Of a stretch of DNA of 64,000 nt, positions 1 to 64,000 are shown in pieces. A program made the translations under genes and the position numbers. The stretch is from positions 1 to 64,000 of the forward strand of contig JAIVFJ010000165.1 of assembly GCA_025765615.1 (NCBI GenBank). Direction: 5' to 3'. Numbering within the stretch: position 1 is the first letter of the stretch; every line of letters begins with the position of its first letter. The notes beneath the pieces were generated by a model that worked only from the letters and a program-made list of their open reading frames with translations, searched no databases and was not told the DNA's origin. Source of the DNA: Zopfochytrium polystomum. Its lineage: Eukaryota; Chytridiomycota; Chytridiomycetes; Chytridiales; Chytridiaceae.

Positions 1-566
1 CTTATCTCGGTTCATCACTCAGGAGAGATAGGCAAATACAGTAAATTAGGCCAGCGGAACTAACTTGCGCCGTAATTCAGCGGGCTGCGTCGAGTGCCGG
101 AAGAAGGCGTGGTGGTGGACAAGACGCTGTTGTCTGCCCGCTCTGCGTGACTGCAGCGAGCGACCTCGGCGACCACCGAGCGCCGGGGGAGTTAACGACG
201 CAGAGCCACACGCAAAGTGGCGTGAGCTCCGCCGAAAATCCGCGTCGTTCCCCCCCGCGCCGGACGCTGAGTCGATCGACTTGGAAACCCCCTTCACCCC
301 CTTCCCCATCCACCCCCTTCCGCCATCCACTCTGCTGGACGAGCGATTCGACCGCGCCAGGTTTCGGTGGGAGACGCGTTCCGGTACCAACGAACAAAGC
401 GCGTTGGAGGTGCTTGGCGGCAACGCACAGACAGGCAGGGTTGGATGAACGGCGCCCCAGCGATCGTGTAAGCGGAGAGGGGTTTGGAGCTGGCCGGAAG
501 GAGGAAGTCCTGCCTTACCTGAGAAATACTAGGTTAATATTCAAACTCAGCAAGTTCGCATGTAAC
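1..566. other. No supported gene
   Basis: Several overlapping open frames exist on both strands, but none shows a recognisable domain, signal peptide or start context. I see no gene here. Confidence 0.4.
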
Positions 567-637
567 GCGTTAGTAGTTTAGTGGCAAAATCGCTGCCTCC
601 CACGCAGCGGCCCCGGGTTCGATTCCCGGCTGACGCA
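567..637 (+). tRNA. tRNA-Gly (anticodon CCC)
   Basis: This 71-nt sequence folds as a cloverleaf. The acceptor GCGTTAG pairs with CTGACGC and is followed by discriminator A. The anticodon stem GCTGC/GCAGC encloses the loop CTCCCAC, so the anticodon is CCC and it reads GGG. The T arm is CCGGG/CCCGG around TTCGATT. CCA is not encoded, as expected for a eukaryotic nuclear tRNA. An identical copy lies at 3338-3408. Confidence 0.93.
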
Positions 638-1561
638 CTCCGGCGGCGATTTCGTGGGTAGTCCACGTCTCGCTTAATCTACGGATGTTGTCACTTCAAG
701 AACAAATACGACTCAACATTTGTTCAGTTGTTGGCAAAACCCATTTAGCCGAAGCCCACTCCCAGCCAATGGGTTCCGTCTTTCGAACTCAACGACTTCT
801 ATCTCTCAGAGAAAGAGTTTAGACTTGAGGAATCAGGAGGTAGGCATGACATCATTGTTGCATCACACTGATTTGGCCAGAACTTCCATGGAGTTATGTG
901 TGCAAAGAAGTCAGGTTTCCTGTCAAGCTCCTGTAATCATTCCTATCAAATTGCAAGAGTGAAGCACACTGATGTGGTCTAGACTGGGGATTGAATACAC
1001 CTCTAAGCACTTGCGCAGTGTCAAAGAACTGGAGAAGTGTAGATAACACTAGGACCAGCTTGAATGCCATCGTAACTCATCTTTACTCTTGAAGACGGAT
1101 CAGAGGATCTTGCGGTGATGTGTGCAAACTCCAACAGAGTGGGTGTGAAGACAACTCAATAATCTCAAGACTTCATGTTTATCATGTAAAAACTCGATGT
1201 TGGCTGTGGGGTGCTGGTTGAGGCTTGAGGTTTTCAAACTGGCGAGCGTTTGATTGGGCAAGTTTATCCCAGCCAGTGGACAATGGCAACAAGTGATTTG
1301 CATAGTGTAAACAGTTTAATCTGTGAGAGTGAGTGGAAGGTGTGAGCGAGCGAAGCGGAGACGTGTGTTTGTGGGTGGTGGTCCTCCCCAACTTCGAGAA
1401 AGAGAAAAACTCTGTTATGAATAATTGATATATAATGATGATATGCACACTATAATAGTTGCTAGGCACGTGTAACCAGTACAGACTAAAAACGTCTCCT
1501 ATATTATCTGCTTGAGCAGAGGAGGAGGAAAACTGTTTGCACCAGGTTTCTGTTCTACTTA
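638..1561. other. Intergenic, nothing recognised
   Basis: This is AT-richer sequence with no long open frame and no protein similarity I recognise. It may be degraded repeat DNA flanking the Tc1-like relic. Confidence 0.4.
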
Positions 1562-2230
1562 CAGTGGCTCACAAAATTGTGCCAATGTTTTTTTTTGTTT
1601 GACTGTCCGACGTCCTCCCAAGTGAACAAGCAAAGGTTTCTTCCTGAAATACAGTGTGCTCGCTGAGCACGTATATAAAGGAGTGGTTTTTGGTGCAAAT
1701 CCCTGCCCTGTTGGATTCATCCAGCTCCAGAAAAAATTCATGAAACCCATCCCACTTGGAAAAAAAATAATGTCTTAAATCTCCTTGACCAAGGTTGAAA
1801 ACATTCCGCCTGGACGTCCAAGGAAGCTCTCTTCCCTGCAAAAACATCGATTTGTTCAGCAAATTGCTTCTGGAGAAGCTAAAACCGCAGTGCAACTGGC
1901 CCAGATGCATGAACAAGACACTGGGGGGACTGTCTCACCTGAGACAGTCAGGCGCTTGCTCTGAGAGGTCGGTCTCAAAGGTTTATGGAAGAAGAAACAG
2001 TAGAACCTGACAATAAAACACAAAAACACTTGGCGCAAGTTTTATCAAAACTGGACAGTTGAGGACGTTAAGTGCGTCATTTGGTCAGACAAGTCAAAGA
2101 TCAATACTTGCAGTTCACTTTCGTGGAAGGCACAATGAACTCTGAGCAATATGTGACGATTTCGGAGAACAATCTCATCCCTCGTCTTGACGAACACGGA
2201 CTCAAAGTGGAAATCATCACTCCTCTCAGT
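1562..2230 (+). pseudogene. Degenerate Tc1/mariner-like transposon
   Basis: A Tc1-type terminus (CAGTGGCTCACAAAATTGTG) starts at about 1562. From about 1836 one frame encodes a helix-turn-helix segment (IASGEAKTAVQLAQ... TVSPETVRRLL). It then continues in the same frame through an in-frame TGA and a TAG. Next comes a stretch typical of the start of the Tc1 DDE catalytic domain (WTVEDVKCVIWSDKSKI), and after a gap GTMNSEQYV and NLIPRLDEHG. Both stops and the missing DDE core mean it cannot encode active transposase. I could not find the second terminal repeat. Confidence 0.8.
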
Positions 2231-2511
2231 TCCTTGTCTGTCTTGCCCTGTCCTGCACTGTTCCTGACAACCCTTACTCTATGCGAAAGAGATTAAAACA
2301 TAGATGAACAACTCGGAACCTTGGAAGTCAATTGGCGTGAAATACAATTGCGATACCTCCCTTGACTCACCGCATCAGGAATGAAGATGCCACTCTCGGA
2401 GGCCAATGTTCAATTCAGTTTCTTCAAAGCATCAAACCATCCTCCCAGAACAAATGTCAAGCATTGCAATTTGCTCCATTGTTGCCCTGAAGGTCCTAGT
2501 TCCGTTCATCG

Positions 2512-3297
2512 TCACAGTTGTAAAGTAACTCTCCATTTCCAGGTGATGGTCGAGATGAGGCTGCCAGACTCAATCTCCACACAGAAATGCCGTCTTGGGG
2601 TCTGCTGACTGGCTTGTTTGGCATTGATCAGAAGGTTTCCGAGTTTTAAAGTGTAGGGATTGCCCTGCACAAGCATCCGCTTGCACCTCCCAGTCTCCGT
2701 GTTCGAGATCCGGACGGTGCCGTCCACCAACAGCGAGAAGAATTTGTCCCCATTCGTATTCCAGCCTGACCTGAAATCGCCAATCGGTTGATCCTCCAAA
2801 GTTTGAGCAACGCGCCTGTGGCTCCTGTCCCACACTTTTGCTCCCCTGTACGATGCTGAGAAAATAAATGGGCGGACCCAACCAAACTTATTGAAAAGTC
2901 CAGCTGGGCGCGCAAGACCAGCTTGCATTCACATGTCGCCGTCGGGATATCCCAGAGTCCCACCAGCGGCCTGTCTAATGATGTGATAAGGATCGCGGTG
3001 CCTTTTGCGTTGACTGCTGCGTCGAGGAGGTCTGGATCGTGGAACGTGCCCGCACTCGCGAAGGTACAGGTAGAGTTGGGTCGATGCGAAAGTCCGATCG
3101 CCGCAGGACCGCGTATGAAAGACGCCGTGACGATGTAGTCCGAATCGATACATGTGATGACCGCGGTGGGCGGTTTGGGAAACAGTTTCTTCACCGGAAT
3201 CCCGCTTGTCCACCGTCGCTCAAGCGTCGGACGGTACTCGTACAGCTTCTTCACGCAACATCGTCGTCGCAGCCGGCTTGCAATCGGCCGGCCCTTT
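2512..3297 (-). pseudogene. Broken WD40 / F-box-WD-like gene
   Basis: Reading leftward, the frame down to about 2900 carries a first blade-like segment (VITCIDSDYIVTAS, RPLVGLWDIPT). A +1-shifted frame then carries two more WD40 signatures (FSASYRGAKVWDR and VDGTVRISNTETG). No GT-AG intron joins the two frames near 2900, so a small indel is the simplest explanation. The upstream side is closed by a stop next to tRNA-Gly and no clear ATG is present, so any F-box is missing. WD40 proteins of this kind are protein-binding scaffolds. This looks like a truncated, decaying copy; a sequencing indel is the alternative. Confidence 0.55.
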
Positions 3298-3337
3298 TCA
3301 CATGACCTGATGATGAACTTCAGCTAGATTGTTACAG

Positions 3338-3408
3338 GCGTTAGTAGTTTAGTGGCAAAATCGCTGCCTCCCACGCAGCGGCCCCGGGTTCGATTCCCGG
3401 CTGACGCA
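3338..3408 (+). tRNA. tRNA-Gly (anticodon CCC), second copy
   Basis: Base-for-base identical over 71 nt to the tRNA at 567-637, with unrelated immediate flanks. The identity stops at the tRNA ends, which fits dispersed functional copies rather than a recent segmental duplication. Confidence 0.93.
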
Positions 3409-4383
3409 CGGAAAACCGTCGTTGTGAACCTCTACAGCTTGATTAGATAAATATTGCCGACAACTAATTTTATACTTCGTTGGTTCTCGCGAAGCGCCTG
3501 TGCGTTGGGAGATCTTCCCCACGAACTTACACTGTGGTATAATCGGTCAAGCTGCTCTCAACTGCGAGGAATGCCTCGGAATATTTATACACCTTTCGGA
3601 CCTGGCGATAGGTGAGGCTCTTCAATAAAAGAGCTCACCACTGCCACAGTCTCTCTTCACGACCCCTCGTCCCTCGCGCCAATTTTCCTTGCGCTGATGA
3701 ACCATTGGCGTTAATAAAAACCGTTCTCTCTTACCCATCGACATCATATTGACAAAAGAAAAGAAGTTTCAGGAAACCCTGGCGGAGGAGATAAGCTCTT
3801 TTTCAACAATCCAAGAAATAGAGGACAAGAGGGCAATCGTGAATATTGATTGATTTGTTAAACCGAAAGTTTGTCAGGGAGAATTGTTTTTTTGTTGCCC
3901 TTCCGTTTTTTATTGTTGCCGAACATTCCAAGTTTATGATTTGGGCACAGTCCAGCGAAACACAACCACATCTGCTGCAACTGCGTCACGAGCATCCCCA
4001 CGTCGGACGCGAAGCTCAGTGCATCGTGAAACACCCACCTCAAGGTAGAAAGAAGATTGAAAATGTGGGCGGGGTTACGCCGCAATTGGTGCTTAGGAGA
4101 CCGAAAAAAAAGAAAAAAAACAGAAAAAAAGGAATAGGTGCACTGCAGAATTGTGTGTTGCTTCTGCACGACAGTTGGCTTCTGGAGCTAGCATTCGAGC
4201 GGCCTCGGCGTGTCTCTCTCTCTCTGGCGGCGCCGGCGTGGCTTCGCCTTGGTCAATGCATGCTTCGATCGGCGGCCGCAATGCGCAGGAAGAGAGAAAT
4301 AAAGAAAATTGGCAAAAAGGGCAATTTAAAAAAAGTTTCGTACTCAGCCCTCGGACAGCCTTTCCCGCAGCTACCACACCAAT
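3409..4383. other. Intergenic and promoter region of the Kunitz-like gene
   Basis: No convincing coding sequence. The stretch includes A-rich runs near 4105-4135. An ATTTAAAA sequence at about 4323, roughly 60 bp before the ATG at 4384, could serve as a TATA element. Confidence 0.4.
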
Positions 4384-5217
4384 ATGACCCGCCGCCCTGC
4401 CGCTGCCGCCGCCGTCCTCGTCGTCGTCCCGGCGCTCTTCGCCGTCCTGCTCGCTGTCTCCACCCTCCTGTCAACCACCGCCACCACCGCCGCAGCAGCA
4501 GTCGCACATCAGGCGTTCATCGCCCCCGCCCACGCCCAGGCCCTCGCTCTCGGCGCCGCCTCAATCAACCTTCCGGCCGCCGCCGCCGCACCGGCCTCCC
4601 AGCCGCTCTCGCCCGCCTGCGCCGCCGCCGCACCCCCCTCTGCCCCCACGGACCCTACGTGCGGCGGCAAAGCTGCGAGGCTGCGCCGCGCGTACTACTA
4701 CAACGCCGCCGCCGCCTCGTGCAACTCGGTCAAGCGGTGCACGGGCGCCGGCGCTGCGACGGGCGGGTTCAGGGTGAGTTTTTTCTTGCATTGTATGGGT
4801 AAGATGTCTAAAACCCAAATACACCAACTTCCCCCCCCCAAAAAATCAAACAAAAACACACACACACACACACGCACCACCGCCACAAGTCCCTCGCCGC
4901 ATGCAAAGCCGCCTGCGTGACGACGGCGGGCACCGGCACCACAGCCGCCGCCGCAAAGCCCGCGCAGGGCGTCCATGCAGCCTCAGCGCGGCCTGCCATC
5001 GGGCTCACAGGTCTCACTGCCGGCAGCGGCGCGTGCGCATCGTCGCCGTGCGGCGCTGGCATGGTGTGCGTCGAGGCGCCGTCCTCGTGTTTCATGCCGC
5101 CAGTGAGTAGTTGGGAGCCATCGGGGGAAGCGAGAGGGTGACAAAGAAAAACAAAAAATGTACTGACCCCCCACCGTCCGCCCGCAGTGCAAGCAGTACA
5201 AGTGCCGCACGGCGTGA
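4384..5217 (+). CDS. Secreted Kunitz-like, Cys-rich protein (3 exons)
   Basis: Exons are 4384-4773, 4890-5102 and 5188-5217, with clean GTGAGT donors and AG acceptors and phase 0 throughout, giving 210 residues. Residues 1-40 are a long hydrophobic signal peptide or N-terminal anchor. An Ala/Pro-rich linker follows. Then comes a Kunitz-like block: an aromatic YYYN motif, then Cys residues with spacing C-x5-C-x15-C-x3-C split by intron 1, and an FRS segment like the end of BPTI-type inhibitors. The first disulphide half of a standard Kunitz fold is not conserved. A second Cys-rich module (SPCGAGMVCVEAPSSC, then CKQYKC) spans intron 2. It probably acts outside the cell as a protease inhibitor or a binding protein. 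A poly(A) signal lies at 5338. Confidence 0.65.
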
Positions 5218-5337
5218 TTGCCCGTGCCGGAAAAGAACCACACGCAGGTTCGAGCAAGTCGAGGGGCGGTTGATTCGATAGTATTTTATCGGTTATCGGC
5301 CTACGGCCCTCGACCTCCCGAAAAATGTCTTCGATTC

Positions 5338-5343
5338 AATAAA
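5338..5343 (+). terminator. Poly(A) signal of the Kunitz-like gene
   Basis: AATAAA lies 121 bp after the stop codon of the secreted Kunitz-like gene. Confidence 0.5.
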
Positions 5344-6122
5344 AAGAAGTCGGTTTGGTTGGAAATCCACCGTATACCACAGTGTCTGTCTCGGGTGATG
5401 CGACGGGCATTCATAAAAGGAAGAGGCCGGTTGGCTATCCTGGAGAGCGAAAATCGTTCGATGAAGTTGGGGCTCTCCGCTTTTGCGCCGAGCTTAGGAG
5501 GAGCATCGTGTCTCCTCGCGCCCCTTATGATGAGCACAGCATCCGGACCAAGATCATGTCAGTGCCACCAGTTGAGGAGCAAAGCCACACCTGGGCTGGG
5601 CTGCCGAAATTCGTCCCGCAAAATGTTGTCGTCGCCAGCCACCCCAGCGCGATCCGGATACTTCCTAATCTGCTCCGAAACCGGCGGTTGCCAGCCTTAT
5701 TTGTTTTCCTTTCTGGTGCTCTGTTAGGTGTCAATCTGTTCTTTGATTTGATAAGTGAGCAAGAGCTACTCACTGTCACAAGGCCTTTTTCCCATTAGAC
5801 CACATGGTGTGCATCACCTGTGCCAATCCTGTCTGCGCGGTGCAGGGAGCGTTATTTTTCAAGGCGGATCCCAATTCGATTGGAGCTATCACTGTCTCAG
5901 TTCTGTCAACCCAAGAAATCTTGCCACTTGACTGCAACCCAGTCCAGCGTAATTCAGTCGACACCAGCCCCCCATTTTATTTGCCAAGAGGTGCAGATCT
6001 GGCATACCCAGCCTATTCATCAGAATGATAGTCAGAAATAAGATGCACCCAGCTCCTGCAAACGAGACTGTGGATGGAATTCCCGGCGTTATTTATTTCC
6101 ACTGCGGGGTTGCAGTGTTATT
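5344..6122. other. Intergenic, nothing recognised
   Basis: Short open frames on both strands overlap one another. None has domain features or splice-supported extensions. Confidence 0.4.
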
Positions 6123-6194
6123 GGGGGTATATATCAGTGGTAGATAGCTCGCTTCGCATGCGAGATGCCCAGGGTTCGATCCCCTGTGCCTCTA
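6123..6194 (+). tRNA. tRNA-Ala (anticodon CGC)
   Basis: 72-nt cloverleaf. The acceptor GGGGGTA pairs with TGCCTCT through two G-U pairs. The D stem TATC/GATA is unusually AT-rich but fully paired. Anticodon stem CTCGC/GCGAG encloses TTCGCAT (anticodon CGC), and the T arm is CAGGG/CCCTG. Discriminator A. Confidence 0.85.
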
Positions 6195-6726
6195 CAGTGT
6201 TGGTAGCACGAGCTGAATTTGTCTGTGTCTTTGCCCCTACGATGCGGTCATGGTTGGATCTATCTGTGTCATTGCGACTCTGGCTGGCCTGCCGACCGAA
6301 TGAGCATTTGTACTATACGCTCACAAAGAATTTCTTCAGAAGAGACTCCTTGACAGCCTAAATAGCTCTCAGTCTACGATCTATGATATTTGGCTCAGGC
6401 AGCGCGGACAAAGAATTGCCGGCAGCGCTCAGCTGCAAACTCAAAGCAATTGTCGCCCCTCTCATGGCAAGCCTTCAGCTCAGTTTACTTCTTTACCTTT
6501 TGTTCCACTGTCACTTGGAGAAGATCCTCAGAGCCTTAGGATTTTTGCTAATGCGGAAAGACAAACACAATCGTTGTCCTTGAAGGCAGGCCCGCATTCA
6601 GACCCGAATCAAGTAATTTTTTATAAGTCAGAATGATAGTGTCCCTTGATCTGACTAATTGGGCCAGCTTTTCGTGTGGGCTGTCGGTTGAATTGTGCCC
6701 ATCGTGTAACAATGCAATGCACGATG
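6195..6726. other. Intergenic between two tRNA genes
   Basis: No coding or RNA feature recognised. Confidence 0.4.
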
Positions 6727-6822
6727 TGCTCTGTACAGGGATCGAACCTGTGACTTTAGCGTCACTCAAGCCCTGAGGAGAGCTTATTAGCACTACACTC
6801 TAACCAACTGAGTTAACAGAGC
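6727..6822 (-). tRNA. tRNA-Ile (anticodon AAU) with a 22-nt intron
   Basis: On the minus strand acceptor GCTCTGT pairs with ACAGAGC. The D arm is canonical, and the T arm ACAGG/CCTGT is around TTCGATC. The anticodon stem TAGTG/CGCTA forms only if about 22 nt are removed one base 3' of the anticodon, at the canonical 37/38 position. The loop is then CTAATAA with anticodon AAT (A34 presumably becomes inosine). The discriminator is A. Confidence 0.88.
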
Positions 6823-6840
6823 CCTTATTGAACGAGCCCG

Positions 6841-7349
6841 TTGCTTTACTCAAATTCCTCCTTGAGGAGGCCTGCAAATGGGGCAATCTGCATGTCGAGG
6901 ACTTTTTGCTGGACCAGGGATGGGAAGGAAGTGCTGACGACGGGCTGCTGTACTTCGCAACACTGGCAGGCTCAGTTCAGATTGTTGAGAGCCATGAGAG
7001 TCCGGATGGAAGCGCTGGCGCAATCATGGAGCTGGATAAGAATGACACTGTTGTGGAACGAAACCCCTTGTTGCTTACGGCCCATCTCGGGCAGACTGAG
7101 ACGGTGCAAGCGCTTCTTGACTACTGGGCCTGTGTGGACGGCAGGGGCAAAAATCAGAAAAATGCATGCGAATCAGGAATGAACGATGTTGTAGAACTGC
7201 TGCTGAGAGCTGTCAAGAGCTGCTTGCCACTCGCAAGAGCGCAAAGCATGATTGTCAACGTTTCTCGAAGGCACTTTCTAAACCACTGCACTACCAGAAT
7301 TGTCTTCACCTCCAAATTTGATCTGGGCTATTTCGTCGTCAGTGGGTAG
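6841..7349 (+). pseudogene. Ankyrin-repeat gene fragment
   Basis: An open frame of about 170 codons lacks an ATG at its start. It contains two or three weak ankyrin-like units (LYFATLAGSVQIVE; PLLLTAHLGQTETVQALLDYWACVDGRG; NDVVELLLRA). The rest is unlike ankyrin. No NACHT or other partner domain is present and no splice site restores a longer protein. It is best seen as a relic related in type to the ankyrin-rich genes at 18-23 kb and 45-46.5 kb. Confidence 0.45.
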
Positions 7350-7866
7350 CACTACTTCACTTTTCACAAATACATCAATTTCAGGTTTGCACGCGACAGC
7401 ATGAATTTCGTTCCAAAGGGAGTAACGTCGGGCCTGTCTTAAAGAAATCGGTGCGCCAAGGAAAGGCTCCGACTGCTCGCTCACCGTCGTCCAGCATGCT
7501 CGCAGCGCGTCCGTGGCTTCCTCACCCATCAACAGAGGCTTGCCTTGCCACAAATGATGCCGGATCGCCACCTCGCGTGCACACGCGCCTATTCATCGAG
7601 CGGCATATTCATTATCTTCCCCCCCCCCTGTCAGCAACTGAGTCAGAGCATGAATTGGTAGTGTGGCGGGCTAAGACGGCGGGGGCTGTCTTTGCCTTTC
7701 TCAGTCGCTAACGCTGCCTTCACTGAATTGAGGCTTTGTGCAGCCCCTTTTTGTTATTGACGCCCTTCCTTCAATCCTTTGGCAAACAACGGCAGTACAA
7801 GATGGGTCGTCAGCATGAAAGTGTTCTTTTCGAAATCAAAATCCTTCGGAACCGAGATTTTCTTCG
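7350..7866. other. Intergenic, nothing recognised
   Basis: Short overlapping open frames only; no recognisable protein or RNA. Confidence 0.4.
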
Positions 7867-8202
7867 TCACTTCCTTCCCAGCCAGCCGCCGTGGCCGTCA
7901 GTGTGCTCGCCGTCACCCGAATCCAATTCCGTTGCGTCCCGTTTAAGCTCTGGAGTGAAGTCTTTAACGACAACGTCAGATCTGTTTTCAAGGCATGAGT
8001 GGAGGTGCAGTCGCTTTGTCTCAAGAAGGGAAACGTGGGTTGGGGGGAGGAGGGAAGAAGAGGGGTAGGATGCAGAAAGCGAGGCAATAGCAGCGTCGTA
8101 CTCTTTCCCGTGGGGGACCGCGACAGCGCCGTTGGTGACAGCCGACAGGAGAACGAGGAAGGCGGCAGCCAGGATGGTGAGCAGCGGAGAAGATAAGCGC
8201 AT
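7867..8202 (-). CDS. Small secreted protein, unknown function
   Basis: ATG at 8202-8200 opens a 111-codon frame. Residues 1-28 form a classical signal peptide: MRLSS, then a Leu/Ala/Val core, ending near NGAVA. The remainder is a short hydrophilic chain without conserved Cys and with an acidic, Gly/His-containing C-terminus ending GRK. A TATA-type box lies about 110 bp upstream at 8311-8320. I chose this ATG because longer extensions of the frame precede the signal peptide with unlikely sequence. Function unknown. Confidence 0.55.
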   Translation of the reverse strand: MRLSSPLLTILAAAFLVLLSAVTNGAVAVPHGKEYDAAIASLSASYPSSSLLPPTHVSLLETKRLHLHSCLENRSDVVVKDFTPELKRDATELDSGDGEHTDGHGGWLGRK

Positions 8203-8310
8203 CGTATTTCGTGTCTGGTCTCGGTTGCACGGTAAACTATGAGATCGGCCACCTTCTCGAGAAAGACGTTTGCCGCTGAGTTGGTCACGAGTCAAGCAAA
8301 GGTGCGCCCC

Positions 8311-8320
8311 TCAATTTATA
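8311..8320 (-). promoter_or_regulatory. TATA box of the small secreted gene
   Basis: Minus-strand TATAAATTGA, about 110 bp before the ATG at 8202. Confidence 0.45.
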
Positions 8321-8556
8321 AAGTACTTGGAAATTGGTGGCTGGGGGGATCTTACGTATGAAGACAGGAATCGACTGGCTCGCGGCAGCAGGGAAGACTT
8401 AGGGAAGACTTGTGGGACTGCCAATTATTGATTACATAATTACTCCTGCGGGAACAGGAGGGCGTCGAAGACAGCCAGCCAGCCAAGCCTTCAATTTTCC
8501 TTGCAGCCTTGTCTGTCTTTACTCGTGGCTGTGCCGTTCGAATGCAAAGCAAGCAA

Positions 8557-8560
<4 letters not shown>

Positions 8561-8592
<32 letters not shown>
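8561..8592. repeat. (TC)n microsatellite
   Basis: Uninterrupted CT dinucleotide tract of about 30 bp in an intergenic stretch, followed by a short TATC tract. Confidence 0.9.
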
Positions 8593-8602
<10 letters not shown>

Positions 8603-8873
8603 TCGCGACGTTCGACCTCGCGCGCATTGACGACGCTAGGCGGCGGCACGGCCATGTCGGCAATTTGAGTGATGTAACCCGATCTGTGGCGGCGAGTGCT
8701 CGAGCCCAGCTTTGGATCGCGCGGCGGTGCCACCGCCACCGAGACTGCTGGCCCCGACGGTGACCGTCGGCACCTGTCTCGTGTTGCACTTCTCCAGAAA
8801 CGATCACCAGGGCTGCACCACTCAGCTGGAACCTGCTTGATGCTTTTGCGTTTTCTGCGGGCTATTCAGATGA

Positions 8874-9287
8874 TTTATCGGCGTGGAAGCCTTATACGTC
8901 TTGTATTCTTTTGGACTGCAGCGTCCTTTCAAGGCCCTCGGACTATGCCCTACTCGATCCTTTGCAGCCGCGTCCGCTCGTCTTCGCTTGTCAAGTCTTT
9001 TCTCTCTGTCGCGATCGACATTGTTCAAACAGGCGAGGGCACCACGCGGGCGGCAAGGACCTGTCGCATCCATTTTGGACTTGCTGGAGGGCGCCCTGAT
9101 CCGATCAGAGTACCCGTTCCTAAGCAAGACGTCGTGGCAGCTGCTGCTCGACCACGCCACGCCTGAACAGCACCAGCTGATCTCCCACTACGTCGTCCGC
9201 CTCGCAATCGATCCAAAGAGGCCCGACGGACCGAAACTGCACAGCGACGACGACAATGACGACAACCCACCGACGACCATCCCATAG
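8874..9287 (+). CDS. Possible coding exon, unknown product
   Basis: An open frame bounded on the left by a stop (8871) and on the right by a stop after 9287. The C-terminal 60 residues look protein-like (ILDLLEGALI, SKTSWQLLLDHATPEQHQLISHYV) and end in an Asp-rich tail. No ATG lies at the left edge, so if real it is an internal or last exon. I do not recognise the product, and a competing frame overlaps the 5' half. Confidence 0.25.
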   Translation, partial: FIGVEALYVLYSFGLQRPFKALGLCPTRSFAAASARLRLSSLFSLSRSTLFKQARAPRGRQGPVASILDLLEGALIRSEYPFLSKTSWQLLLDHATPEQHQLISHYVVRLAIDPKRPDGPKLHSDDDNDDNPPTTIP

Positions 9288-9395
9288 CGCTATCCTGCAG
9301 CTTTCCCTTGAACCTCGCCCGACCTCAAGAGGCTGTGGACGGCAGTCATCCAGTCTTCTGGCGATGCGGATCGCGGGAGCCCCAACGTTTGCGAG

Positions 9396-9973
9396 ATGCT
9401 TGGGAAGCTGGGCCGCTTGCCGCTCCCTACGCCACGCAAGCGACCGGAGTTGGTCCTAACTCCCGCCGCGCCAGCAGCACGGCCGGCTCCTTCCTTCTCC
9501 TTCTCCTCCTCCTCCTCCCCTCGCCCCGGCCGTCCCCTCGCTGCAAACCCAGCTGATCGAAACCGTGCTGTGTCCACGACGACGGACTACAAGGTGTCGC
9601 AGGAGCTGAACAAGAAGCGCGGCGGGCACGGGGTGGTGATGATCGACACCTCCAAGATTCCAAACTACGACAAGCACGTGGACATGCGGAAGCACGCAAA
9701 GGAGAACAAGGACTACTACACGAGCACGATGGAGACGAACGTCAAGAAGGAAAAGGCTAAGCTGTTTACGACGAGCATCCCGGCGGAGGCGTGGCATTTG
9801 CTGTCGAGGAGAAGCGCCGGTGCGGGCGGGCTATACCGGCTCGCCGGCGCTGGAAGAAGGGCGGTGGGGCCGGAGGAGGTGTGTCGGCTAAATCGGCTGC
9901 CCTTGGTGGTGGTGATTCTGCCAGGCAAACGGCCTCGGCCAAGCCGGCCGCCGGCCGTGGCAAGAAGAAGTAG
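9396..9973 (+). CDS. Hypothetical basic protein, frame uncertain
   Basis: ATG at 9396 opens a Pro/Ser-rich N-terminus followed by a hydrophilic segment with a conserved-looking feel (KVSQELNKKRGGHGVVMID, SKIPNYDKHVDMRKHAKEN). After about 9775 a second frame (offset by one position) becomes the more protein-like one and ends in a Lys-rich tail (AGRGKKK, stop at 9971-9973). I could not find an intron that joins the frames, so the end assigned is provisional. I do not recognise the family. Confidence 0.35.
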
Positions 9974-10256
9974 TTTTGAGAGGCCGGACCTTCAATCGTT
10001 ACACACGTTTTCGAGCCTCGCCCCGGCTACTGTTACCATTTACTCGTTTGTTCTTTATCAAAAATATATTGCCTGCCATTATTGCTCTTACTCCATCGTC
10101 TCATCCGAGCGTCAAAAGCAGATTTCTTTTTTTATTTATTTATTTTCTCTCCTGCCTGGAATCAAACACGCTCTTTCGCAAGTCTGCCCCCCACCCTTCG
10201 CCCGCTTCCTCTTGCCCCTCAGCCATCGGAACACAACCGAAAGGTCCTCCTTATTG

Positions 10257-10451
10257 TGCCCCCTCGGTGGCCCTGACGATGCAGTAGACTTGGGCGGCGA
10301 CTGTTCCGAGGGTGATTGCGAGGCTGCACATCTGAACAAGACGACCAGCCACAGCGAGAAGTGCTGCATTGTCACTCGCAAGAGCGGTTCCTGCGAGTCA
10401 AAGAAATTGGGAGGGAGCAAGAAATGCGACGCCCGCGCCATCCTTAGAATT
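10257..10451 (+). CDS. Candidate exon of a six-Cys knottin-like peptide
   Basis: Within one open frame the cysteines follow C-x4-C-x13-C-C-x9-C-x9-C, which is the order (C, C, CC, C, C) typical of inhibitor-cystine-knot peptides. A donor-like GTGAGA follows at 10452. The 5' end and any signal peptide are not identified, and the longer frame upstream may be fortuitous. Knottin-like folds serve in many secreted proteins; no function is claimed. Confidence 0.3.
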
Positions 10452-11089
10452 GTGAGAGAAAGAGACCATACTCAAAGCTCCACATCTTTTCTTTCGCGCA
10501 TTGCCAAATTTCCGCACCGAAAAAATTGACCCAATCTACCTCTCCCCAGTCTTCGCTCTCACATATTTAAAAGTTTCTCTTTCGTGCAACGTCAAAAAAA
10601 AAAAAAAAAATAGGAAACCAAAAGAAAGAAAGCAACCTTCTCTCCTCGCCAACCACAAAAACGTTCCACTCAAGACCAAGCTTATCCTCGCCATCGCCGT
10701 CTTCTCCGCCTCCGCCTTGGTCCAGTCCGTGGCGTCCTCAAGCCGCGTTGCGCCCGCGGGTCCTCTGTCGTGTGTCAAGCACCAGCCCAGCCGCCAGCGC
10801 CTTGGTCCTCCGCCTCCGGCTCCTCGGTGCCCGCCATCGGGCTTTCCTCTACCAGTGCGTCCGCCGTCGCATTAGCCATGGACATTATTGAGGATTTAAT
10901 CGGGGTGCCTGTCAGCTTCATGTGCAAAGACTCTGTCACAGCGCTTTGCAATGGGGTGCTCCCTCTTGTGAAGCAGGATGAACAGTTCTCAACACGGCCC
11001 AGCGAAACCAAAAAAGTTCAATTTTTGAGGAGAACGTGATTATTGCACTTCCTGTGCTTGCCTGGCGGCAAAGTCGTGGGATGGGGGGG
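10452..11089. other. Intergenic with a possible fossil signal peptide
   Basis: From about 10678 one frame encodes a signal-like stretch (KLILAIAVFSASALVQSVAS) and a Pro/Cys-containing tail ending near 10872, but with no ATG in the right place. It resembles the starts of the secreted genes at 51 and 58 kb (MKLAL..). A short ATG frame at 10878-11039 has no recognised feature. Confidence 0.3.
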
Positions 11090-11097
11090 TATAAATA
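11090..11097 (+). promoter_or_regulatory. TATA box
   Basis: TATAAATA, 212 bp upstream of the ATG at 11302. The 5' leader probably contains an intron (GTGTGT donor near 11155, AG acceptor near 11247). Confidence 0.5.
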
Positions 11098-11301
11098 AGT
11101 CCAGCACGCAGTTGTATCGCCCCCACCACAACCTTCACACCACTACTTCCACAGGTGTGTCCTTTCGCGAGAACTGGCGGGGAATAGCAATGTATTAGTG
11201 TTGATAGGCACATCGAACTAACTCCCTCAAACTCTCTTTCTTCAAGGGTCGGACCTCACACCTCACCCCTACCTACCCTGACCTTCCACCACCGATTACC
11301 A

Positions 11302-12762
11302 ATGGCGACCACAGGCGCCGCCACCACTTCAGCCGGCACCCGAGCGCAGGTCCTGGAATCCGCCATCGCACGCCTCCGGAGGGCCGCCGACGCCATCACC
11401 ACGTCCACTTTACCTGATGTCTCGCAGCGAGACGGTGATCGCGCCGACGGCGTCGTCCAGTCGGCTTCCTTCGACGTCGAGCAGGTGGTGCAGTCCCTCG
11501 CGCAGCTGCGCGCGTCCTCGCCCGATGCACCACCGCCAGTGGCACCTCCAGCGCCCCTCGAAGAACGGGTCGCACGCGCCATCCGCCCCGCCCTCGTCGA
11601 CCTCGCGGCTTGCGCCGACGCCGCTGTCCGCAGCGAGCTCGCCAAGATGGTCGACCAGATCGTGGACGACCTTCGGCCCCTGACCGGCGGCGGCCGCATC
11701 GAGGACGCCACTCTCCGCACCAAACTCGACGCCATCTCCAAGGACGCGCCCATCGCGTCTGACCTCGTGGATGTGCTGAACGCCGTTGCAGAGTCCCTCG
11801 TCGCGCGGTCGACTCTACTCTATGGTCGTCTGGTCGCTGCGGCTGGTGATGTCCTTGCCGAGGCTCTGTTCCCAAATGTGGACACGGGGACAGCCAAGAT
11901 GGATGGCGAAGAAGACAACGAGCAGTCGACGCCCGTCGCAACTGCTGATACATTCCCTGCCGATGCGCTGCTCCCAAACGTGGATTCGGCGATGGCCGAG
12001 ATGGGTGTCGAAGAAGAAGCGTCACCTCCCCAGTCTGAGGAATTCGGCACTACTGTTGATTCTAGTCTGATTGAGGGTGGCGGGATGTCTGAGCAAGATT
12101 ATGTTATCGATTATTATGCTTTGAGCAGGATTCCTGATCCAAGGAACATGACGCTGGAACAATTGGGTGTTCTCCTTGAATCAAGGATCGCTAGGTGCCC
12201 CCGAATCTACGAGAGGGACAGGACGATCATCACTCGGTACACCCTTTGTTGCTTCTTCAAACATGCGATTCGATACTTTAACGAGGAGGAGGGCAACACG
12301 ATCAAGTGGTACGTTGACGATTGGAGCGAATGGCGAATGACACTAGAGGAGCGCGAGACGAAGCTAGGTGACAAGCTACTTACTTTCTTCGAGCAGGGAA
12401 CTGTCTTGCTACTCCAAGGCATCAATGACCCTGCGGTTCAGTACCAGGTCACATTTCTTCGGTCCATACAGCTGTATGCCACCGGGGAAGGCCACCTCCT
12501 CTTCATGCAAACCTACGATGGTGAGGTGAACTATAAGCTAGAAGAGGTCAATTCAGTATTCAACGATTATGCGTCGGTTCATAGTTGCGCCCTCATAGGC
12601 GAGGGACTGACGATTGCTGTGTTCGATTATTGTTGGAATCCTTGCTCCTTCATTCGACAGACCGCTGCGACATTCCGCTTCATGGCTGTGACACCTGGTC
12701 CGCACGAGGAGCTCGTAAGAGGTGCTGCGAAGAGTCTAGAGTTCCTTCTCGAAGACTATTAG
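11302..12762 (+). CDS. Orphan intronless protein, 486 residues
   Basis: A single open frame with a good upstream TATA box and a poly(A) signal at 12874. Residues 1-190 are Ala/Val/Asp-rich and predicted helical. Residues about 185-250 contain an imperfect tandem duplication (ALFPNVDTGTAKM... then ALLPNVDSAMAEM...) followed by acidic stretches. Residues 270-486 have mixed hydrophobic and aromatic composition suggesting a folded domain (EQLGVLLESRIARCPRIYER; LLFMQTYDGEVNYKLEEV). I recognise no family motif, transmembrane segment or signal peptide. A cytosolic or nuclear protein is likely. GC-rich third positions suggest true coding sequence. Confidence 0.7.
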   Translation: MATTGAATTSAGTRAQVLESAIARLRRAADAITTSTLPDVSQRDGDRADGVVQSASFDVEQVVQSLAQLRASSPDAPPPVAPPAPLEERVARAIRPALVDLAACADAAVRSELAKMVDQIVDDLRPLTGGGRIEDATLRTKLDAISKDAPIASDLVDVLNAVAESLVARSTLLYGRLVAAAGDVLAEALFPNVDTGTAKMDGEEDNEQSTPVATADTFPADALLPNVDSAMAEMGVEEEASPPQSEEFGTTVDSSLIEGGGMSEQDYVIDYYALSRIPDPRNMTLEQLGVLLESRIARCPRIYERDRTIITRYTLCCFFKHAIRYFNEEEGNTIKWYVDDWSEWRMTLEERETKLGDKLLTFFEQGTVLLLQGINDPAVQYQVTFLRSIQLYATGEGHLLFMQTYDGEVNYKLEEVNSVFNDYASVHSCALIGEGLTIAVFDYCWNPCSFIRQTAATFRFMAVTPGPHEELVRGAAKSLEFLLEDY

Positions 12763-12873
12763 CTCACAATTGGCAACGGCCTCGCTCGATGGTGGTGTAC
12801 ACAACTTTCGAGTCAAGTATTCTGTCGATCTTGGCTTGCTTCTTGCATTCTGAACTCTACTGTTATGACTCTG

Positions 12874-12879
12874 AATAAA
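12874..12879 (+). terminator. Poly(A) signal
   Basis: AATAAA 112 bp after the stop of the 486-residue orphan gene. Confidence 0.5.
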
Positions 12880-13656
12880 CAGCGATGGTCTCAAGATTAC
12901 CACGGCAGTTTCGAGCATTAGTACAACGATGACAAGGACTTGGTTCCTCCAACTGAAGCGATGGTAGCTGAGAAATAAGAGTAGCACCTTCAAATAATGA
13001 GTCTTTGATAGAACGCAAGGATGATCACTAAGGTGAACCGCGCTATCCGCGGCGGTGACTGTCTCCTCTTCTTCCACCACTATCATTCTCATGACAATGT
13101 TGCATGCATAACAAACATTGTTCCACTAACAACCAAGATCCTCACATCTTTCAGCTAGTAAGAAATTCCTGTGGCGTCTCTGTTATTGAGCATTATGTTG
13201 CTCCCGAATTCCACCTCTAAGACATTGTAGATCAGATACTGGAACGACAGACTAATACTGCAACGACACTCCTACTGGAACTTCAGTTGTACTACTCGCG
13301 CTTTCAGAACGAACACGGAGGCCGTAGTATTGTGGCTTGTTGTCTTTTGTGTTGTGGCTTTGATGTGTTGTGGCGTGTGGGGAGGGGTGCGATGTGTTTG
13401 GAGGTCATGAGTGGGGCTGTTTTAAGGGCACAAGGAGAACCTCTCATAGGACCAGGTAGTGTGGGGCATAGAGGTGGTAGATGGATTTGTACCGCAGAAA
13501 CCTTGTGGAAAAGTGCGTGTGGAGTGTGGGGTGTCTTGGTGTTTGTTTCCTTTTTTTTCTTTTTTTTTTTTTTTTTTTTTCCTCGATCTTCTTATTCACT
13601 ATGCGATTTCTTCTCTATGTTCTCTCCTTCAGGTTGTTTCCTCTCTGTAGTATTTC
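12880..13656. other. Intergenic with a poly-T run
   Basis: No coding feature recognised. A poly-T run of about 30 nt lies near 13551-13580. Confidence 0.4.
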
Positions 13657-14079
13657 TCATAGTTCATCGTGTACGTTTGGGTACAAGGTGATGGCCCACT
13701 TTGCTGTATCTTGCATACACAGTTGTGTTGATGGAACACCATACGTGCTGAACGTCCAGCTCCACCCTGTCGCCCATATAGCATTGTTGTTCCCATCATA
13801 CATCACTAGATTCCCGTCACTTTGATACGAGAAGTGCGTTGGATTGTTGCTGGTCGAGTAGCCACCACCGTTCCCTGTTGAGCTCCAGCTTGCCACATTC
13901 GCGCCGTTTGTTAGTATGTAGACAACCAGATTTCCATCTGCTTGTACGACCAAAGGTGATAATATCATCTTGCACTGTTGTAAGGTGGTAGGTTGACTGA
14001 TACAACTTGCGGCTTGTCCGCGTATTGAGTCGACGTAATAGACGCTTGGAGGCATGTAGTAGCTTGCAGGTGAACTCAT
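13657..14079 (-). CDS. Bulb-type (mannose-binding) lectin with C-terminal HDEL
   Basis: ATG at 14079-14077 gives 140 residues. Two B-lectin repeats are visible by their sugar-site motif QxDGNLVxY (QADGNLVVY, QSDGNLVMYDG), each followed by a W/S-rich strand. The family binds mannose through this QxDxNxVxY motif. The protein ends VHDEL, the fungal ER-retrieval signal, so it should reside in the ER lumen. The visible N-terminus has no signal peptide, and an in-frame TGA lies just upstream, so a 5' exon carrying one is probably missing from this model. An open stretch at 14172-14468 on the same strand (GAGPYFSDGYYRVNF) may belong to it. Confidence 0.65.
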   Translation of the reverse strand: MSSPASYYMPPSVYYVDSIRGQAASCISQPTTLQQCKMILSPLVVQADGNLVVYILTNGANVASWSSTGNGGGYSTSNNPTHFSYQSDGNLVMYDGNNNAIWATGWSWTFSTYGVPSTQLCMQDTAKWAITLYPNVHDEL

Positions 14080-15070
14080 GCCAGAACAAGATACTACTCC
14101 TGTCAAAGAGTGTTCCCATTGCAAGTGTCAGCTGGAGGGGAAGACGCGGATGAGCTTGTTGTAACATACATTCAGAATCCATCCCTCCCGCCGTTGTTGA
14201 AGTTGACTCTGTAGTATCCGTCTGAAAAGTACGGACCCGCACCCCTGAACGTAGCAGCTATGTTCAGTGATACGTCGCTGAGTCCGGAAGGGTATTGAAG
14301 TTTCGACGATCGAGCCAGAAGTAGTACCACAGATATTGCGTAAGTGTATTTCGCCTTTCGAGAATTGTCGAGTTCGAAGTGGTAGTTGATTGTTTGGTGA
14401 ATGATAACCTCATACCACAACCCACTTCCGATTTTACTATCTCTTGTACCAATAATCGATTTCCGCATAAATTTGAGGCTCTGTGCCCTGTTTTTAGTTG
14501 ATTGTCCTTCCTGCGGCGAATTCCTCCAGGAAACGAAGGCGGCATAATGTTGGTTACACTAGAGCATTTACATCAAATCAAAATCGTTTGAGCTGAAACC
14601 GTCTTTTTTTTTTCTTTTATTTTTCTTCAATTTGTCCTTGTTCTTTGGTGTGTCGCCATTCCTGGCATTTGGTATGCAATGGCGATCGAGCGATCCTCTC
14701 TTCGGGGGGGGACCAGCAGCCGATCGTACTGATCGTACTGTTCTCTCGCCGAGGGAGGGAAGGGAAGGGGGGAGGCGGGGAATGGCTTGATGATGACGAC
14801 GATGACGACGATGAAGATGTTTCCTCCGAGGAGGAGGAGGAGGAGGTCCGATTGAAATTTCAAGCTCCGAACACACATGAATTGAAGAAAGAAAGAAGAA
14901 AGAAAGAAAAAAAAAAAGAGAAAGGGTCCCGATGCGGAGTCGGATCAGTTTGCGCCCACATGGAGGCAGCCATATATTGCACGTGAGAGCGAGAGAGAGA
15001 GAGAGATAAGAAGTGCGCTCACCCGGAGATAAAGAAGAGGAGCGAACAAGAGCGAGAGAGAGAGCGAGAG
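14080..15070. other. Upstream region of lectin (-) and ILV1 (+); purine-rich tract
   Basis: Contains possible 5' lectin exons (14172-14468, minus) and, from about 14760 to 15070, a strongly GA-rich leader directly before the threonine dehydratase ATG, including (GA)n runs at 14992-15006 and 15051-15070. Confidence 0.4.
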
Positions 15071-17523
15071 ATGGGCCAGACAGTGAGCACCGACAGAGCG
15101 GCAGGCCGTCGCAGAAACAGCGTCAACCTCATCAGCAACATTAACAGCAACAATAAGAGCAGCAGCAGCAGCCGAAACAACAACAACTACAAGAGCCGCC
15201 AGCCGCCCGCGCTTCCTGCCTCTCCTCCTACCCGTCCCGCTCCTCAAAAGCCCTCGCCCACTACCACGGTGGTGCCCACCACCAACACTCTCTCCGCTGC
15301 CGCTCTCTCTACCACAAGTACTACCACTACCGACCCGGCCTCAACAAACAAAAACCCTTCCACCATGGCACCTCCGCCCAGCGCAAACGTCGACGTCGCA
15401 CCCGCATCGGTGGACCGGACGGCTTCCGTCGCCGCAACCCCGACCGCCGCTGTCGCCACAGCAGCCCCGCCGAAAAAGGCAACCCCGCCGTACCTCGCCC
15501 TCGACCCCGCCGGCGCCGCCGAGGACGCAGACCTCGGTCCCATCTTTGCCAACCCATGGGTCGTTGCGGCGCCGTCCTTGTCGTCGGCGCTGACCGCCGG
15601 GATGGCCGACGGCCCGGACTACCTGCGGATGATCCTGACCGCCAACGTCTACGGTAAGCCGGCCCGTGCACCCAAACGTCTTTCCTCCCCATTTCCTTTA
15701 CTAACCCGCTTCCCCTTATCAGACGTGGCCATCCAGACGCCTCTGCAAAAGGCGACGCAGCTGTCGGCGCGCCTGGGCAGCGAGATCTACCTGAAGCGCG
15801 AGGACCTGCAGCCCGTTTTCTCGTTCAAGCTGCGTGGGGCGTACAACCGCATGCAGCAGCTCAGCCCGGCGGAGCGGGCCGCGGGCGTGATCGCGTGCTC
15901 GGCCGGGAACCACGCGCAGGGTATGTACTCTCTTCGTGTATCGCCAACTTCTTGTTTTGACGTCCCCCACCCAACCCACCACCAGGCGTCGCGCTCGCGG
16001 CCCAACGCATGGGTATCCGCGCGACGATCGTGATGCCCGTTGGCTCGCCGGCGATCAAAGTCCGCAGCGTCGAGTCCCTCGGGGCCACGACGGTGCTCCA
16101 CGGCGCCGACTTTGACGCGGCCAAGGCCGAGTGCGCGCGACTGTCCGTCCTGCACAACCTGACGTCGATTCCGCCGTACGACGACCCGCACGTGATCGCG
16201 GGGCAGGGGACGGTCGGTGTCGAAATCCTGCGGCAGCTGCCGTCGGTCGATGCGGTGTTTGTGTGCGTGGGCGGCGGCGGGCTGATCGCCGGGATCGCGG
16301 CGTACGTGAAGCGGGTGTCACCCGGGGTCCGTGTGATCGGGGTCGAGACGTACGACGCGGCGGGGATGACGCGGTCGCTCGCGGCGGGGCGCGCGGTGGC
16401 GCTGGAGACAGTCGGGCTGTTCGCGGACGGCGCGGCGGTGCGGTGTGTTGGGGAGGAGACGTTCCGGATCGCGCGGGAGCTGGTGGACGAGATGGTGCTG
16501 GTGACGACGGACGAGATTTGCGCGGCGATCAAGGACACGTTTGAGGAGACACGCAGCGTGGTCGAGCCGGCCGGCGCGCTGGGCGTTGCGGGATGCAAGA
16601 AGTATATCCAAGAAAAGGGCATCGTCGGCGGCAAGTTTGTGGCCGTGTGCAGTGGCGCCAACATGGACTTTACCAGGCTGCGCTTCGTCGCGGACCGCGC
16701 CGAGCTCGGTCGCGAGAAGGAGGCGCTCATCACCGTGCGCGTGCCGGAGCGGCCCGGAACGTGAGTGAACGCGGCTTTTCTTTTTTTCACAAAAGAGAGC
16801 GGTAGTGTGGCCCTCCGAACTGACTCTGCCAAAACTCACCTCCATTAGTTTCCTCGCCCTCTACCGATGCATCTACCCGCGCGCCGCCACCGAGTTCGCG
16901 TACCGCCTCAGCGACGACGACGAGGGGACGATCCTGATGGGCTTCCAAGTGACGGATCGCGCGCAGGACCTTCGCGACGTCTTTGCGACGCTGCGAGAAA
17001 AGGGCATGACCGCCACCGACGCCTCAGAAAATGGTTAGACGCTACCCCCTCTTTTCCTCTCCTCTCATTCTCACGCAAAATCCCCTCCTCTCTAGAGATG
17101 GCCAAGACGCACGCCAAGTTCCTGATCGGCGGCCGCAAGCACGTGCCGCACGAGCGGCTGTTCCGGTTCGCGTTCCCGGAGCGGCCGGACGCGCTGCGGG
17201 ACTTTTTGAGCAGCCTGGACGGCGCGCACGAGCAGAGCATCAACATTTCGCTGTGGCACTACCGCAACTATGGCGGAGACGTTGGTAGGTTTACTGTTTT
17301 TCCTTCTTTCTCCGCTCCTTTCATATTTTGGGGGTTTTTGCGGGGAGCTATTTCCACAAACTCGAAGAACTGACCAAAGCGTTTGGATGGCGTCGTAGGC
17401 AAAGTGATGGTCGGGTTCCAGGTGCCGCCAGAGGTGACGGCTGCGTTTGAAGGGTTTCTGGCGAGCCTCAAGTATCCGTACGTCGAGGAGACGAACAACC
17501 CCCTCGTCCGCGACTTTTTTTGA
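15071..17523 (+). CDS. ILV1: Threonine dehydratase (deaminase), biosynthetic
   Basis: Six exons: 15071-15653, 15723-15920, 15986-16760, 16849-17033, 17096-17284, 17399-17523; phases agree at all junctions, giving 684 residues. The enzyme deaminates threonine to 2-oxobutanoate, the first step of isoleucine synthesis. The PLP fold starts near residue 194 (VAIQTPLQ). PLP lysine is K230 in [12 protein letters not shown], followed by SAGNHAQG and the phosphate loop [11 protein letters not shown]. Two C-terminal ACT-like regulatory modules follow ([28 protein letters not shown]... [17 protein letters not shown]), implying isoleucine/valine control. The first ~155 residues are a Ser/Thr/Asn/Ala-rich extension much longer than usual. 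It starts MGQTVST, which fits an N-myristoylation consensus rather than a classical mitochondrial presequence; an internal Met near residue 98 could be the true start. Poly(A) signal at 17659. Confidence 0.95.
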
Positions 17524-17658
17524 CTTATCGCCGTCGCCGTATCAACTTCTCTTTCGGAGGGCCTCTTTTGTTTTTTTTTTTTTTTTTGGTTTTTTTCAAC
17601 GCTTGTGGAGCGGCGAAACTGGCATCTCGCCGTGCGTTCGTTTCACCGTGTTGCACGA

Positions 17659-17664
17659 AATAAA
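17659..17664 (+). terminator. Poly(A) signal of ILV1
   Basis: AATAAA 136 bp after the stop codon. Confidence 0.55.
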
Positions 17665-18246
17665 GCGGCGGGAGGAGAAGAAGGGTTGCGTACTCTGATG
17701 ATTCGGATCATCGCCGAAATGCGACGCAGCAAGAATGATATCCTACACGTCGCACAAGATTATTTTTTTAATTTTTTTCTCCGCGTTCCTGCCTATCAAT
17801 CCCACGCAAGGCCGCAGCCAAGTCAGCCATCGTTCGCCTCCCACACACACCACACGCGCTGCCCCGCCCGCCCAGCCACGCTGATTTCAACCGATCGTCG
17901 ATCGATCATTAGCGTGAGGCACGCCCCGGGCCTTCTGGCCCATGTGCTCTGCGTTGACTAACCCGATCTCGCAAAAGACTGCCTTGCCGCCCAGCTCCAA
18001 CGAAAGCCGAGTGAGGAGGTGATCTTCCCCCCCTCCTTCAAAGACACATATGTAACGCAAAGGGACGCCTTGACACCTGACATGTGCCAGTCTTCCCCAG
18101 ATCAGACTTTGCAGCAACGAAGCGGAACCTATCGACTTTTGTGAGTATTCATACAAGCCCAATTTTCTTATGCTCACTGGCCCTGGAGCCAGTCCCCTTC
18201 AACCCTGTTTTTAGCTGTATTCACGTTCTTTGACCTTCATTCCACG
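17665..18246. other. Intergenic, nothing recognised
   Basis: No coding or RNA feature seen before the first small exon at 18247. Confidence 0.4.
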
Positions 18247-21200
18247 ATGTTCAGCTTTATGTAAGTTTTTAATGTTTCTTTTAACACCAATATTGACTAA
18301 CCGAAAACACCAACCCTTATCCACTCCACGATGAAAAAAATTCTTTGTCAACCACAGCTCTGGCATTGTCAGTGTTTTTCCAATCCGCTCTTACAAGTAT
18401 TGGGTGAAAGTTCAGTATATGGATGATCCTTCAACGCAAATCCTAGAACTGTCCTCTCCTGATTTGAAAGCTCTAAAGAAAGCGGTGAGAGCATTGGATT
18501 TTAACAGCTGCCCTTTTGAACTCACATTCTATTAATAGATCTACCAGAAGACAGATGCCTTTGTTGGCCAAGATATCCAGATCTTGCTGAAGACTGACAG
18601 TGGTGTTGTAGATGTCACTGATGCTGCAGCTTTTGTTCAGCGTTTAGTTGAAGGCTCTAATGGAGACAAGTTGGTGTGCCTCCAGATCCAGGCAAGGCAG
18701 ACTCCAAGTGCCCCAGTGCAGCCTGAGCTCTGTGCCACTCCCTCAGCTTTGCCTTTGCCCAAAGTTTATGATGGCTTTCTGTCTTACCAGTAAGTGCTAG
18801 GTGATTGTCTCCCACTCCACCACTCACAGTTCCAGGTGGGGAAGCCAGGCTGTTGTGTTGGATATTTACAAAGATCTCACCCTTAAGCATGGGCTTGAAA
18901 TTTGGTTTGATCGCAACAACATGGGAAGATCTGTCAGCAAGGCAATGGCTGAAGGCATAGATTCCAGCAAAGTCTTCATTCCTGTCTTGACATCTGCATA
19001 TGAGGTATCAACTATGATTTTCAAGTTTCAGCTCGCTAACCATTGCCTCAGAAATCAGAAAATTGTTTGCTGGAAATCAGATATGCGAAAGACAGGAAGA
19101 AACCAAAAGCTCCGATAAGGCTGTTAAAGCCAGGGGAGGATGCAATTGGAGAGACATTTGCTTTGACAGCAACGTGAGTTCAAGTGATTAGGTTTTTCAA
19201 TCTTTACAAGCTAACACCGCCAAGGCTGCTGTATGCTGACTTTGCTGGAAAGCTTCACGGCTCTGACGAGTGGAATGAGCAGATGACCCTTCTTGTCAAC
19301 GAAATCAAACGCTGCCAGAGCACTTTGCCAGCTGCTGATAGATTTGCTTCCCTTCCACTGTGTGATGTGGTTGAGGGCTGGCTCAATCCAGTTGACTCTG
19401 CTGTGGATGCTGAGAAGCACAAAAATGCTTATGTTTCTGGAACCCGCGGATTTTACCTGAAGACTGTTCATGAGTGGTTACTATCTGCTGCTGTGACCTC
19501 CAATGTGTTGTGGCTGAATGGTGGAGCTGGTCTTGGGAAGTCAGTGATTGCCTGGCTTGTGAGTCAAAACCTCCCCAAGAAGTTCACGCTTGGGTCTGTG
19601 TTCTACTTCAAGCACGACAATGTGCAGAAGAACATTCCTCAGCGTCTTGTTGCAACCACAGCTTGGAATCTGTGCACCGTGCTGCCGTCTTTCAGAAGAT
19701 TTTGTGAGAAGCTCAGGGATGAAGATATCAAGAATGGAGAAGATGGCATTTTGACGAAACCTCAAGAAGCATTCAAGCAGATTATTGTTGAAGGACTGAA
19801 GCATTTGGATGTCTCTGACAAGCAGAAGAATCTATTGCTCATCATTGATGCGTTAGATGAATGTGGAGCACCCAGTAGCAAGGAGAGGAATGAGCTGCTA
19901 GAGCTCCTGCTGATGGCTGCAGGGGAACTCCCTCCTTTCGTCAGAATCTTCACCACTGGAAGACCTGAGCAAGATGTGCATCAAACTATGATGACGTTGA
20001 ACACCATGGTTCTTGAACCAAATGAGGAGGAAAACCGGAAGGACATGGACTTATTTGTGGAAACAATGCTGTCAAAGTCCTTCCCAGGAGGCATTCTGAC
20101 TTCAGAAGAGGTCAAGACTGTCGCAGCTGAAATCTTTGACCGATCCTCTGGAATCTTCCAGTTTGCACGCCTTGCATGTGATGAGCTGTCCCACGTCAAG
20201 CCTCATGAAGTCCTCCCCACCATCAAAGAGTTCGGTGCTGGAATTGATGGGGTGTATGAGCAGTTCTTTAGGTCCAGCCAAGTCAACACCAACAATTTCC
20301 GGCTTGTGATGAAAATTGTCCTTGCTGCCAGGGAGCCAATCACTCAAGATGTCATTGCTGACCTTCTGGGTGTTCCTTCTCATGTGGTTGGGCAGGTTCT
20401 GGTGGAGGCAAGTATTCTTTATACGTGACATTTTTATGAAACATGGCCTTACATCAATCTAGATTCATCGTATTGTGGATGTCAGTGATGGGGGGAGGGT
20501 CAAAGTCATGCACAAGAGCCTTTCAGATCATCTGGTTTCAAGCATGAGATGTGCTGATCGCCAGTTCTACATCAGCATCCTTGAAGCAAGGAAGGAAATG
20601 GCTCTCTTCTGTCTCAGAATAATGCTCAAGCACGTTGACTCTGTTGAGAACAAGTATGAAGCATTAAATGCAACTTCGCTCTTTACGCCCAAGAATGCCA
20701 CAGCTCAGTATGCATTCAAATTTTGGCTCAGCCACCTTGAGGAAATAGGCCAAGATGAGTTTGCTTTTTGGGCTGAGTGGAGGAAATTTGTGTCTGAAGT
20801 TGAATTTGGACCAGCGGCACTGTGCATTGGAATTATGATGAGGAAAGGCTGGCTTGTTCGTTGTGTTCTGTCAGCTGGAGATGGCAGAGCACTTGTGAGC
20901 ATGGCAAAGGGATTGAAAGTGTTTTCGTCCACACCACTGTTTGAGGCTGCCAGAAGAGGATTGACAGAAGCATGCCAAGCACTGATTGAGCATGGTCTTG
21001 AAGATCCTAATTGTAGAGGAAGTAGCTGGGGTGACAGAAGTCAATATGGTGAGATGAACAAGACACCATTGATGGTGGCAGCAAAAGGTGGGCATTTGGA
21101 GACAGTTAAAGTACTTCTTGAACTGGGTGCCAATCCTGATTTGGTTGACTCAAATGGAGATAAAGCTCACCAATATGGATGCACCACTGCAATACAGACT

Positions 21201-22755
21201 TGGACGAGTAGAGCGGTCAGTATAAGTATAATTGCTTGGAAAAAACGAAATCTAACAGACACTGTAGACTGCAATTTCCTCCAAATGGGAAATATTCATT
21301 CACTCTCATGATCAAAGTCAACTGCAAGAATGGTTCTGCACCAACACTGTGTCGCTCAATGAAGTTGATGAGTGTGGAAAGGCACCACTGCACATTGCAT
21401 CGGAGTGTGGCAATTTGGAAGCAGTGAAGTGGCTGTTAAATGCAGGTGGTGCTGTGAATGTTGAGAATGATGACAAGTGGACACCACTGCACGTGGCATC
21501 TCAGCAAGGCCATTTGGAAGTGGTGAAGTGGTTGTTGCAGGAGGGTGCGACTGTAGATGCTCAAACAGAGACCAAATGGACACCACTTCACATTGCATCT
21601 CAGCGAGGTCACTTGGATGTGGTCAAATGCTTGGTGCAGGAAGGTGGCTCTGTAAATGCTGTGAAGAAGAACAAATCCACTCCACTCCACGTGGCGTCTC
21701 AGGAGGGGCATTTGGATGTGGTAAAGTGGTTGTTACAGCACGGTGCAACTGTGAATGCTGAAAATAACATCAAGACAACACCTCTTCATATTGCATCTCA
21801 GCAAGGCCATTTGGAGGTGGTCAATTGGTTGCTGCAGGAAGGTGCCAATGTGAATGCAGAGGAGGAAGACAAGTGGACACCACTCCACTCTGCATCTCAG
21901 CAGGGTCACTTGGAAGTGGTCAAGTCTTTAGTGCAAAGAGGGGCTACTGTGGATGCTGAGATGGAATACAAGTGGACAGCACTGCATTTGGCAACTCAGC
22001 AAGACCACTTGGAAGTGGTCAAGTGGCTGTTGGATGCAGGTGCCGCAGTAAATGCTGAGAACAAGGACAAGCTGACTCCACTCCACATTGCATCTCAGGA
22101 AGGTCATTTGGAAGTGGCAAAGTGGCTGTTGCAAAAGGGTGCTGCTGTGAATGCTGAGGAGGCGGCCAAGACCACTCCACTCTTTGTTGCATCTCAGAAT
22201 GGCCATGTGGAAGTGGTGAAGTTACTGTTGAAAGAAGGTGCGACAGTGAATGTTAAGAATGAAAGCAAAGTGACTCCACTCCACATTGCGACTCTTCATG
22301 GCTGTTTGGAAGTGGTCAAGCTGTTGCTTAAGGAAGGTGCTGCTGTTGACGCTGAGGGGGAGGACAAGTGGACATCACTCCACATTGCATCTCAGCAAGG
22401 CTTTTTGGAGGTGGCAAAGTGCTTGTTGCAGAAAGGTGCAAGTGTGAATGCTGAGAAGGATGACAACTGGACGCCACTCCACATTGCATCTCATGAAGGC
22501 CATTTAGAAATGGTCAAGTTGTTGTTGCAGGAAAAAGCCGCTGTCAATGCTGAGAACAGGAACAAATGGACACCACTTCACCTCGCATCACAGCAAGGTC
22601 ATTTGGAGGTTGTTAGGTGTCTTGTGGATCATGGTGCAAATGCTGCAGCCTGCATACCAAGTGGTGAAGCATCTTTGAAAATTGCTAGAATGCAAGGGCA
22701 TGATGAGGTGGTGAGATTCCTCCAAGGGCGTAAATCAGAAAAAAACCTCAACTGA
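18247..22755 (+). CDS. TIR-NACHT-ankyrin STAND protein (NLR-like)
   Basis: Eight exons: 18247-18260, 18358-18484, 18539-18789, 18830-19004, 19052-19173, 19225-20407, 20463-21215, 21268-22755; total 1370 residues. Residues 1-120 form a small N-terminal region, possibly a ubiquitin-like or PB1-like fold. Residues ~122-250 are a TIR domain (VYDGFLSY; LEIWFDRNNMG; FIPVLTSAYE; NCLLEIRYA), with E197 at the position of the NADase glutamate of catalytic TIRs. NACHT follows, with P-loop GGAGLGKS (329-336) and Walker B LLIIDALDE (~434-442). The C-terminal half holds 13 near-identical 33-residue ankyrin repeats plus partial units. STAND proteins oligomerise on ligand sensing; fungal ones act in nonself recognition and cell death. 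The exon 6/7 junction only works with a GC-AG intron. The small first exon is the least certain. Poly(A) signal at 22908. Confidence 0.9.
21376..22700 (+). repeat. Tandem 99-bp ankyrin-coding repeats (13 units)
   Basis: Thirteen consecutive 33-codon units inside the last exon of the TIR-NACHT-ankyrin gene share the core TPLHIASQQGHLEVVKWLLQ with few changes. Similarity extends to the DNA, as expected for repeats that exchange or expand by recombination. Confidence 0.9.
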
Positions 22756-22907
22756 TGGGGCTGTGGAGAAAAAAAAAATGGTCCATGTGCTGTATGTCGG
22801 TGAAATGGTGTTCTTTTAAAGAGCAGCACAGACAAGCAGATGGGTTGGGAGGTTCAGGACGAAAGTGTTACACAAATATAGTGTTTTGAGTTTTCCAAAC
22901 AGTGACA

Positions 22908-22913
22908 AATAAA
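22908..22913 (+). terminator. Poly(A) signal of the NLR-like gene
   Basis: AATAAA 152 bp after the stop; a second AATAAA lies at 22962-22967. Confidence 0.5.
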
Positions 22914-25025
22914 CGTCGACTAAATGCTTACACTTCTGCCTATTCCACCCTTACTGCACACAATAAACAGAGCGCCCAAAATTAATGTGAGGCTGTAGGA
23001 ATGGAGATTTGGTACACAACAAATAATGTGAATGAAATTCTCAAGTATCTCACATAAGGTGTTGGCCATAGTTTGGGTTCCCGCTGAGCTCCTAGTTTAC
23101 TATGCAGTGTATAGCACATCATGTGTTTTCTACGTATATGAAAGAGGGATCAATTCTGGTTGTTCCCATGGTTTTGTAGATTTTTTCTACTATGTACACT
23201 AATTTTCGAACTAATTGTAGGGCTTGCTGCTTTAATTGCGATGTATTTCACTATCTTTGATAGTGAGAATTGCTCTTTGGCTCTTGAGTTACAACTAGGC
23301 ACACAGATGAGGATAATTAATAAAGACTGTCCCCGCTTTGGTGGACAACGTTTATAAATAAACTTGTGCTGCCCAACCCTACTTAGGGTGGAAGGATGTA
23401 GAACAAAAACCTGTCCTGAGGGATGGATGAGTAGAGCATGGAGGAGATGCCACATTCCTTCCGCTTAGGTGAGCACTGCCACCACACCGTTAGGAAGTAG
23501 TTACAATGTGTGAGTCCTAGTATAGAGTTCAGTCGCAGTTCCCCAGCCAGATTCGATATGAAGATCTCATGGGTGCAGGCACCATGTGCTTGAGTGTGGC
23601 ATAATCCTAGGGACTCCTCCTTGCTGTGTTTGCTTGAAAGAGTTTCTCTACTGCCCAACCCTCTGCTGCACAACCAAACACGTTGGGAGTCAGAATGTAG
23701 TCCATTTACGATAGTCTCAACTAAGGATTGGCGGATTTTCGGTTAAATATGCAATCTGAGATTATCCTATCCACAGCACGGTCAAGGATAAGAAAAGTTT
23801 CCTTGACTGCATGCAGTTAGGATATGGCACAGATATTGAGCCGCTCAGGTCTCATGAAAAGCCCTTCCCCTTCTTAGCTCTTGTTGTTTTGTCGATTTGG
23901 AATACGGTGAGTGACAGCCAGTGACATAGTCTTTTACAGAGTGTACAGGGGTATGAAGCCGTAATGCGAAGTGCAAAGAGAGTAACCAACTATCAAGCTG
24001 GGCTATTTATATCTGGCAGATTTGTCTTATGTCGCAATGAAGGAGCGATGAGTGCGACTAGGGTGTAGACAGTGGTTGTTGGGATGGTCCCATGAAGGGG
24101 CCTTGGTGCAGCAGTGAAGACTGCAGGGGAGAGGCGCGGAGCACCTGTCTCTCGCCCATCTGTTCTGCGGCTGGCCCCATAAAGGGATTCCCTGTGGGAG
24201 ACAGAGGAAGCTACTCACTGCAGGGAGTATGTCTGTCTCTACACCTATTGGAGGTGAAGCGGTCCGTCTACAGAGGCGGCAGACAGGTGGGTGGTGCCTG
24301 TCCTGTTCCCAGTGCAGCCTGCGTAGGTCCATGAAGGGATTGAGGTCTTTCTATGATGGAGACAGGCACATGGTGCTTGTCAGAACCCTCTTGGTCTGCG
24401 TTGGCAAAACGGCTTTGCATGGTGGAAGCAACTTTGCGGAGGTGCGTCAGTGTGGCGGACAGAGCCCTTTTGGGGGTGAGGTCAACGACAGATAACAAAC
24501 GAAAACGACAGAACCCAATTAAGTAGACACACAAGCGGACATATTTGCCTGGCGGTACACTTTTGCCCAACTTCGGGTGACACGTTCCTTTTTGAAGTCC
24601 GCACAGGCGCCTTAGTTTCCCTACTGTAACACAGATCGAGCATATTTTCTAGTTCATAATTGTACTCTCCCTATGAAGATTGAGGTGTGTGATGCGCACT
24701 GCAGCACCGACTGGGTCCAACAACACTACCTTCACCTATTTCCAACGTTTCCAAACCATTTTTCTTTCCTTTCTCCCTTTTGCAATGTTTTGCGGTTATG
24801 ACTCTTTAGTTTTAGCCAGGACTCGTCCATAAGTTCCCCACCATTCCTTCACCACATACCCACAGGGCTATGGGATGAGTCGTGAAAGATTAACGGGTAG
24901 GCTTGCGGTATGTCCATTCGGGCTCTAACCGCAAATCTGTGACAATACGCTGCAGGGACACGGTCGAGTGCATTTGCACTTTCCCGATTAGCAGCATATG
25001 TGTATCAAATCCCCCTTTCTTTCAC
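22914..25025. other. Long intergenic stretch, no gene seen
   Basis: Only short frames without protein-like composition. Segments such as CATGAAGGG and AGACAGG recur between about 24080 and 24370, suggesting degraded repetitive DNA. I cannot assign a family. Confidence 0.35.
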
Positions 25026-25031
25026 TTTATT
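25026..25031 (-). terminator. Poly(A) signal of the sirtuin gene
   Basis: Minus-strand AATAAA about 37 bp downstream of the sirtuin stop codon (25068-25070). Confidence 0.5.
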
Positions 25032-25067
25032 CACCACCGAAACCCGGCATCTCTTTCTCCTTTCGTC

Positions 25068-26666
25068 TCACAGCTTCAGATCCTTGAAGTAATGATCCAG
25101 CAGCGACACCCCGACCGGCGATGACGGCGCAAAGTCGTCAACCTTCCCCGCCCCTTCCTGCCCCTCCGATTCCTCCTCCTCAACCCCAAACACCGCCCTT
25201 CCCTCCTGCCTCGCCATCGCGTCCCGCACATTCTCCTCCAAGCCCAACAGCGCAGCCAGCCTCCTGCACCCGTCATCGCAATCTCCCAAAAACAGCGCGT
25301 CCCTGCCCCCCCCAAACTCGAACGCGCCCGCCATCGGGCGGAACCCAGTCTCCCTGGTCCCAACGACCTCCCTATTAATTAGCAGCCTGGGGACGCTCCT
25401 CGCGACGCGGGCGACGAGCCCGGCAAAAGGGTGGACCTGCAGCGAGGTGCCGACGACGACGAGGGCGTCTGCGGCGGCAAAGTCCGCGGCGAGGCGGGTG
25501 TGGAAGCGGGCGGGGAGCTGCTCGCCAAAGAAGGTGATGTCGGGCTTGACGACGCCGGCGCAGCGCGGGGAGGCGCAGGTGGGGATCTCGTTGGCGCGGA
25601 GGGAGGCGCGGATGTAGTCGAGCGGGTAGCGGCGGCCGCAGCCGGGGCGGCGCGGTGTCGGCTCGGTCAGTTTCGGGTGGCGTTTTTGCGCGGGTTTGCC
25701 GTTTTTGTTGTTGCTGCTGCTGCTGCTGGGGCTGGAATTGGTGGTGCTGCCAAAGTACCGGCGCTCGAGGGATTCGTCTTCGTTGTAGCCTCTGCCGACG
25801 CAGGTGGCGGAGAAGAAGGAGCCGTGGGCCTCGACGACGTGGTCGTCGGTGAGGCCTGCGACGCGCTCGAGGGTATCAATGTTTTGGGTGTAGCAGCGCA
25901 GCAGGCGGTTTTCTTGCGCCAGCACCTTGATGAAGTGGTGGCAGTAGGTCGGGGCGAATGCGCCGGGGAAGAGCTCCTTGGCGAGTTCAAAGAACGGCTC
26001 CGGCTTGCGGCTGGGACAGCGAAGGTTTGTTTAGCTTAAGCGCTTGAGCTACGCGTAAAAAGGCACGGAAGATCAGCTCACCGAAAGTACTCAATGTCAA
26101 ACACGGCCTCGGGGAAGGGCAAGTCGTACTTTGCCAAGTTGTCGTACAGGCCGGTGCCGGGGGTGCGAAAGTCGGGGATGCCCGCGGCCGTCGAGATCCC
26201 GGCGCCGGTCATGAAGATGATGTTGCGGCAGTCGTGCTCCCTGATGTAGCGCGCAAAGGACTCGATCGAGTGGTCGTCCAGCACCGTCGCACGCGGCGAG
26301 GAGGGAGGGCGCGGGGTTTTGGGGGGTGGGGATGCGACGGATGGGTGCGCCGACCACGGCGGCTGTGGCGGGTGCGGCGAAGACGGGGATAGCGATGGGG
26401 ATGGGAGGGTCGTGGTGGTGGGCGTGGTGGTGGTGGTTGTGCCGGTCGAGGGAGCCGATGTCGCTTCAGCCGACTCTTTGGCCATTGTTTGAGCGGCAGT
26501 CGGCGCCGGCGGCACCAAAGTCGACGACGAAGTTGGTTCCGACGATGATGATGATGATGATGATGATGACTCCCCCTCTTTCTTCTCTTCTGTCACGTCC
26601 TCCGGCGGCGACGATGGCGCGGTTGTGGTCGCAGTCGTCGTCGCCGTCGTCGCCGTCGTCGCTGTC

Positions 26667-26715
<49 letters not shown>

Positions 26716-26785
26716 TTGTCGTCGTCGTCGCAGCGGTGGTGGTGGTGGTCGCCGTCGCGGTGGTCGTCGCCGGCGTCGTCGTCAT
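25068..26785 (-). CDS. Sir2-family NAD+-dependent protein deacylase (sirtuin)
   Basis: Two exons, 26785-26082 and 26010-25068, joined in phase 2, giving 548 residues from the first ATG. The catalytic core starts near residue 180 with GAGIS and IPDFRTPGTGLY, then FDIEYF, YTQNIDTLERVAG, the catalytic-His motif EAHGS, FFGEQLP, GTSLQVHPFAGL and LLINRE. This pattern matches class I sirtuins (SIRT2/Hst2 type), which remove acyl groups from lysines using NAD+. The structural zinc site is unusual: the two first cysteines are separated by a Ser/Asn-rich insertion of about 50 residues, and the second pair is C-x4-C (TCASPRC). The first ~165 residues are low-complexity, mostly poly-Thr encoded by an ACN/CGT microsatellite. 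A nuclear/cytosolic role is likely; the exact substrate is unknown. Confidence 0.93.
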
Positions 26786-27303
26786 TGCAGTCCAGTGTCG
26801 GTTGGTCGGTTTGGTCACGGCGAGGACGGATTTGACTGCCTCTCTGTCTGTCTGTCTGTCTGCCTGCGTTCTGGGTCACGCGAGTGTCACGTGTGTGACA
26901 TGACATGGAGAGGGCACCCACCACACCACACCAGCAGCGTCATTCTGATGCGCGTTTCTTGTTTACGTGAATCCCAAAAACCGAATCATCCGGCTATTTG
27001 TAGCGCGCAACGCTTACCTAAAGGGTGAAGAGGAGGAGGAGGAGGAGGAGGAGGAGGAGGAAAAGGACGGGGAGGAGGAGGAGGAGTACTTGACCACCGA
27101 GGGAGTTTTCAGATGAAACCGATCAATGGGCCACACGAAAGCGGTTGGGGTGGGTCGGACCTGAAGACTGCAGTGCGGCTGTGGCGGTGGCAGTTCGAGC
27201 AGTACGGGGGGGCTGGTAAGGGCGCCGTGTCTGCACGACGTGGTGCACCACAGACTCTCCGTTCGAATCGTGAGCAATAAACAATTACCCCCGCGTGAAA
27301 GCA
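26786..27303. promoter_or_regulatory. Divergent promoter region with microsatellites
   Basis: About 518 bp separate the head-to-head sirtuin (-) and lipase (+) start codons. It contains (CTGT)n at about 26841-26862 and a GAG/GGA tract at about 27027-27088. No TATA box is obvious on either strand. Confidence 0.4.
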
Positions 27304-30300
27304 ATGCTTGGCTACCTCTTCGGCGGAAGACCGTCAAAGCACGACGCGCCGCCACCGCCGCCGCCGCCGACCGCCCAAGCAACGACCGCCCCCGCCGTCG
27401 ACGTACGCACCGAGCTGAAGCCGCTGCCGCCCTCACCGCCCTCGCCGCCGCCATCGCCCTCGCCGGCGTCCACGTTGACGACGGCCGAGTCGCACGACGG
27501 CAACGAGGCCGCGTCTGGTACGGTGGCACTGCCGATCGGGGGGGTCGTCGCCGCCACCGCCGCAGTCGCCACAAGTGCTCCTCGGCGACGGATGGGCGAC
27601 CGTGCGTATTTTTCGCCACCTTTCCCCCGCCTCGATCCCAAGTCTAACCATCACCCACCCTCTTCCCCCCCCCCCCCCCCCCCCCCCCCCGCAGCGCGTC
27701 TCGTCAGCCGCGCACGCCGCCAAACTCGCCCTCACGACCGCCTCGGCGGTCTCGGAGACTGCGCTGACGGGCGCGCGGTGGGGCACGACGGTGGCGCTCG
27801 GGGTCGCGCGGTCGTCGCTGGTGAGCGCGCTGGCGAGCGCGCGCGGGACCAAGGCGACGACGGTCGGTGGGCTGAGCGTGATTGAGGAGGTGACGGAGGA
27901 GGCGACGGGGGCCGACGGGGAGCTGGTGTCGGGTGACGACTTTGACGACGACGACGACGACGACGACGACCGAGTCGGAGAGAAGGACGGGGAGAAGGAC
28001 AGGGAGGAGGACCCGCGCGTGCTGACGCGGGGGAAGGGGGCGGGTCGGGCGTCGGCGGTGTCGCGGATTGCGAGTGCGAGGTGAGCTTTCTTTCCACCAA
28101 ATAACAGGCAGCGCTAATTCTTAAATATCGCCCACGATTTACTAGGCCGGACCTCGTCGATCCGTTCCATCGCGTGCTGGACCGGTACGCCGAGATGGGC
28201 GTCGGGGCCGTCAACCGCGCGTTCTCGCTGGCCGAGCTGTTCACGTACGGGACGTGGCACCTGGCGGCGTCTAGCGTGCGGTTTTCGTTCAAGGTTTGCT
28301 TCCGCGAGGGGGTTAAGTTCTCTCTTTCTAATCTCGCCCTTTATTCCATACTCGCCGCCCACCGTACCCTTCTTTTTCCACCCCCGCACCCCCCGCTCCC
28401 TAACGCCCGGCAAAAGGCCGCCGAAGAAACCGTCAACGCGCTGGACGGCATCTTTGGCTCGACCGAGACGTCGCGCACAATCTCGACGCTGGTGCAGCTG
28501 GTCCGCGACGAGCTGACGCTGGACAACGGCGCCGCCGGCGTCGACGGCAGCGGCCGGGCGGCATCGCCGGCCCCGCCTCCCAAGGGGCTGTTTGCGCGCG
28601 CGTTCGACACGGTGGCGCTGATGGGCGGCGTGACAAAGGCGGTGACGGCGTTTTCGTGCTTGCAGGTTGTGACGGCGCGGCGGCAGGACGCGCGGCGGCG
28701 GGTGGTGCTGGTGTTTGAAGGGGAGGCGGGGTTGGAGGAGATGAAGAGGGAGCGCGTGTTGCGTGTTGTGCTGGCGGAGTGGGGGGCGGCGGCGGCGGTG
28801 GCGGCGGAGGGAGGCCAGCTGCCGAGGGAGGCGCCGAGGGTGGTTGACGGTGGCGGTGGCGGCGGTGGTTCCGAAGAGGTGGAAGAGGAGGGGGTGGATG
28901 AGTGGAGGGACGCGTGGGTTGATGCGAGGGGGAGGGAGGAGCTGGAGAGCGAAGCGTCCACTGGTGCGCCTGCTTCGAGGTTTGACGAGTTCGATTCGAT
29001 GCGCTCATACAGTAGCGTCTCCCAGGCTGCGATGACTGCGGATGAAAGTGCGTCGGGCGTGTACCACGAAGTGGGCGACGGCGCAGACAGCGCCATGATG
29101 GGATTGTCCGCGGATGCGAGCAACCAACTCAATTCGATTCGCGTTAACGACGACGACGACGACGACGACGACGAGTACTCATACGCGCTCGAAATGGCCA
29201 AATCGTTCTTTGTCGAAACCCGGCTGCGCGGGCAGGACGTTGATATTATCGACGACGCAAAAACATTTATTCTGGAAGCGGGGCGGCGGCGCGGCGCGGA
29301 CGTCTGCGGGTGGTCGCCCGGCGCAGCGGCATGGAATGGGTTTGACGCCGAGGCCGCCGACGGCGACGGCGATGGCGATGATGCCGAAGGTGGTGTTTGG
29401 GACTCAAGCAACTTGCTTGATGAGATGTCGCGGTTCTACGCACAGCAGCAGCAAGAACAGCAACAGCAGCAGGACCGATCGTTTTCGTCGTCGTCGTTCA
29501 CTTCGCTGCACCACCGTCGTGCCGCTGGCAAGGGAATGTCGCTGCCGCGGCGGGGAAATGGTGGTGTCCATGCAGGAGGTGGTGGCAGCTGCGACCCAAG
29601 CGTCGTCGGCACGCCGCTGTCGCTTCTGTCGCCGTCCGAGGCCAACGCGGTGTTGAGGGACGTGGTCGCCGTCGACTTTTGCGGGAGGCCGATGCGCGCC
29701 GCGGTCGAGGCTGCTGTTGCGGCAGCGGCGGCTGCTGCTGCTGCGGCTGCTGCGGCTGGTGCGGCTGGTGCGGTTGGTGCGACTGGTGCGGATGGCGCGT
29801 CGCCGAGGGGGTCGATGCCGCGTGCGGCGGCGGCGGCGGCTGGGCAGCTTGGTGGCGGGGGTGGATACTTTCCCGAAGCTAGCGCGAGGCGGGGGAAGGT
29901 TGGGTTCGTAGCTGAACGCGAGGCGAGGAGTGAGAATGAGGAGGACGAGGACGAGGACGGCGCGTCGGTGTCGTTCGTGTCCGCCCTGTCGCACTATGAT
30001 GTTTCGGAGCGGTCGTTGTCGGTCTCGGCTTCGGCGTCGGCGTCGTACGGAACGGCGCAGGGCCGGTCGGTGGAGTCGCGGTCGTCGCTGACGCCGGAGG
30101 AGCGGCAGCAGCCGACGGAGGCGACGCTGCCGACGGAATTTTGTAAGACCTGGGGAAAAATGGCTCTTTGTCATTGATCGGAAGGGAAGCGAGAGTTGAC
30201 AGCCTTTTTTCTCTTTTGTTTTTGGGGCTTTCCAGCAGCAACTGTTCCGACCAACGAAAAAGCGCTCGTCGACATTTCCGCACCGACGCCGCCGCCGCAG

Positions 30301-30831
30301 CCGCTACAGACAACCGACGACGTGAACCGCGTCGTCGCGAATCGGTTTCCGTTTGTGGGCACGCTGGAGAACTTGCAGTATTTCCTGCGGTTTGCGTGCG
30401 CGGCATACGGTCAGTCACAGTTATATTTTGTACTTTTTTTCTTTAGCTTTCTTTCACTGTGGGTTTGCGTCCCTAATTTCTTTTGCCTTGTGCCACGCGC
30501 GCATTGCAAAATCGAACAGGCAAGGACTTTTTGTCGCTGTTTGGGACGCGCGTGCGCGACGTGCACACGACCGACCCCAAGGTACCGGCGAACCACATTT
30601 CGTTTGCGATCCACGCGAGGACGCCGATCGCCGGCATCGTCTATTCGTCGTACGAGGACGACGACGACGACGGTGGCTTTGGCGGAGGGCGTCGTCGGAG
30701 CGCGGCGGGGTCCGGCGAAAGAAGCGGGCGGGCGGCGACGCAGCGGGTCGAGCCGGTCACGCACTATGTGGTCGTCGACCGCGTGTCGGAGTGCGTGGTC
30801 GTGTCGTTTCGAGGGAGTTTGAGTTTGAGGT

Positions 30832-30867
<36 letters not shown>

Positions 30868-32215
30868 CAGTTGTTGTTGTTGACACTTTGTCACAGCGAC
30901 ATTTTGACCGACCTCAAGTTTGACTATGCTGAGTACCGCGACGGCAAGGCGCACGCCGGAATGCTGCACGGCGCGCGGATGCTGGCGGACCCGTCGTCGC
31001 GGCTGTTTAGGGCGGTCAGGCAGGCGCTCGAAGACAATCCGACGTTTGGGCTGGTTTTGGTGAGGAGGATGTGAAGGCGTGGTTTGGGCCGGCGCGGTGG
31101 AAGGTTCTTGCCTGTCTGACCAATTCTCTCCTGTTCCTTCCCTGTGTGGTTAATTCTGGTTGGGGCGCGCCAGACCGGGCACTCTCTTGGGGCAAGCATG
31201 GCCACGCTCGTTGCATGCGAATGGTCCACCCCGTCGGCACCGTCACCCGGACATCCGTCGACGCCGTCGACTTGGTCAATTTCGACGACTCCGACGCCCT
31301 TTGTCACGTCGGCCGCCAGCGGCCTCCCGCCCGGCCGGCCGATCCACAGCTACTGCTACGGCCCTCCGTGCACGGCGTCGCTCGGCGTCTCATTGGCAAC
31401 AAAGGGTCTCGTGTCCAACCTCGTCAACGGCGACGACATTGTAAGCAACCTGAGCGTCGGACTGCTGCGCGACCTCAAGCAGGTCACGGTCCACCTGCTG
31501 GAGCCGGAGAGCCGAGGACTGGCGGAGCGCATTGTCGCGCGCACCGTGGGGTGGGGCGCGGGCGCCGGGTCCTCCAGGTCGAAAGAGCGGAAGGCGGTCA
31601 CGGATGGGAGCGAGGGGGGGAAGGAGGCGGTGGGTGTGGTGGCGGTTGCGGAGCGGAACGAGGGCGGGGTGAAGCAGCAGGAGGAGAAACGGGAGGCGGA
31701 GGAGACGGAGGAGAAAGAGGAGGAGGCAGAAGAGGACGAGTTTTTCTCGAGCGCGCTGGCGCGGGTGAGCGCGACCATGACGAACGAGAGGCTGTATCCG
31801 TGCGGCGACGTGTTTTGGATGCGCTCGTCAGAGACCGGTAAGCGCGGGGTTTTTATTCTCTTATTTCTCGTGCAAGGCAGCGCGTAACCTAACGAGTTTA
31901 CCCCACCGCCCCGCCCCACCGCCACCCACAAGTCATTCGCGACGCGAAAACGAGGAGCACGAGCACGACGGTGCGCTCCTCGCTCTTCTACTGCCTTGAC
32001 GTGCGGGAGATCGCGACCACGCCGCGCTTTTCGTCGCAGACGCTGTCGAATCATACACCCATGTCGTATGAGGTGAGGCGCGGGCGAGAGCCGAGCGAGA
32101 GGAGACCTGCACCCGTCTAACCATGCATCCAAAAAAAAAACAAAAAAAAACAACTCCCTTTTTGCAGTACGTCATGTCCTGCTTGACGACAGCCAAAATT
32201 AACCAGCGCGAGTAG
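27304..32215 (+). CDS. Class-3 lipase, sn-1-specific diacylglycerol lipase-like
   Basis: About 1337 residues in eleven exons: 27304-27522, 27566-27601, 27695-28080, 28146-28293, 28417-30142, 30236-30409, 30520-30829, 30897-31059, 31174-31837, 31933-32072, 32168-32215. Phases agree; the first intron (43 bp, weak GTGGCA donor) is the least certain, and the intron at 28294-28416 is also open if retained. The N-terminal part has Ala-rich helices (VSSAAHAAKLALTT; NRAFSLAELFTYGTWHLAA). A long disordered middle carries poly-Asp, poly-Gln and poly-Ala runs. The catalytic part has FRGSLSL.. DILTDLKFDY, nucleophile S1058 in TGHSLGAS, and the acidic-residue motif NGDDIVSNLS. The family cleaves the sn-1 ester of diacylglycerol or related lipids at membranes. 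The catalytic domain is interrupted by acidic low-complexity inserts. Poly(A) signal at 32353. Confidence 0.88.
27665..27690 (+). repeat. Poly-C run (26 nt) at an intron 3' end
   Basis: An uninterrupted run of about 26 C residues forms the polypyrimidine tract immediately before GCAG of the second lipase intron. Confidence 0.9.
30834..30867 (+). repeat. Poly-T run (about 34 nt) in a lipase intron
   Basis: Starts four bases after the GTAA donor and ends in TTTCAG, creating a decoy acceptor 26 bp before the acceptor that keeps frame (30896). Confidence 0.85.
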
Positions 32216-32352
32216 AGTGGGTTTTGGCGTGGTGGCAATTGCCCAAAGGCATGGGGTGGATGCAATCTATGAATTGGGGGAGTAAGTGGCTAGAAGGTCG
32301 GAGTCATCAGCTGGGCGCTCAACGCTCAAGGTTCTTCATATCATAAGGCTGG

Positions 32353-32358
32353 AATAAA
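32353..32358 (+). terminator. Poly(A) signal of the lipase gene
   Basis: AATAAA 138 bp after the stop; the convergent peroxiredoxin gene ends at 32530. Confidence 0.5.
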
Positions 32359-32529
32359 GAAAAGAAGCAGTCCGAGTTTGACAAAGTGGGTTTGATTGTC
32401 TGGATTATAAAAAAAAGGGCTACCGGACGGCTGCTTCCGTCTTTTCCCGTTTCGGTGGGACAAACGTAAAGGAAAAAAACCACACATCGAGCACAAAGCC
32501 CCGTCCCAAGTTTTTTTTTTCTTCCTTTT

Positions 32530-32676
32530 TCAGTTGACGGCCTGGAAGTACTCCTTGGACTTGAGCGGGTCGGCGAACATTGTCTTTTCGCCCTTTTTCC
32601 AGCCGGCGGGGCACACTTCGCCGTGCTTGTCGGCGAACTGGGTTAGGAGGGGCGGGGGGGGTGAGATGGTGAGTGT

Positions 32677-32709
<33 letters not shown>

Positions 32710-33877
32710 TCGCAAACGGTTCAAGTCAGAACACTATTTGTCAATCTTATCTTTCACAGACAGCAACCCAACCATCCACACACCCTCACCTGCAACGCCT
32801 CGACCAGCCTCAAGGTCTCGTCGACGCTCCTGCCAACGGGCAAATCGTTGACGGTGATCTGCCTCACGACCTGGGCCGGGTCGATGATGAAGGTGCCGCG
32901 GAGCGCGACGCCAATGTCTCCGCCCTTTTCGATGAGCACGCCGTAGTCGGCCGAGATTTGTTTGGTGATGTCGGACACTTTGTTAGGTGGTTTTTTTTTT
33001 GGGGGGGGGTTGTTGGTTGTTAGTGTCGGAGGGGAGCCCGCTCGGGGTATTATAAGGGGGAAAAAAACTTACGGACGGGGATTTTCATGGCGCCGAGGCC
33101 GCCTTCTTTGCGGGGCGTGTTGATCCACGCGCTGTGTTTTTGGGGGGGTTTGAAGGATGTCGTTCAGACGGATGAGCGAACCGCGAACAAGGGAGAGGGA
33201 GGAAAAACTCACAGGTGGCTGTGCTTCGAGTCGACGGAGGCGGCGACGACCTCTGTGGTGTGTGTTTGAATCGAGAGGGGTTGTGTTGGGGAAAGGGGGG
33301 GGAAGGGGGTGAGTTATTGGTGAAGCCCACAAGCATGACGGAGTTCCGAAACTGGCGCGGGAAAGCCCCCCCCACAACAACGCACCGCATCCCAGGGCCT
33401 TGAACTCGTCGACGCGCTCGGAAAAGGCGATTATTTCGGTGGGGCAAACGAACGTAAAGTCGAGCGGGTAGAAGAAGAGGACGAGCCATTTGCCTTTGTA
33501 GTCGTCCAGGGAGATGGTCTTGAACTGATGTTTGGATGGGTGGTGGTGGTTCGGGTAGCGGCGGTTGTTGTGAGATCGCGCGCAGGTTGCACCGCGTGCA
33601 TGTGCAGGAAACAAAAACGCGCGCGCAGGCCCGCGCAGCGACTCCTCACCTCTTGTCCGACGACGGCCTCGGCGGTAAAGTGCGGGGCGGGGTCGCGGAC
33701 TTTGGCGATGTACGCGCGGGACTGAGTAGATCGGAGGAGTCCGAGGACGGTGCTGGCGGGGGTGGTGGTGGTGGCGGTGAACGCAGTGGTGGTGGTGGCG
33801 CTGGTGGACGCCCGGAGGAGGAAGGGCCGCGAGAGCGAGCGGGCGGCGAGAGCGGCGGCGGAGCGTCGGGCGAACAT
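32530..33877 (-). CDS. Mitochondrial typical 2-Cys peroxiredoxin
   Basis: Six exons: 33877-33650, 33524-33386, 33252-33213, 33131-33073, 32977-32790, 32637-32530; all phases agree, 253 residues. The first ~55 residues are Arg/Ala/Ser/Thr-rich and lack acids, as in a mitochondrial presequence. Peroxidatic C103 sits in [10 protein letters not shown] and resolving C227 in [13 protein letters not shown] and a C-terminal YF (EYFQAVN) are both present, which marks the hyperoxidation-sensitive eukaryotic type. It reduces H2O2 and peroxynitrite using thioredoxin. It is divergently transcribed from the aminotransferase gene, 320 bp apart. The pairing makes sense if the neighbour produces or detoxifies glyoxylate in peroxide-making compartments, but that link is inference. 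Confidence 0.95.
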
Positions 33878-34039
33878 GATGGATGGATGGAGGAGTGGAG
33901 TGGATTTCTTTACGAATGAATGAAGGCGGCGGTGGGAGGAGTCGGAAGGGCTGGCACGAAGGTAAGCGGGTGGAGAAGAAGTAGAAGTTCTGCGATCGGA
34001 CAGAGAGAGAAAGAGAGAGAGAGAGAGAGATAGAGAGAG

Positions 34040-34080
<41 letters not shown>

Positions 34081-34140
34081 CAGACAGACTAGGCGAGAGA
34101 CAGAGAGAGGGTGGTCGCTCTGGCTCGAAAACCACACACA

Positions 34141-34177
<37 letters not shown>

Positions 34178-34197
34178 ACACACCCAGGCACGCTCAA
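33878..34197. promoter_or_regulatory. Bidirectional promoter with (GT)n/(CA)n inverted microsatellites
   Basis: 320 bp between two divergent ATGs. It contains a GA tract (about 34003-34042), a (GT)n tract (34043-34077) and, 55 bp on, a (CA)n tract (34132-34183). The GT and CA tracts are mutually complementary. Confidence 0.6.
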
Positions 34198-36361
34198 ATG
34201 CGATCGATTTTGCCGCTGCTTCTTCAGTCAAGCCGAAGCCGAACCGTCGCCGCGTCCTCGTCGTCGTCGTCTTTCACTGCCATCGCCACTCGCTCGTCGC
34301 GACTGCTCCGTACAGGCCCCCCCGCGTCCGCACCACCATCATCATCATTACAGCACCCTCCGCGCTTGACCGTCCACTCGCCCCTCCTTGATAGCCAATC
34401 CAAACGAAACATGGCCTCCTCCTCCGGATCCACCGCGGCTGCTCCTCCCCACAGGCTGCTCATGATTCCCGGTCGGTGTGACATATCATCCTCATCCAAC
34501 ACGCGACTCGCTTTCTCCGCTAACTGCGAGCATTTTTCTTTCTCCTTCCGCTCCCCCCACTTTGGCAGGCCCCGTCGAGTTCGACGATCAGGTACGGTTG
34601 GAGGAGGCGCGAGAGTGGGACTCTACTTGGGTCGAGAGTGTCACGCGATCGACTCGATCTCATCACTCCAATCCCATGAAATGTCCATCTCATTTGTTCA
34701 TCCTCGTTCCTCACGCGCAACAAAAATGAAAATGCGTACGCCCCGCGCGACGCCCGCCCCCATCATCGCGGCTCGCTCAACACCCATCCATCTATCTGCT
34801 GCACAGGTGCTTGCCGCCATGGCCACGCCCGCACTGAGCCACGTCGACCCGTACTTTATCGACAAGTTTGGCTCCGCCCTCGAGCTGCTCCGCAAAGTGT
34901 TTTACGCGCCGGTAAAACTGAACAAAATCGATTCACTTCCTCTTTTGATTGCTGCTCCTTCCTTACTCTGACTTGCAGACCGGCCAACCGTTCATCGTTG
35001 CTGGCTCCGGCACGCTCACGTGGGATGCCACCGCAGCCAACCTCGTCGAGCCCAATGACCCGGTGCTTGTCATCAGGTAATTCACTGCTCCCCGTCTGCC
35101 TGTTCCCATTCCCACGCTGATCCCATCCCCACCCCCCCTCAATCAATAACCCATCCATCCACCCAACCCACCCAACCCATCCACCAGCACCGGCGTCTTT
35201 GGAGAGTGGTTCGGCGAGTGCATCCAAGTATACGGCGGCGACGTGACGTACCTCCGCGCGCCCGCGTTCGGCGACCGGCCGTCGCTGGAGGCGATCGAGG
35301 CGGCGCTGCGGCAGAAAAAATATAAGCTGATGACGGTGACGCACGTGGACACATCGTCGGGGGTGCTCAACGACGTCAAGGCGGTGGCGGAGGTCGTGCG
35401 GCGGGTGTCGCCGGACACGCTGATCGCGCTGGACGGCGTGTGCTCGGTGGCCGCCGAGGACATTCAGCAAGAAGCGTGGGGCATCGACGTCGTGATGACG
35501 GCGTCGCAAAAGGCGCTGGGCGTGCCGCCGGGCTTGGCCGTGATGGTGGTCAGCCAGCGCGCCTTGGACGTTGCGTTGAACAGGAAAGCCGCACCGTCGA
35601 CGTACTTTGCGTCGTTCAAGAAGTGGTGCGTTTTTGTTCATTCGAAGTGGATTTTTCTTTTTTATCTACCGGCAGCCAGCTAATTCCTTACTTTCGTAAT
35701 TAACTATTCCGACAACAGGCTCCCCATCATGAAAAAATACGAAGCCCGCCAGCCGTCCTACTTCGCGACGCCCCCCGTGCAGCTGATCCTCGCGCTGCAA
35801 GTGTCCCTCACCCAGTTCGTCCAAGCGCAGCCGTCGGGGACGCTCTCGACGCGCTTCGCCGAGCACGTTGCCGCGTCCGAAAAGGTCAAGGACGTGCTGG
35901 AGGGCGAACTGAAGCTCAAGCTTGTTCCCGTGCGGCGCGAGGTGGCCGCGCACACGCTGACGGCCGTGTACTACCCGGCGGGCATGGCGCCGGGCGAGTT
36001 CCTGGGCAAGGTCGCGAGCAAAGGGGTCGTGCTGGCCGGCGGCTTGCACCCGGACCACGCGACAACGTACTTTAGGGTCGGGCACATGAACGTGTCGGCT
36101 GTGAAGGACGGCGAGCTGCAGCACCTCGAGAAGACGCTCAAGGCGATCAAGGAGGCTTTGGCGGTGAGTTTGGCAGTTTGCTTTTTCTTTCTTTTTTTTG
36201 GGGGGGGCTGTTGCTGCTATTGTTTTGTACTTTATGCGTCCCGATGCTGATACCATCTCTTCTCCCCCCCTTCCCCGCCGATCCCCAACCGCTTCCCGCC
36301 GTGTCGCACGCAACTGGCATAAACCCTACCCCAGGAACTTGGCTACAACGCGCATTTGTGA
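34198..36361 (+). CDS. AGX1: Alanine-glyoxylate aminotransferase, dual-targeting design
   Basis: Seven exons: 34198-34471, 34569-34591, 34807-34911, 34979-35076, 35188-35625, 35719-36163, 36335-36361; phases agree, 469 residues. It is a fold-type I PLP enzyme converting alanine plus glyoxylate to pyruvate plus glycine. Landmarks are LLMIPGPVEF, SGTLTWDA, TGVFGEW, VDTSSGVLND, LDGVCSV and PLP lysine K275 in TASQKALG. The first 71 residues (MRSILPLLL.., Arg/Ser-rich, no acids early) look mitochondrial. A second in-frame ATG at 34411 gives a 398-residue form that starts near where family members usually start. The C-terminus is AHL, which fits the PTS1 consensus [SAC][KRH][LM]. Exon 2 is only 23 nt. 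The model predicts mitochondrial and peroxisomal forms from alternative starts. Confidence 0.94.
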
Positions 36362-37573
36362 GGACGGGGTCTTACTGGCAAGCGGGCCCCAACGTCCCTT
36401 TGTTTGCACGAAAGAACAACGAACGGAAGGAGAAGAGAAAAAAAAAAAGCTCAAACGACTCGCAGCATCTTGTGTTTTTCACTGTCACAAACTTGAGCGA
36501 GCGCTTTCATTGTGAGTAGCAAGCCCCGCCGGCTCAGAGATAGAAGCAAGGAAACTCGGGAAGGACAAAGGAAGAGGACAAAAAAAAGGGCGTCCGATTG
36601 AACTGAACCAAGGTCCAACAGACCTGTCGACAGAAGACATTGGAGGGACCTGTCGTTGCAGCGGCCGACCCATTCCTGCGATCGAGCGACGGACGCAAAA
36701 GTCGATAGATCGATCGATGGATCGATCCGATTTGGAGTTTTGAACCCTCGAGGTCCCCTGTGAGAGCCTGAATAGGTAGCCGACTTCGGATCCACCTCGC
36801 TCGACTTGGCGAGTGTTGCGATTGCGAATGCGATTGCGACTGGCGTACCATGTCTCCGCTGCATCATCAGTTCATCAATCTTCGCCGTCCAAGGACCCAG
36901 GCGATCCCAGTCGCCCACGTCCCATGCCTCTGGCATACACGGTAGTGCCGTCGGCCACTTGAATCGCTTGGGCGAAGATTGATGAAGGGATGGCGCAGCG
37001 GAGGACATGCCCCCGTTCGTCGCACTCCAAATCAATATCACGACACTGCAACGGTTCGCAATGCTCCAAAGGTGTTCAAAGCGCGTTGAGTTGGTCGCGG
37101 CTACGCTCGGATTGCTGGGGATCAATTATAAGGAGACTTATTCTCCCGGGCCGACGAAATTAAGAGAGATGCTGCTGTTTCTAGTATTGTCACGGCGTTG
37201 AGAGAGGCCATTCTTCAGTGAAAGCCTCACGAAATTCTTCTGCGCTGCGATAGTTTTTGGTTTTTGGTTTCCAATTCGATCCTGACACAGTCTTCTCCAT
37301 CCCCTCTCCCTCTCGCGCCCTCTCTCTTACTTTTTATCTTGCTTTTTATCTTTTCTTTTCTCATCTCTGAGGCTCCCTCTCACTCCCTCTCACTCGCTTT
37401 CTTTCCTTTGCCCTCTCTCTCCTTCTACCTCTTTCTTCCTCTTGAAGCAAAGAACACAAAAAGGGGTGTGCCAACTGAATGAATTTGCGCTTTAATTTCT
37501 TCAACGTTTCCCAATTTGCGCGTGAGCGCTGCTTTTTCATAGTGCAATTCAGCCCGCAACCCCCAGAGATACC
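36362..37573. other. Intergenic, nothing recognised
   Basis: A frame of 224 codons exists on the minus strand (36451-37125) but has no recognisable domain and I do not support it. A (GATC/GATA)-type stretch lies at about 36702-36728 and a CT-rich stretch at about 37295-37445. Confidence 0.4.
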
Positions 37574-40500
37574 CTACACGATCGGCTCGTTCCCCCACAC
37601 TTTGGCGTATTTGCCGAGCGCCCACATCGTGAAGATGAACTTGTAGTTCGGGTAGCCTTGAAAGTTTTTGTTGTTTAAATTGTTTTAATTAATTGACAAG
37701 GGTTAGCCCTGTGCGCAGTACGAGGAAGAACAGATCCAAAGAAAAAAAAAAAAATTCCTTACTGATCATGCAATTCTATCCCATCCGAAAACCACGCGGC
37801 CGGCAAACGGAACAAGCAAAACGAGAAAAAAAAAATGGCTGGAGTCAGTTACCCCCCAACGCAAAAACCAACCGAAAGATCAAGCACTCGCCCCGCCAAA
37901 TATTACCTTATTAAACACGCCCTCGATCCCTTCCTGCAGCCACTCCCCGTTGTCCCTCTGCCGCTGCATGACGAGCCGCGCGGCGCGGCGCAGGACGTCT
38001 TGTTGCGGGAAGCCGGCGGCGAGGAGCGCGAGCATGGCCCACGAGGTGTTGACGACCTGGCTGCCGGCGGGGTGCGGGACGTAGGTGTTTGTTTCGCAGG
38101 ACTGGGTATGGGGGGGTTGGGGTAAGTGGTTAATGGGTGGACGACGGGGCGAAAGGTGGAAGGCGGAGAGGTACCTTGTACGACTCGCCCCACCCGCCGT
38201 CGGGGTTCTGTTTGGACGCCAGGAAGTGGCATGCGCGGCGGACGGGTTCGCTGCAAACGTGAGAAAGTGGGGGTGAGTGCGTGCGTGTTTTGTGTTTGTG
38301 TTAACGTAAAACAACGAAAGAAAAAAAAAACAAAAACAAAAAAACAAAAAAACAAAAAAAAAAACAAAGAGCAACATTACAAGAAGGCCAGTACCTGTTC
38401 TCGTAGTTCATTCCGACCGAGGCCAGGCTCTCGAGCGCAAACAGGGTGCCGTAGGTGAAGCAGATGGCCCACGAGCCGAACCAGCTGCCGTCGGGTTTTT
38501 GCACGTTGAGGATATACTTGACGGCGCGTGCGATGGTTGCGCTAAGATTCGCAAAGTGGCATTCTATGAGCAGGAGGAAAGAAAGAAAGAAAACCCCCCA
38601 CTACTCACTCAATCTCCTTCCTCCGATGGTCGGGGTACACCTCCTTAAAGGCGCTCAACCCAATCACAACACTCGTCGTGCACTCCGGGTAGCTGTACTC
38701 CAACATAATATTCCCAAACACCTCGGCGACGTTCATCCACTCGAGCCAAAACGGCGCCCTGCGCTTCTCGTAGCTGCCGATGCCGCCGTCGTCGGCGTTC
38801 TGCATGGAGAGGAGGACGTTGACGGCGTCGTGGATGCGCGGGGTGGAGACGGGGTTGGGCAGCTTGAAGGGGAGGTGGTGCTGGAGGAGCAGGACGGCTT
38901 TGAGGCCCTCGGCGGTGCAGTCGGAGACGGTGTAGGACTGGTCGCGCGTGCTGAAGGGGAAGGCGCCCTTGGTGATGTGGCGGTAGCATTTGGAGTGGGG
39001 GATTGTCGGGTCTTGTTTGATCTGAATGTCGTTGTTGGAGTGGTCGTTGTGGTTGGTAGGATTGTCAGTGCGGGGAAAAAAAAAAAAAAAAAAGAATTGT
39101 CACACCACCACCCAAACTCTTCTTCACCTGCGTGACGTCCAAAAAGTGAATGGCCTTGTCGAGCGACGCCCTGAACTCTGGCTCGGTGGCGAGGCCGGTC
39201 TCAACGAGCGCCGAGATGGCGAACGATGTGTCCCAGAGCTGCGACCCGTTCGTTCCGTTCATCATCATGCCCTCGGCGCCCTTCCTTGCGTCGCGTTAGT
39301 AGCAGCGGGCGCGACGCGTACACGAGTGTGTGTCAGATTTCAACTTGTAAACGAGAAAAAACGCGCCGCGCAACCCCCCAAAAAACTCACCACAAAAAGT
39401 CATTGTTTCTAAAACAATGCTGCCGGAACGACTCGGACTTTGGCCCGTCGTTGAGCCAGACGACGATTTGGTTCATCACCTTGTTGACCTGTTTTTTCGC
39501 GTTTACCCCCGCACAAGAAAAGTTAAAAATAACGAAAATACGGGAAGAATACATTGAGGGTGGGAAGGAACCAAAAAAAAAAAAGAAAAGAAGGAGCGGA
39601 AATCATCTCACCGGCCCCAGGTCCAAGTACTTTGTGTTCGTGTCCTCGTAACGGATCTGCCTGAGAGCCTCTGCGATCGCGGGTTTCCGCAGCCACGAGT
39701 TTGGGAGCCATTCGTAACATGCAAGGACGCCTTTTTTTCCCGGTTTGTTCGTTTGTTCGTTTGTTTTGTTTGATGGATTTTTTTTTTGGTTGTTGTTTTT
39801 GGGATTTCGGTAGGGGGTGCGAGTGAACAAGAGAGAGGGGGCGGTCGGTCAGCGACGTCGAAAGAAAAGTTCACATTTTCTCTCGATATTCGCTTTCACG
39901 CACCGTTCAAAAAGTCCATAATCTTTGTGTGCGGCGAGTACAGGTCGACCTTTGCGACGTTGTTGCGCTGCGCGGGCCAGTAGATTTGGTCGTACGGCGT
40001 GGTGTAGAGTTCCTAGTGTGAGTTGGTTCGTTTATGGAATGGGATTGTTTTTTTTTTTTTTGATTTGTTACGTTTTTCTGTTTTCCTTGGATGGCTAATC
40101 TGGCGTCGAGGGAAAAAAGAAATCGTAAGAGAAAAAAAAGTCCGCCAATCAGTGCCTCAACAAGGTTTCAGCGGTAACCACCCTCTATCGCACTCTATGC
40201 AACATAGAAACTGATCCCATTAAAGGTTCTCCCAGTACTTTGGGAATTGTTTTAAAAGTGCAACGAGGAAGATACTATGTAGCATAGAGGGCAATGGGCT
40301 TACTGTCACCGCTGAACTTTGTTGAGGGTGATTGCGGATTTTTTTCTCCCTTTTTTCCTTTCTTCTTTTGGCGTCTCTCAGCCATCGGCTATCCAAAATG
40401 AACTCACCTCGCGCAGCGCCAGGATGAGCGGGTCGACTTTTGCTTGGAAGCGCACGCCGTACAGGTAGCTCATGGGGAGGTACACCATTCGCGAGTGCAC

Positions 40501-40920
40501 CCACATGCGGGACGCGTGGATGGGCATGAACTCGGGAATGATCCTGTGTGGGACGGGGACGGACGTCACGAGGGGCGGGCGAGAATGGGTGGATTGGTGA
40601 GTGTGGAACTGGCGCGCGCGCGCGTACAACACAGCACACACACCCACACACACATACACACACACACGCACACGCACATACGCACACACACACAAACTCA
40701 CCACAGCTCGGGCGGGATCGAATTGTTGCCGGCCCAGTCGTAGACGTTGAGCACGGCGAGCCAGAACTTGCCCCATGACGGGACACCCGTGGCGCCGCCG
40801 AGCTTGTGGAGCGTGGCGCGGGCCTTGACGCAGACGGGGTCGTCGGGCGGCACGCCGAGGAGGCGGAGCGCGACGTAGTTGAGCGCCGTGCCAAAGACGG
40901 TCGAGACGCCTTCGATGTGG
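37574..40920 (-). CDS. ERG7: Lanosterol synthase (oxidosqualene cyclase), 5' end missing
   Basis: Twelve exons: 40920-40702, 40543-40408, 40012-39904, 39730-39612, 39488-39391, 39284-39128, 39021-38609, 38541-38395, 38250-38175, 38101-37907, 37775-37763 (13 nt), 37656-37574. All junctions agree in phase; 587 residues. The enzyme cyclises 2,3-oxidosqualene to lanosterol in the ER/lipid droplet, a key step of sterol synthesis. The catalytic-acid motif DCTAE is in the 39021-38609 exon, and QW-type motifs ([22 protein letters not shown]) are present. The visible sequence starts at [15 protein letters not shown], near residue 140 of full-length ~730-residue enzymes, so about 145 N-terminal codons are absent. 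No exon matching them is seen in 40921-41460 or between 44.5 and 45 kb. Either the gene is truncated or its first exons lie beyond the neighbouring element. Confidence 0.93.
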
Positions 40921-41437
40921 CTTGCGGTGTTGGTGGTTGGGTTGGCAAACAAAATACAATTATCGCGGCCGAGGGGAGGGGCGAGGAAGGCGAGGGAAAA
41001 AAAAAAATTTGTCTTGTCTTCACCTCATGGGTTTGGGCCAAGGGAGTTGTGAAGGGCGTTACGGTAGTGTCAAGCGTCGAAGGGAGAAAGAAGGGAAGTA
41101 TCACTTCCAAGGTTTCCTGAGCGAACAAGAATAGGAGGAGGAGCTGTGGGAGCCGTAGTTTCAGTTTCAAGATCCTCCAGCGTCTGAGTTATGATGGGCG
41201 TTGGTCTGAGCGCAACAGGCAATCTGGTGCAATCACGATCGAGTAGGAGAGTTGACGAGGGTCAGATCAAGGTCAACGGCAAACAAAAGCGGGTGGACAT
41301 TGAGAGATAGTGAGCGGGATCGGGTTGGATCCACGAAAGGCAGGTGGTAATGCGAGAGGACACCAACCGGCGGCAGAGAGAGAGTGGATCTTGCTGGTGC
41401 AAACAAAATCAATTTTTCCAATGATTTTCCAATGATT
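40921..41437. other. Junction between ERG7 and the recombinase element
   Basis: Sequence where the missing first ERG7 exons are expected. No oxidosqualene-cyclase-like reading frame is visible in any frame on the minus strand. Confidence 0.5.
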
Positions 41438-41443
41438 TTTATT
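41438..41443 (-). terminator. Poly(A) signal of the recombinase gene
   Basis: Minus-strand AATAAA about 25 bp after the stop of the tyrosine recombinase gene. Confidence 0.5.
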
Positions 41444-41467
41444 CAAAAAAGCAAAATAAACATTGAA

Positions 41468-44400
41468 TCATGTCCTCTCAAAATCCACACGCTGCCGCTT
41501 TCCGCTGCTTCTCGTCGCTCGCTTCTCTTTGTCACACGTCTCCTTCTCGCCTGAACAACACAGCAACTTGAACTCAGAATGGGAGAAGTTCCCATTCGCC
41601 TCACCCTTGGATCCCCACTTTTGAACAAACTCCGCTGTATTGTCCTGGAAGTGATGTTTGAGGCACTTGAAAATGGGTATCACCTCGTTTCGCACAGAAG
41701 TGCGTACGGAGTCAATCAGTTCAGAAAGATCTGTTGGCAGTTGATCATACAGGCTCTGTATCAGCGCGAGTTTCTCAGCCCCTGTCTTCGCCTTCGACAG
41801 TCCCGATCTGCCAGGCAGATCGCAACCACCCCCACGTTTCCGCTTCCTTGTCGGAACTGAATCTGGTACAAAGGGCGGGACCGCAACAGAGATTGGGAAG
41901 TTGAGCGGGATCGCGACTGAAGGAGGTATCACTAAAGAACAAGATGCTTGGGCTGTGTTGTTTCCAACGGCAGCATTCTCAAAGACTGAGAGTCCTGAGC
42001 AGTCCGGCCTGAAAGACGAGGATGAGAGGGAGCGGGTAATTCCATCTAGTTGGGCATTGCTTGAAGTGAGCGAATCCATCATTGGCCCTGCTGCAACAGC
42101 TGTCACACCAACAGACTCCATCCCTTCCACAACTGACGTAGGTGCCACTGCTGTCATAATCGTACCAGCTTCTCTTATTGCGATTGGTGCTTGCGCTGGT
42201 TGCGACGTCAAGATAGATGGCGCTGGTGACAAAGCACTTCGAGCTTGAATGATTGCTCGTTGTAGTAGTGCTGCCAGTCTCTTTGCGGTTTCTGGGGCAA
42301 TGTTTTGCAACTCCCGCGTGATCTCGTCACCAACTGAAATAGGCTGCTTGTAATTTAATGCAGATTCGAGACAGTAAAGAATGCTCCGGTGCGGGTTGTT
42401 CAGGCTGATGCAGCAAAGCTCTACAAAAAAATAATAGGCTGCGGCAGAGAGATCCTGGTCGAAAGGGCGGCGTGCGTTTGCTCGTGGGACACGTTGGTAA
42501 TCATTTCGATTTGAATGCCATGTTGCAACCAGCGATCGCGTGTCCTCTCCTGTTCTTTTGGACAGTTCGAGAAGAAAAGCTGCGTCCTGCTTGTATTTCT
42601 TTGCGTCAATGTACGATTTATGGCGAGCGCAGTGCATGATTTCCGCTTCGCTGCCGCCTCCCCAAATTGCAAGAACATAGCCAGTCTTTCGGATTGAGTG
42701 GCTGCCAAATTTTCCTTCTCGCTTGATGACTTCAGCACAAAGGGTTTTGAAGTAATCCTGAAATGAGCTGTACGTTAAACAATCCTTTTCGGAGCAGTGC
42801 GACCCGCGATCACTACGCCTCAGGAATTCGGCCGAGGGAAAAAGGTGGCCGCTTTTGAGCCCTGACATGTGAATGTATAGTAATAGATGCCGAACAGGAC
42901 ATAGAGAGGGATTTTCGTGGTCAGCCCAGAGGATGAGATGGACAGGCTGATGGTCCTTTTTTCCCTTCACTTTGATGCAAAGACCCTCTATAAAATTGTC
43001 CTGAAATATAGTCAGGTCCCAATTGATGCAGTTGTAGTCGAGTTCCGAGCTAAACTGAAGATCAAGTAATTCTGCGCTCCGTAGAAACAGCTTTGCGCCA
43101 ATGAGAACCATTGTCCATATCATAAGCTCCCATAGACTATTCCCACTCAATAGCCGTCGCCGAACGTCGAGTAATTCCCATGGTGTTAGGCCAGTGTCAC
43201 CTTCAGCCACATAGGTTGCTGCAGCGTCTGAACTGTTGTGAAGAGCATCTCGAACGGTGGAGCAATGCAGTGGGTTTCCCATACGATAAAGCATAGGTCG
43301 AAATCGGTGAGCGTGGCAACCTGTGCTGGCGGCAGTCGTACTTGGCTCATGCTGGTGCACCGCTGGCAGTTCTGGTTCTTGCGTTGGTGGAGTTTCCAAG
43401 GCCTTGCACCGTGGGCAGTCTTCAAGAAATGGACCACCTTGATTGCGAGATCTGTGAATGCCGCTTATGACTGACACAAAGGAGTTTGCTGACATTGGGT
43501 CGTTCCAACCACCCTGGCACATAATTGGTTGGCCGTGAACGACGTCCACGATAGCTGTGCCGGCAGGGTCGAGGAGAGGAGTGTTTGGCGGAGATCTCTT
43601 GTATGTGATGAATGATGCTATAGTTTCAGGCTGCATTGATGGGCAGATAGGTGTCGGAGGCGATGCCAAAAGCATTAATAAACTCTCATGGTCGCCGATA
43701 AGAGCGCAAAAGTGTTGAAATCCTAAAAAACAAGGATCATTCGTCGCGTGCTCATCCATGCATCTCGCCACCTCAACAACACAGCCATCCTTCAACATGA
43801 GCGGGGGCTTGTCACAGTCTCTCCCAAAAAAAAACAAAAACAAAAATTTCTTAAAAAAAAAACTTGATCTCCTTACCTTTCATGTGCTTCCGATAGTTGC
43901 GAAGAGTATTTAAGGAGACGTCTTTTTGCCCGTGAAAGGGAACTTTCTTCGCGCCAGGTTCTAGCTGCAACCGCTTTAGTGCTTCTAAGATGCCTCCCTC
44001 CATCAGAGCTTCATATTCCGGCTTAATTCGAAAAGGATCTTTCGTGCCTGAAGAGTGCTTAGTTTTGGTGGTTTTAGGAATTCTCGATGAACTTGCAGCG
44101 GTGCTTTGGATTGGCTCCCTTCCCCCAAGGCTTGCTGTCAGAGCACCAATATGCGAGCTCCTCGCAACAGAGTTTGAAGAGTTCGGAGTGGGCGTGTTCA
44201 ACCTGTGCAAATCTGTAGTAGCTGGTGCTGCAGAACTGAGGCTTGCTACAACGACTTGAGGTGCTTCTACAATCAATTCAGAAGCGACTGTCACGTTTGT
44301 GGCTGCGGTCACAGATGGCACGTTGTCTAGTGTTGCTGTGAATAAATTCTTGTTGATGCGGAAATGACGTTGTGAATCAACTCACTTTCATTCAGAGTGC

Positions 44401-44524
44401 CATCGTAATCGCCGTCGTCATCCAAATCTTCAGCAAAGTAATCTCCGAAGTCGTCATGTTCATCCTCGGAGTACCCATCGTCCTTGGTTGCAGAGTTTGT
44501 GGTTCTCACATCGACGCGTTGCAT
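41468..44524 (-). mobile_element. Crypton-like element: tyrosine recombinase gene
   Basis: Three exons, 44524-44386, 44335-43877 and 43818-41468, agree in phase and give 982 residues without a stop. The N-terminus is acidic (EDEHDDFGDYFAEDLDDD) with a Ser/Pro-rich segment. The central domain shows tyrosine-recombinase signatures in order: Arg in LFLRSAELLDL, KVKGKK, HSIRKTGY (H-x-x-R), ARHKS, then the likely nucleophile Tyr in AKKYKQDA. The C-terminal part is Ser/Pro-rich with a basic patch (TRKRKRGGG) and a helical tail. These enzymes move circular DNA copies by strand exchange at short sites and make no terminal inverted repeats. Crypton and DIRS elements both use this enzyme; no reverse transcriptase is present, so Crypton-like is the better call. 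Borders are unknown. Confidence 0.75.
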
Positions 44525-44765
44525 TCGCCTTTTCGGACTTCGAACTCCGACAAAGGTGGTCGTTCTGGTGGTGACAAGGAATTGAATGGATGACAAGGAA
44601 GGAATGGCGAGGAAGGGGCGAGGAGAGACGAGGTAACCTTGTCAATTAGTGATGACAAATCCTCGCCAAATTTGTCAGCCTCAAACTCCTACGACAAAAA
44701 AATGAACCAAGAAAAAAATTTCAGCTCCCGCTCTCTCTCTTTCTCTCGGCCACCACGCCCGCCAG

Positions 44766-44897
44766 TACGGCGAAGACATGATCAAGGAAGAGTGCAGGAT
44801 GGCACACAAGTTCAAGTTCCGGAGCGGCGGGGGAACGCCCCATTGCACCGACCCACATTCGTTCAAACGCTTACAGAAAGTGAAGGGGCGACAATAA
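44766..44897 (+). CDS. Last exon of an unidentified plus-strand gene
   Basis: A pyrimidine tract ending in CCAG precedes an open 44-codon frame (YGEDMIKEECRMAHKFKF... SFKRLQKVKGRQ) ending in TAA. An AATAAA lies 42 bp downstream (44939). No upstream exon was found; the preceding sequence is the recombinase element. I do not recognise the protein. On the minus strand the same stretch can be read as a possible first exon (MSSPYWRAWW), so the assignment is tentative. Confidence 0.35.
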   Translation, partial: YGEDMIKEECRMAHKFKFRSGGGTPHCTDPHSFKRLQKVKGRQ

Positions 44898-44938
44898 TCA
44901 AGCTTTGTTACAAGGAGGGACCTTCGCAATCAACTCTT

Positions 44939-44944
44939 AATAAA
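44939..44944 (+). terminator. Poly(A) signal
   Basis: Plus-strand AATAAA just before the convergent ankyrin gene's stop codon. Confidence 0.4.
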
Positions 44945-44976
44945 TCAAACCCTTTCTCCCCAACCGGACGACCGCG

Positions 44977-46464
44977 CTACGGCTCCACGGCCCCCGACGC
45001 TTTCAGCAATTCCACAATTTCCCCAAATCCTTCGAGCTGCGCGAGCTCCAGCGGCGGCATGCCGTCCTGCTTGGCCTGGTTGGGATCCACCTTGCCCCGT
45101 TCCAGCAACACCCTGACGACCGCCGCGCTCCGCATTGCGATCGCCAGCGTCAGCGGAGTGTGGCCTTCAGGCCCGTAAACGGCAAGCGCGCACTTTCTAT
45201 CCACCAACGCCTCCACGACGGGAAGCACGCCCCCGTCGCCGCCGCGGGCGACGGCACAAAAGATCGGGTGCAGCAGGTCGACGCTGGCGCCGGCGTCCAG
45301 CAGCTCCAGCGCGCAGTCAAAGTTCCCGAGCTGGATGGCGAGCGTCAGCGGCGTGAACGGCGCGGTCGTGACCGCGTCGATGTCGACGCCGCCGCCGGGC
45401 GCCGCCAGCAGCAGCTTGACGACGTCGCGGTTACCACCCTCGGCGGCGCCGTGGAGCGGTGTGACTTTCTGCCAGCCGTTCTTGCCCGTCGACTCGGCGC
45501 GGGGGTTCGCGCCCCGCGCGAGGAGGAGCCGGGTAATGTCAGGCTTGCCCGCCATGCAGGCGACCAGCAGCGCGGACTCGCGGTTGGGCGGTGGGGCGGC
45601 GTTGACATCGGCGCCGGCGTCGAGCAGCGTCTCGACGGTGGCCTCGTCGCCGGTGATGCACGCCATCATGAGCGGGGTGCCGACTTTTCCGTTGCGAGTT
45701 TTGTTCGGGTCCGCGCCGCGGGCGAGGAGCAGGCGCAGCACGTCGGCGCAGGCGCGGCCGTCCGGGAAGGTTGGGTTCGTGGTCGCGGCAGCCACATGGA
45801 GGGGCGACAGGCCGTCCGGGTCGGCGGCGTAAACGTCGGCGCCGGCGTCGAGGAGGGCGGTGACGACGTCTGTGTCTGCTGCGGCGCCAGAGGCGAGGAG
45901 AAGCGGGATGAAGAAACTGTCTCGATTGGCCCCCGGCGGGGTGATGCCGTTCGGGTCGGCTCCGTGCTGGAGCAGCAGGCGGACGACCTCGGCGTTCTTC
46001 TCCCTCACGGCGGCCATCAGCGGGGTGTGTGGGGTCTCTGGATCGTTTGTGACGATGTCTGGCTTGGCCCCACGCTCCAGCAGCAGCCGCACGCAAGCGA
46101 CGGGCACGCCATCTTCGACGATGGCGGTCAAAAGCGGCGGGGACCCGAATTCGTCGAGAACGTTTGGGTCGCCGCCGCCCTTGTCCAAGAGAAGGGAGAG
46201 GATGGTGGCGGCGTTTGGTCCGCCGCCGGGCGAGACGAGGTGCATGACGGAGACTTTGGGATAGTCTTTTGTCGCGGCCGACGATTCTTTGAAGTCGATC
46301 AAGGCGTTCGGGTCGGCGCCCAGGGCGAGGAGCCTTTCTACCTTCGCGGCATTGTGCTCGATGATGACGGCCTTCAAGAGCCTCAGATTTGGCTCGAGGC
46401 CAGTGTCGGGGGAAAGCAAGTAGTTGACGGCGGCGGCGACGGAGGAGGCGATGGCGCGGAACAT
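44977..46464 (-). CDS. Intronless ankyrin-repeat protein, 495 residues
   Basis: ATG at 46464. After a short hydrophobic N-terminus (FRAIASSVAAAVNYLL) the whole protein consists of about a dozen ankyrin units with the pattern TPLxxAxxxGxxxVVxLLLxxGADPN, for example HTPLMAAVREKNAEVVRLLLQ and TPLHGAAEGGNRDVVKLLLA. There is no NACHT, TIR, zinc finger or transmembrane segment. GC-rich codons and diverged repeats set it apart from the near-identical repeats of the 18-23 kb gene. Ankyrin arrays mediate protein binding; the partner is unknown. Confidence 0.9.
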   Translation of the reverse strand: MFRAIASSVAAAVNYLLSPDTGLEPNLRLLKAVIIEHNAAKVERLLALGADPNALIDFKESSAATKDYPKVSVMHLVSPGGGPNAATILSLLLDKGGGDPNVLDEFGSPPLLTAIVEDGVPVACVRLLLERGAKPDIVTNDPETPHTPLMAAVREKNAEVVRLLLQHGADPNGITPPGANRDSFFIPLLLASGAAADTDVVTALLDAGADVYAADPDGLSPLHVAAATTNPTFPDGRACADVLRLLLARGADPNKTRNGKVGTPLMMACITGDEATVETLLDAGADVNAAPPPNRESALLVACMAGKPDITRLLLARGANPRAESTGKNGWQKVTPLHGAAEGGNRDVVKLLLAAPGGGVDIDAVTTAPFTPLTLAIQLGNFDCALELLDAGASVDLLHPIFCAVARGGDGGVLPVVEALVDRKCALAVYGPEGHTPLTLAIAMRSAAVVRVLLERGKVDPNQAKQDGMPPLELAQLEGFGEIVELLKASGAVEP

Positions 46465-46499
46465 TTGGTTTTGGGGGGATCAAGCGGGAGAACAAAAAA

Positions 46500-47200
46500 A
46501 AAAAGAAACGTGAAATTCGTACGATGGGCAGGCAGACAGACAGACAGACAGACAGACAGGAAGACTGAGCGACCCACAGACAGTAGAGTTGCTGAAACAA
46601 AGGGACTGAAAAAAATTTGCTCAGTCCGTCGAGCACCACTTTCAACAAAGTGGCCTGGGGTGAGTGAGACAGACAGACAGACAGCCCGAAGAAAACCAAA
46701 GAAATTTGCACCCTTGTTTTCGCTTGGCGGAACAAGAGGAAGAACTGCATCAAAACGGCAATCCAAGCTTCTCTTTTTAAAACAAATAAAAATTCAAAAG
46801 CAAACAACCCGCTGCGCCCGGACTGACAGACTGGTAGATAGACAGACAATAGCCAAATGGCGTGCCCAACGAGAGACGGAAATTGTCTGTCGCTCTATCA
46901 GTGCATACTTGCGAAGATGCCAGGAGACAGACAGAGAGACAGCCAGGCAAGAAGAGACAAAGAAATTTGCACCCCATTTTTTTTGGCTAACGAGAACTGC
47001 ATCAAAACGGTAATCCGGTTGAAGCTTTTCCTTTCTGTTGAGAAAACAAATAAAAAATCAAAAAGAAACAACCCCCTGACCCAGACTGACATGAGGCCTC
47101 GACAGACAGACTCGCGAGGGCCAAAAGGCGTGCCGAACAAGAGACTGAAAAAGTCTGTCGCTCCATCAGTCGCTCGCGAGCGTGCATTTTTTTTTTTTTC
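46500..47200. repeat. Degenerate ~255-bp tandem repeat with (GACA)n tracts
   Basis: Anchor sequences recur at a spacing of 250-267 bp: AAAGAAATTTGCACCC at about 46698 and 46959; AACTGCATCAAAACGG at about 46743 and 46995; GTCTGTCGCT at about 46883 and 47154. GACA microsatellites lie between units. At least two and a half copies are present. Confidence 0.75.
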
Positions 47201-47484
47201 AATCAGGTGGGGGCCACTTGCGAAGGTGCCTGGGGGGCGCTCGCTCAACAATCTAAAAGCGAGAGACAAAGTGGACGGCGAGCGAGAGTGAGTGAGAGTG
47301 GGAGTGAGAGAGAGAGAGAGAGAGATACAGACGTCAACAGCGAGAGACCTTACGTCTCCTATTTAAACTCTCCTCCTTCCTCATCCCATTCGTCTCCGCC
47401 CCCCCTCCCCGCTCATCACCGCCCCACTCAACCGGTCAACCCGTTCTTTCGTCAGAGTCACCCCCCAAAGCACACGAACCTGTG

Positions 47485-49762
47485 ATGATGGCAGTCAAAC
47501 AGCCTCACCTTCTCGTATTGTTTCTTTTCTTATTTGGGGCTGCCGCATCTGGCTCTTCCCCAGCTCCCCGTCCAAAACTACTCTCTGCACTCCTGACGGA
47601 CGTGGACGCGGAATCTTCCTCGTTCACAACTGTTGGTCATTCGTCCCTCTCGAGGCGCGTTCTTCCAGACGAATCTAATGTGCAGACAGGAAGCGGTTCC
47701 TCAACGCCAGCACCAGGTGGAGACGTTCAAGGAACAGGCGGGACCTCCACTACGAGCACCGGTGATGTCGAGGCGGGAACGAACTCTGCAAACAGCCAGG
47801 TTTGCATTGCCATCTTCACCCAGACTGCACTTTCTTAACACTCCACGCCCCCGCCCCCCCTTCTCCTTCCGGCACCTTCCCTCTTTCCCGTACCCCTATA
47901 TCCTACTTCGACGCAGGGTTCCCGGTCCATGATGGTAAGATGGCGTCACTGAGTGAAATTCTACTCGCCGAATCTGACGCAGCTTTTTTGTTAACCAACT
48001 GTAGCAAAGAATGGGGGTAGGTCCAGCTGATTCGCCTTCACCAGTGATCACCACTGAATGTGTCTTTGTCCACTTCAAACTTAGGATGCAGCTTACAACC
48101 GTCGTGAGTATGAGAGCCCCATAGATTCTCACGCCATTTCGTTTGAAAGTGGAAGTACAAAACACTTGTAACTTATTTTTCCAACTTGTTCTGTCCAGTT
48201 CGGCAACTCAGTGGTCGGTGGTATAAGTAACGCAGCCGAACGCCTTGTGACGAGCAGCGTGCAATCTTCCCTAAATGCGGCAGCGGAAGGCGTGGCGAGC
48301 GGAGGCATGCTGCCAGCAGGCTTGGGGTTTCTCGCCGGATGCGCTGGAGGAGCTTGCGGTGTTGGCCTCAGCGAAGGTGGGTCGCGCGGCGGTGGCTGGA
48401 GGACGAGCGGCCTTAAGTAGGTCCCCCCCCTCCTTTGGTTGCTTTTGTCATGTACAATCTGATGGTTCCACTTTTGTTTTGCCAGACGCTCCACCGGGGA
48501 AACGTCTTCCAGCTTTCGTGAAGAGAGCTAAAGAGCATATCACGAAAGACCCAGTTTCCTTGGCGGGAAAAGTAGTGACGGCTGTCGCCGCTAGCGCATT
48601 GATGCAAGGTAAACGTTGCTCTTTCGGGAAAGCCTTGCCGAATTCCAATCGTGTGATCCAGCGGGGGGGCAAGTCATTGCAGATTATGGGCCATATACCA
48701 ATACCGCGACTACAGTCGTCAAGTCAGCTGTAAACTCAGCTTTGGATGGAAACGGAAGAGCTCACGGTACGTTTCCGATTCCCATAACATTCCCGTAGAT
48801 ATTCACTCATACACACCCCCTGCTCTTCCCCTTCCTTCCTTCCCAGCAATCATGAACGGGTTGGCCGAAGCCGGAAATGCATATATTCAGGGAATTCAAC
48901 GTGAGTGTTAAATGGAAACCTTCTTTCAGGACTCTGTGATTACACAGGTAACACTTCAACAACAGCTAAGGACGACCCACTCGCCAATTCTGCCGGGAAA
49001 GAACTCGCTGGCGGCAGCTTCACCGGAGCCGTCGATGGAGCCGTGCAAGTGTGCCAAATGTTCAGTGATCTCAGCGCCCCGAAAACGCGACGCAGCGTGG
49101 CCAGCGGCTCTCTGTACCGTCGCGATAAAGGGTGTAAAAGGCCTTCAGCGGCGCCCAGAGGCAAATCAAAGGGGCCGGTTCCAGCGGCGGACGCGGCGAA
49201 AATCTTTGGCAAGAAAAACGCCAAGTCGAACTCGGCGAAGAGCGGCGGAGACGTCGGCGGCTTGGCCCGGGGTGCCGGGATGGCACGGTCGGCGGGCGCC
49301 AAGGCGAAGAAGAACGGTCGAGCCGGCTCCAGCGCATCGAAAAGGTCCCCGAGCGCATCATCAGGAAAACGTGGCGGCCCCGGCCGAAGCACCAAAGCTG
49401 CGTCGGCGTCGAAGCCTGCAAGCTCCCGGAAGGTCAAGAAAGCAGGAACGAATCAACTCATGATCAAGGGCAAGGGCTCAAAGCGTTCCATTGCGACTCC
49501 GGGTCCCAAAGCAGCGTCGTCGTCGCGGGGAGCCGGAGGCAAGGCGGGTGCCAGTGGGAAGTCTGTCAAGGCCGCCTCTCCGAGGAAAGCGGCTGCCAAG
49601 GCACCACCCCCTGCCACTAAGAAGTCACCTTCGGCCTTAAATAAGTCGACTGCACCCCCGAAGCAAGTGAAAGCGGTAGGGAAGCTTTCGAAGACGACGC
49701 CCACGCAAACGTTGGGAAAAACAAAGCCGTCGGCCCCCGCCAAGGGGAAGAGTAGGTCGTAG
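47485..49762 (+). CDS. Secreted protein with histone-H1-like basic tail
   Basis: Nine exons by splice consensus: 47485-47799, 47917-47934, 48005-48016, 48092-48103, 48199-48376, 48486-48608, 48662-48766, 48847-48900, 48930-49762; 549 residues. The three very small exons (18, 12, 12 nt) are the least sure. From exon 5 on, introns are all phase 1. Residues 1-24 are a signal peptide (VLFLFLFGAAASGS). The middle is an Ala/Gly/Val-rich region with few cysteines. From about residue 340 to the end the chain is a Lys/Ala/Ser/Pro/Gly tail very like linker-histone H1 (KAASPRKAAAKAPPPATKK). No globular H1 domain is present. The last ~160 codons are duplicated at the right edge of the window (63516-63998). 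A TATTTAAA box lies at 47360. Function unknown; a cationic secreted or granule protein is one possibility. Confidence 0.65.
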
Positions 49763-50948
49763 AGTCACGGACGCGACACCCATCGCATCCGTCGACAGGA
49801 GAAAGCAGCTCAGGTGGTTGTTTCGCTCGGACGGCAAAACGCCACTTGCATTCTTTTCACTCTTTTTTGTGTGCGTGTGTGTGTGTGTTTTGTAGAATAT
49901 CTCCAATGAGGGTGCGTGTTGCATTTGAGGTTGTGCAGTGGGGCACAGTGGTGGTGATCTTGACGTTTCGTTTGTTCTTCTTTTTGCGGTGACCTGCTTA
50001 TTGTGTCTCTGCGTGTATGCGCTTTTTTTTTTTTTTTTTTTTTTTTTTTTTGTTGGTTTTGTGGCACCTGGACGGTGGCACAGAACAGGAGGAAGCTGAA
50101 TAATGTTGTTAGCCCTTCTCGATGACGGGCGACGGATCGCCCAGCCGCGTCGGAGGACTAGGTAGCTGAAGAAACAAGCGTAACAAGCTTGCTGTTGCTG
50201 ATTATAGCCTGATTTTACGAAACTTTTTTTTCCAGAAGAGGCTCCTCTGGGCACCGTCAGCTTCACCAAGAAAAGATATTCCGCTTTCCTGCCAGGAAAA
50301 GCAGCAACTCATTCGTGCCGCCCCCCCACGAGCCAGGCATAGCTTTTCAATCCACAACCAAATAACTCGACGCGTAGGGAATAGTAGGACAAGCACGCGA
50401 CCGGCGTGCCCAGTCAATACCCTCTTGCGAAAAAAGTATCAGAGATGTCGACACACGCCCGGCGGCGGCGAGGCGCAACAGGCCCAAAAAAACCGCCCGT
50501 GGCGCGTCCGTATGTACCACCAGCGCGGGTGCAAGCCAGCGCCGCCGAATGTGGCTGGCAGCGTGAGGAAGGCAGGGAGGCGACTGCCAGCGAGTGTCAG
50601 GGGTGTTAGTATGGATGTGGGAGGGACCGGGATATATCAGATAGTTGTCTCACCCGTGGCCACTGCTTCTACGGTGCGGGGGTTGCTCTTTCTCTCTCTC
50701 CCCGCTCTCTCTTCCCCTCTCTGTTTGTCCGTGTGGCGCATCATTCAATCTCGGCTCGCGCTTTTCTTGCGTGCAGATGTTACGAAACGCGAAAAAGTTG
50801 GAAAGGAAAAATTTTCTGGTGGCACAAAAGCGCCCCTGCAAAAAAGCAATCGTGGGCTGAAAATGGGTGGAGGCAGTGCCACTGCTTCGGCCGGTTAGTC
50901 GGAAAAAGCACCAAGCACATGCAATATCATTTGGTGAGCGGCTGGTAG
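49763..50948. other. Intergenic part of the left arm
   Basis: No gene recognised. A poly-T run lies at about 50024-50050. The stretch is conserved, inverted, at about 62330-63515. Confidence 0.5.
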
Positions 50949-50955
50949 TATAAAA
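50949..50955 (+). promoter_or_regulatory. TATA box of the left modular gene
   Basis: TATAAAA, 92 bp before the ATG at 51041; conserved in the right copy at 62283-62289. Confidence 0.6.
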
Positions 50956-51040
50956 CGGGGGCGGCCGTCGGCAGGAAAGCCACCCCCAACCTCACACTCC
51001 CCGAACCCCCAAGAACTCAAGCCCAGGACCACATTGAAAC

Positions 51041-52580
51041 ATGATGAAGCTTGCCCTTCTTTTCCTCCTCGCGGCTGCCTCTGCGGCCGTCGCAACGGCT
51101 GTGCCCCTGCACGCGGCGGACGAGCTTGCAGATGTGGACGGGGGCAATCGTGGCGTGGCCCTGGCCAGACGTGGTGAGTGCCTTGGGCTAGGCAGCAGGG
51201 ATGTGTTCCCAATGAACCCACCTTCCAGGCCTGCGTTCGCCTGAACACGCGCACAATCTGTCTTTCACATACACGCATGCCACCTGTCACTGCATAGTCG
51301 TTTCTACCCCCACCCTCCCACCCCTGCCAACGATTCCCTCCCTCCTTCCGTCCCATCTGCTGTAATTTCCAGTCAGCCACTGCCAATCAATGGTCTGACT
51401 GAACAAACGTCATCCCACTACCACCCAAAATCCCAAATAAGACGGCGACACCCCGACGCTCGTCCCCGCGGCTATCAAGGGGCTGGCAGGCCCTACGTAT
51501 TCGGGCAGGCGGCACAGGAAGAAGACGGGCAACAACAGGGAAAGGCGGCGCAGGCGGCGGGAGCGAGAGTCGGCCGAGCGGATGCGGAGCGGTGAGTGTG
51601 GCCAACTGTTGCGTTCCTTCGTGGTAGAGGTTGGGCGATGGAGAGCGAAAACTAAGTCTTCCCTTTTTCGTTGTTCGCATCGCACACACATACACACGCA
51701 CACCTCACACATGCAGAGCTCGTTGACGCCGGGTACGCTGACGAGCTTGACGCCTTTGAAGACGACGCCGTGGACCCCCTGCCGGAGTCCGGCGGCACGG
51801 GCGAGACCGAGGCACCGCGCAAGCGGCACTATCGCCACCACCCGGGCAACAACCGACGCCGCAGGATGATTCGTCACCGGCACCGTGGCAGTGCCACGGC
51901 TCCGCGCATGAAGATGGCCGGTGAGAGTGGGCAACTGCTGCGTACCTGTGTGTGATGGGGGTGGAGAGGGGAGGGACTCTGGGGGTAGGGGCGAAATTAC
52001 GCTGTTCACTCTCAAATATGCATCGCACGCACCCACCCCTCAATTTTACAGAACTCGTCGATGCCGGGTACGCCGACGAGCTCGACCCCGAGACTTCGGA
52101 AGCGACGCCTTTGACGACGACGCCGTCGACCCACTTCCGGCGCTCCGCAGCGCAGACGAGGCCGTGGTCCCCCGCCGCAAGGGACACCATCGCCACCACA
52201 CAGCCGCCCCGGCAACGACCGACTCCGTTCGTTGATGCGTCACCGGCCGATGATCAAAATGGCCGCGAAAGAGGCGGGTGAGTATCGTGAATGTCGGGAG
52301 GCCTCGGATGAGGGTGCATAGTTCAAACATGACCTTTGCCCGACCTCACCTGCCGTCCTAAGTCGCGGTTCCGTTCACCAACCATGATTTCCATAATTTT
52401 CCATTGATTTGGACAGCTTTTGCCGACGACGAGGCCTTCTACGACGATCTTGTCGACGAGCTTCTCAATGGCGCGGAGTTTGAGGACGACGAGGTCGCGG
52501 GGGACGAGGTTGACGAGGATGGATTGGACGGTGAGGAGGTCGTTGATCTGGTCGTCGAGGATGCGTTTGACGGAGAGTAA
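51041..52580 (+). pseudogene. Secreted acidic/cationic modular protein, frameshifted left copy
   Basis: Exons 51041-51173, 51442-51591, 51717-51920, 52052-52277 and 52417-52580 match the intact right copy. Exon 1 encodes a signal peptide (KLALLFLLAAASAAVATA) and a short propeptide; exon 2 is Arg/Lys-rich. Exon 3 starts ELVDAGYADELDAFEDDAVD and ends in an RHH/RRRR-rich cationic stretch. Exon 4 begins with the same module but, relative to the right copy, has lost one T after its start and gained two bases before the RPGN region. It is therefore 226 instead of 225 nt, reads out of frame, and exon 5 would stop early instead of giving the acidic C-terminus. Splice sites and promoter look intact, so a shortened product is possible. 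Confidence 0.75.
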
Positions 52581-52653
52581 AACGTGGTGGCCACGCTGTT
52601 TTCCTCCGTCCCCTGTCTCATTTCTCTCTTTGTCGCGTTCTTTCTGAACACTG

Positions 52654-52659
52654 AATAAA
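52654..52659 (+). terminator. Poly(A) signal of the left modular gene
   Basis: AATAAA 74 bp after the terminal exon; the same sequence occurs inverted at 60703-60708. Confidence 0.55.
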
Positions 52660-52670
52660 AAGTTTCGTGG

Positions 52671-52755
52671 CTGTCTCTCTCTCTCTCTCCTCTCTCTCTC
52701 CCTCTTCCTCTCCTCTCTCTCTCTCTCTCTCATCCCTCTCTCTCTCTGTTTCTCT
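52671..52755. repeat. CT-rich microsatellite at the inner edge of the left arm
   Basis: Imperfect (CT)n of about 85 bp. The right arm's inner edge (about 60631-60688) carries the complementary (GA)n. Confidence 0.85.
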
Positions 52756-52983
52756 CCCCGTGTGGCGCAGATATTCAAGCAGCTCCTGCTCAGGGTTGTT
52801 ATTTGGACAGCCAAAGACAGTGCCTTTTTTTGTCCATTTTGGACAGTGTCCTTGCCTGGACAAAAAGGGGTCGGCTCTGTCTCTGGATCTGGTTCATTTT
52901 GGACTGTCCAAAATGCCGCCTTTTTTTGTTTTTGACTGAAAATAAATTTTTTTCGCTTTGGTTTGCAATCAACTGTAATTCGT

Positions 52984-54876
52984 TTATTTTCCTTCCCCTT
53001 CTTCCCCCAGCTGGCTCCAGTAATCCCCAAACACTTCCATTGAATAACCCAACAACTCGTTCTTAACAAAGGTGTAAAGCTCAGCTCCCTCAAGCTGAGC
53101 CATATTTGTAACAACAAAGACAACCTTTTCAATCACGTCGTCCCGAAGGCGATTGCGGGCATCAGTGTGGATGCGGGCAAACAAAGAGAAATTCCGTTCT
53201 GACGCAGCGCTTGAAGTTGTGATGGAGAATGCCTTCAGTGCAATCGGACGGAGTCTCGGGAATTCGGAACCTCGAGTGAGCCAAAACTCTGATGGCGACA
53301 GCTTCCTGTTTTCGATGTTTCCCCAATAGATTGGCTCGGTATTCTTGATACCATCACACCACAACGTGAATTTCCAATATTCTGCGCTGATTTCGCTTTT
53401 ATCTGTGTCAGTGCTTCCTAAGGCCGCCAGCTTTTCAACCGTCTCGCCTCTTTTGTCTGCAGAGAGGTGGAATCCATGGTGAACTGGGTCCAAGAGATAG
53501 GCAAAAGCATGCTCATCACGCCGCATAAACGCGAAGCGAGCTTCAACTTTTTTCAGCAGTGCGTCTATCATATCAGCGGGGAAGCCTTCTAGGCACCGAA
53601 ATTTGTCCTCAATTCTCCGGAATCCTGCATACACCTCCGAAGCAGGCAGACTGTTGCTTTGGAAGCGAACAAGCTGCTCGTCAATGGGCGTGAGAATGTC
53701 AATTGCCTTTCGTAAATGATCATCGAACTCTCGATTGCTCAGGATACTACATATGTACTGTCGATGTTCACGTTCCTTTAGCTGGCAGTCCAAGAAGTCA
53801 GGGCGAGATGCAGCGACTCGCATCAAAGGTAGAGCGTCGTGGACTGACTTTACAGACTTCAGATATGAAGTCCATCGTGTAGGAGCTGGCTGGACGAGCC
53901 ACTGCAAATTTGCCCACTTCATCTCTTGTCGAAGGTGGCCGCCAATAATTTGCTGATTGGAGAAGAAGACAACAAGAGTGTGGACGTGAGAGATGCAGTC
54001 CGATATATGAATAAGTGGCGAATTCTCGTCCTTGATAACGCAGATGTCCTTGGTGAGAAGATTCAGTCTGTGCGACACACAACCACCAGCAAATATTCCT
54101 GGTCTTTTTTTCTGAACGAAAGTCCATGCCTTCTTATTTGCGCTGGTATTGTCGGTTACAACACCACCAATGCTGCAAGTTGGTGCAACTTGATGGATGA
54201 CTTCTCAAATTTCGTCGGCAAGCTTCTCTGCCGGACGCGTCTCCCCACTTGAGTTTTTTGAAGTCCAGAAAAACGTATGAGGGCCAGAGACTATCATGTA
54301 GTCGGTGATCGGCTGCTTGTTGACGTTGGTGTAGGAGTCTGTAACAAGACAAGGTGGCTGCTGCAAGCGTCGGAGGGCTTTAGTCACGAGAGCTTTTGTG
54401 GAGTCAAAGATTTCGTCAAGGAGGCCGCCTGCAATGTACTGCCGAGATGGAAGAACGACCTTGGGATTCAACAATTGAATAGCCTGACGCAAATAGGGAT
54501 TCTCAACAAATTTGAAAGATGCGCCAGAAGTGTAAATCGCCATAGCAAGATAAAAGTTGAATGAACGCTTTTCATCATTTGACAATGCGCCTCTGCAGGA
54601 ACAACGATGCGTGGAACCACCCTGAGGTCGATAAAATGAGGGATGAAGCGAGGGATCCATGCTTTCCATCAGCGCTTGGAATTGAGGGCAGCGCTCAAGT
54701 AGATGTTTCTCCATGCGATCTGCCTTTCTGTGGTGATTGACCTCAGTTTGGCAAAGCTGACTGTGAGGACAACAGGCTGTCGAGCCTGTGACCTCAAATA
54801 AATTAAGTGTATACCCACTTTTTAACTGGTAATTGTGAGGATTACCACCCCGTCTCGACCTGCGTTTTGCTGGCAA
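52984..54876 (-). mobile_element. hAT-family transposase with one nonsense codon
   Basis: A single frame of 630 codons is interrupted once, by TGA at 54207-54205. The N-terminal part has a Cys/His cluster (ACCPHSQLC ... HLLERC), as in BED-type fingers, and a conserved segment (LVTDSYTNVNKQPITDYMIV). After the stop the same frame continues with VVTDNTSANKKAW and CVSHRLNLL, typical of the hAT catalytic domain. It ends in the dimerisation motif SSAASERNFSLFARIH with the following T/R/L residues. The start codon appears to be lost (TTG). With one stop and no start it is probably inactive, but recently so. Confidence 0.85.
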
Positions 54877-56900
54877 AACGTGACTAGGCTTGGATTCCTA
54901 CTCTCTTATTATTTATTGGGTTTCCATACGGCCTCCGACTGGCTCCATCTGTCTGCCTCTGAGCTCTACTATTATTATTTATTATTACTATTTATTATTG
55001 GCGATGTTGCAGACAGAAAGACTCAGTCTTGATTCTAATTGCTGATACAAGGCTCCCTTGCTCAGTGGTTAGAGCGCTCCCTTCAATTGGGAAGGTGCCA
55101 AGTTTGAGACATGCTAGTTGACAGACTGGGCAGAAATGCAAAGTCCTACTATGCCTGGCCAATGGCCCCTCACTTTTGGAAATGACTTAGGACTGAAACA
55201 CTTCTGTGGGAGAAGTGCTAAGCCCAGATGGACAGAGTTAACAAGATGATGGCAGAGCTAACAAGCCCTACCACCTGCTACCATGATGTAATACCTCATA
55301 AAAGGGTATGAGATCACAGGGTTTTTCTTTATCTATTCATTGGTGATTTTTACTTATTTTTCCAATTAGTAATTTATCCTGTTTTTCCTGTTTTTCCTGT
55401 TTTCTCTTTTATTTATTCCTTGTTGTCTCTGTCTGTGTCTTTTCTTTCTTGTGTGGCTGAGAGTGACTGTCTTCCTCTTTGCACCAACCAGCTCTCTCCA
55501 TCTCCTCCATCTTTCTTGGCAGCTGATGCCAAGAAATGCTCCATGATTTTCTGAGCTGTCTTCCTTGTTTGATGGCTCAGCCCCATTGTTTGGTGACTCA
55601 CTCCTCCTTTCTCTTCTTTGCTGTTTTATTTATTGTTTTGTTCTTTTGTATATGTTTTCCCCTCTTTTCCCTTCCTTCTTCCCTCACCCTGCTGATTCCA
55701 ACCCTTTCCTATTTAAGCAGCTGCCCCCCATCTTGTTGACTGTGAGAACCTGTGCCCGAAGTCCCTTGCCTGCCCTTTTCTTCCTGACTGTATGTAGAGC
55801 TGGGGGTGGCAGTCCCCCGGTGTGTGACAGGAGGTTGAAGTCCTCTTGGCCATGATGGCAGTGTGCTGGGTTCAAGCCCCAGTGCACCTCACCAATTCTG
55901 CATGCTGCTTAGATTGGACTGGGTAGGAGCCACTTGGTGATGGAAGGATAGAGGGTAAATCTGTGGTGGTGCCTCTAGGTTCCTGTCAATACATCTAGTC
56001 AAATCCAGGTCTCTCAAGGGGATATGAATGAGCTGTCTGGTCAGGTACTGCTGCAGGAATGGTCTCTCAGGTATGCCCCCATCTCCCTGGTTGTTGGCTC
56101 CTGTGGCCTCTGGTGGGCCTGGTCTTCACTGGGTTCAGACCCTCTTTCTCTCAGATTAATGCCTGTGATGTCATGGTGCCACATTTGGGTGAGGGAGTGG
56201 GTGTTAACCTTCCTTGCTTCTAAGATAGGGAATTCCTCTGGCTTGGTGAAGCAGATGTCTGTGTCCTAGTAGGATGAAGTAAGAAGAGTCCCACTGTCTC
56301 CCACCCCTGTGTGCCCCCTCCTTGGATTGAGTTGGAACTTCTCCTTGGAGTGAGACAAGTTGCGTCTGGTTCTGTTAAGTGGAAAACAGTTCTGATTTAA
56401 TTCAACAGACACCTCTGCACACTAACTGTTCCTTGTGTTTGCCCTCTGTGTCCAACCCCCTCCAACTTAGGGCTTGTCTTTGACAGAGAGGGAGCCTTGC
56501 TCCATGGTGGTGGCTCCAACAGACCAGGGTCTGGCCACTTTCCTCCCCACTCTCTTGTCTTCTTCAGTTGGATTGGAGTGCTGCACTTAGTGCCGCTCCC
56601 TGGAGCTTGCCGCATCTTGCACCTCCAGCATTGTTACCGGATTTCCCGGTCCCCTTTGGCTTTGGCTTTTGCCTCCCATTGGGCCCACTCTGTGTCATGG
56701 ACCAGAGAACTCTGCACATTCTTTGCTAGTGTGCCACCTTTTCACAGTTGCCTTTGGTCTGAGTGTGAGAGCCTTCTCTTTGTGTGTAATAAGAGAGTTT
56801 CTTTGTGTTTTTTGGGCTTCTTAAGACTCCAAATACACTGTCCTGTCTAGTGACCCCTAAACATCTCCTTTTTGCCCTTTTTCACTTTCAGGATTGGTAT
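54877..56900. other. Non-coding spacer with tRNA-like and AT-rich segments
   Basis: Lower GC than its surroundings, with T-rich runs near 55320-55430 and 55600-55680. A second tRNA-like piece at about 55821-55889 has a GGTTCAAGCCC box-B motif and a pairable acceptor stem, but no proper anticodon arm. No protein recognised. Confidence 0.4.
55051..55115 (+). repeat. tRNA-derived SINE-like head
   Basis: Contains an A-box-like CTCAGTGGTTAGAGCG, an anticodon-like hairpin (TCCC/GGGA around TTCAATT) and a degraded B box (AAGTTTGAGAC). The acceptor stem cannot pair, so it is not a working tRNA. The unrelated downstream body fits a SINE, but I cannot show other copies. Confidence 0.5.
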
Positions 56901-57563
56901 TTAGGCCATTGCTCTATTTGCCACCGATAGCCCAGGGTGAGGATTTAGAGAGCACAGTCTCACATGACACAGAGTGGATTGATGCTGTCGACACAAATCG
57001 CTATTGGATAAGTAGCTCCAGGCCTCTGTCACCCGTCTTCCTGGGCTCGACATTGTAGAAGTGCACCTCCTCTTCCGTGCACTGCTCGCATCTGTCGAAC
57101 TGGAGTCCCTGCCAATTGGGCGATCGTAAAGGCCGAGCTGGCTGGGCAATGATATTGAGTTGGAGTTGCTGCGTCCTGGACTGATGGCCAGTCCAGCAGA
57201 GAGGTTGGGGGCATGCTGCAGTTTACTATTGTGTGAGTTGGAAAAAGAATGCGTGGGATCTGAGCTGGGTTGCGTTGGTGTGGACAACGGCAATGGGATC
57301 GACTGTGCGCTGGGGACTGCCGATGGTAGGATGAACGATGAACTCGACTTGGTGCTTGAGAATGACTTTGGTATGGACGTTGGCGCAGCGATTCCCCCAA
57401 CCTCGTGCGTGGTGGCGGTGAAATGCTCAGCAAAGTTGTACTGCTGGTGGCATCTCTCCCGATCTGAAAACGATTGCTGTGAGCTAGAGAAAGCGATGAG
57501 ACGATCGCCTGCAGTTGTGATCATCGTCAAACTCACCACTGGTGCCTGCGAGAAACTCGACAT
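56901..57563 (-). CDS. Hypothetical Ser/Pro-rich protein
   Basis: A 220-codon open frame, with a Ser/Thr/Pro-rich centre and a basic patch (SSARKRRCTSTMSSPG). An overlapping frame (57533-57997) may be an upstream exon, joined by a GTGAGT donor near 57537. It lies in the hAT-containing spacer and could belong to that element. Not recognised. Confidence 0.3.
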   Translation of the reverse strand: MSSFSQAPVVSLTMITTAGDRLIAFSSSQQSFSDRERCHQQYNFAEHFTATTHEVGGIAAPTSIPKSFSSTKSSSSFILPSAVPSAQSIPLPLSTPTQPSSDPTHSFSNSHNSKLQHAPNLSAGLAISPGRSNSNSISLPSQLGLYDRPIGRDSSSTDASSARKRRCTSTMSSPGRRVTEAWSYLSNSDLCRQHQSTLCHVRLCSLNPHPGLSVANRAMA

Positions 57564-58213
57564 TCATTGCCTGGGAGCTGTTCAACTGGCTGTTTGTCAC
57601 ATCTTTTAACTGTGGTCGACCAGTTGGGACTGGCGTTGCTGTGGGATGGGGCAGCGCTGATGACATCCACGATTCCATTGGGAAGTATGGAAAAATATGT
57701 ATGGAAAAATATGCTCTGGGCCTGCACCATTGAACGATTGGGGCAAGGGCTTCTGAAGACTGAGGCATTGATGTTGCTGGGTGTGGACCTCTGTTTTTTG
57801 CAGTTTGAGCGATGAGCGATGGTCTTGCACCTCGCAGTGCACACACCTCTTATAATCGGATATCTGCTTTCCTTTTTGGGTGGGGCTGTCCAAAATGCTG
57901 TCCAAAATGACAACGGCATGGCAGACAATTGGACTGTCCATAAATTTTCCCAACGCTGCTCCTGCTTCTGCAAGAAAACCCCAAAACAGGGTGGCACAAA
58001 AGCAAGCGTGAATGTGAGCCTCCAAAAGGAAAAAAAGCGTTTTGAGAAGTGATTGAGGGCACAGCTGGGAAAAGCTCATGCACATGCGACTCAGTGGGAC
58101 GGGATGTGCGGATTCGCTCATGGGAGCTGCTGTCGGTCGGGGGCCTTCAACCGCCCCGTTCCTTCTCTCCACCAGTCCCGAAAGCACCCAAAGGCAAGAT
58201 CAGACTTTGAAAA
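57564..58213. other. Spacer with TGTCCAAAATG motifs
   Basis: Carries CTGTCCAAAATG twice at about 57885-57911 and TTGGACTGTCC at about 57929. Related motifs are at 52809-52915, on the other side of the hAT block. Confidence 0.5.
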
Positions 58214-60120
58214 ATGAAGCTCGCCCTTCTTGGACTCCTCGCAGCTGCCTCAACCGTCGTCGTAAGCGTAGTACCTCTGCATCCGGCGGATGACCGTGTG
58301 GGATCAACAGCGGCGGGCCCCCTGGCAAGTCGCGGTGAGCTCGTTTGGACAAGAACTGTACCCAACCACTTTCCCGGCCGATTCGTACCGGAGGACGAGC
58401 ACACTCACTCCCTCTTTCACTTACACGGTCATATACATCGGTCATTGTAGTCTCATAACCGTGGGATATGCACTTTCACTGAGCAGAAAGGGGAAAAAAG
58501 AGGAACGTCCCCAAACATTCCCACACCTTGTCCCGTTCCAACACAATGAAAACTCTGCTTCCAAAAGCCTTGCGTTGCTTGTGGCCACTGTGCTCGTGGC
58601 CGCCGCCCCGAGCAACGGAGGCCGCCGCGGCTGGAGAAAGCGTCCCAGGGTGCCTTGCTAGACAAGCATCGTATGTTTTGTGCGCATTTGGTTTTTCCAT
58701 GTGCTGCTTGAGTGAAGAAACTTACGGCCATCATGCATCCGTCTACCGGCACAGCGCTCGTGATACCCCTGCTGCGTCCTTTGTCGACAGCGAGGAGGTC
58801 GTAAACGGAGACGAGGCCGACGCCTTCGACGACATGGGGCTTGCCGGTGACGATGCTTTCGAGGAGGACGAGGCCGTGCATTCGGGCAAGGCCATCCTCG
58901 GATATGACGGTCATTCCCACGGCAACGCCCACGAGAGCTCTCACGGTCACTCTCACAGTCACTCCACGAGCCAGTCGCACGGTTATCCCCACGGCCACTC
59001 CCACGGCAGTCACTCCCACCACCACCACCCCCACTACCGCCATCATAAGCCCAAAGAGACAACAAACCCGTCTTCATACTCGTCGTCGGCCGGGAAGAAC
59101 GGTAAACAGGTTTGTTGAGGCTTGGACCCCCTCCACTCACCCACCTTTGATCACCACCGATTTCGAATACGTTCCCACACCTCATCCCGAAACCAGCACT
59201 TGTCGACTCGGACGAGGTTCTTTACGATGAGATTCAGGCGCTGTACGGCCAAAAGGCTACAGACGATGCCTTTGACGATGGCGCGGCCGCAGACGCCACG
59301 GTAGCAAGCGATGGCTTCATCCCCTCCCGAGGGCAGCGACTCCAGCGACGACGGGGTGGTAGCCACGGCCACTTCCATTCCATCGCGCGGCACTCCACCG
59401 AGCACAAGACGCAAGACGGGGTCGCTCACCTGCCCGCCAACTTGACGGCCGTGGGCCAAAACGGGAAACGCGCTTCTTCTTTAAGTCCTTTTTTTTTGGT
59501 TTTTCTGGCGGATGTTCTTGCAGCGCTGGTTGACTCTGACGAGGTCATCTACGAAGAGGCGCTTGACGAGCAGGACCTGGGCGATGACGCTGTCGACGAT
59601 GACGCGATCGTGGAGCCCTCGACGATGGGCACTGAGACTCTGGCTGGGGCCAGCCTGCATCACGATGGCAGGCGGCACCACTGGCACAGGACGACTGGAC
59701 AACCGGGAAAAAAGTCCTTTGCACAAGTGATAAATTTGATCGGCGCCAAGATTGCCTCTTCCCAGGTTGGACCTTCAGGTACGTGATTGTTGTAGCCCGT
59801 TGGAAAGTCATCGACTTTTGATTATCTCCCGTGGCATTTGCTGGATGAACTGTCTCGTCTGTCGCTCCTTCACCGCACCACACAACATATCGCGCTCTGC
59901 AGCTTTTGCGGATGCCGAAGCCTCCATGGACGGGCATTCCAATGAGCTCATTGGCGGTGGCGGACTCGAAAGCAACGACTTTGCCGACAGCGAGTTTGGT
60001 GATGACGGTCTAGACGAGGAGGAGGAGACGGCCGACCAGCTTGACGAGGACAGTTTCGACACCGATGAGGTTGACGAGGATGAGCTTGACGAGGACGAGG
60101 TGGAAGATTTGGAGGAGTGA
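58214..60120 (+). CDS. Secreted acidic/His-rich modular protein (spacer member)
   Basis: Exons 58214-58334, 58718-59101, 59197-59778 (the unspliced reading; see below) and 59903-60120; 434 residues. Exon 1 is a signal peptide (MKLALLGLLAAASTVVVS) very like the arm copies. Exon 2 has an acidic part (DEADAFDDMG, DDAFEEDEA) and then a His-rich part (HSHGNAHESSHGHSHSH and more, about 20 His in 50 residues), suggesting Zn/Cu/Ni binding. Exon 3 contains two modules, each starting ALVDSDEV. They were probably once separate exons: the expected donor after 59463 reads GGAAAC instead of GTAAAC, while the acceptor at 59523 survives. The 60-nt intron has no stop and is a multiple of three. The last exon is strongly acidic. 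All other junctions are phase 1. The exon 2 acceptor is the weakest call. Confidence 0.65.
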
Positions 60121-60690
60121 AGGGTGGGCGGCCAGCGCTGGTGGGATTTGTTGCGATTCATCCTGGCCTTTTTCCCTCTCATGTTTCCGCTTGCGCGTTT
60201 TTGTGTCGGGAAAATTCATATTCATTTCAAAAAGCGTCGCTCACTTGTTGCCAGGTTTGCTTTGAATTCTGCACATCGGCGGCGGTGCCCCATCATCGTA
60301 ATGTGAGCGGGAGCACCACTCACTGCCACGACCCCTCCTTGCTTCGGTTTGGAGGATGTCGCTGGATCTTGCGGGCTTTGTCTGTTCCTTGCTTGCTTTT
60401 TTCGTGACGGACGCGTCAGGCTTCGTTTTTGGAAATTTTAACCCAGTTGTCCCAGACTCGAGTGCTCCTCACGCTCACTGAAGTGCAATGTGCGTGCTAA
60501 ATAATAAACACTGCATGTAGCGGTCAAAGGTGCAAAGCATGTGCCGTATCTGATGACCTCCAAAAGCCCATACACTGTAACTTCGGTGGATCAAAAGCAA
60601 AAGATCCAGGCCGAATCCGTCCCCAATAGATGGATAGATAGAGAGAGAGAGAGAGAGGGAGAGAGAGAGAGGGAGAGAGAGAGAGAGACA
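60121..60690. other. Spacer up to the right-arm edge
   Basis: No gene recognised. It ends in a GA microsatellite (about 60631-60688) that abuts the right arm. Confidence 0.45.
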
Positions 60691-60781
60691 GCCACGAAAC
60701 TTTTTATTCAGTGTTCAGAAAGAACGCGACAAAGAGAGAAATGAGACAGGGGACGGAGGAAAACAGCGTGGCCACCACGTT

Positions 60782-62193
60782 TTACTCTCCGTCAAACGCA
60801 TCCTCGACGACCAGATCAACGACCTCCTCACCGTCCAATCCATCCTCGTCAACCTCGTCCCCCGCGACCTCGTCGTCCTCAAACTCCGCGCCATTGAGAA
60901 GCTCGTCGACAAGATCGTCGTAGAAGGCCTCGTCGTCGGCAAAAGCTGTCCAAATCAATGGAAAATTATGGAAATCATGGTTGGTGAACGGAACCGCGAC
61001 TTAGGACGGCAGGTGAGGTCGGGCAAAGGTCATGTTTGAACTATGCACCCTCATCCGAGGCCTCCCGACATTCACGATACTCACCCGCCTCTTTCGCGGC
61101 CATTTTGATCATCGGCCGGTGACGCATCAACGAACGGAGTCGGTCGTTGCCGGGGCGGCTGTGGTGGCGATGGTGTCCCTTGCGGCGGGGGACCACGGCC
61201 TCGTCTGCGCTGCGGGGCGCCGGAGGTGGGTCGACGGCGTCGTCGTCAAAGGCGTTGCTTCCGAAAGTCTGGGGGTCTAGCTCGTCGGCGTACCCGGCAT
61301 CGACGAGTTCTGTAAAATTGAGGGGTGGTGAGTGCGATGCGTATTTGAGAGCGAACAGCGTAATTTCGCCCCTACCCCAGAGTCCCTTCCCCCTCCGCCC
61401 CCCATCACACAGAGGTACGCTGCAGTTGCCCACTCTCACCGGCCATCTTCATGCGCGGAGCCGTGCTGCCACGGTGCCGGTGGCGAATCATCCTGCGGCG
61501 TCGGTTGTTGCCCGGGTGGTGGCGATAGTGCCGCTTGCGCGGTGCCTCGGTCTCGCCCGTGCCGCCGGACTCCGGCAGGGGGTCCGCGGCGTCGTCTTCA
61601 AAGGCGTCAAGCTCGTCAGCGTACCCGGCGTCGACGAGCTCTGCATGTGTGAGGTGTGCGTGTGTATGTGTGTGCGATGCGAACAACGAAAAAGGGAAGA
61701 TTTTCTTAGTTTTCGCTCTCCATCGCCCAACCTCTACCACGAAGGAACGCAACAGTTGCCACACTCACCGCTCCGCATCCGCTCGGCCGACTCTCGCTCC
61801 CGCCGCCTGCGCCGCCTTTCCCTGTTGTTGCCCATCTTCTTCCTGTGCCGCCTGCCCGAATACGTAGGGCCTACCAGCCCCTTGATAGCCGCAGGGACGA
61901 GCGTCGGGGTGTCGCCGTCTTATTTGGGATTTTGGGTGGTAGTGGGATGACGTTTGTTGGTGCAGTCAGATGATTGATTGGCAGTGGCTGACTGGAAATT
62001 ACAGCAGATGGGACGGAAGGAGGGAGGGAATCGTTGGCAGGGGTGGGAGGGTGCACTCACCACGTCTGGCCAGGGCCACGCCACGATTGCCCCCGTCCAC
62101 ATCTGCAAGCTCGTCCGCCGCGTGCAGGGGCACAGCCGTTGCGACGGCCGCAGAGGCAGCCGCGAGGAGGAAAAGAAGGGCAAACTTCATCAT
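60782..62193 (-). CDS. Secreted acidic/cationic modular protein, intact copy
   Basis: Exons 62193-62061, 61918-61769, 61640-61440, 61309-61085, 60945-60782; every junction is phase 1; 290 residues. Order: signal peptide (FALLFLLAAASAAVATA) and short propeptide; a Lys/Arg-rich exon (RRHRKKTGNNRERRRRRRE); module A (ELVDAGYADELDAFEDDAAD then RKRHYRHHPGNNRRRRMIRH); module B (ELVDAGYADELDPQTFGSNA then RRKGHHRHH); an acidic C-terminal exon (FADDEAFYDDLVDELLNG, then Glu/Asp-rich). Many di- and tetrabasic sites could be cut by Kex2-type proteases. One reading is a polyprotein whose acidic segments mask cationic His/Arg peptides. TATA box at 62283; poly(A) signal at 60703. I recognise no known family. 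Confidence 0.75.
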
Positions 62194-62282
62194 CTTTCAA
62201 TGTCAGGTCCTGGGCTTCAGTTCTTGGGGGTTCGGGAGTGTGAGGTTGCGGGGGTCGCTTTCTTGCCGACGGCCGCCCCCCA

Positions 62283-62289
62283 TTTTATA
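62283..62289 (-). promoter_or_regulatory. TATA box of the right modular gene
   Basis: Minus-strand TATAAAA 90 bp before the ATG pair at 62193. Confidence 0.6.
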
Positions 62290-63515
62290 CCACCAGCAAA
62301 CCCCCTCATCCCGCTCACCAAATGATACAGCATGTGCTTGGCGCTTTTCCGACTAACCGGCCAAAGCAGTGCCCCTGCCTCCACCCATTTTCAGCCCACG
62401 ATTGCTTTTTTGCAAGGGGCGTTTTGTGCCACCAAAAAATTTTTCCTTTATCAATTTTTTTCGCGTTTCTTCCCATCTGCACGCAAAAAAAAAGCGCGAG
62501 CTGAGATTGAATGATGCGCCACACGGACAAACAAAGAGGGGAAGAGAGAGGGGGGAGAGAGAGAAAGAGCAACCCCCGCACCGTAGAAGCTGTGGCCACG
62601 GGTGAGACAACTATCTGATATATCCCTGTCCCCACCACATCCATACAAGCTGCAACACCCCTGACACTTGCTGGCAGTCGCCTCCCTGCCTTCCTCGCGC
62701 TGCCAGCCATATTCGGCGGCGCTGGCTTGCACCCGCGCTGGTGGGACATCCCGACGCACCACGGGCGGTTTTTTGGGCCTGTTGCGCCTCGCCGCCGCCG
62801 GGCGTGTATCGACATCTCTGATCCTTTTTCCCCAAAGGTCTATGACTGGGCACGCCGGTCGCGTGTTTGTTCTACTATTCTCTACGCGTCGCGTTATTTC
62901 GTCGTGGATAGAAAAGCTATGCCTGGCACGTGGGGGGCGGCACGAATGAGTTGCTGCTTTTCCTGGCAGGAAAGCGGAATATCTTTTCTTGGTGAAGCTG
63001 ACTGTGCCCAGAGGAGCCTCTTCTGGAAAAAAAAGTTTCGTAAAATCAGGCTATAATCAGCAACAGCAAGCTTGTTACGCTTGTTTCGTCCGCTAGCTAG
63101 TCAGTCCCCCCGACGCGGCTGGGCGATCCGTCGCCCGTCATCGAGAAGGGCTAACGACATCAATCACTTTTCTCCTGTTCCGTGCCACCGTCCAGGTACC
63201 ACAAAAGCTGTTTGTCGGATCCAAAAAAAAAAAAAAAAAAAAAAATTGCGCACGAACACGCAGAGACACAAATAGGCAGGTCACCGCAAAAAGAAGAACA
63301 AAAGAAGAAGACAAACGAAACGTCAAGATCACCCCCACTGTGCCCCACTGCACAACCTCAAATGCAACACGCACCCTCATTGGGAATATTCTACAAAACA
63401 CACACACACACACACAAAAAAAAGAGTAAAATGCAAGTGGCGTTTTGCCCTGTGAAACAACCACCTGAGCTGCTTTCTCCTGTCGACGGATGCGATGGGT
63501 GTCGCGTCTCTGACT
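62290..63515. other. Intergenic part of the right arm
   Basis: Inverted counterpart of 49763-50948, including a poly-A run at 63222-63245. No gene recognised. Confidence 0.5.
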
Positions 63516-63998
63516 CTAGGACCTACTCTTCCCCTTGGCGGGGGCCGGCGGCTTTGTTTTTCCCAACGTTTGCGCGGGCGTCGCCTTCGAAAGCTTCCCT
63601 ACCGCTTTCAATTGCTTCGGGGGTGCAGTCGACTTATTTGAGGCCGAAGGTGACTTCTTAGTGGCAGGGGGTGGTGCCTTGGCAGCCGCTTTCCTCGGAG
63701 AGGCGGCTTTGACGGACTTGCCACCGGCACCCGCCTTGTCTCCGGCTCCCCGCGACGACGACGCTGCTTTGGGACCCGGAGTCGCAATGGAACGCTTTGA
63801 GCCCTTGCCCTTGATCATGAGTTGATTCGTTCCTGCCTTCTTGACCTTCGGGGAGCTTGCAGGCTTCGACGCCGTCGCAGCTTTGGTGCTTCGGCCGGGG
63901 CCGCCACGTTTTCCTGATGATGCGCTCGGGGACCTTTTCGATGCGCTGGAGTTGGCTCGACCGTTCTTTTTCGCCTTGGCGCCCGCCGACCGTGCCAT
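63516..63998 (-). CDS. Histone-H1-like basic tail, right-arm copy (partial)
   Basis: The frame runs off the window. The visible 160 codons match the C-terminus of the 47485-49762 gene with a handful of substitutions and no frameshift (same KAASPRKAAAKAPPPATKK core, same stop position). This keeps the tail open in both arms. Confidence 0.75.
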   Translation of the reverse strand: MARSAGAKAKKNGRANSSASKRSPSASSGKRGGPGRSTKAATASKPASSPKVKKAGTNQLMIKGKGSKRSIATPGPKAASSSRGAGDKAGAGGKSVKAASPRKAAAKAPPPATKKSPSASNKSTAPPKQLKAVGKLSKATPAQTLGKTKPPAPAKGKSRS

Positions 63999-64000
63999 CC

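Follow-up and report, generated by a model that had tools for sequence, protein, structure and literature searches.

The window, that is the whole stretch of 64,000 nucleotides of Zopfochytrium polystomum DNA that was analysed, carries members of a family of acidic–cationic proteins. These are two copies of one gene (gene A; genes 1 and 3), lying in the arms of an inverted duplication, and a copy of a second gene (gene 2). The features are as follows.

49278–52690, no strand: left arm of the inverted duplication, as found within the window; carries gene A
51041–52580, plus strand: left-arm copy of gene A (gene 1), exon 4 frameshifted as assembled
51041–51173, 51442–51591, 51717–51920, 52052–52277 and 52417–52580, plus strand: exons of gene 1
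52747–57958 (ends approximate), minus strand: hAT-type transposon in the palindrome spacer (Dimer_Tnp_hAT, E=1.1e-12)
58214–58334, plus strand: A-type signal-peptide exon (MKLALLGLLAAAS) ahead of gene 2
58546–60120, plus strand: body of gene 2, homologous to contig C42, with a remnant of its own signal exon carrying indels, three acidic–cationic modules and an acidic last exon
59903–60120, plus strand: acidic last exon of gene 2
60672–64000, no strand: right arm of the inverted duplication, which extends past the window end
60782–62193, minus strand: right-arm copy of gene A (gene 3), spliced, 290 amino acids, four phase-1 introns
62193–62061, 61918–61769, 61640–61440, 61309–61085 and 60945–60782, minus strand: exons of gene 3
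61440–61640, minus strand: module exon 1 of gene A, an acidic stretch, then PRKR and an R/H-rich cationic stretch
61085–61309, minus strand: module exon 2 of gene A, an acidic stretch, then PRRK and an R/H-rich cationic stretch
60782–60945, minus strand: acidic last exon of gene A, resembling that of a distant paralog (B)
C165:63519–64325, minus strand: copy of a basic gene, duplication beyond the window
C165:66485–67870, minus strand: copy of an ankyrin gene, duplication beyond the window

Gene 3 consists of exons of 133/150/201/225/164 nt joined by GT..AG introns, all four in phase 1, into a single open frame of 290 amino acids that agrees letter for letter with the annotated DFJ73DRAFT_861224. 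The net charge of gene A alternates by segment (+10/−12/+13/−10/+9/−25). One of its exons is wholly cationic and lacks LVD, modules 1 and 2 both begin with ELVDA and are 64% identical, and the last exon of gene 3 contains no K or R (net charge −25), so that its description as purely acidic in the first-pass annotation was borne out. Exon 4 measures 226 nt in gene 1 as against 225 nt in gene 3, which puts the last exon of gene 1 out of frame, and the annotated model P0002 (254 amino acids) deviates from the spliced exon boundaries. The two genes are 97.56% identical over 1642 columns, and their arms match in 17 inverted pairs (87–100%). Thus the three genes had been rightly assigned to a real family, but they are not three independent members, since genes 1 and 3 represent one duplication and gene 2 a rearranged copy. 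The gene A copy on contig C181 is 99.1% identical there; it lacks the indels of gene 1 and has its own, several of them at homopolymers, and therefore a consensus error is possible. Since C181 lacks its indels, gene 1 is at most a possible pseudogene. The frame is open in three of the five gene A copies, and the pN/pS pairs of the copies (0.0083/0.0168, 0.0144/0.0215 and 0.006/0.0048) come from sequences too alike for a call on selection. A TATAAA lies at −92 of the gene 1 start and at −96 of the gene 3 start, and 92–97 bp upstream of all five starts considered (four gene A copies and the C42 gene 2, the C181 copy being left out). The hAT-type transposon in the spacer is outside the gene family, and no such element was found at the corresponding C42 locus. 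The product of the gene at 47485–49762 is rich in K/A/S and appears to have a signal peptide of its own; inspection by eye found no module of the acidic–cationic family in it.

Gene 2 is best described by comparison with its C42 counterpart, in which all four introns are in phase 1 according to our own splice. The C42 gene begins with another signal exon (MKTLLLEGLALL.., C42:19710–19857), and the DNA holding the exon at 58214–58334 was not found there. This exon is 66% identical to the gene A signal exon over 29 amino acids, and the 160 bp upstream of it contain no TATA-like site. This qualifies, for gene 2, the near-identical signal peptide ascribed to all three genes. When the exon-2 acceptor of the C42 gene is used in the window, the frame is broken; an alternative acceptor gives an open but far longer exon, and the donor following module 2 is deleted. 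The annotation of the window gene (DFJ73DRAFT_902787, 420 amino acids) uses splices that differ from those of the C42 gene. ALVDS begins modules 2 and 3, whereas the opening of module 1 differs and varies with the acceptor chosen; the proposed (A/E)LVD(A/S) opening therefore applies to the gene A modules and to these two, but neither to gene 2 module 1 nor to the cationic exon of gene A. Window gene 2 is a rearranged copy, and the MKLALL exon ahead of it fits exon shuffling between genes or may mark a decayed copy.

Outside the window, the distant paralog B adjoins an HPPD gene on four contigs. Its exons measure 139/9/207 or 198/155 nt, all three introns are in phase 1 in each copy, and the frame is open in all four; our splice of the C7 copy reproduces the annotated model, down to the 9-nt exon. 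Since every intron of B is in phase 1, the exon layout is a property of the family, shared by gene A (four of four introns), C42 gene 2 (four of four, own splice) and B (three of three), although these counts are not independent, because the junctions are partly homologous. The phase-1 exons of the first-pass annotation were recovered intact in gene 3 but not in gene 1, which is frameshifted, or in window gene 2, with its damaged frame and donor. At the sequence level the acidic last exon of B resembles that of gene A in the window (C343 match, E=2.2e-4), and the net charges of B by segment are −4/+16/−28. Between C7 and C192, 27 of 498 exon positions differ with 15 gap columns, compared with 37 of 301 intron positions with 50. 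The amino-acid divergence is high (pN 0.050 as against pS 0.070), a pattern that fits relaxed selection as well as diversifying selection. B has no TATAAA; TATTTAA is found at −72 in C7 and TATTGAA at −71 in C192.

Analysis of the family proteins P0001, P0004 and P0005 revealed strong segregation of charge, which none of 2000 shuffles reached in any of the three, in agreement with the alternation of acidic and basic parts noted earlier. Their mature parts contain no cysteine; two occur in P0006, which is the automatic prediction for the rearranged gene 2 of the window. The segment charges sum to net acidic values (gene A −15, B −16, gene 2 without its last exon −21), so there would be more acid than shielding requires. 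Arginine-rich stretches are in any case expected to contain dibasic sites. In B and in both modules of gene A, the motif P[KR][KR][KR] marks the passage from acid to base, with a chance per module (gene A module 1, gene A module 2, B) of 0.03, 0.03 and 0.17; all three coincided in none of 5000 shuffles, where the product predicts about 0.7 and gene A modules 1 and 2 are related. Three matches to the Kex2-type P domain exceed the cut-off in the genome, although two of these are interrupted by in-frame stops when read in six frames. By eye, the N-termini of gene A, gene 2 and B look hydrophobic.

The cationic exon of B contains an amphipathic helix behind its PRRKR site, the best 18-mer having a moment of 0.63 and a charge of +6 (0.78 for LL-37 as a yardstick). 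No whole-exon shuffle out of 2000 reached this amphipathicity, a control that is too lenient for B, since a non-helical tail forms part of the exon; upon the stricter shuffling, confined to the cationic part, 4 of 2000 (C7) and 8 of 2000 (C192) did so. The six cationic parts tested from gene A and from the C42 gene 2 were within the shuffle range, being reached by 962, 1612, 406, 1833, 1000 and 199 of 2000 shuffles. The suggested likeness to antimicrobial precursors is strengthened by B and weakened by these six parts. Single-sequence AlphaFold2 placed a helix at residues 52–94 of B, with block pLDDT values of 77–92 over residues 51–90. For P0001 it gave one confident helix (67–112) that runs from the Arg/Glu-rich exon into module 1, which, as modelled, agrees better with an uncut charged helix than with a cleavage site. 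Both models are largely of low confidence (mean pLDDT 66.5 for B and 56.6 for P0001).

In line with the earlier statement that no family or domain is recognized, no Pfam family exceeded the cut-off for P0001, P0004 or P0005, and no cathelin-type domain was found. P0005 gave a sub-threshold ZIP match in its His-rich stretch (E=0.2, 11.3 bits with a cut-off of 35.1) and an NCBIfam match (E=0.0051, 14.2 bits with a cut-off of 650). Protein searches of limited sensitivity found no relatives in other species at E<=0.001 or E<=1; two of them scored only the 7993 and 7994 candidates that had the most words in common with the query, distant relatives may escape them, and P0004 was not returned though present in the query. 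The family is thus apparently lineage-specific, judging from sequence matches confined to Zopfochytrium polystomum. Among solved structures there were two matches each for P0004 (E 0.71 and 1.8) and P0001 (0.13 and 1.2). The weak matches elsewhere in the genome that were inspected (those on C110, C64 and C59 excluded) were rejected as low-complexity or stop-containing, both on C16 and C19 and among the best five of 47, 21, 104 and 183 on C9, C81, C594 and C293 respectively. Excerpts of the literature, including papers naming Zopfochytrium polystomum, contained no description of the family and no cysteine-free, acid-shielded, exon-modular class of peptide precursor.

Amphibian skin antimicrobial peptide precursors consist of a signal peptide, an acidic propiece, a basic cut site and a cationic amphipathic helix. 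B differs from them in its order, cationic then acidic save for a short EDD exon, and no relatives outside the chytrid were found in the same searches; only B, and none of the six parts tested from gene A and gene 2, is like cationic amphipathic helical antimicrobial peptides. Among fungal proteins, KEPs (Kex2-processed repeat proteins) are described as led by a signal peptide, with KR/RR sites and three or more nearly identical motif repeats separated by KEX2 sites, and as occurring also in Chytridiomycota (PMC6339444, PMC7329392), where chytrid KEPs are known (PMC7329392). The published KEP detection pipeline asks for at least four fragments after KR/RR cutting, the C-terminal part excluded (PMC6339444), and cutting in silico gave 6, 5 and 4 fragments in P0001, P0005 and P0004, counting fragments of at least two residues and assuming signal lengths of 20–21. 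Unlike those of KEPs, these fragments are not mutual repeats, gene A having two modules and B none, and the KR/RR sites fail to separate all three gene 2 modules. Plant thionins and class II defensins combine a signal peptide, a cationic peptide and an acidic C-terminal domain, and the defensin NaD1 expressed without its acidic part is phytotoxic to cotton (PMC4695807, PMC3922462). The cationic exon of B (+16) followed by its acidic exon (−28) is similar to thionin precursors, but P0001, P0004 and P0005, with no mature cysteine and no Pfam match, are unlike the cysteine-rich thionins, class II defensins and fungal AFPs. Ib-AMPs and shepherins yield several basic or Gly/His-rich antimicrobial peptides per transcript or precursor (PMC4695807); gene A and gene 2, with their several modules, may be likened to them in layout, and Ib-AMPs and shepherins are plant peptides, the former with disulphides.

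We propose, with a probability of roughly 45%, that this small family encodes secreted, acid-shielded, Kex2-processed precursors of cysteine-free cationic peptides. Each gene comprises a putative signal-peptide exon, at least one interchangeable phase-1 exon (acidic and/or cationic) and a last exon that is acidic throughout. The acidic segments would probably neutralize the cationic ones during transit through the secretory pathway, and a Kex2/furin-type protease would cut the basic cluster at the acid-to-base turn (APRKR/H, VPRRK/G and TPRRKR/G) to free the cationic peptides, predicted to be an amphipathic helix of antimicrobial type in B and R/H-rich in gene A and gene 2. Secretion, cleavage, shielding and antimicrobial action are all inferred here from sequence.

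The strong charge segregation and the lack of mature cysteine would also suit proteins that are secreted uncut as polyampholytes, their segments pairing mutually or with wall polymers into a coacervate-like material that serves as adhesive, cyst coat or sporangial wall matrix. The mostly low-confidence models, the confident P0001 helix, which covers Arg/Glu-rich as well as acidic sequence, and the very basic K/A/S-rich neighbour protein with an apparent signal peptide in the same duplicated block are consistent with such a matrix. However, coacervates need not be amphipathic as the cationic part of B is, and the basic cluster of gene A and B is placed at the acid-to-base junction, so that we consider this explanation possible but unlikely. 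Secreted metal handling, in which His-rich parts and acidic residues would bind zinc, copper or nickel extracellularly, draws on the 35 histidines of mature P0005 and the 12 of P0001, on the His-rich stretch of gene 2 module 1 (21 histidines, charge +2, no dibasic junction) and on the ZIP match. That match is far under its cut-off, cysteine is absent and the mature part of B has only two histidines, so histidine is not a family feature; the metal-binding likeness raised in the first-pass annotation is suggested only by the His-rich parts of gene 2, and we regard it as very improbable for the family.

The frameshifts in gene 1, in the C181 copy of gene A and in both copies of gene 2, together with the lack of detected relatives outside the species in searches of limited sensitivity, might alternatively indicate a fast-evolving orphan family, now functionless and largely decayed, whose open frames were kept by recent duplication. 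This is improbable, as B is open in all its copies with exons less diverged than introns, most gene A copies are open, and several indels are of homopolymer type and differ between overlapping contigs.

If the reading as processed cationic precursors is true, the helix of B would be a directly testable peptide from an early-diverging fungus, and the family would offer a clean case outside animals of symmetric-phase exon modules generating a family of secreted precursors. It is doubtful, though conceivable, that the phase-1 exons with their acid-shielded cationic peptides form a chytrid-specific exon-shuffling system in which they recombine and are duplicated while signal exons are swapped between genes, diversifying a cysteine-free antimicrobial arsenal. 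The gene A locus itself shows palindromic duplication as a means of multiplying such genes.

Gene 3 of the window, in an assembly of 80.16 Mb and 761 contigs in which the window forms the start of contig JAIVFJ010000165.1 (C165), was spliced from the following exons.

62193-62061, minus strand: exon of 133 nt
61918-61769, minus strand: exon of 150 nt
61640-61440, minus strand: exon of 201 nt
61309-61085, minus strand: exon of 225 nt
60945-60782, minus strand: exon of 164 nt

The product is a 290-aa protein, all four introns are in phase 1 and the splice is identical to the public model DFJ73DRAFT_861224, bearing out the phase-1 exon layout proposed in the first-pass annotation. The protein runs from a putative signal peptide (recognized by eye) through a purely cationic exon and two modules to the last exon. 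Both modules start with ELVDA, and a PRKR or PRRK cluster marks where each switches from acidic to basic. The last exon, which had been described as purely acidic, indeed contains no lysine or arginine.

Three separate family genes had also been proposed in the window. An inverted-repeat scan linked 49.28-52.69 kb to 60.67-64.00 kb through 17 pairs of 87-100% complementarity, showing that gene 1 (51041-52580, plus strand) and gene 3 are one gene, hereafter gene A, duplicated in inverted orientation. The duplicated block exceeds the scanned arms, with two further genes present again in reverse.

Window 45.0-46.4 kb: ankyrin-repeat gene (Pfam Ank, E=9.5e-55); reversed copy at C165:66485-67870
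Window 47485-49762: basic gene; reversed copy at C165:63519-64325
Window about 52747-57958: hAT-type transposon between the two arms, not found in the copy of the locus on contig C42

A palindrome of three genes (ankyrin-repeat, basic and gene A) with one gene 2 at its centre occupies C165:45000-67870 and C42:12876-29370. The C42 locus (~13-29 kb) has two gene-A copies and one central gene 2, no hAT element was found in it, and its left basic-gene copy is a partial match only, with stops present. Seven further matches at 98%, including one on C181, a redundant contig, were found for the hAT transposase DNA, pointing to recent activity of the element. The basic protein of the window looks secreted (apparent signal peptide) and carries a long Lys/Ala/Ser-rich tail like that of histone H1; a Pfam search with the last exon of its gene returned no family, and matches to this exon were located at this locus on C165, C181 and C42. 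Elsewhere in the window, a recombinase-like reading region (41400-43700) and a putative terpene-cyclase (lanosterol synthase-like) gene (37560-40980), minus strand, were noted by eye.

Five copies of gene A were found in the assembly, three of which (gene 3 and the C42 left and right copies) are open over 290 codons; the C42 right copy reads GTG at the earlier of the two start-like ATG codons. The frames of gene 1 and the C181 copy are not open. C181:120000-132203 duplicates the locus's left half at 99.5% identity. Small indels are numerous in it, several of them at homopolymers, and it is probably a redundant, unpolished contig end. Gene 1 and the C181 copy are 99.1% identical, yet their indels differ, making assembly error a live explanation. 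Changes between gene-A copies are few, with pN/pS of 0.0083/0.0168, 0.0144/0.0215 and 0.006/0.0048 in three pairs.

Gene 2 on C42 comprises a signal exon (19710-19857), three modules and a last exon ending at 21316, with four phase-1 introns in our own splice; two splice choices differ from the public model (P0005), and the last exon carries a frameshift. In the window counterpart (58214-60120, plus strand), the MKLALL exon (58214-58334) sits upstream of the sequence common with C42, which starts only at ~58462. A genome search, which does not prove uniqueness, found no second copy of the DNA around the MKLALL exon, except for the opening 99-105 bases of the query sequence, which are part of a repeat adjoining the transposon. 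The window gene has indels within its own signal exon (start 58546), a one-base difference that breaks the frame of module 1 from the C42-type acceptor, and a deletion removing the donor after module 2, and it lacks the upstream TATAAA found at −93 in C42 gene 2. We therefore read it from its sequence as a rearranged copy, possibly dead or chimeric, and describe the family from gene A, the C42 copy of gene 2 and a distant paralog, B.

B emerged from weak last-exon matches to gene 3 on C343 (E=2.2e-4), C7 (0.00335), C192 and C381 (0.0189 each). Translations showed that all four hits belong to one type of gene, which lies downstream of an HPPD gene; a piece of HPPD exon shared by C343 and C7 scored 307.4 bits with NCBIfam 4HPPD (cut-off 277). 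The exons of B measure 139, 9, 207 or 198, and 155 nt, separated by three phase-1 introns, and the frame is open in all four copies; the public model DFJ73DRAFT_811218 (169 aa) agrees with our splice of the C7 copy, including the micro-exon. The central exon reads ETPRRKR-GRIHRAFGNMKRKFRDAFGKLKKLAGRRYRKNK.., and the last exon AFGDDEAFYDEVADE.. compares with AFADDEAFYDDLVDE.. in gene A. Between C7 and C192, exons are less diverged (27/498 differences, 15 gap columns) than introns (37/301, 50 gap columns), and pN/pS is 0.050/0.070, indicating weak constraint on the protein sequence.

Charge segregation in the gene A protein (P0001), B (P0004) and P0005 was matched by 0/2000 shuffles in each. Amphipathicity of B was reached in 0/2000 whole-exon shuffles and, with the cationic part alone shuffled, in 4/2000 (C7) and 8/2000 (C192). 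In gene A and C42 gene 2, none of the six cationic parts is amphipathic: 962, 1612, 406, 1833, 1000 and 199 of 2000 shuffles matched them. Both gene-A modules and B carry P[KR]3, a joint occurrence that none of 5000 shuffles reproduced; the per-module chances (0.03, 0.03 and 0.17) predict about 0.7 such shuffles, and the two gene-A modules are related to each other. Phase 1 was found for 11/11 introns (gene A 4, C42 gene 2 4, B 3), a raw count in which the junctions are partly homologous to one another and so not independent.

Pfam and NCBIfam gave no family above cut-off for P0001, P0004 or P0005, in agreement with the earlier view, in which no described family of this architecture was recognised. 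Mature P0001, P0004 and P0005 contain no cysteine, which argues against disulphide-stabilised classes; two cysteines occur in P0006, the model predicted automatically for the rearranged gene 2 of the window. By the pipeline rules of PMC6339444, the family proteins yield enough fragments to resemble KEPs (Kex2-processed repeat proteins of fungi), but they do not contain the three repeats called for there, and this assignment was rejected. Protein database searches, of limited sensitivity, returned relatives in Z. polystomum alone, and neither the family nor its phase-1 exon kit was found in the literature searched.

A shielded secreted peptide precursor is itself a known kind. PMC3922462 and PMC4695807 describe plant precursors whose acidic C-terminal part protects the producing cell, as well as plant precursors that release several peptides each. 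In the present family, acidic pieces would shield the cationic ones until a Kex2/furin-type protease cuts at the cluster at the acid-base junction and frees cationic peptides; the genome has three Kex2-type P-domain matches over cut-off. Single-sequence AlphaFold2 models, which are weak evidence for charged helices, predicted a helix at residues 52-94 of B (block pLDDT 77-92 over residues 51-90) and one at 67-112 of P0001. The latter crosses the boundary between the Arg/Glu-rich exon and module 1, which is acidic there, and this predicted helix would also fit a secreted polyampholyte that is left uncut. We infer that shielding, junction cutting and peptide release are probably how these precursors work.
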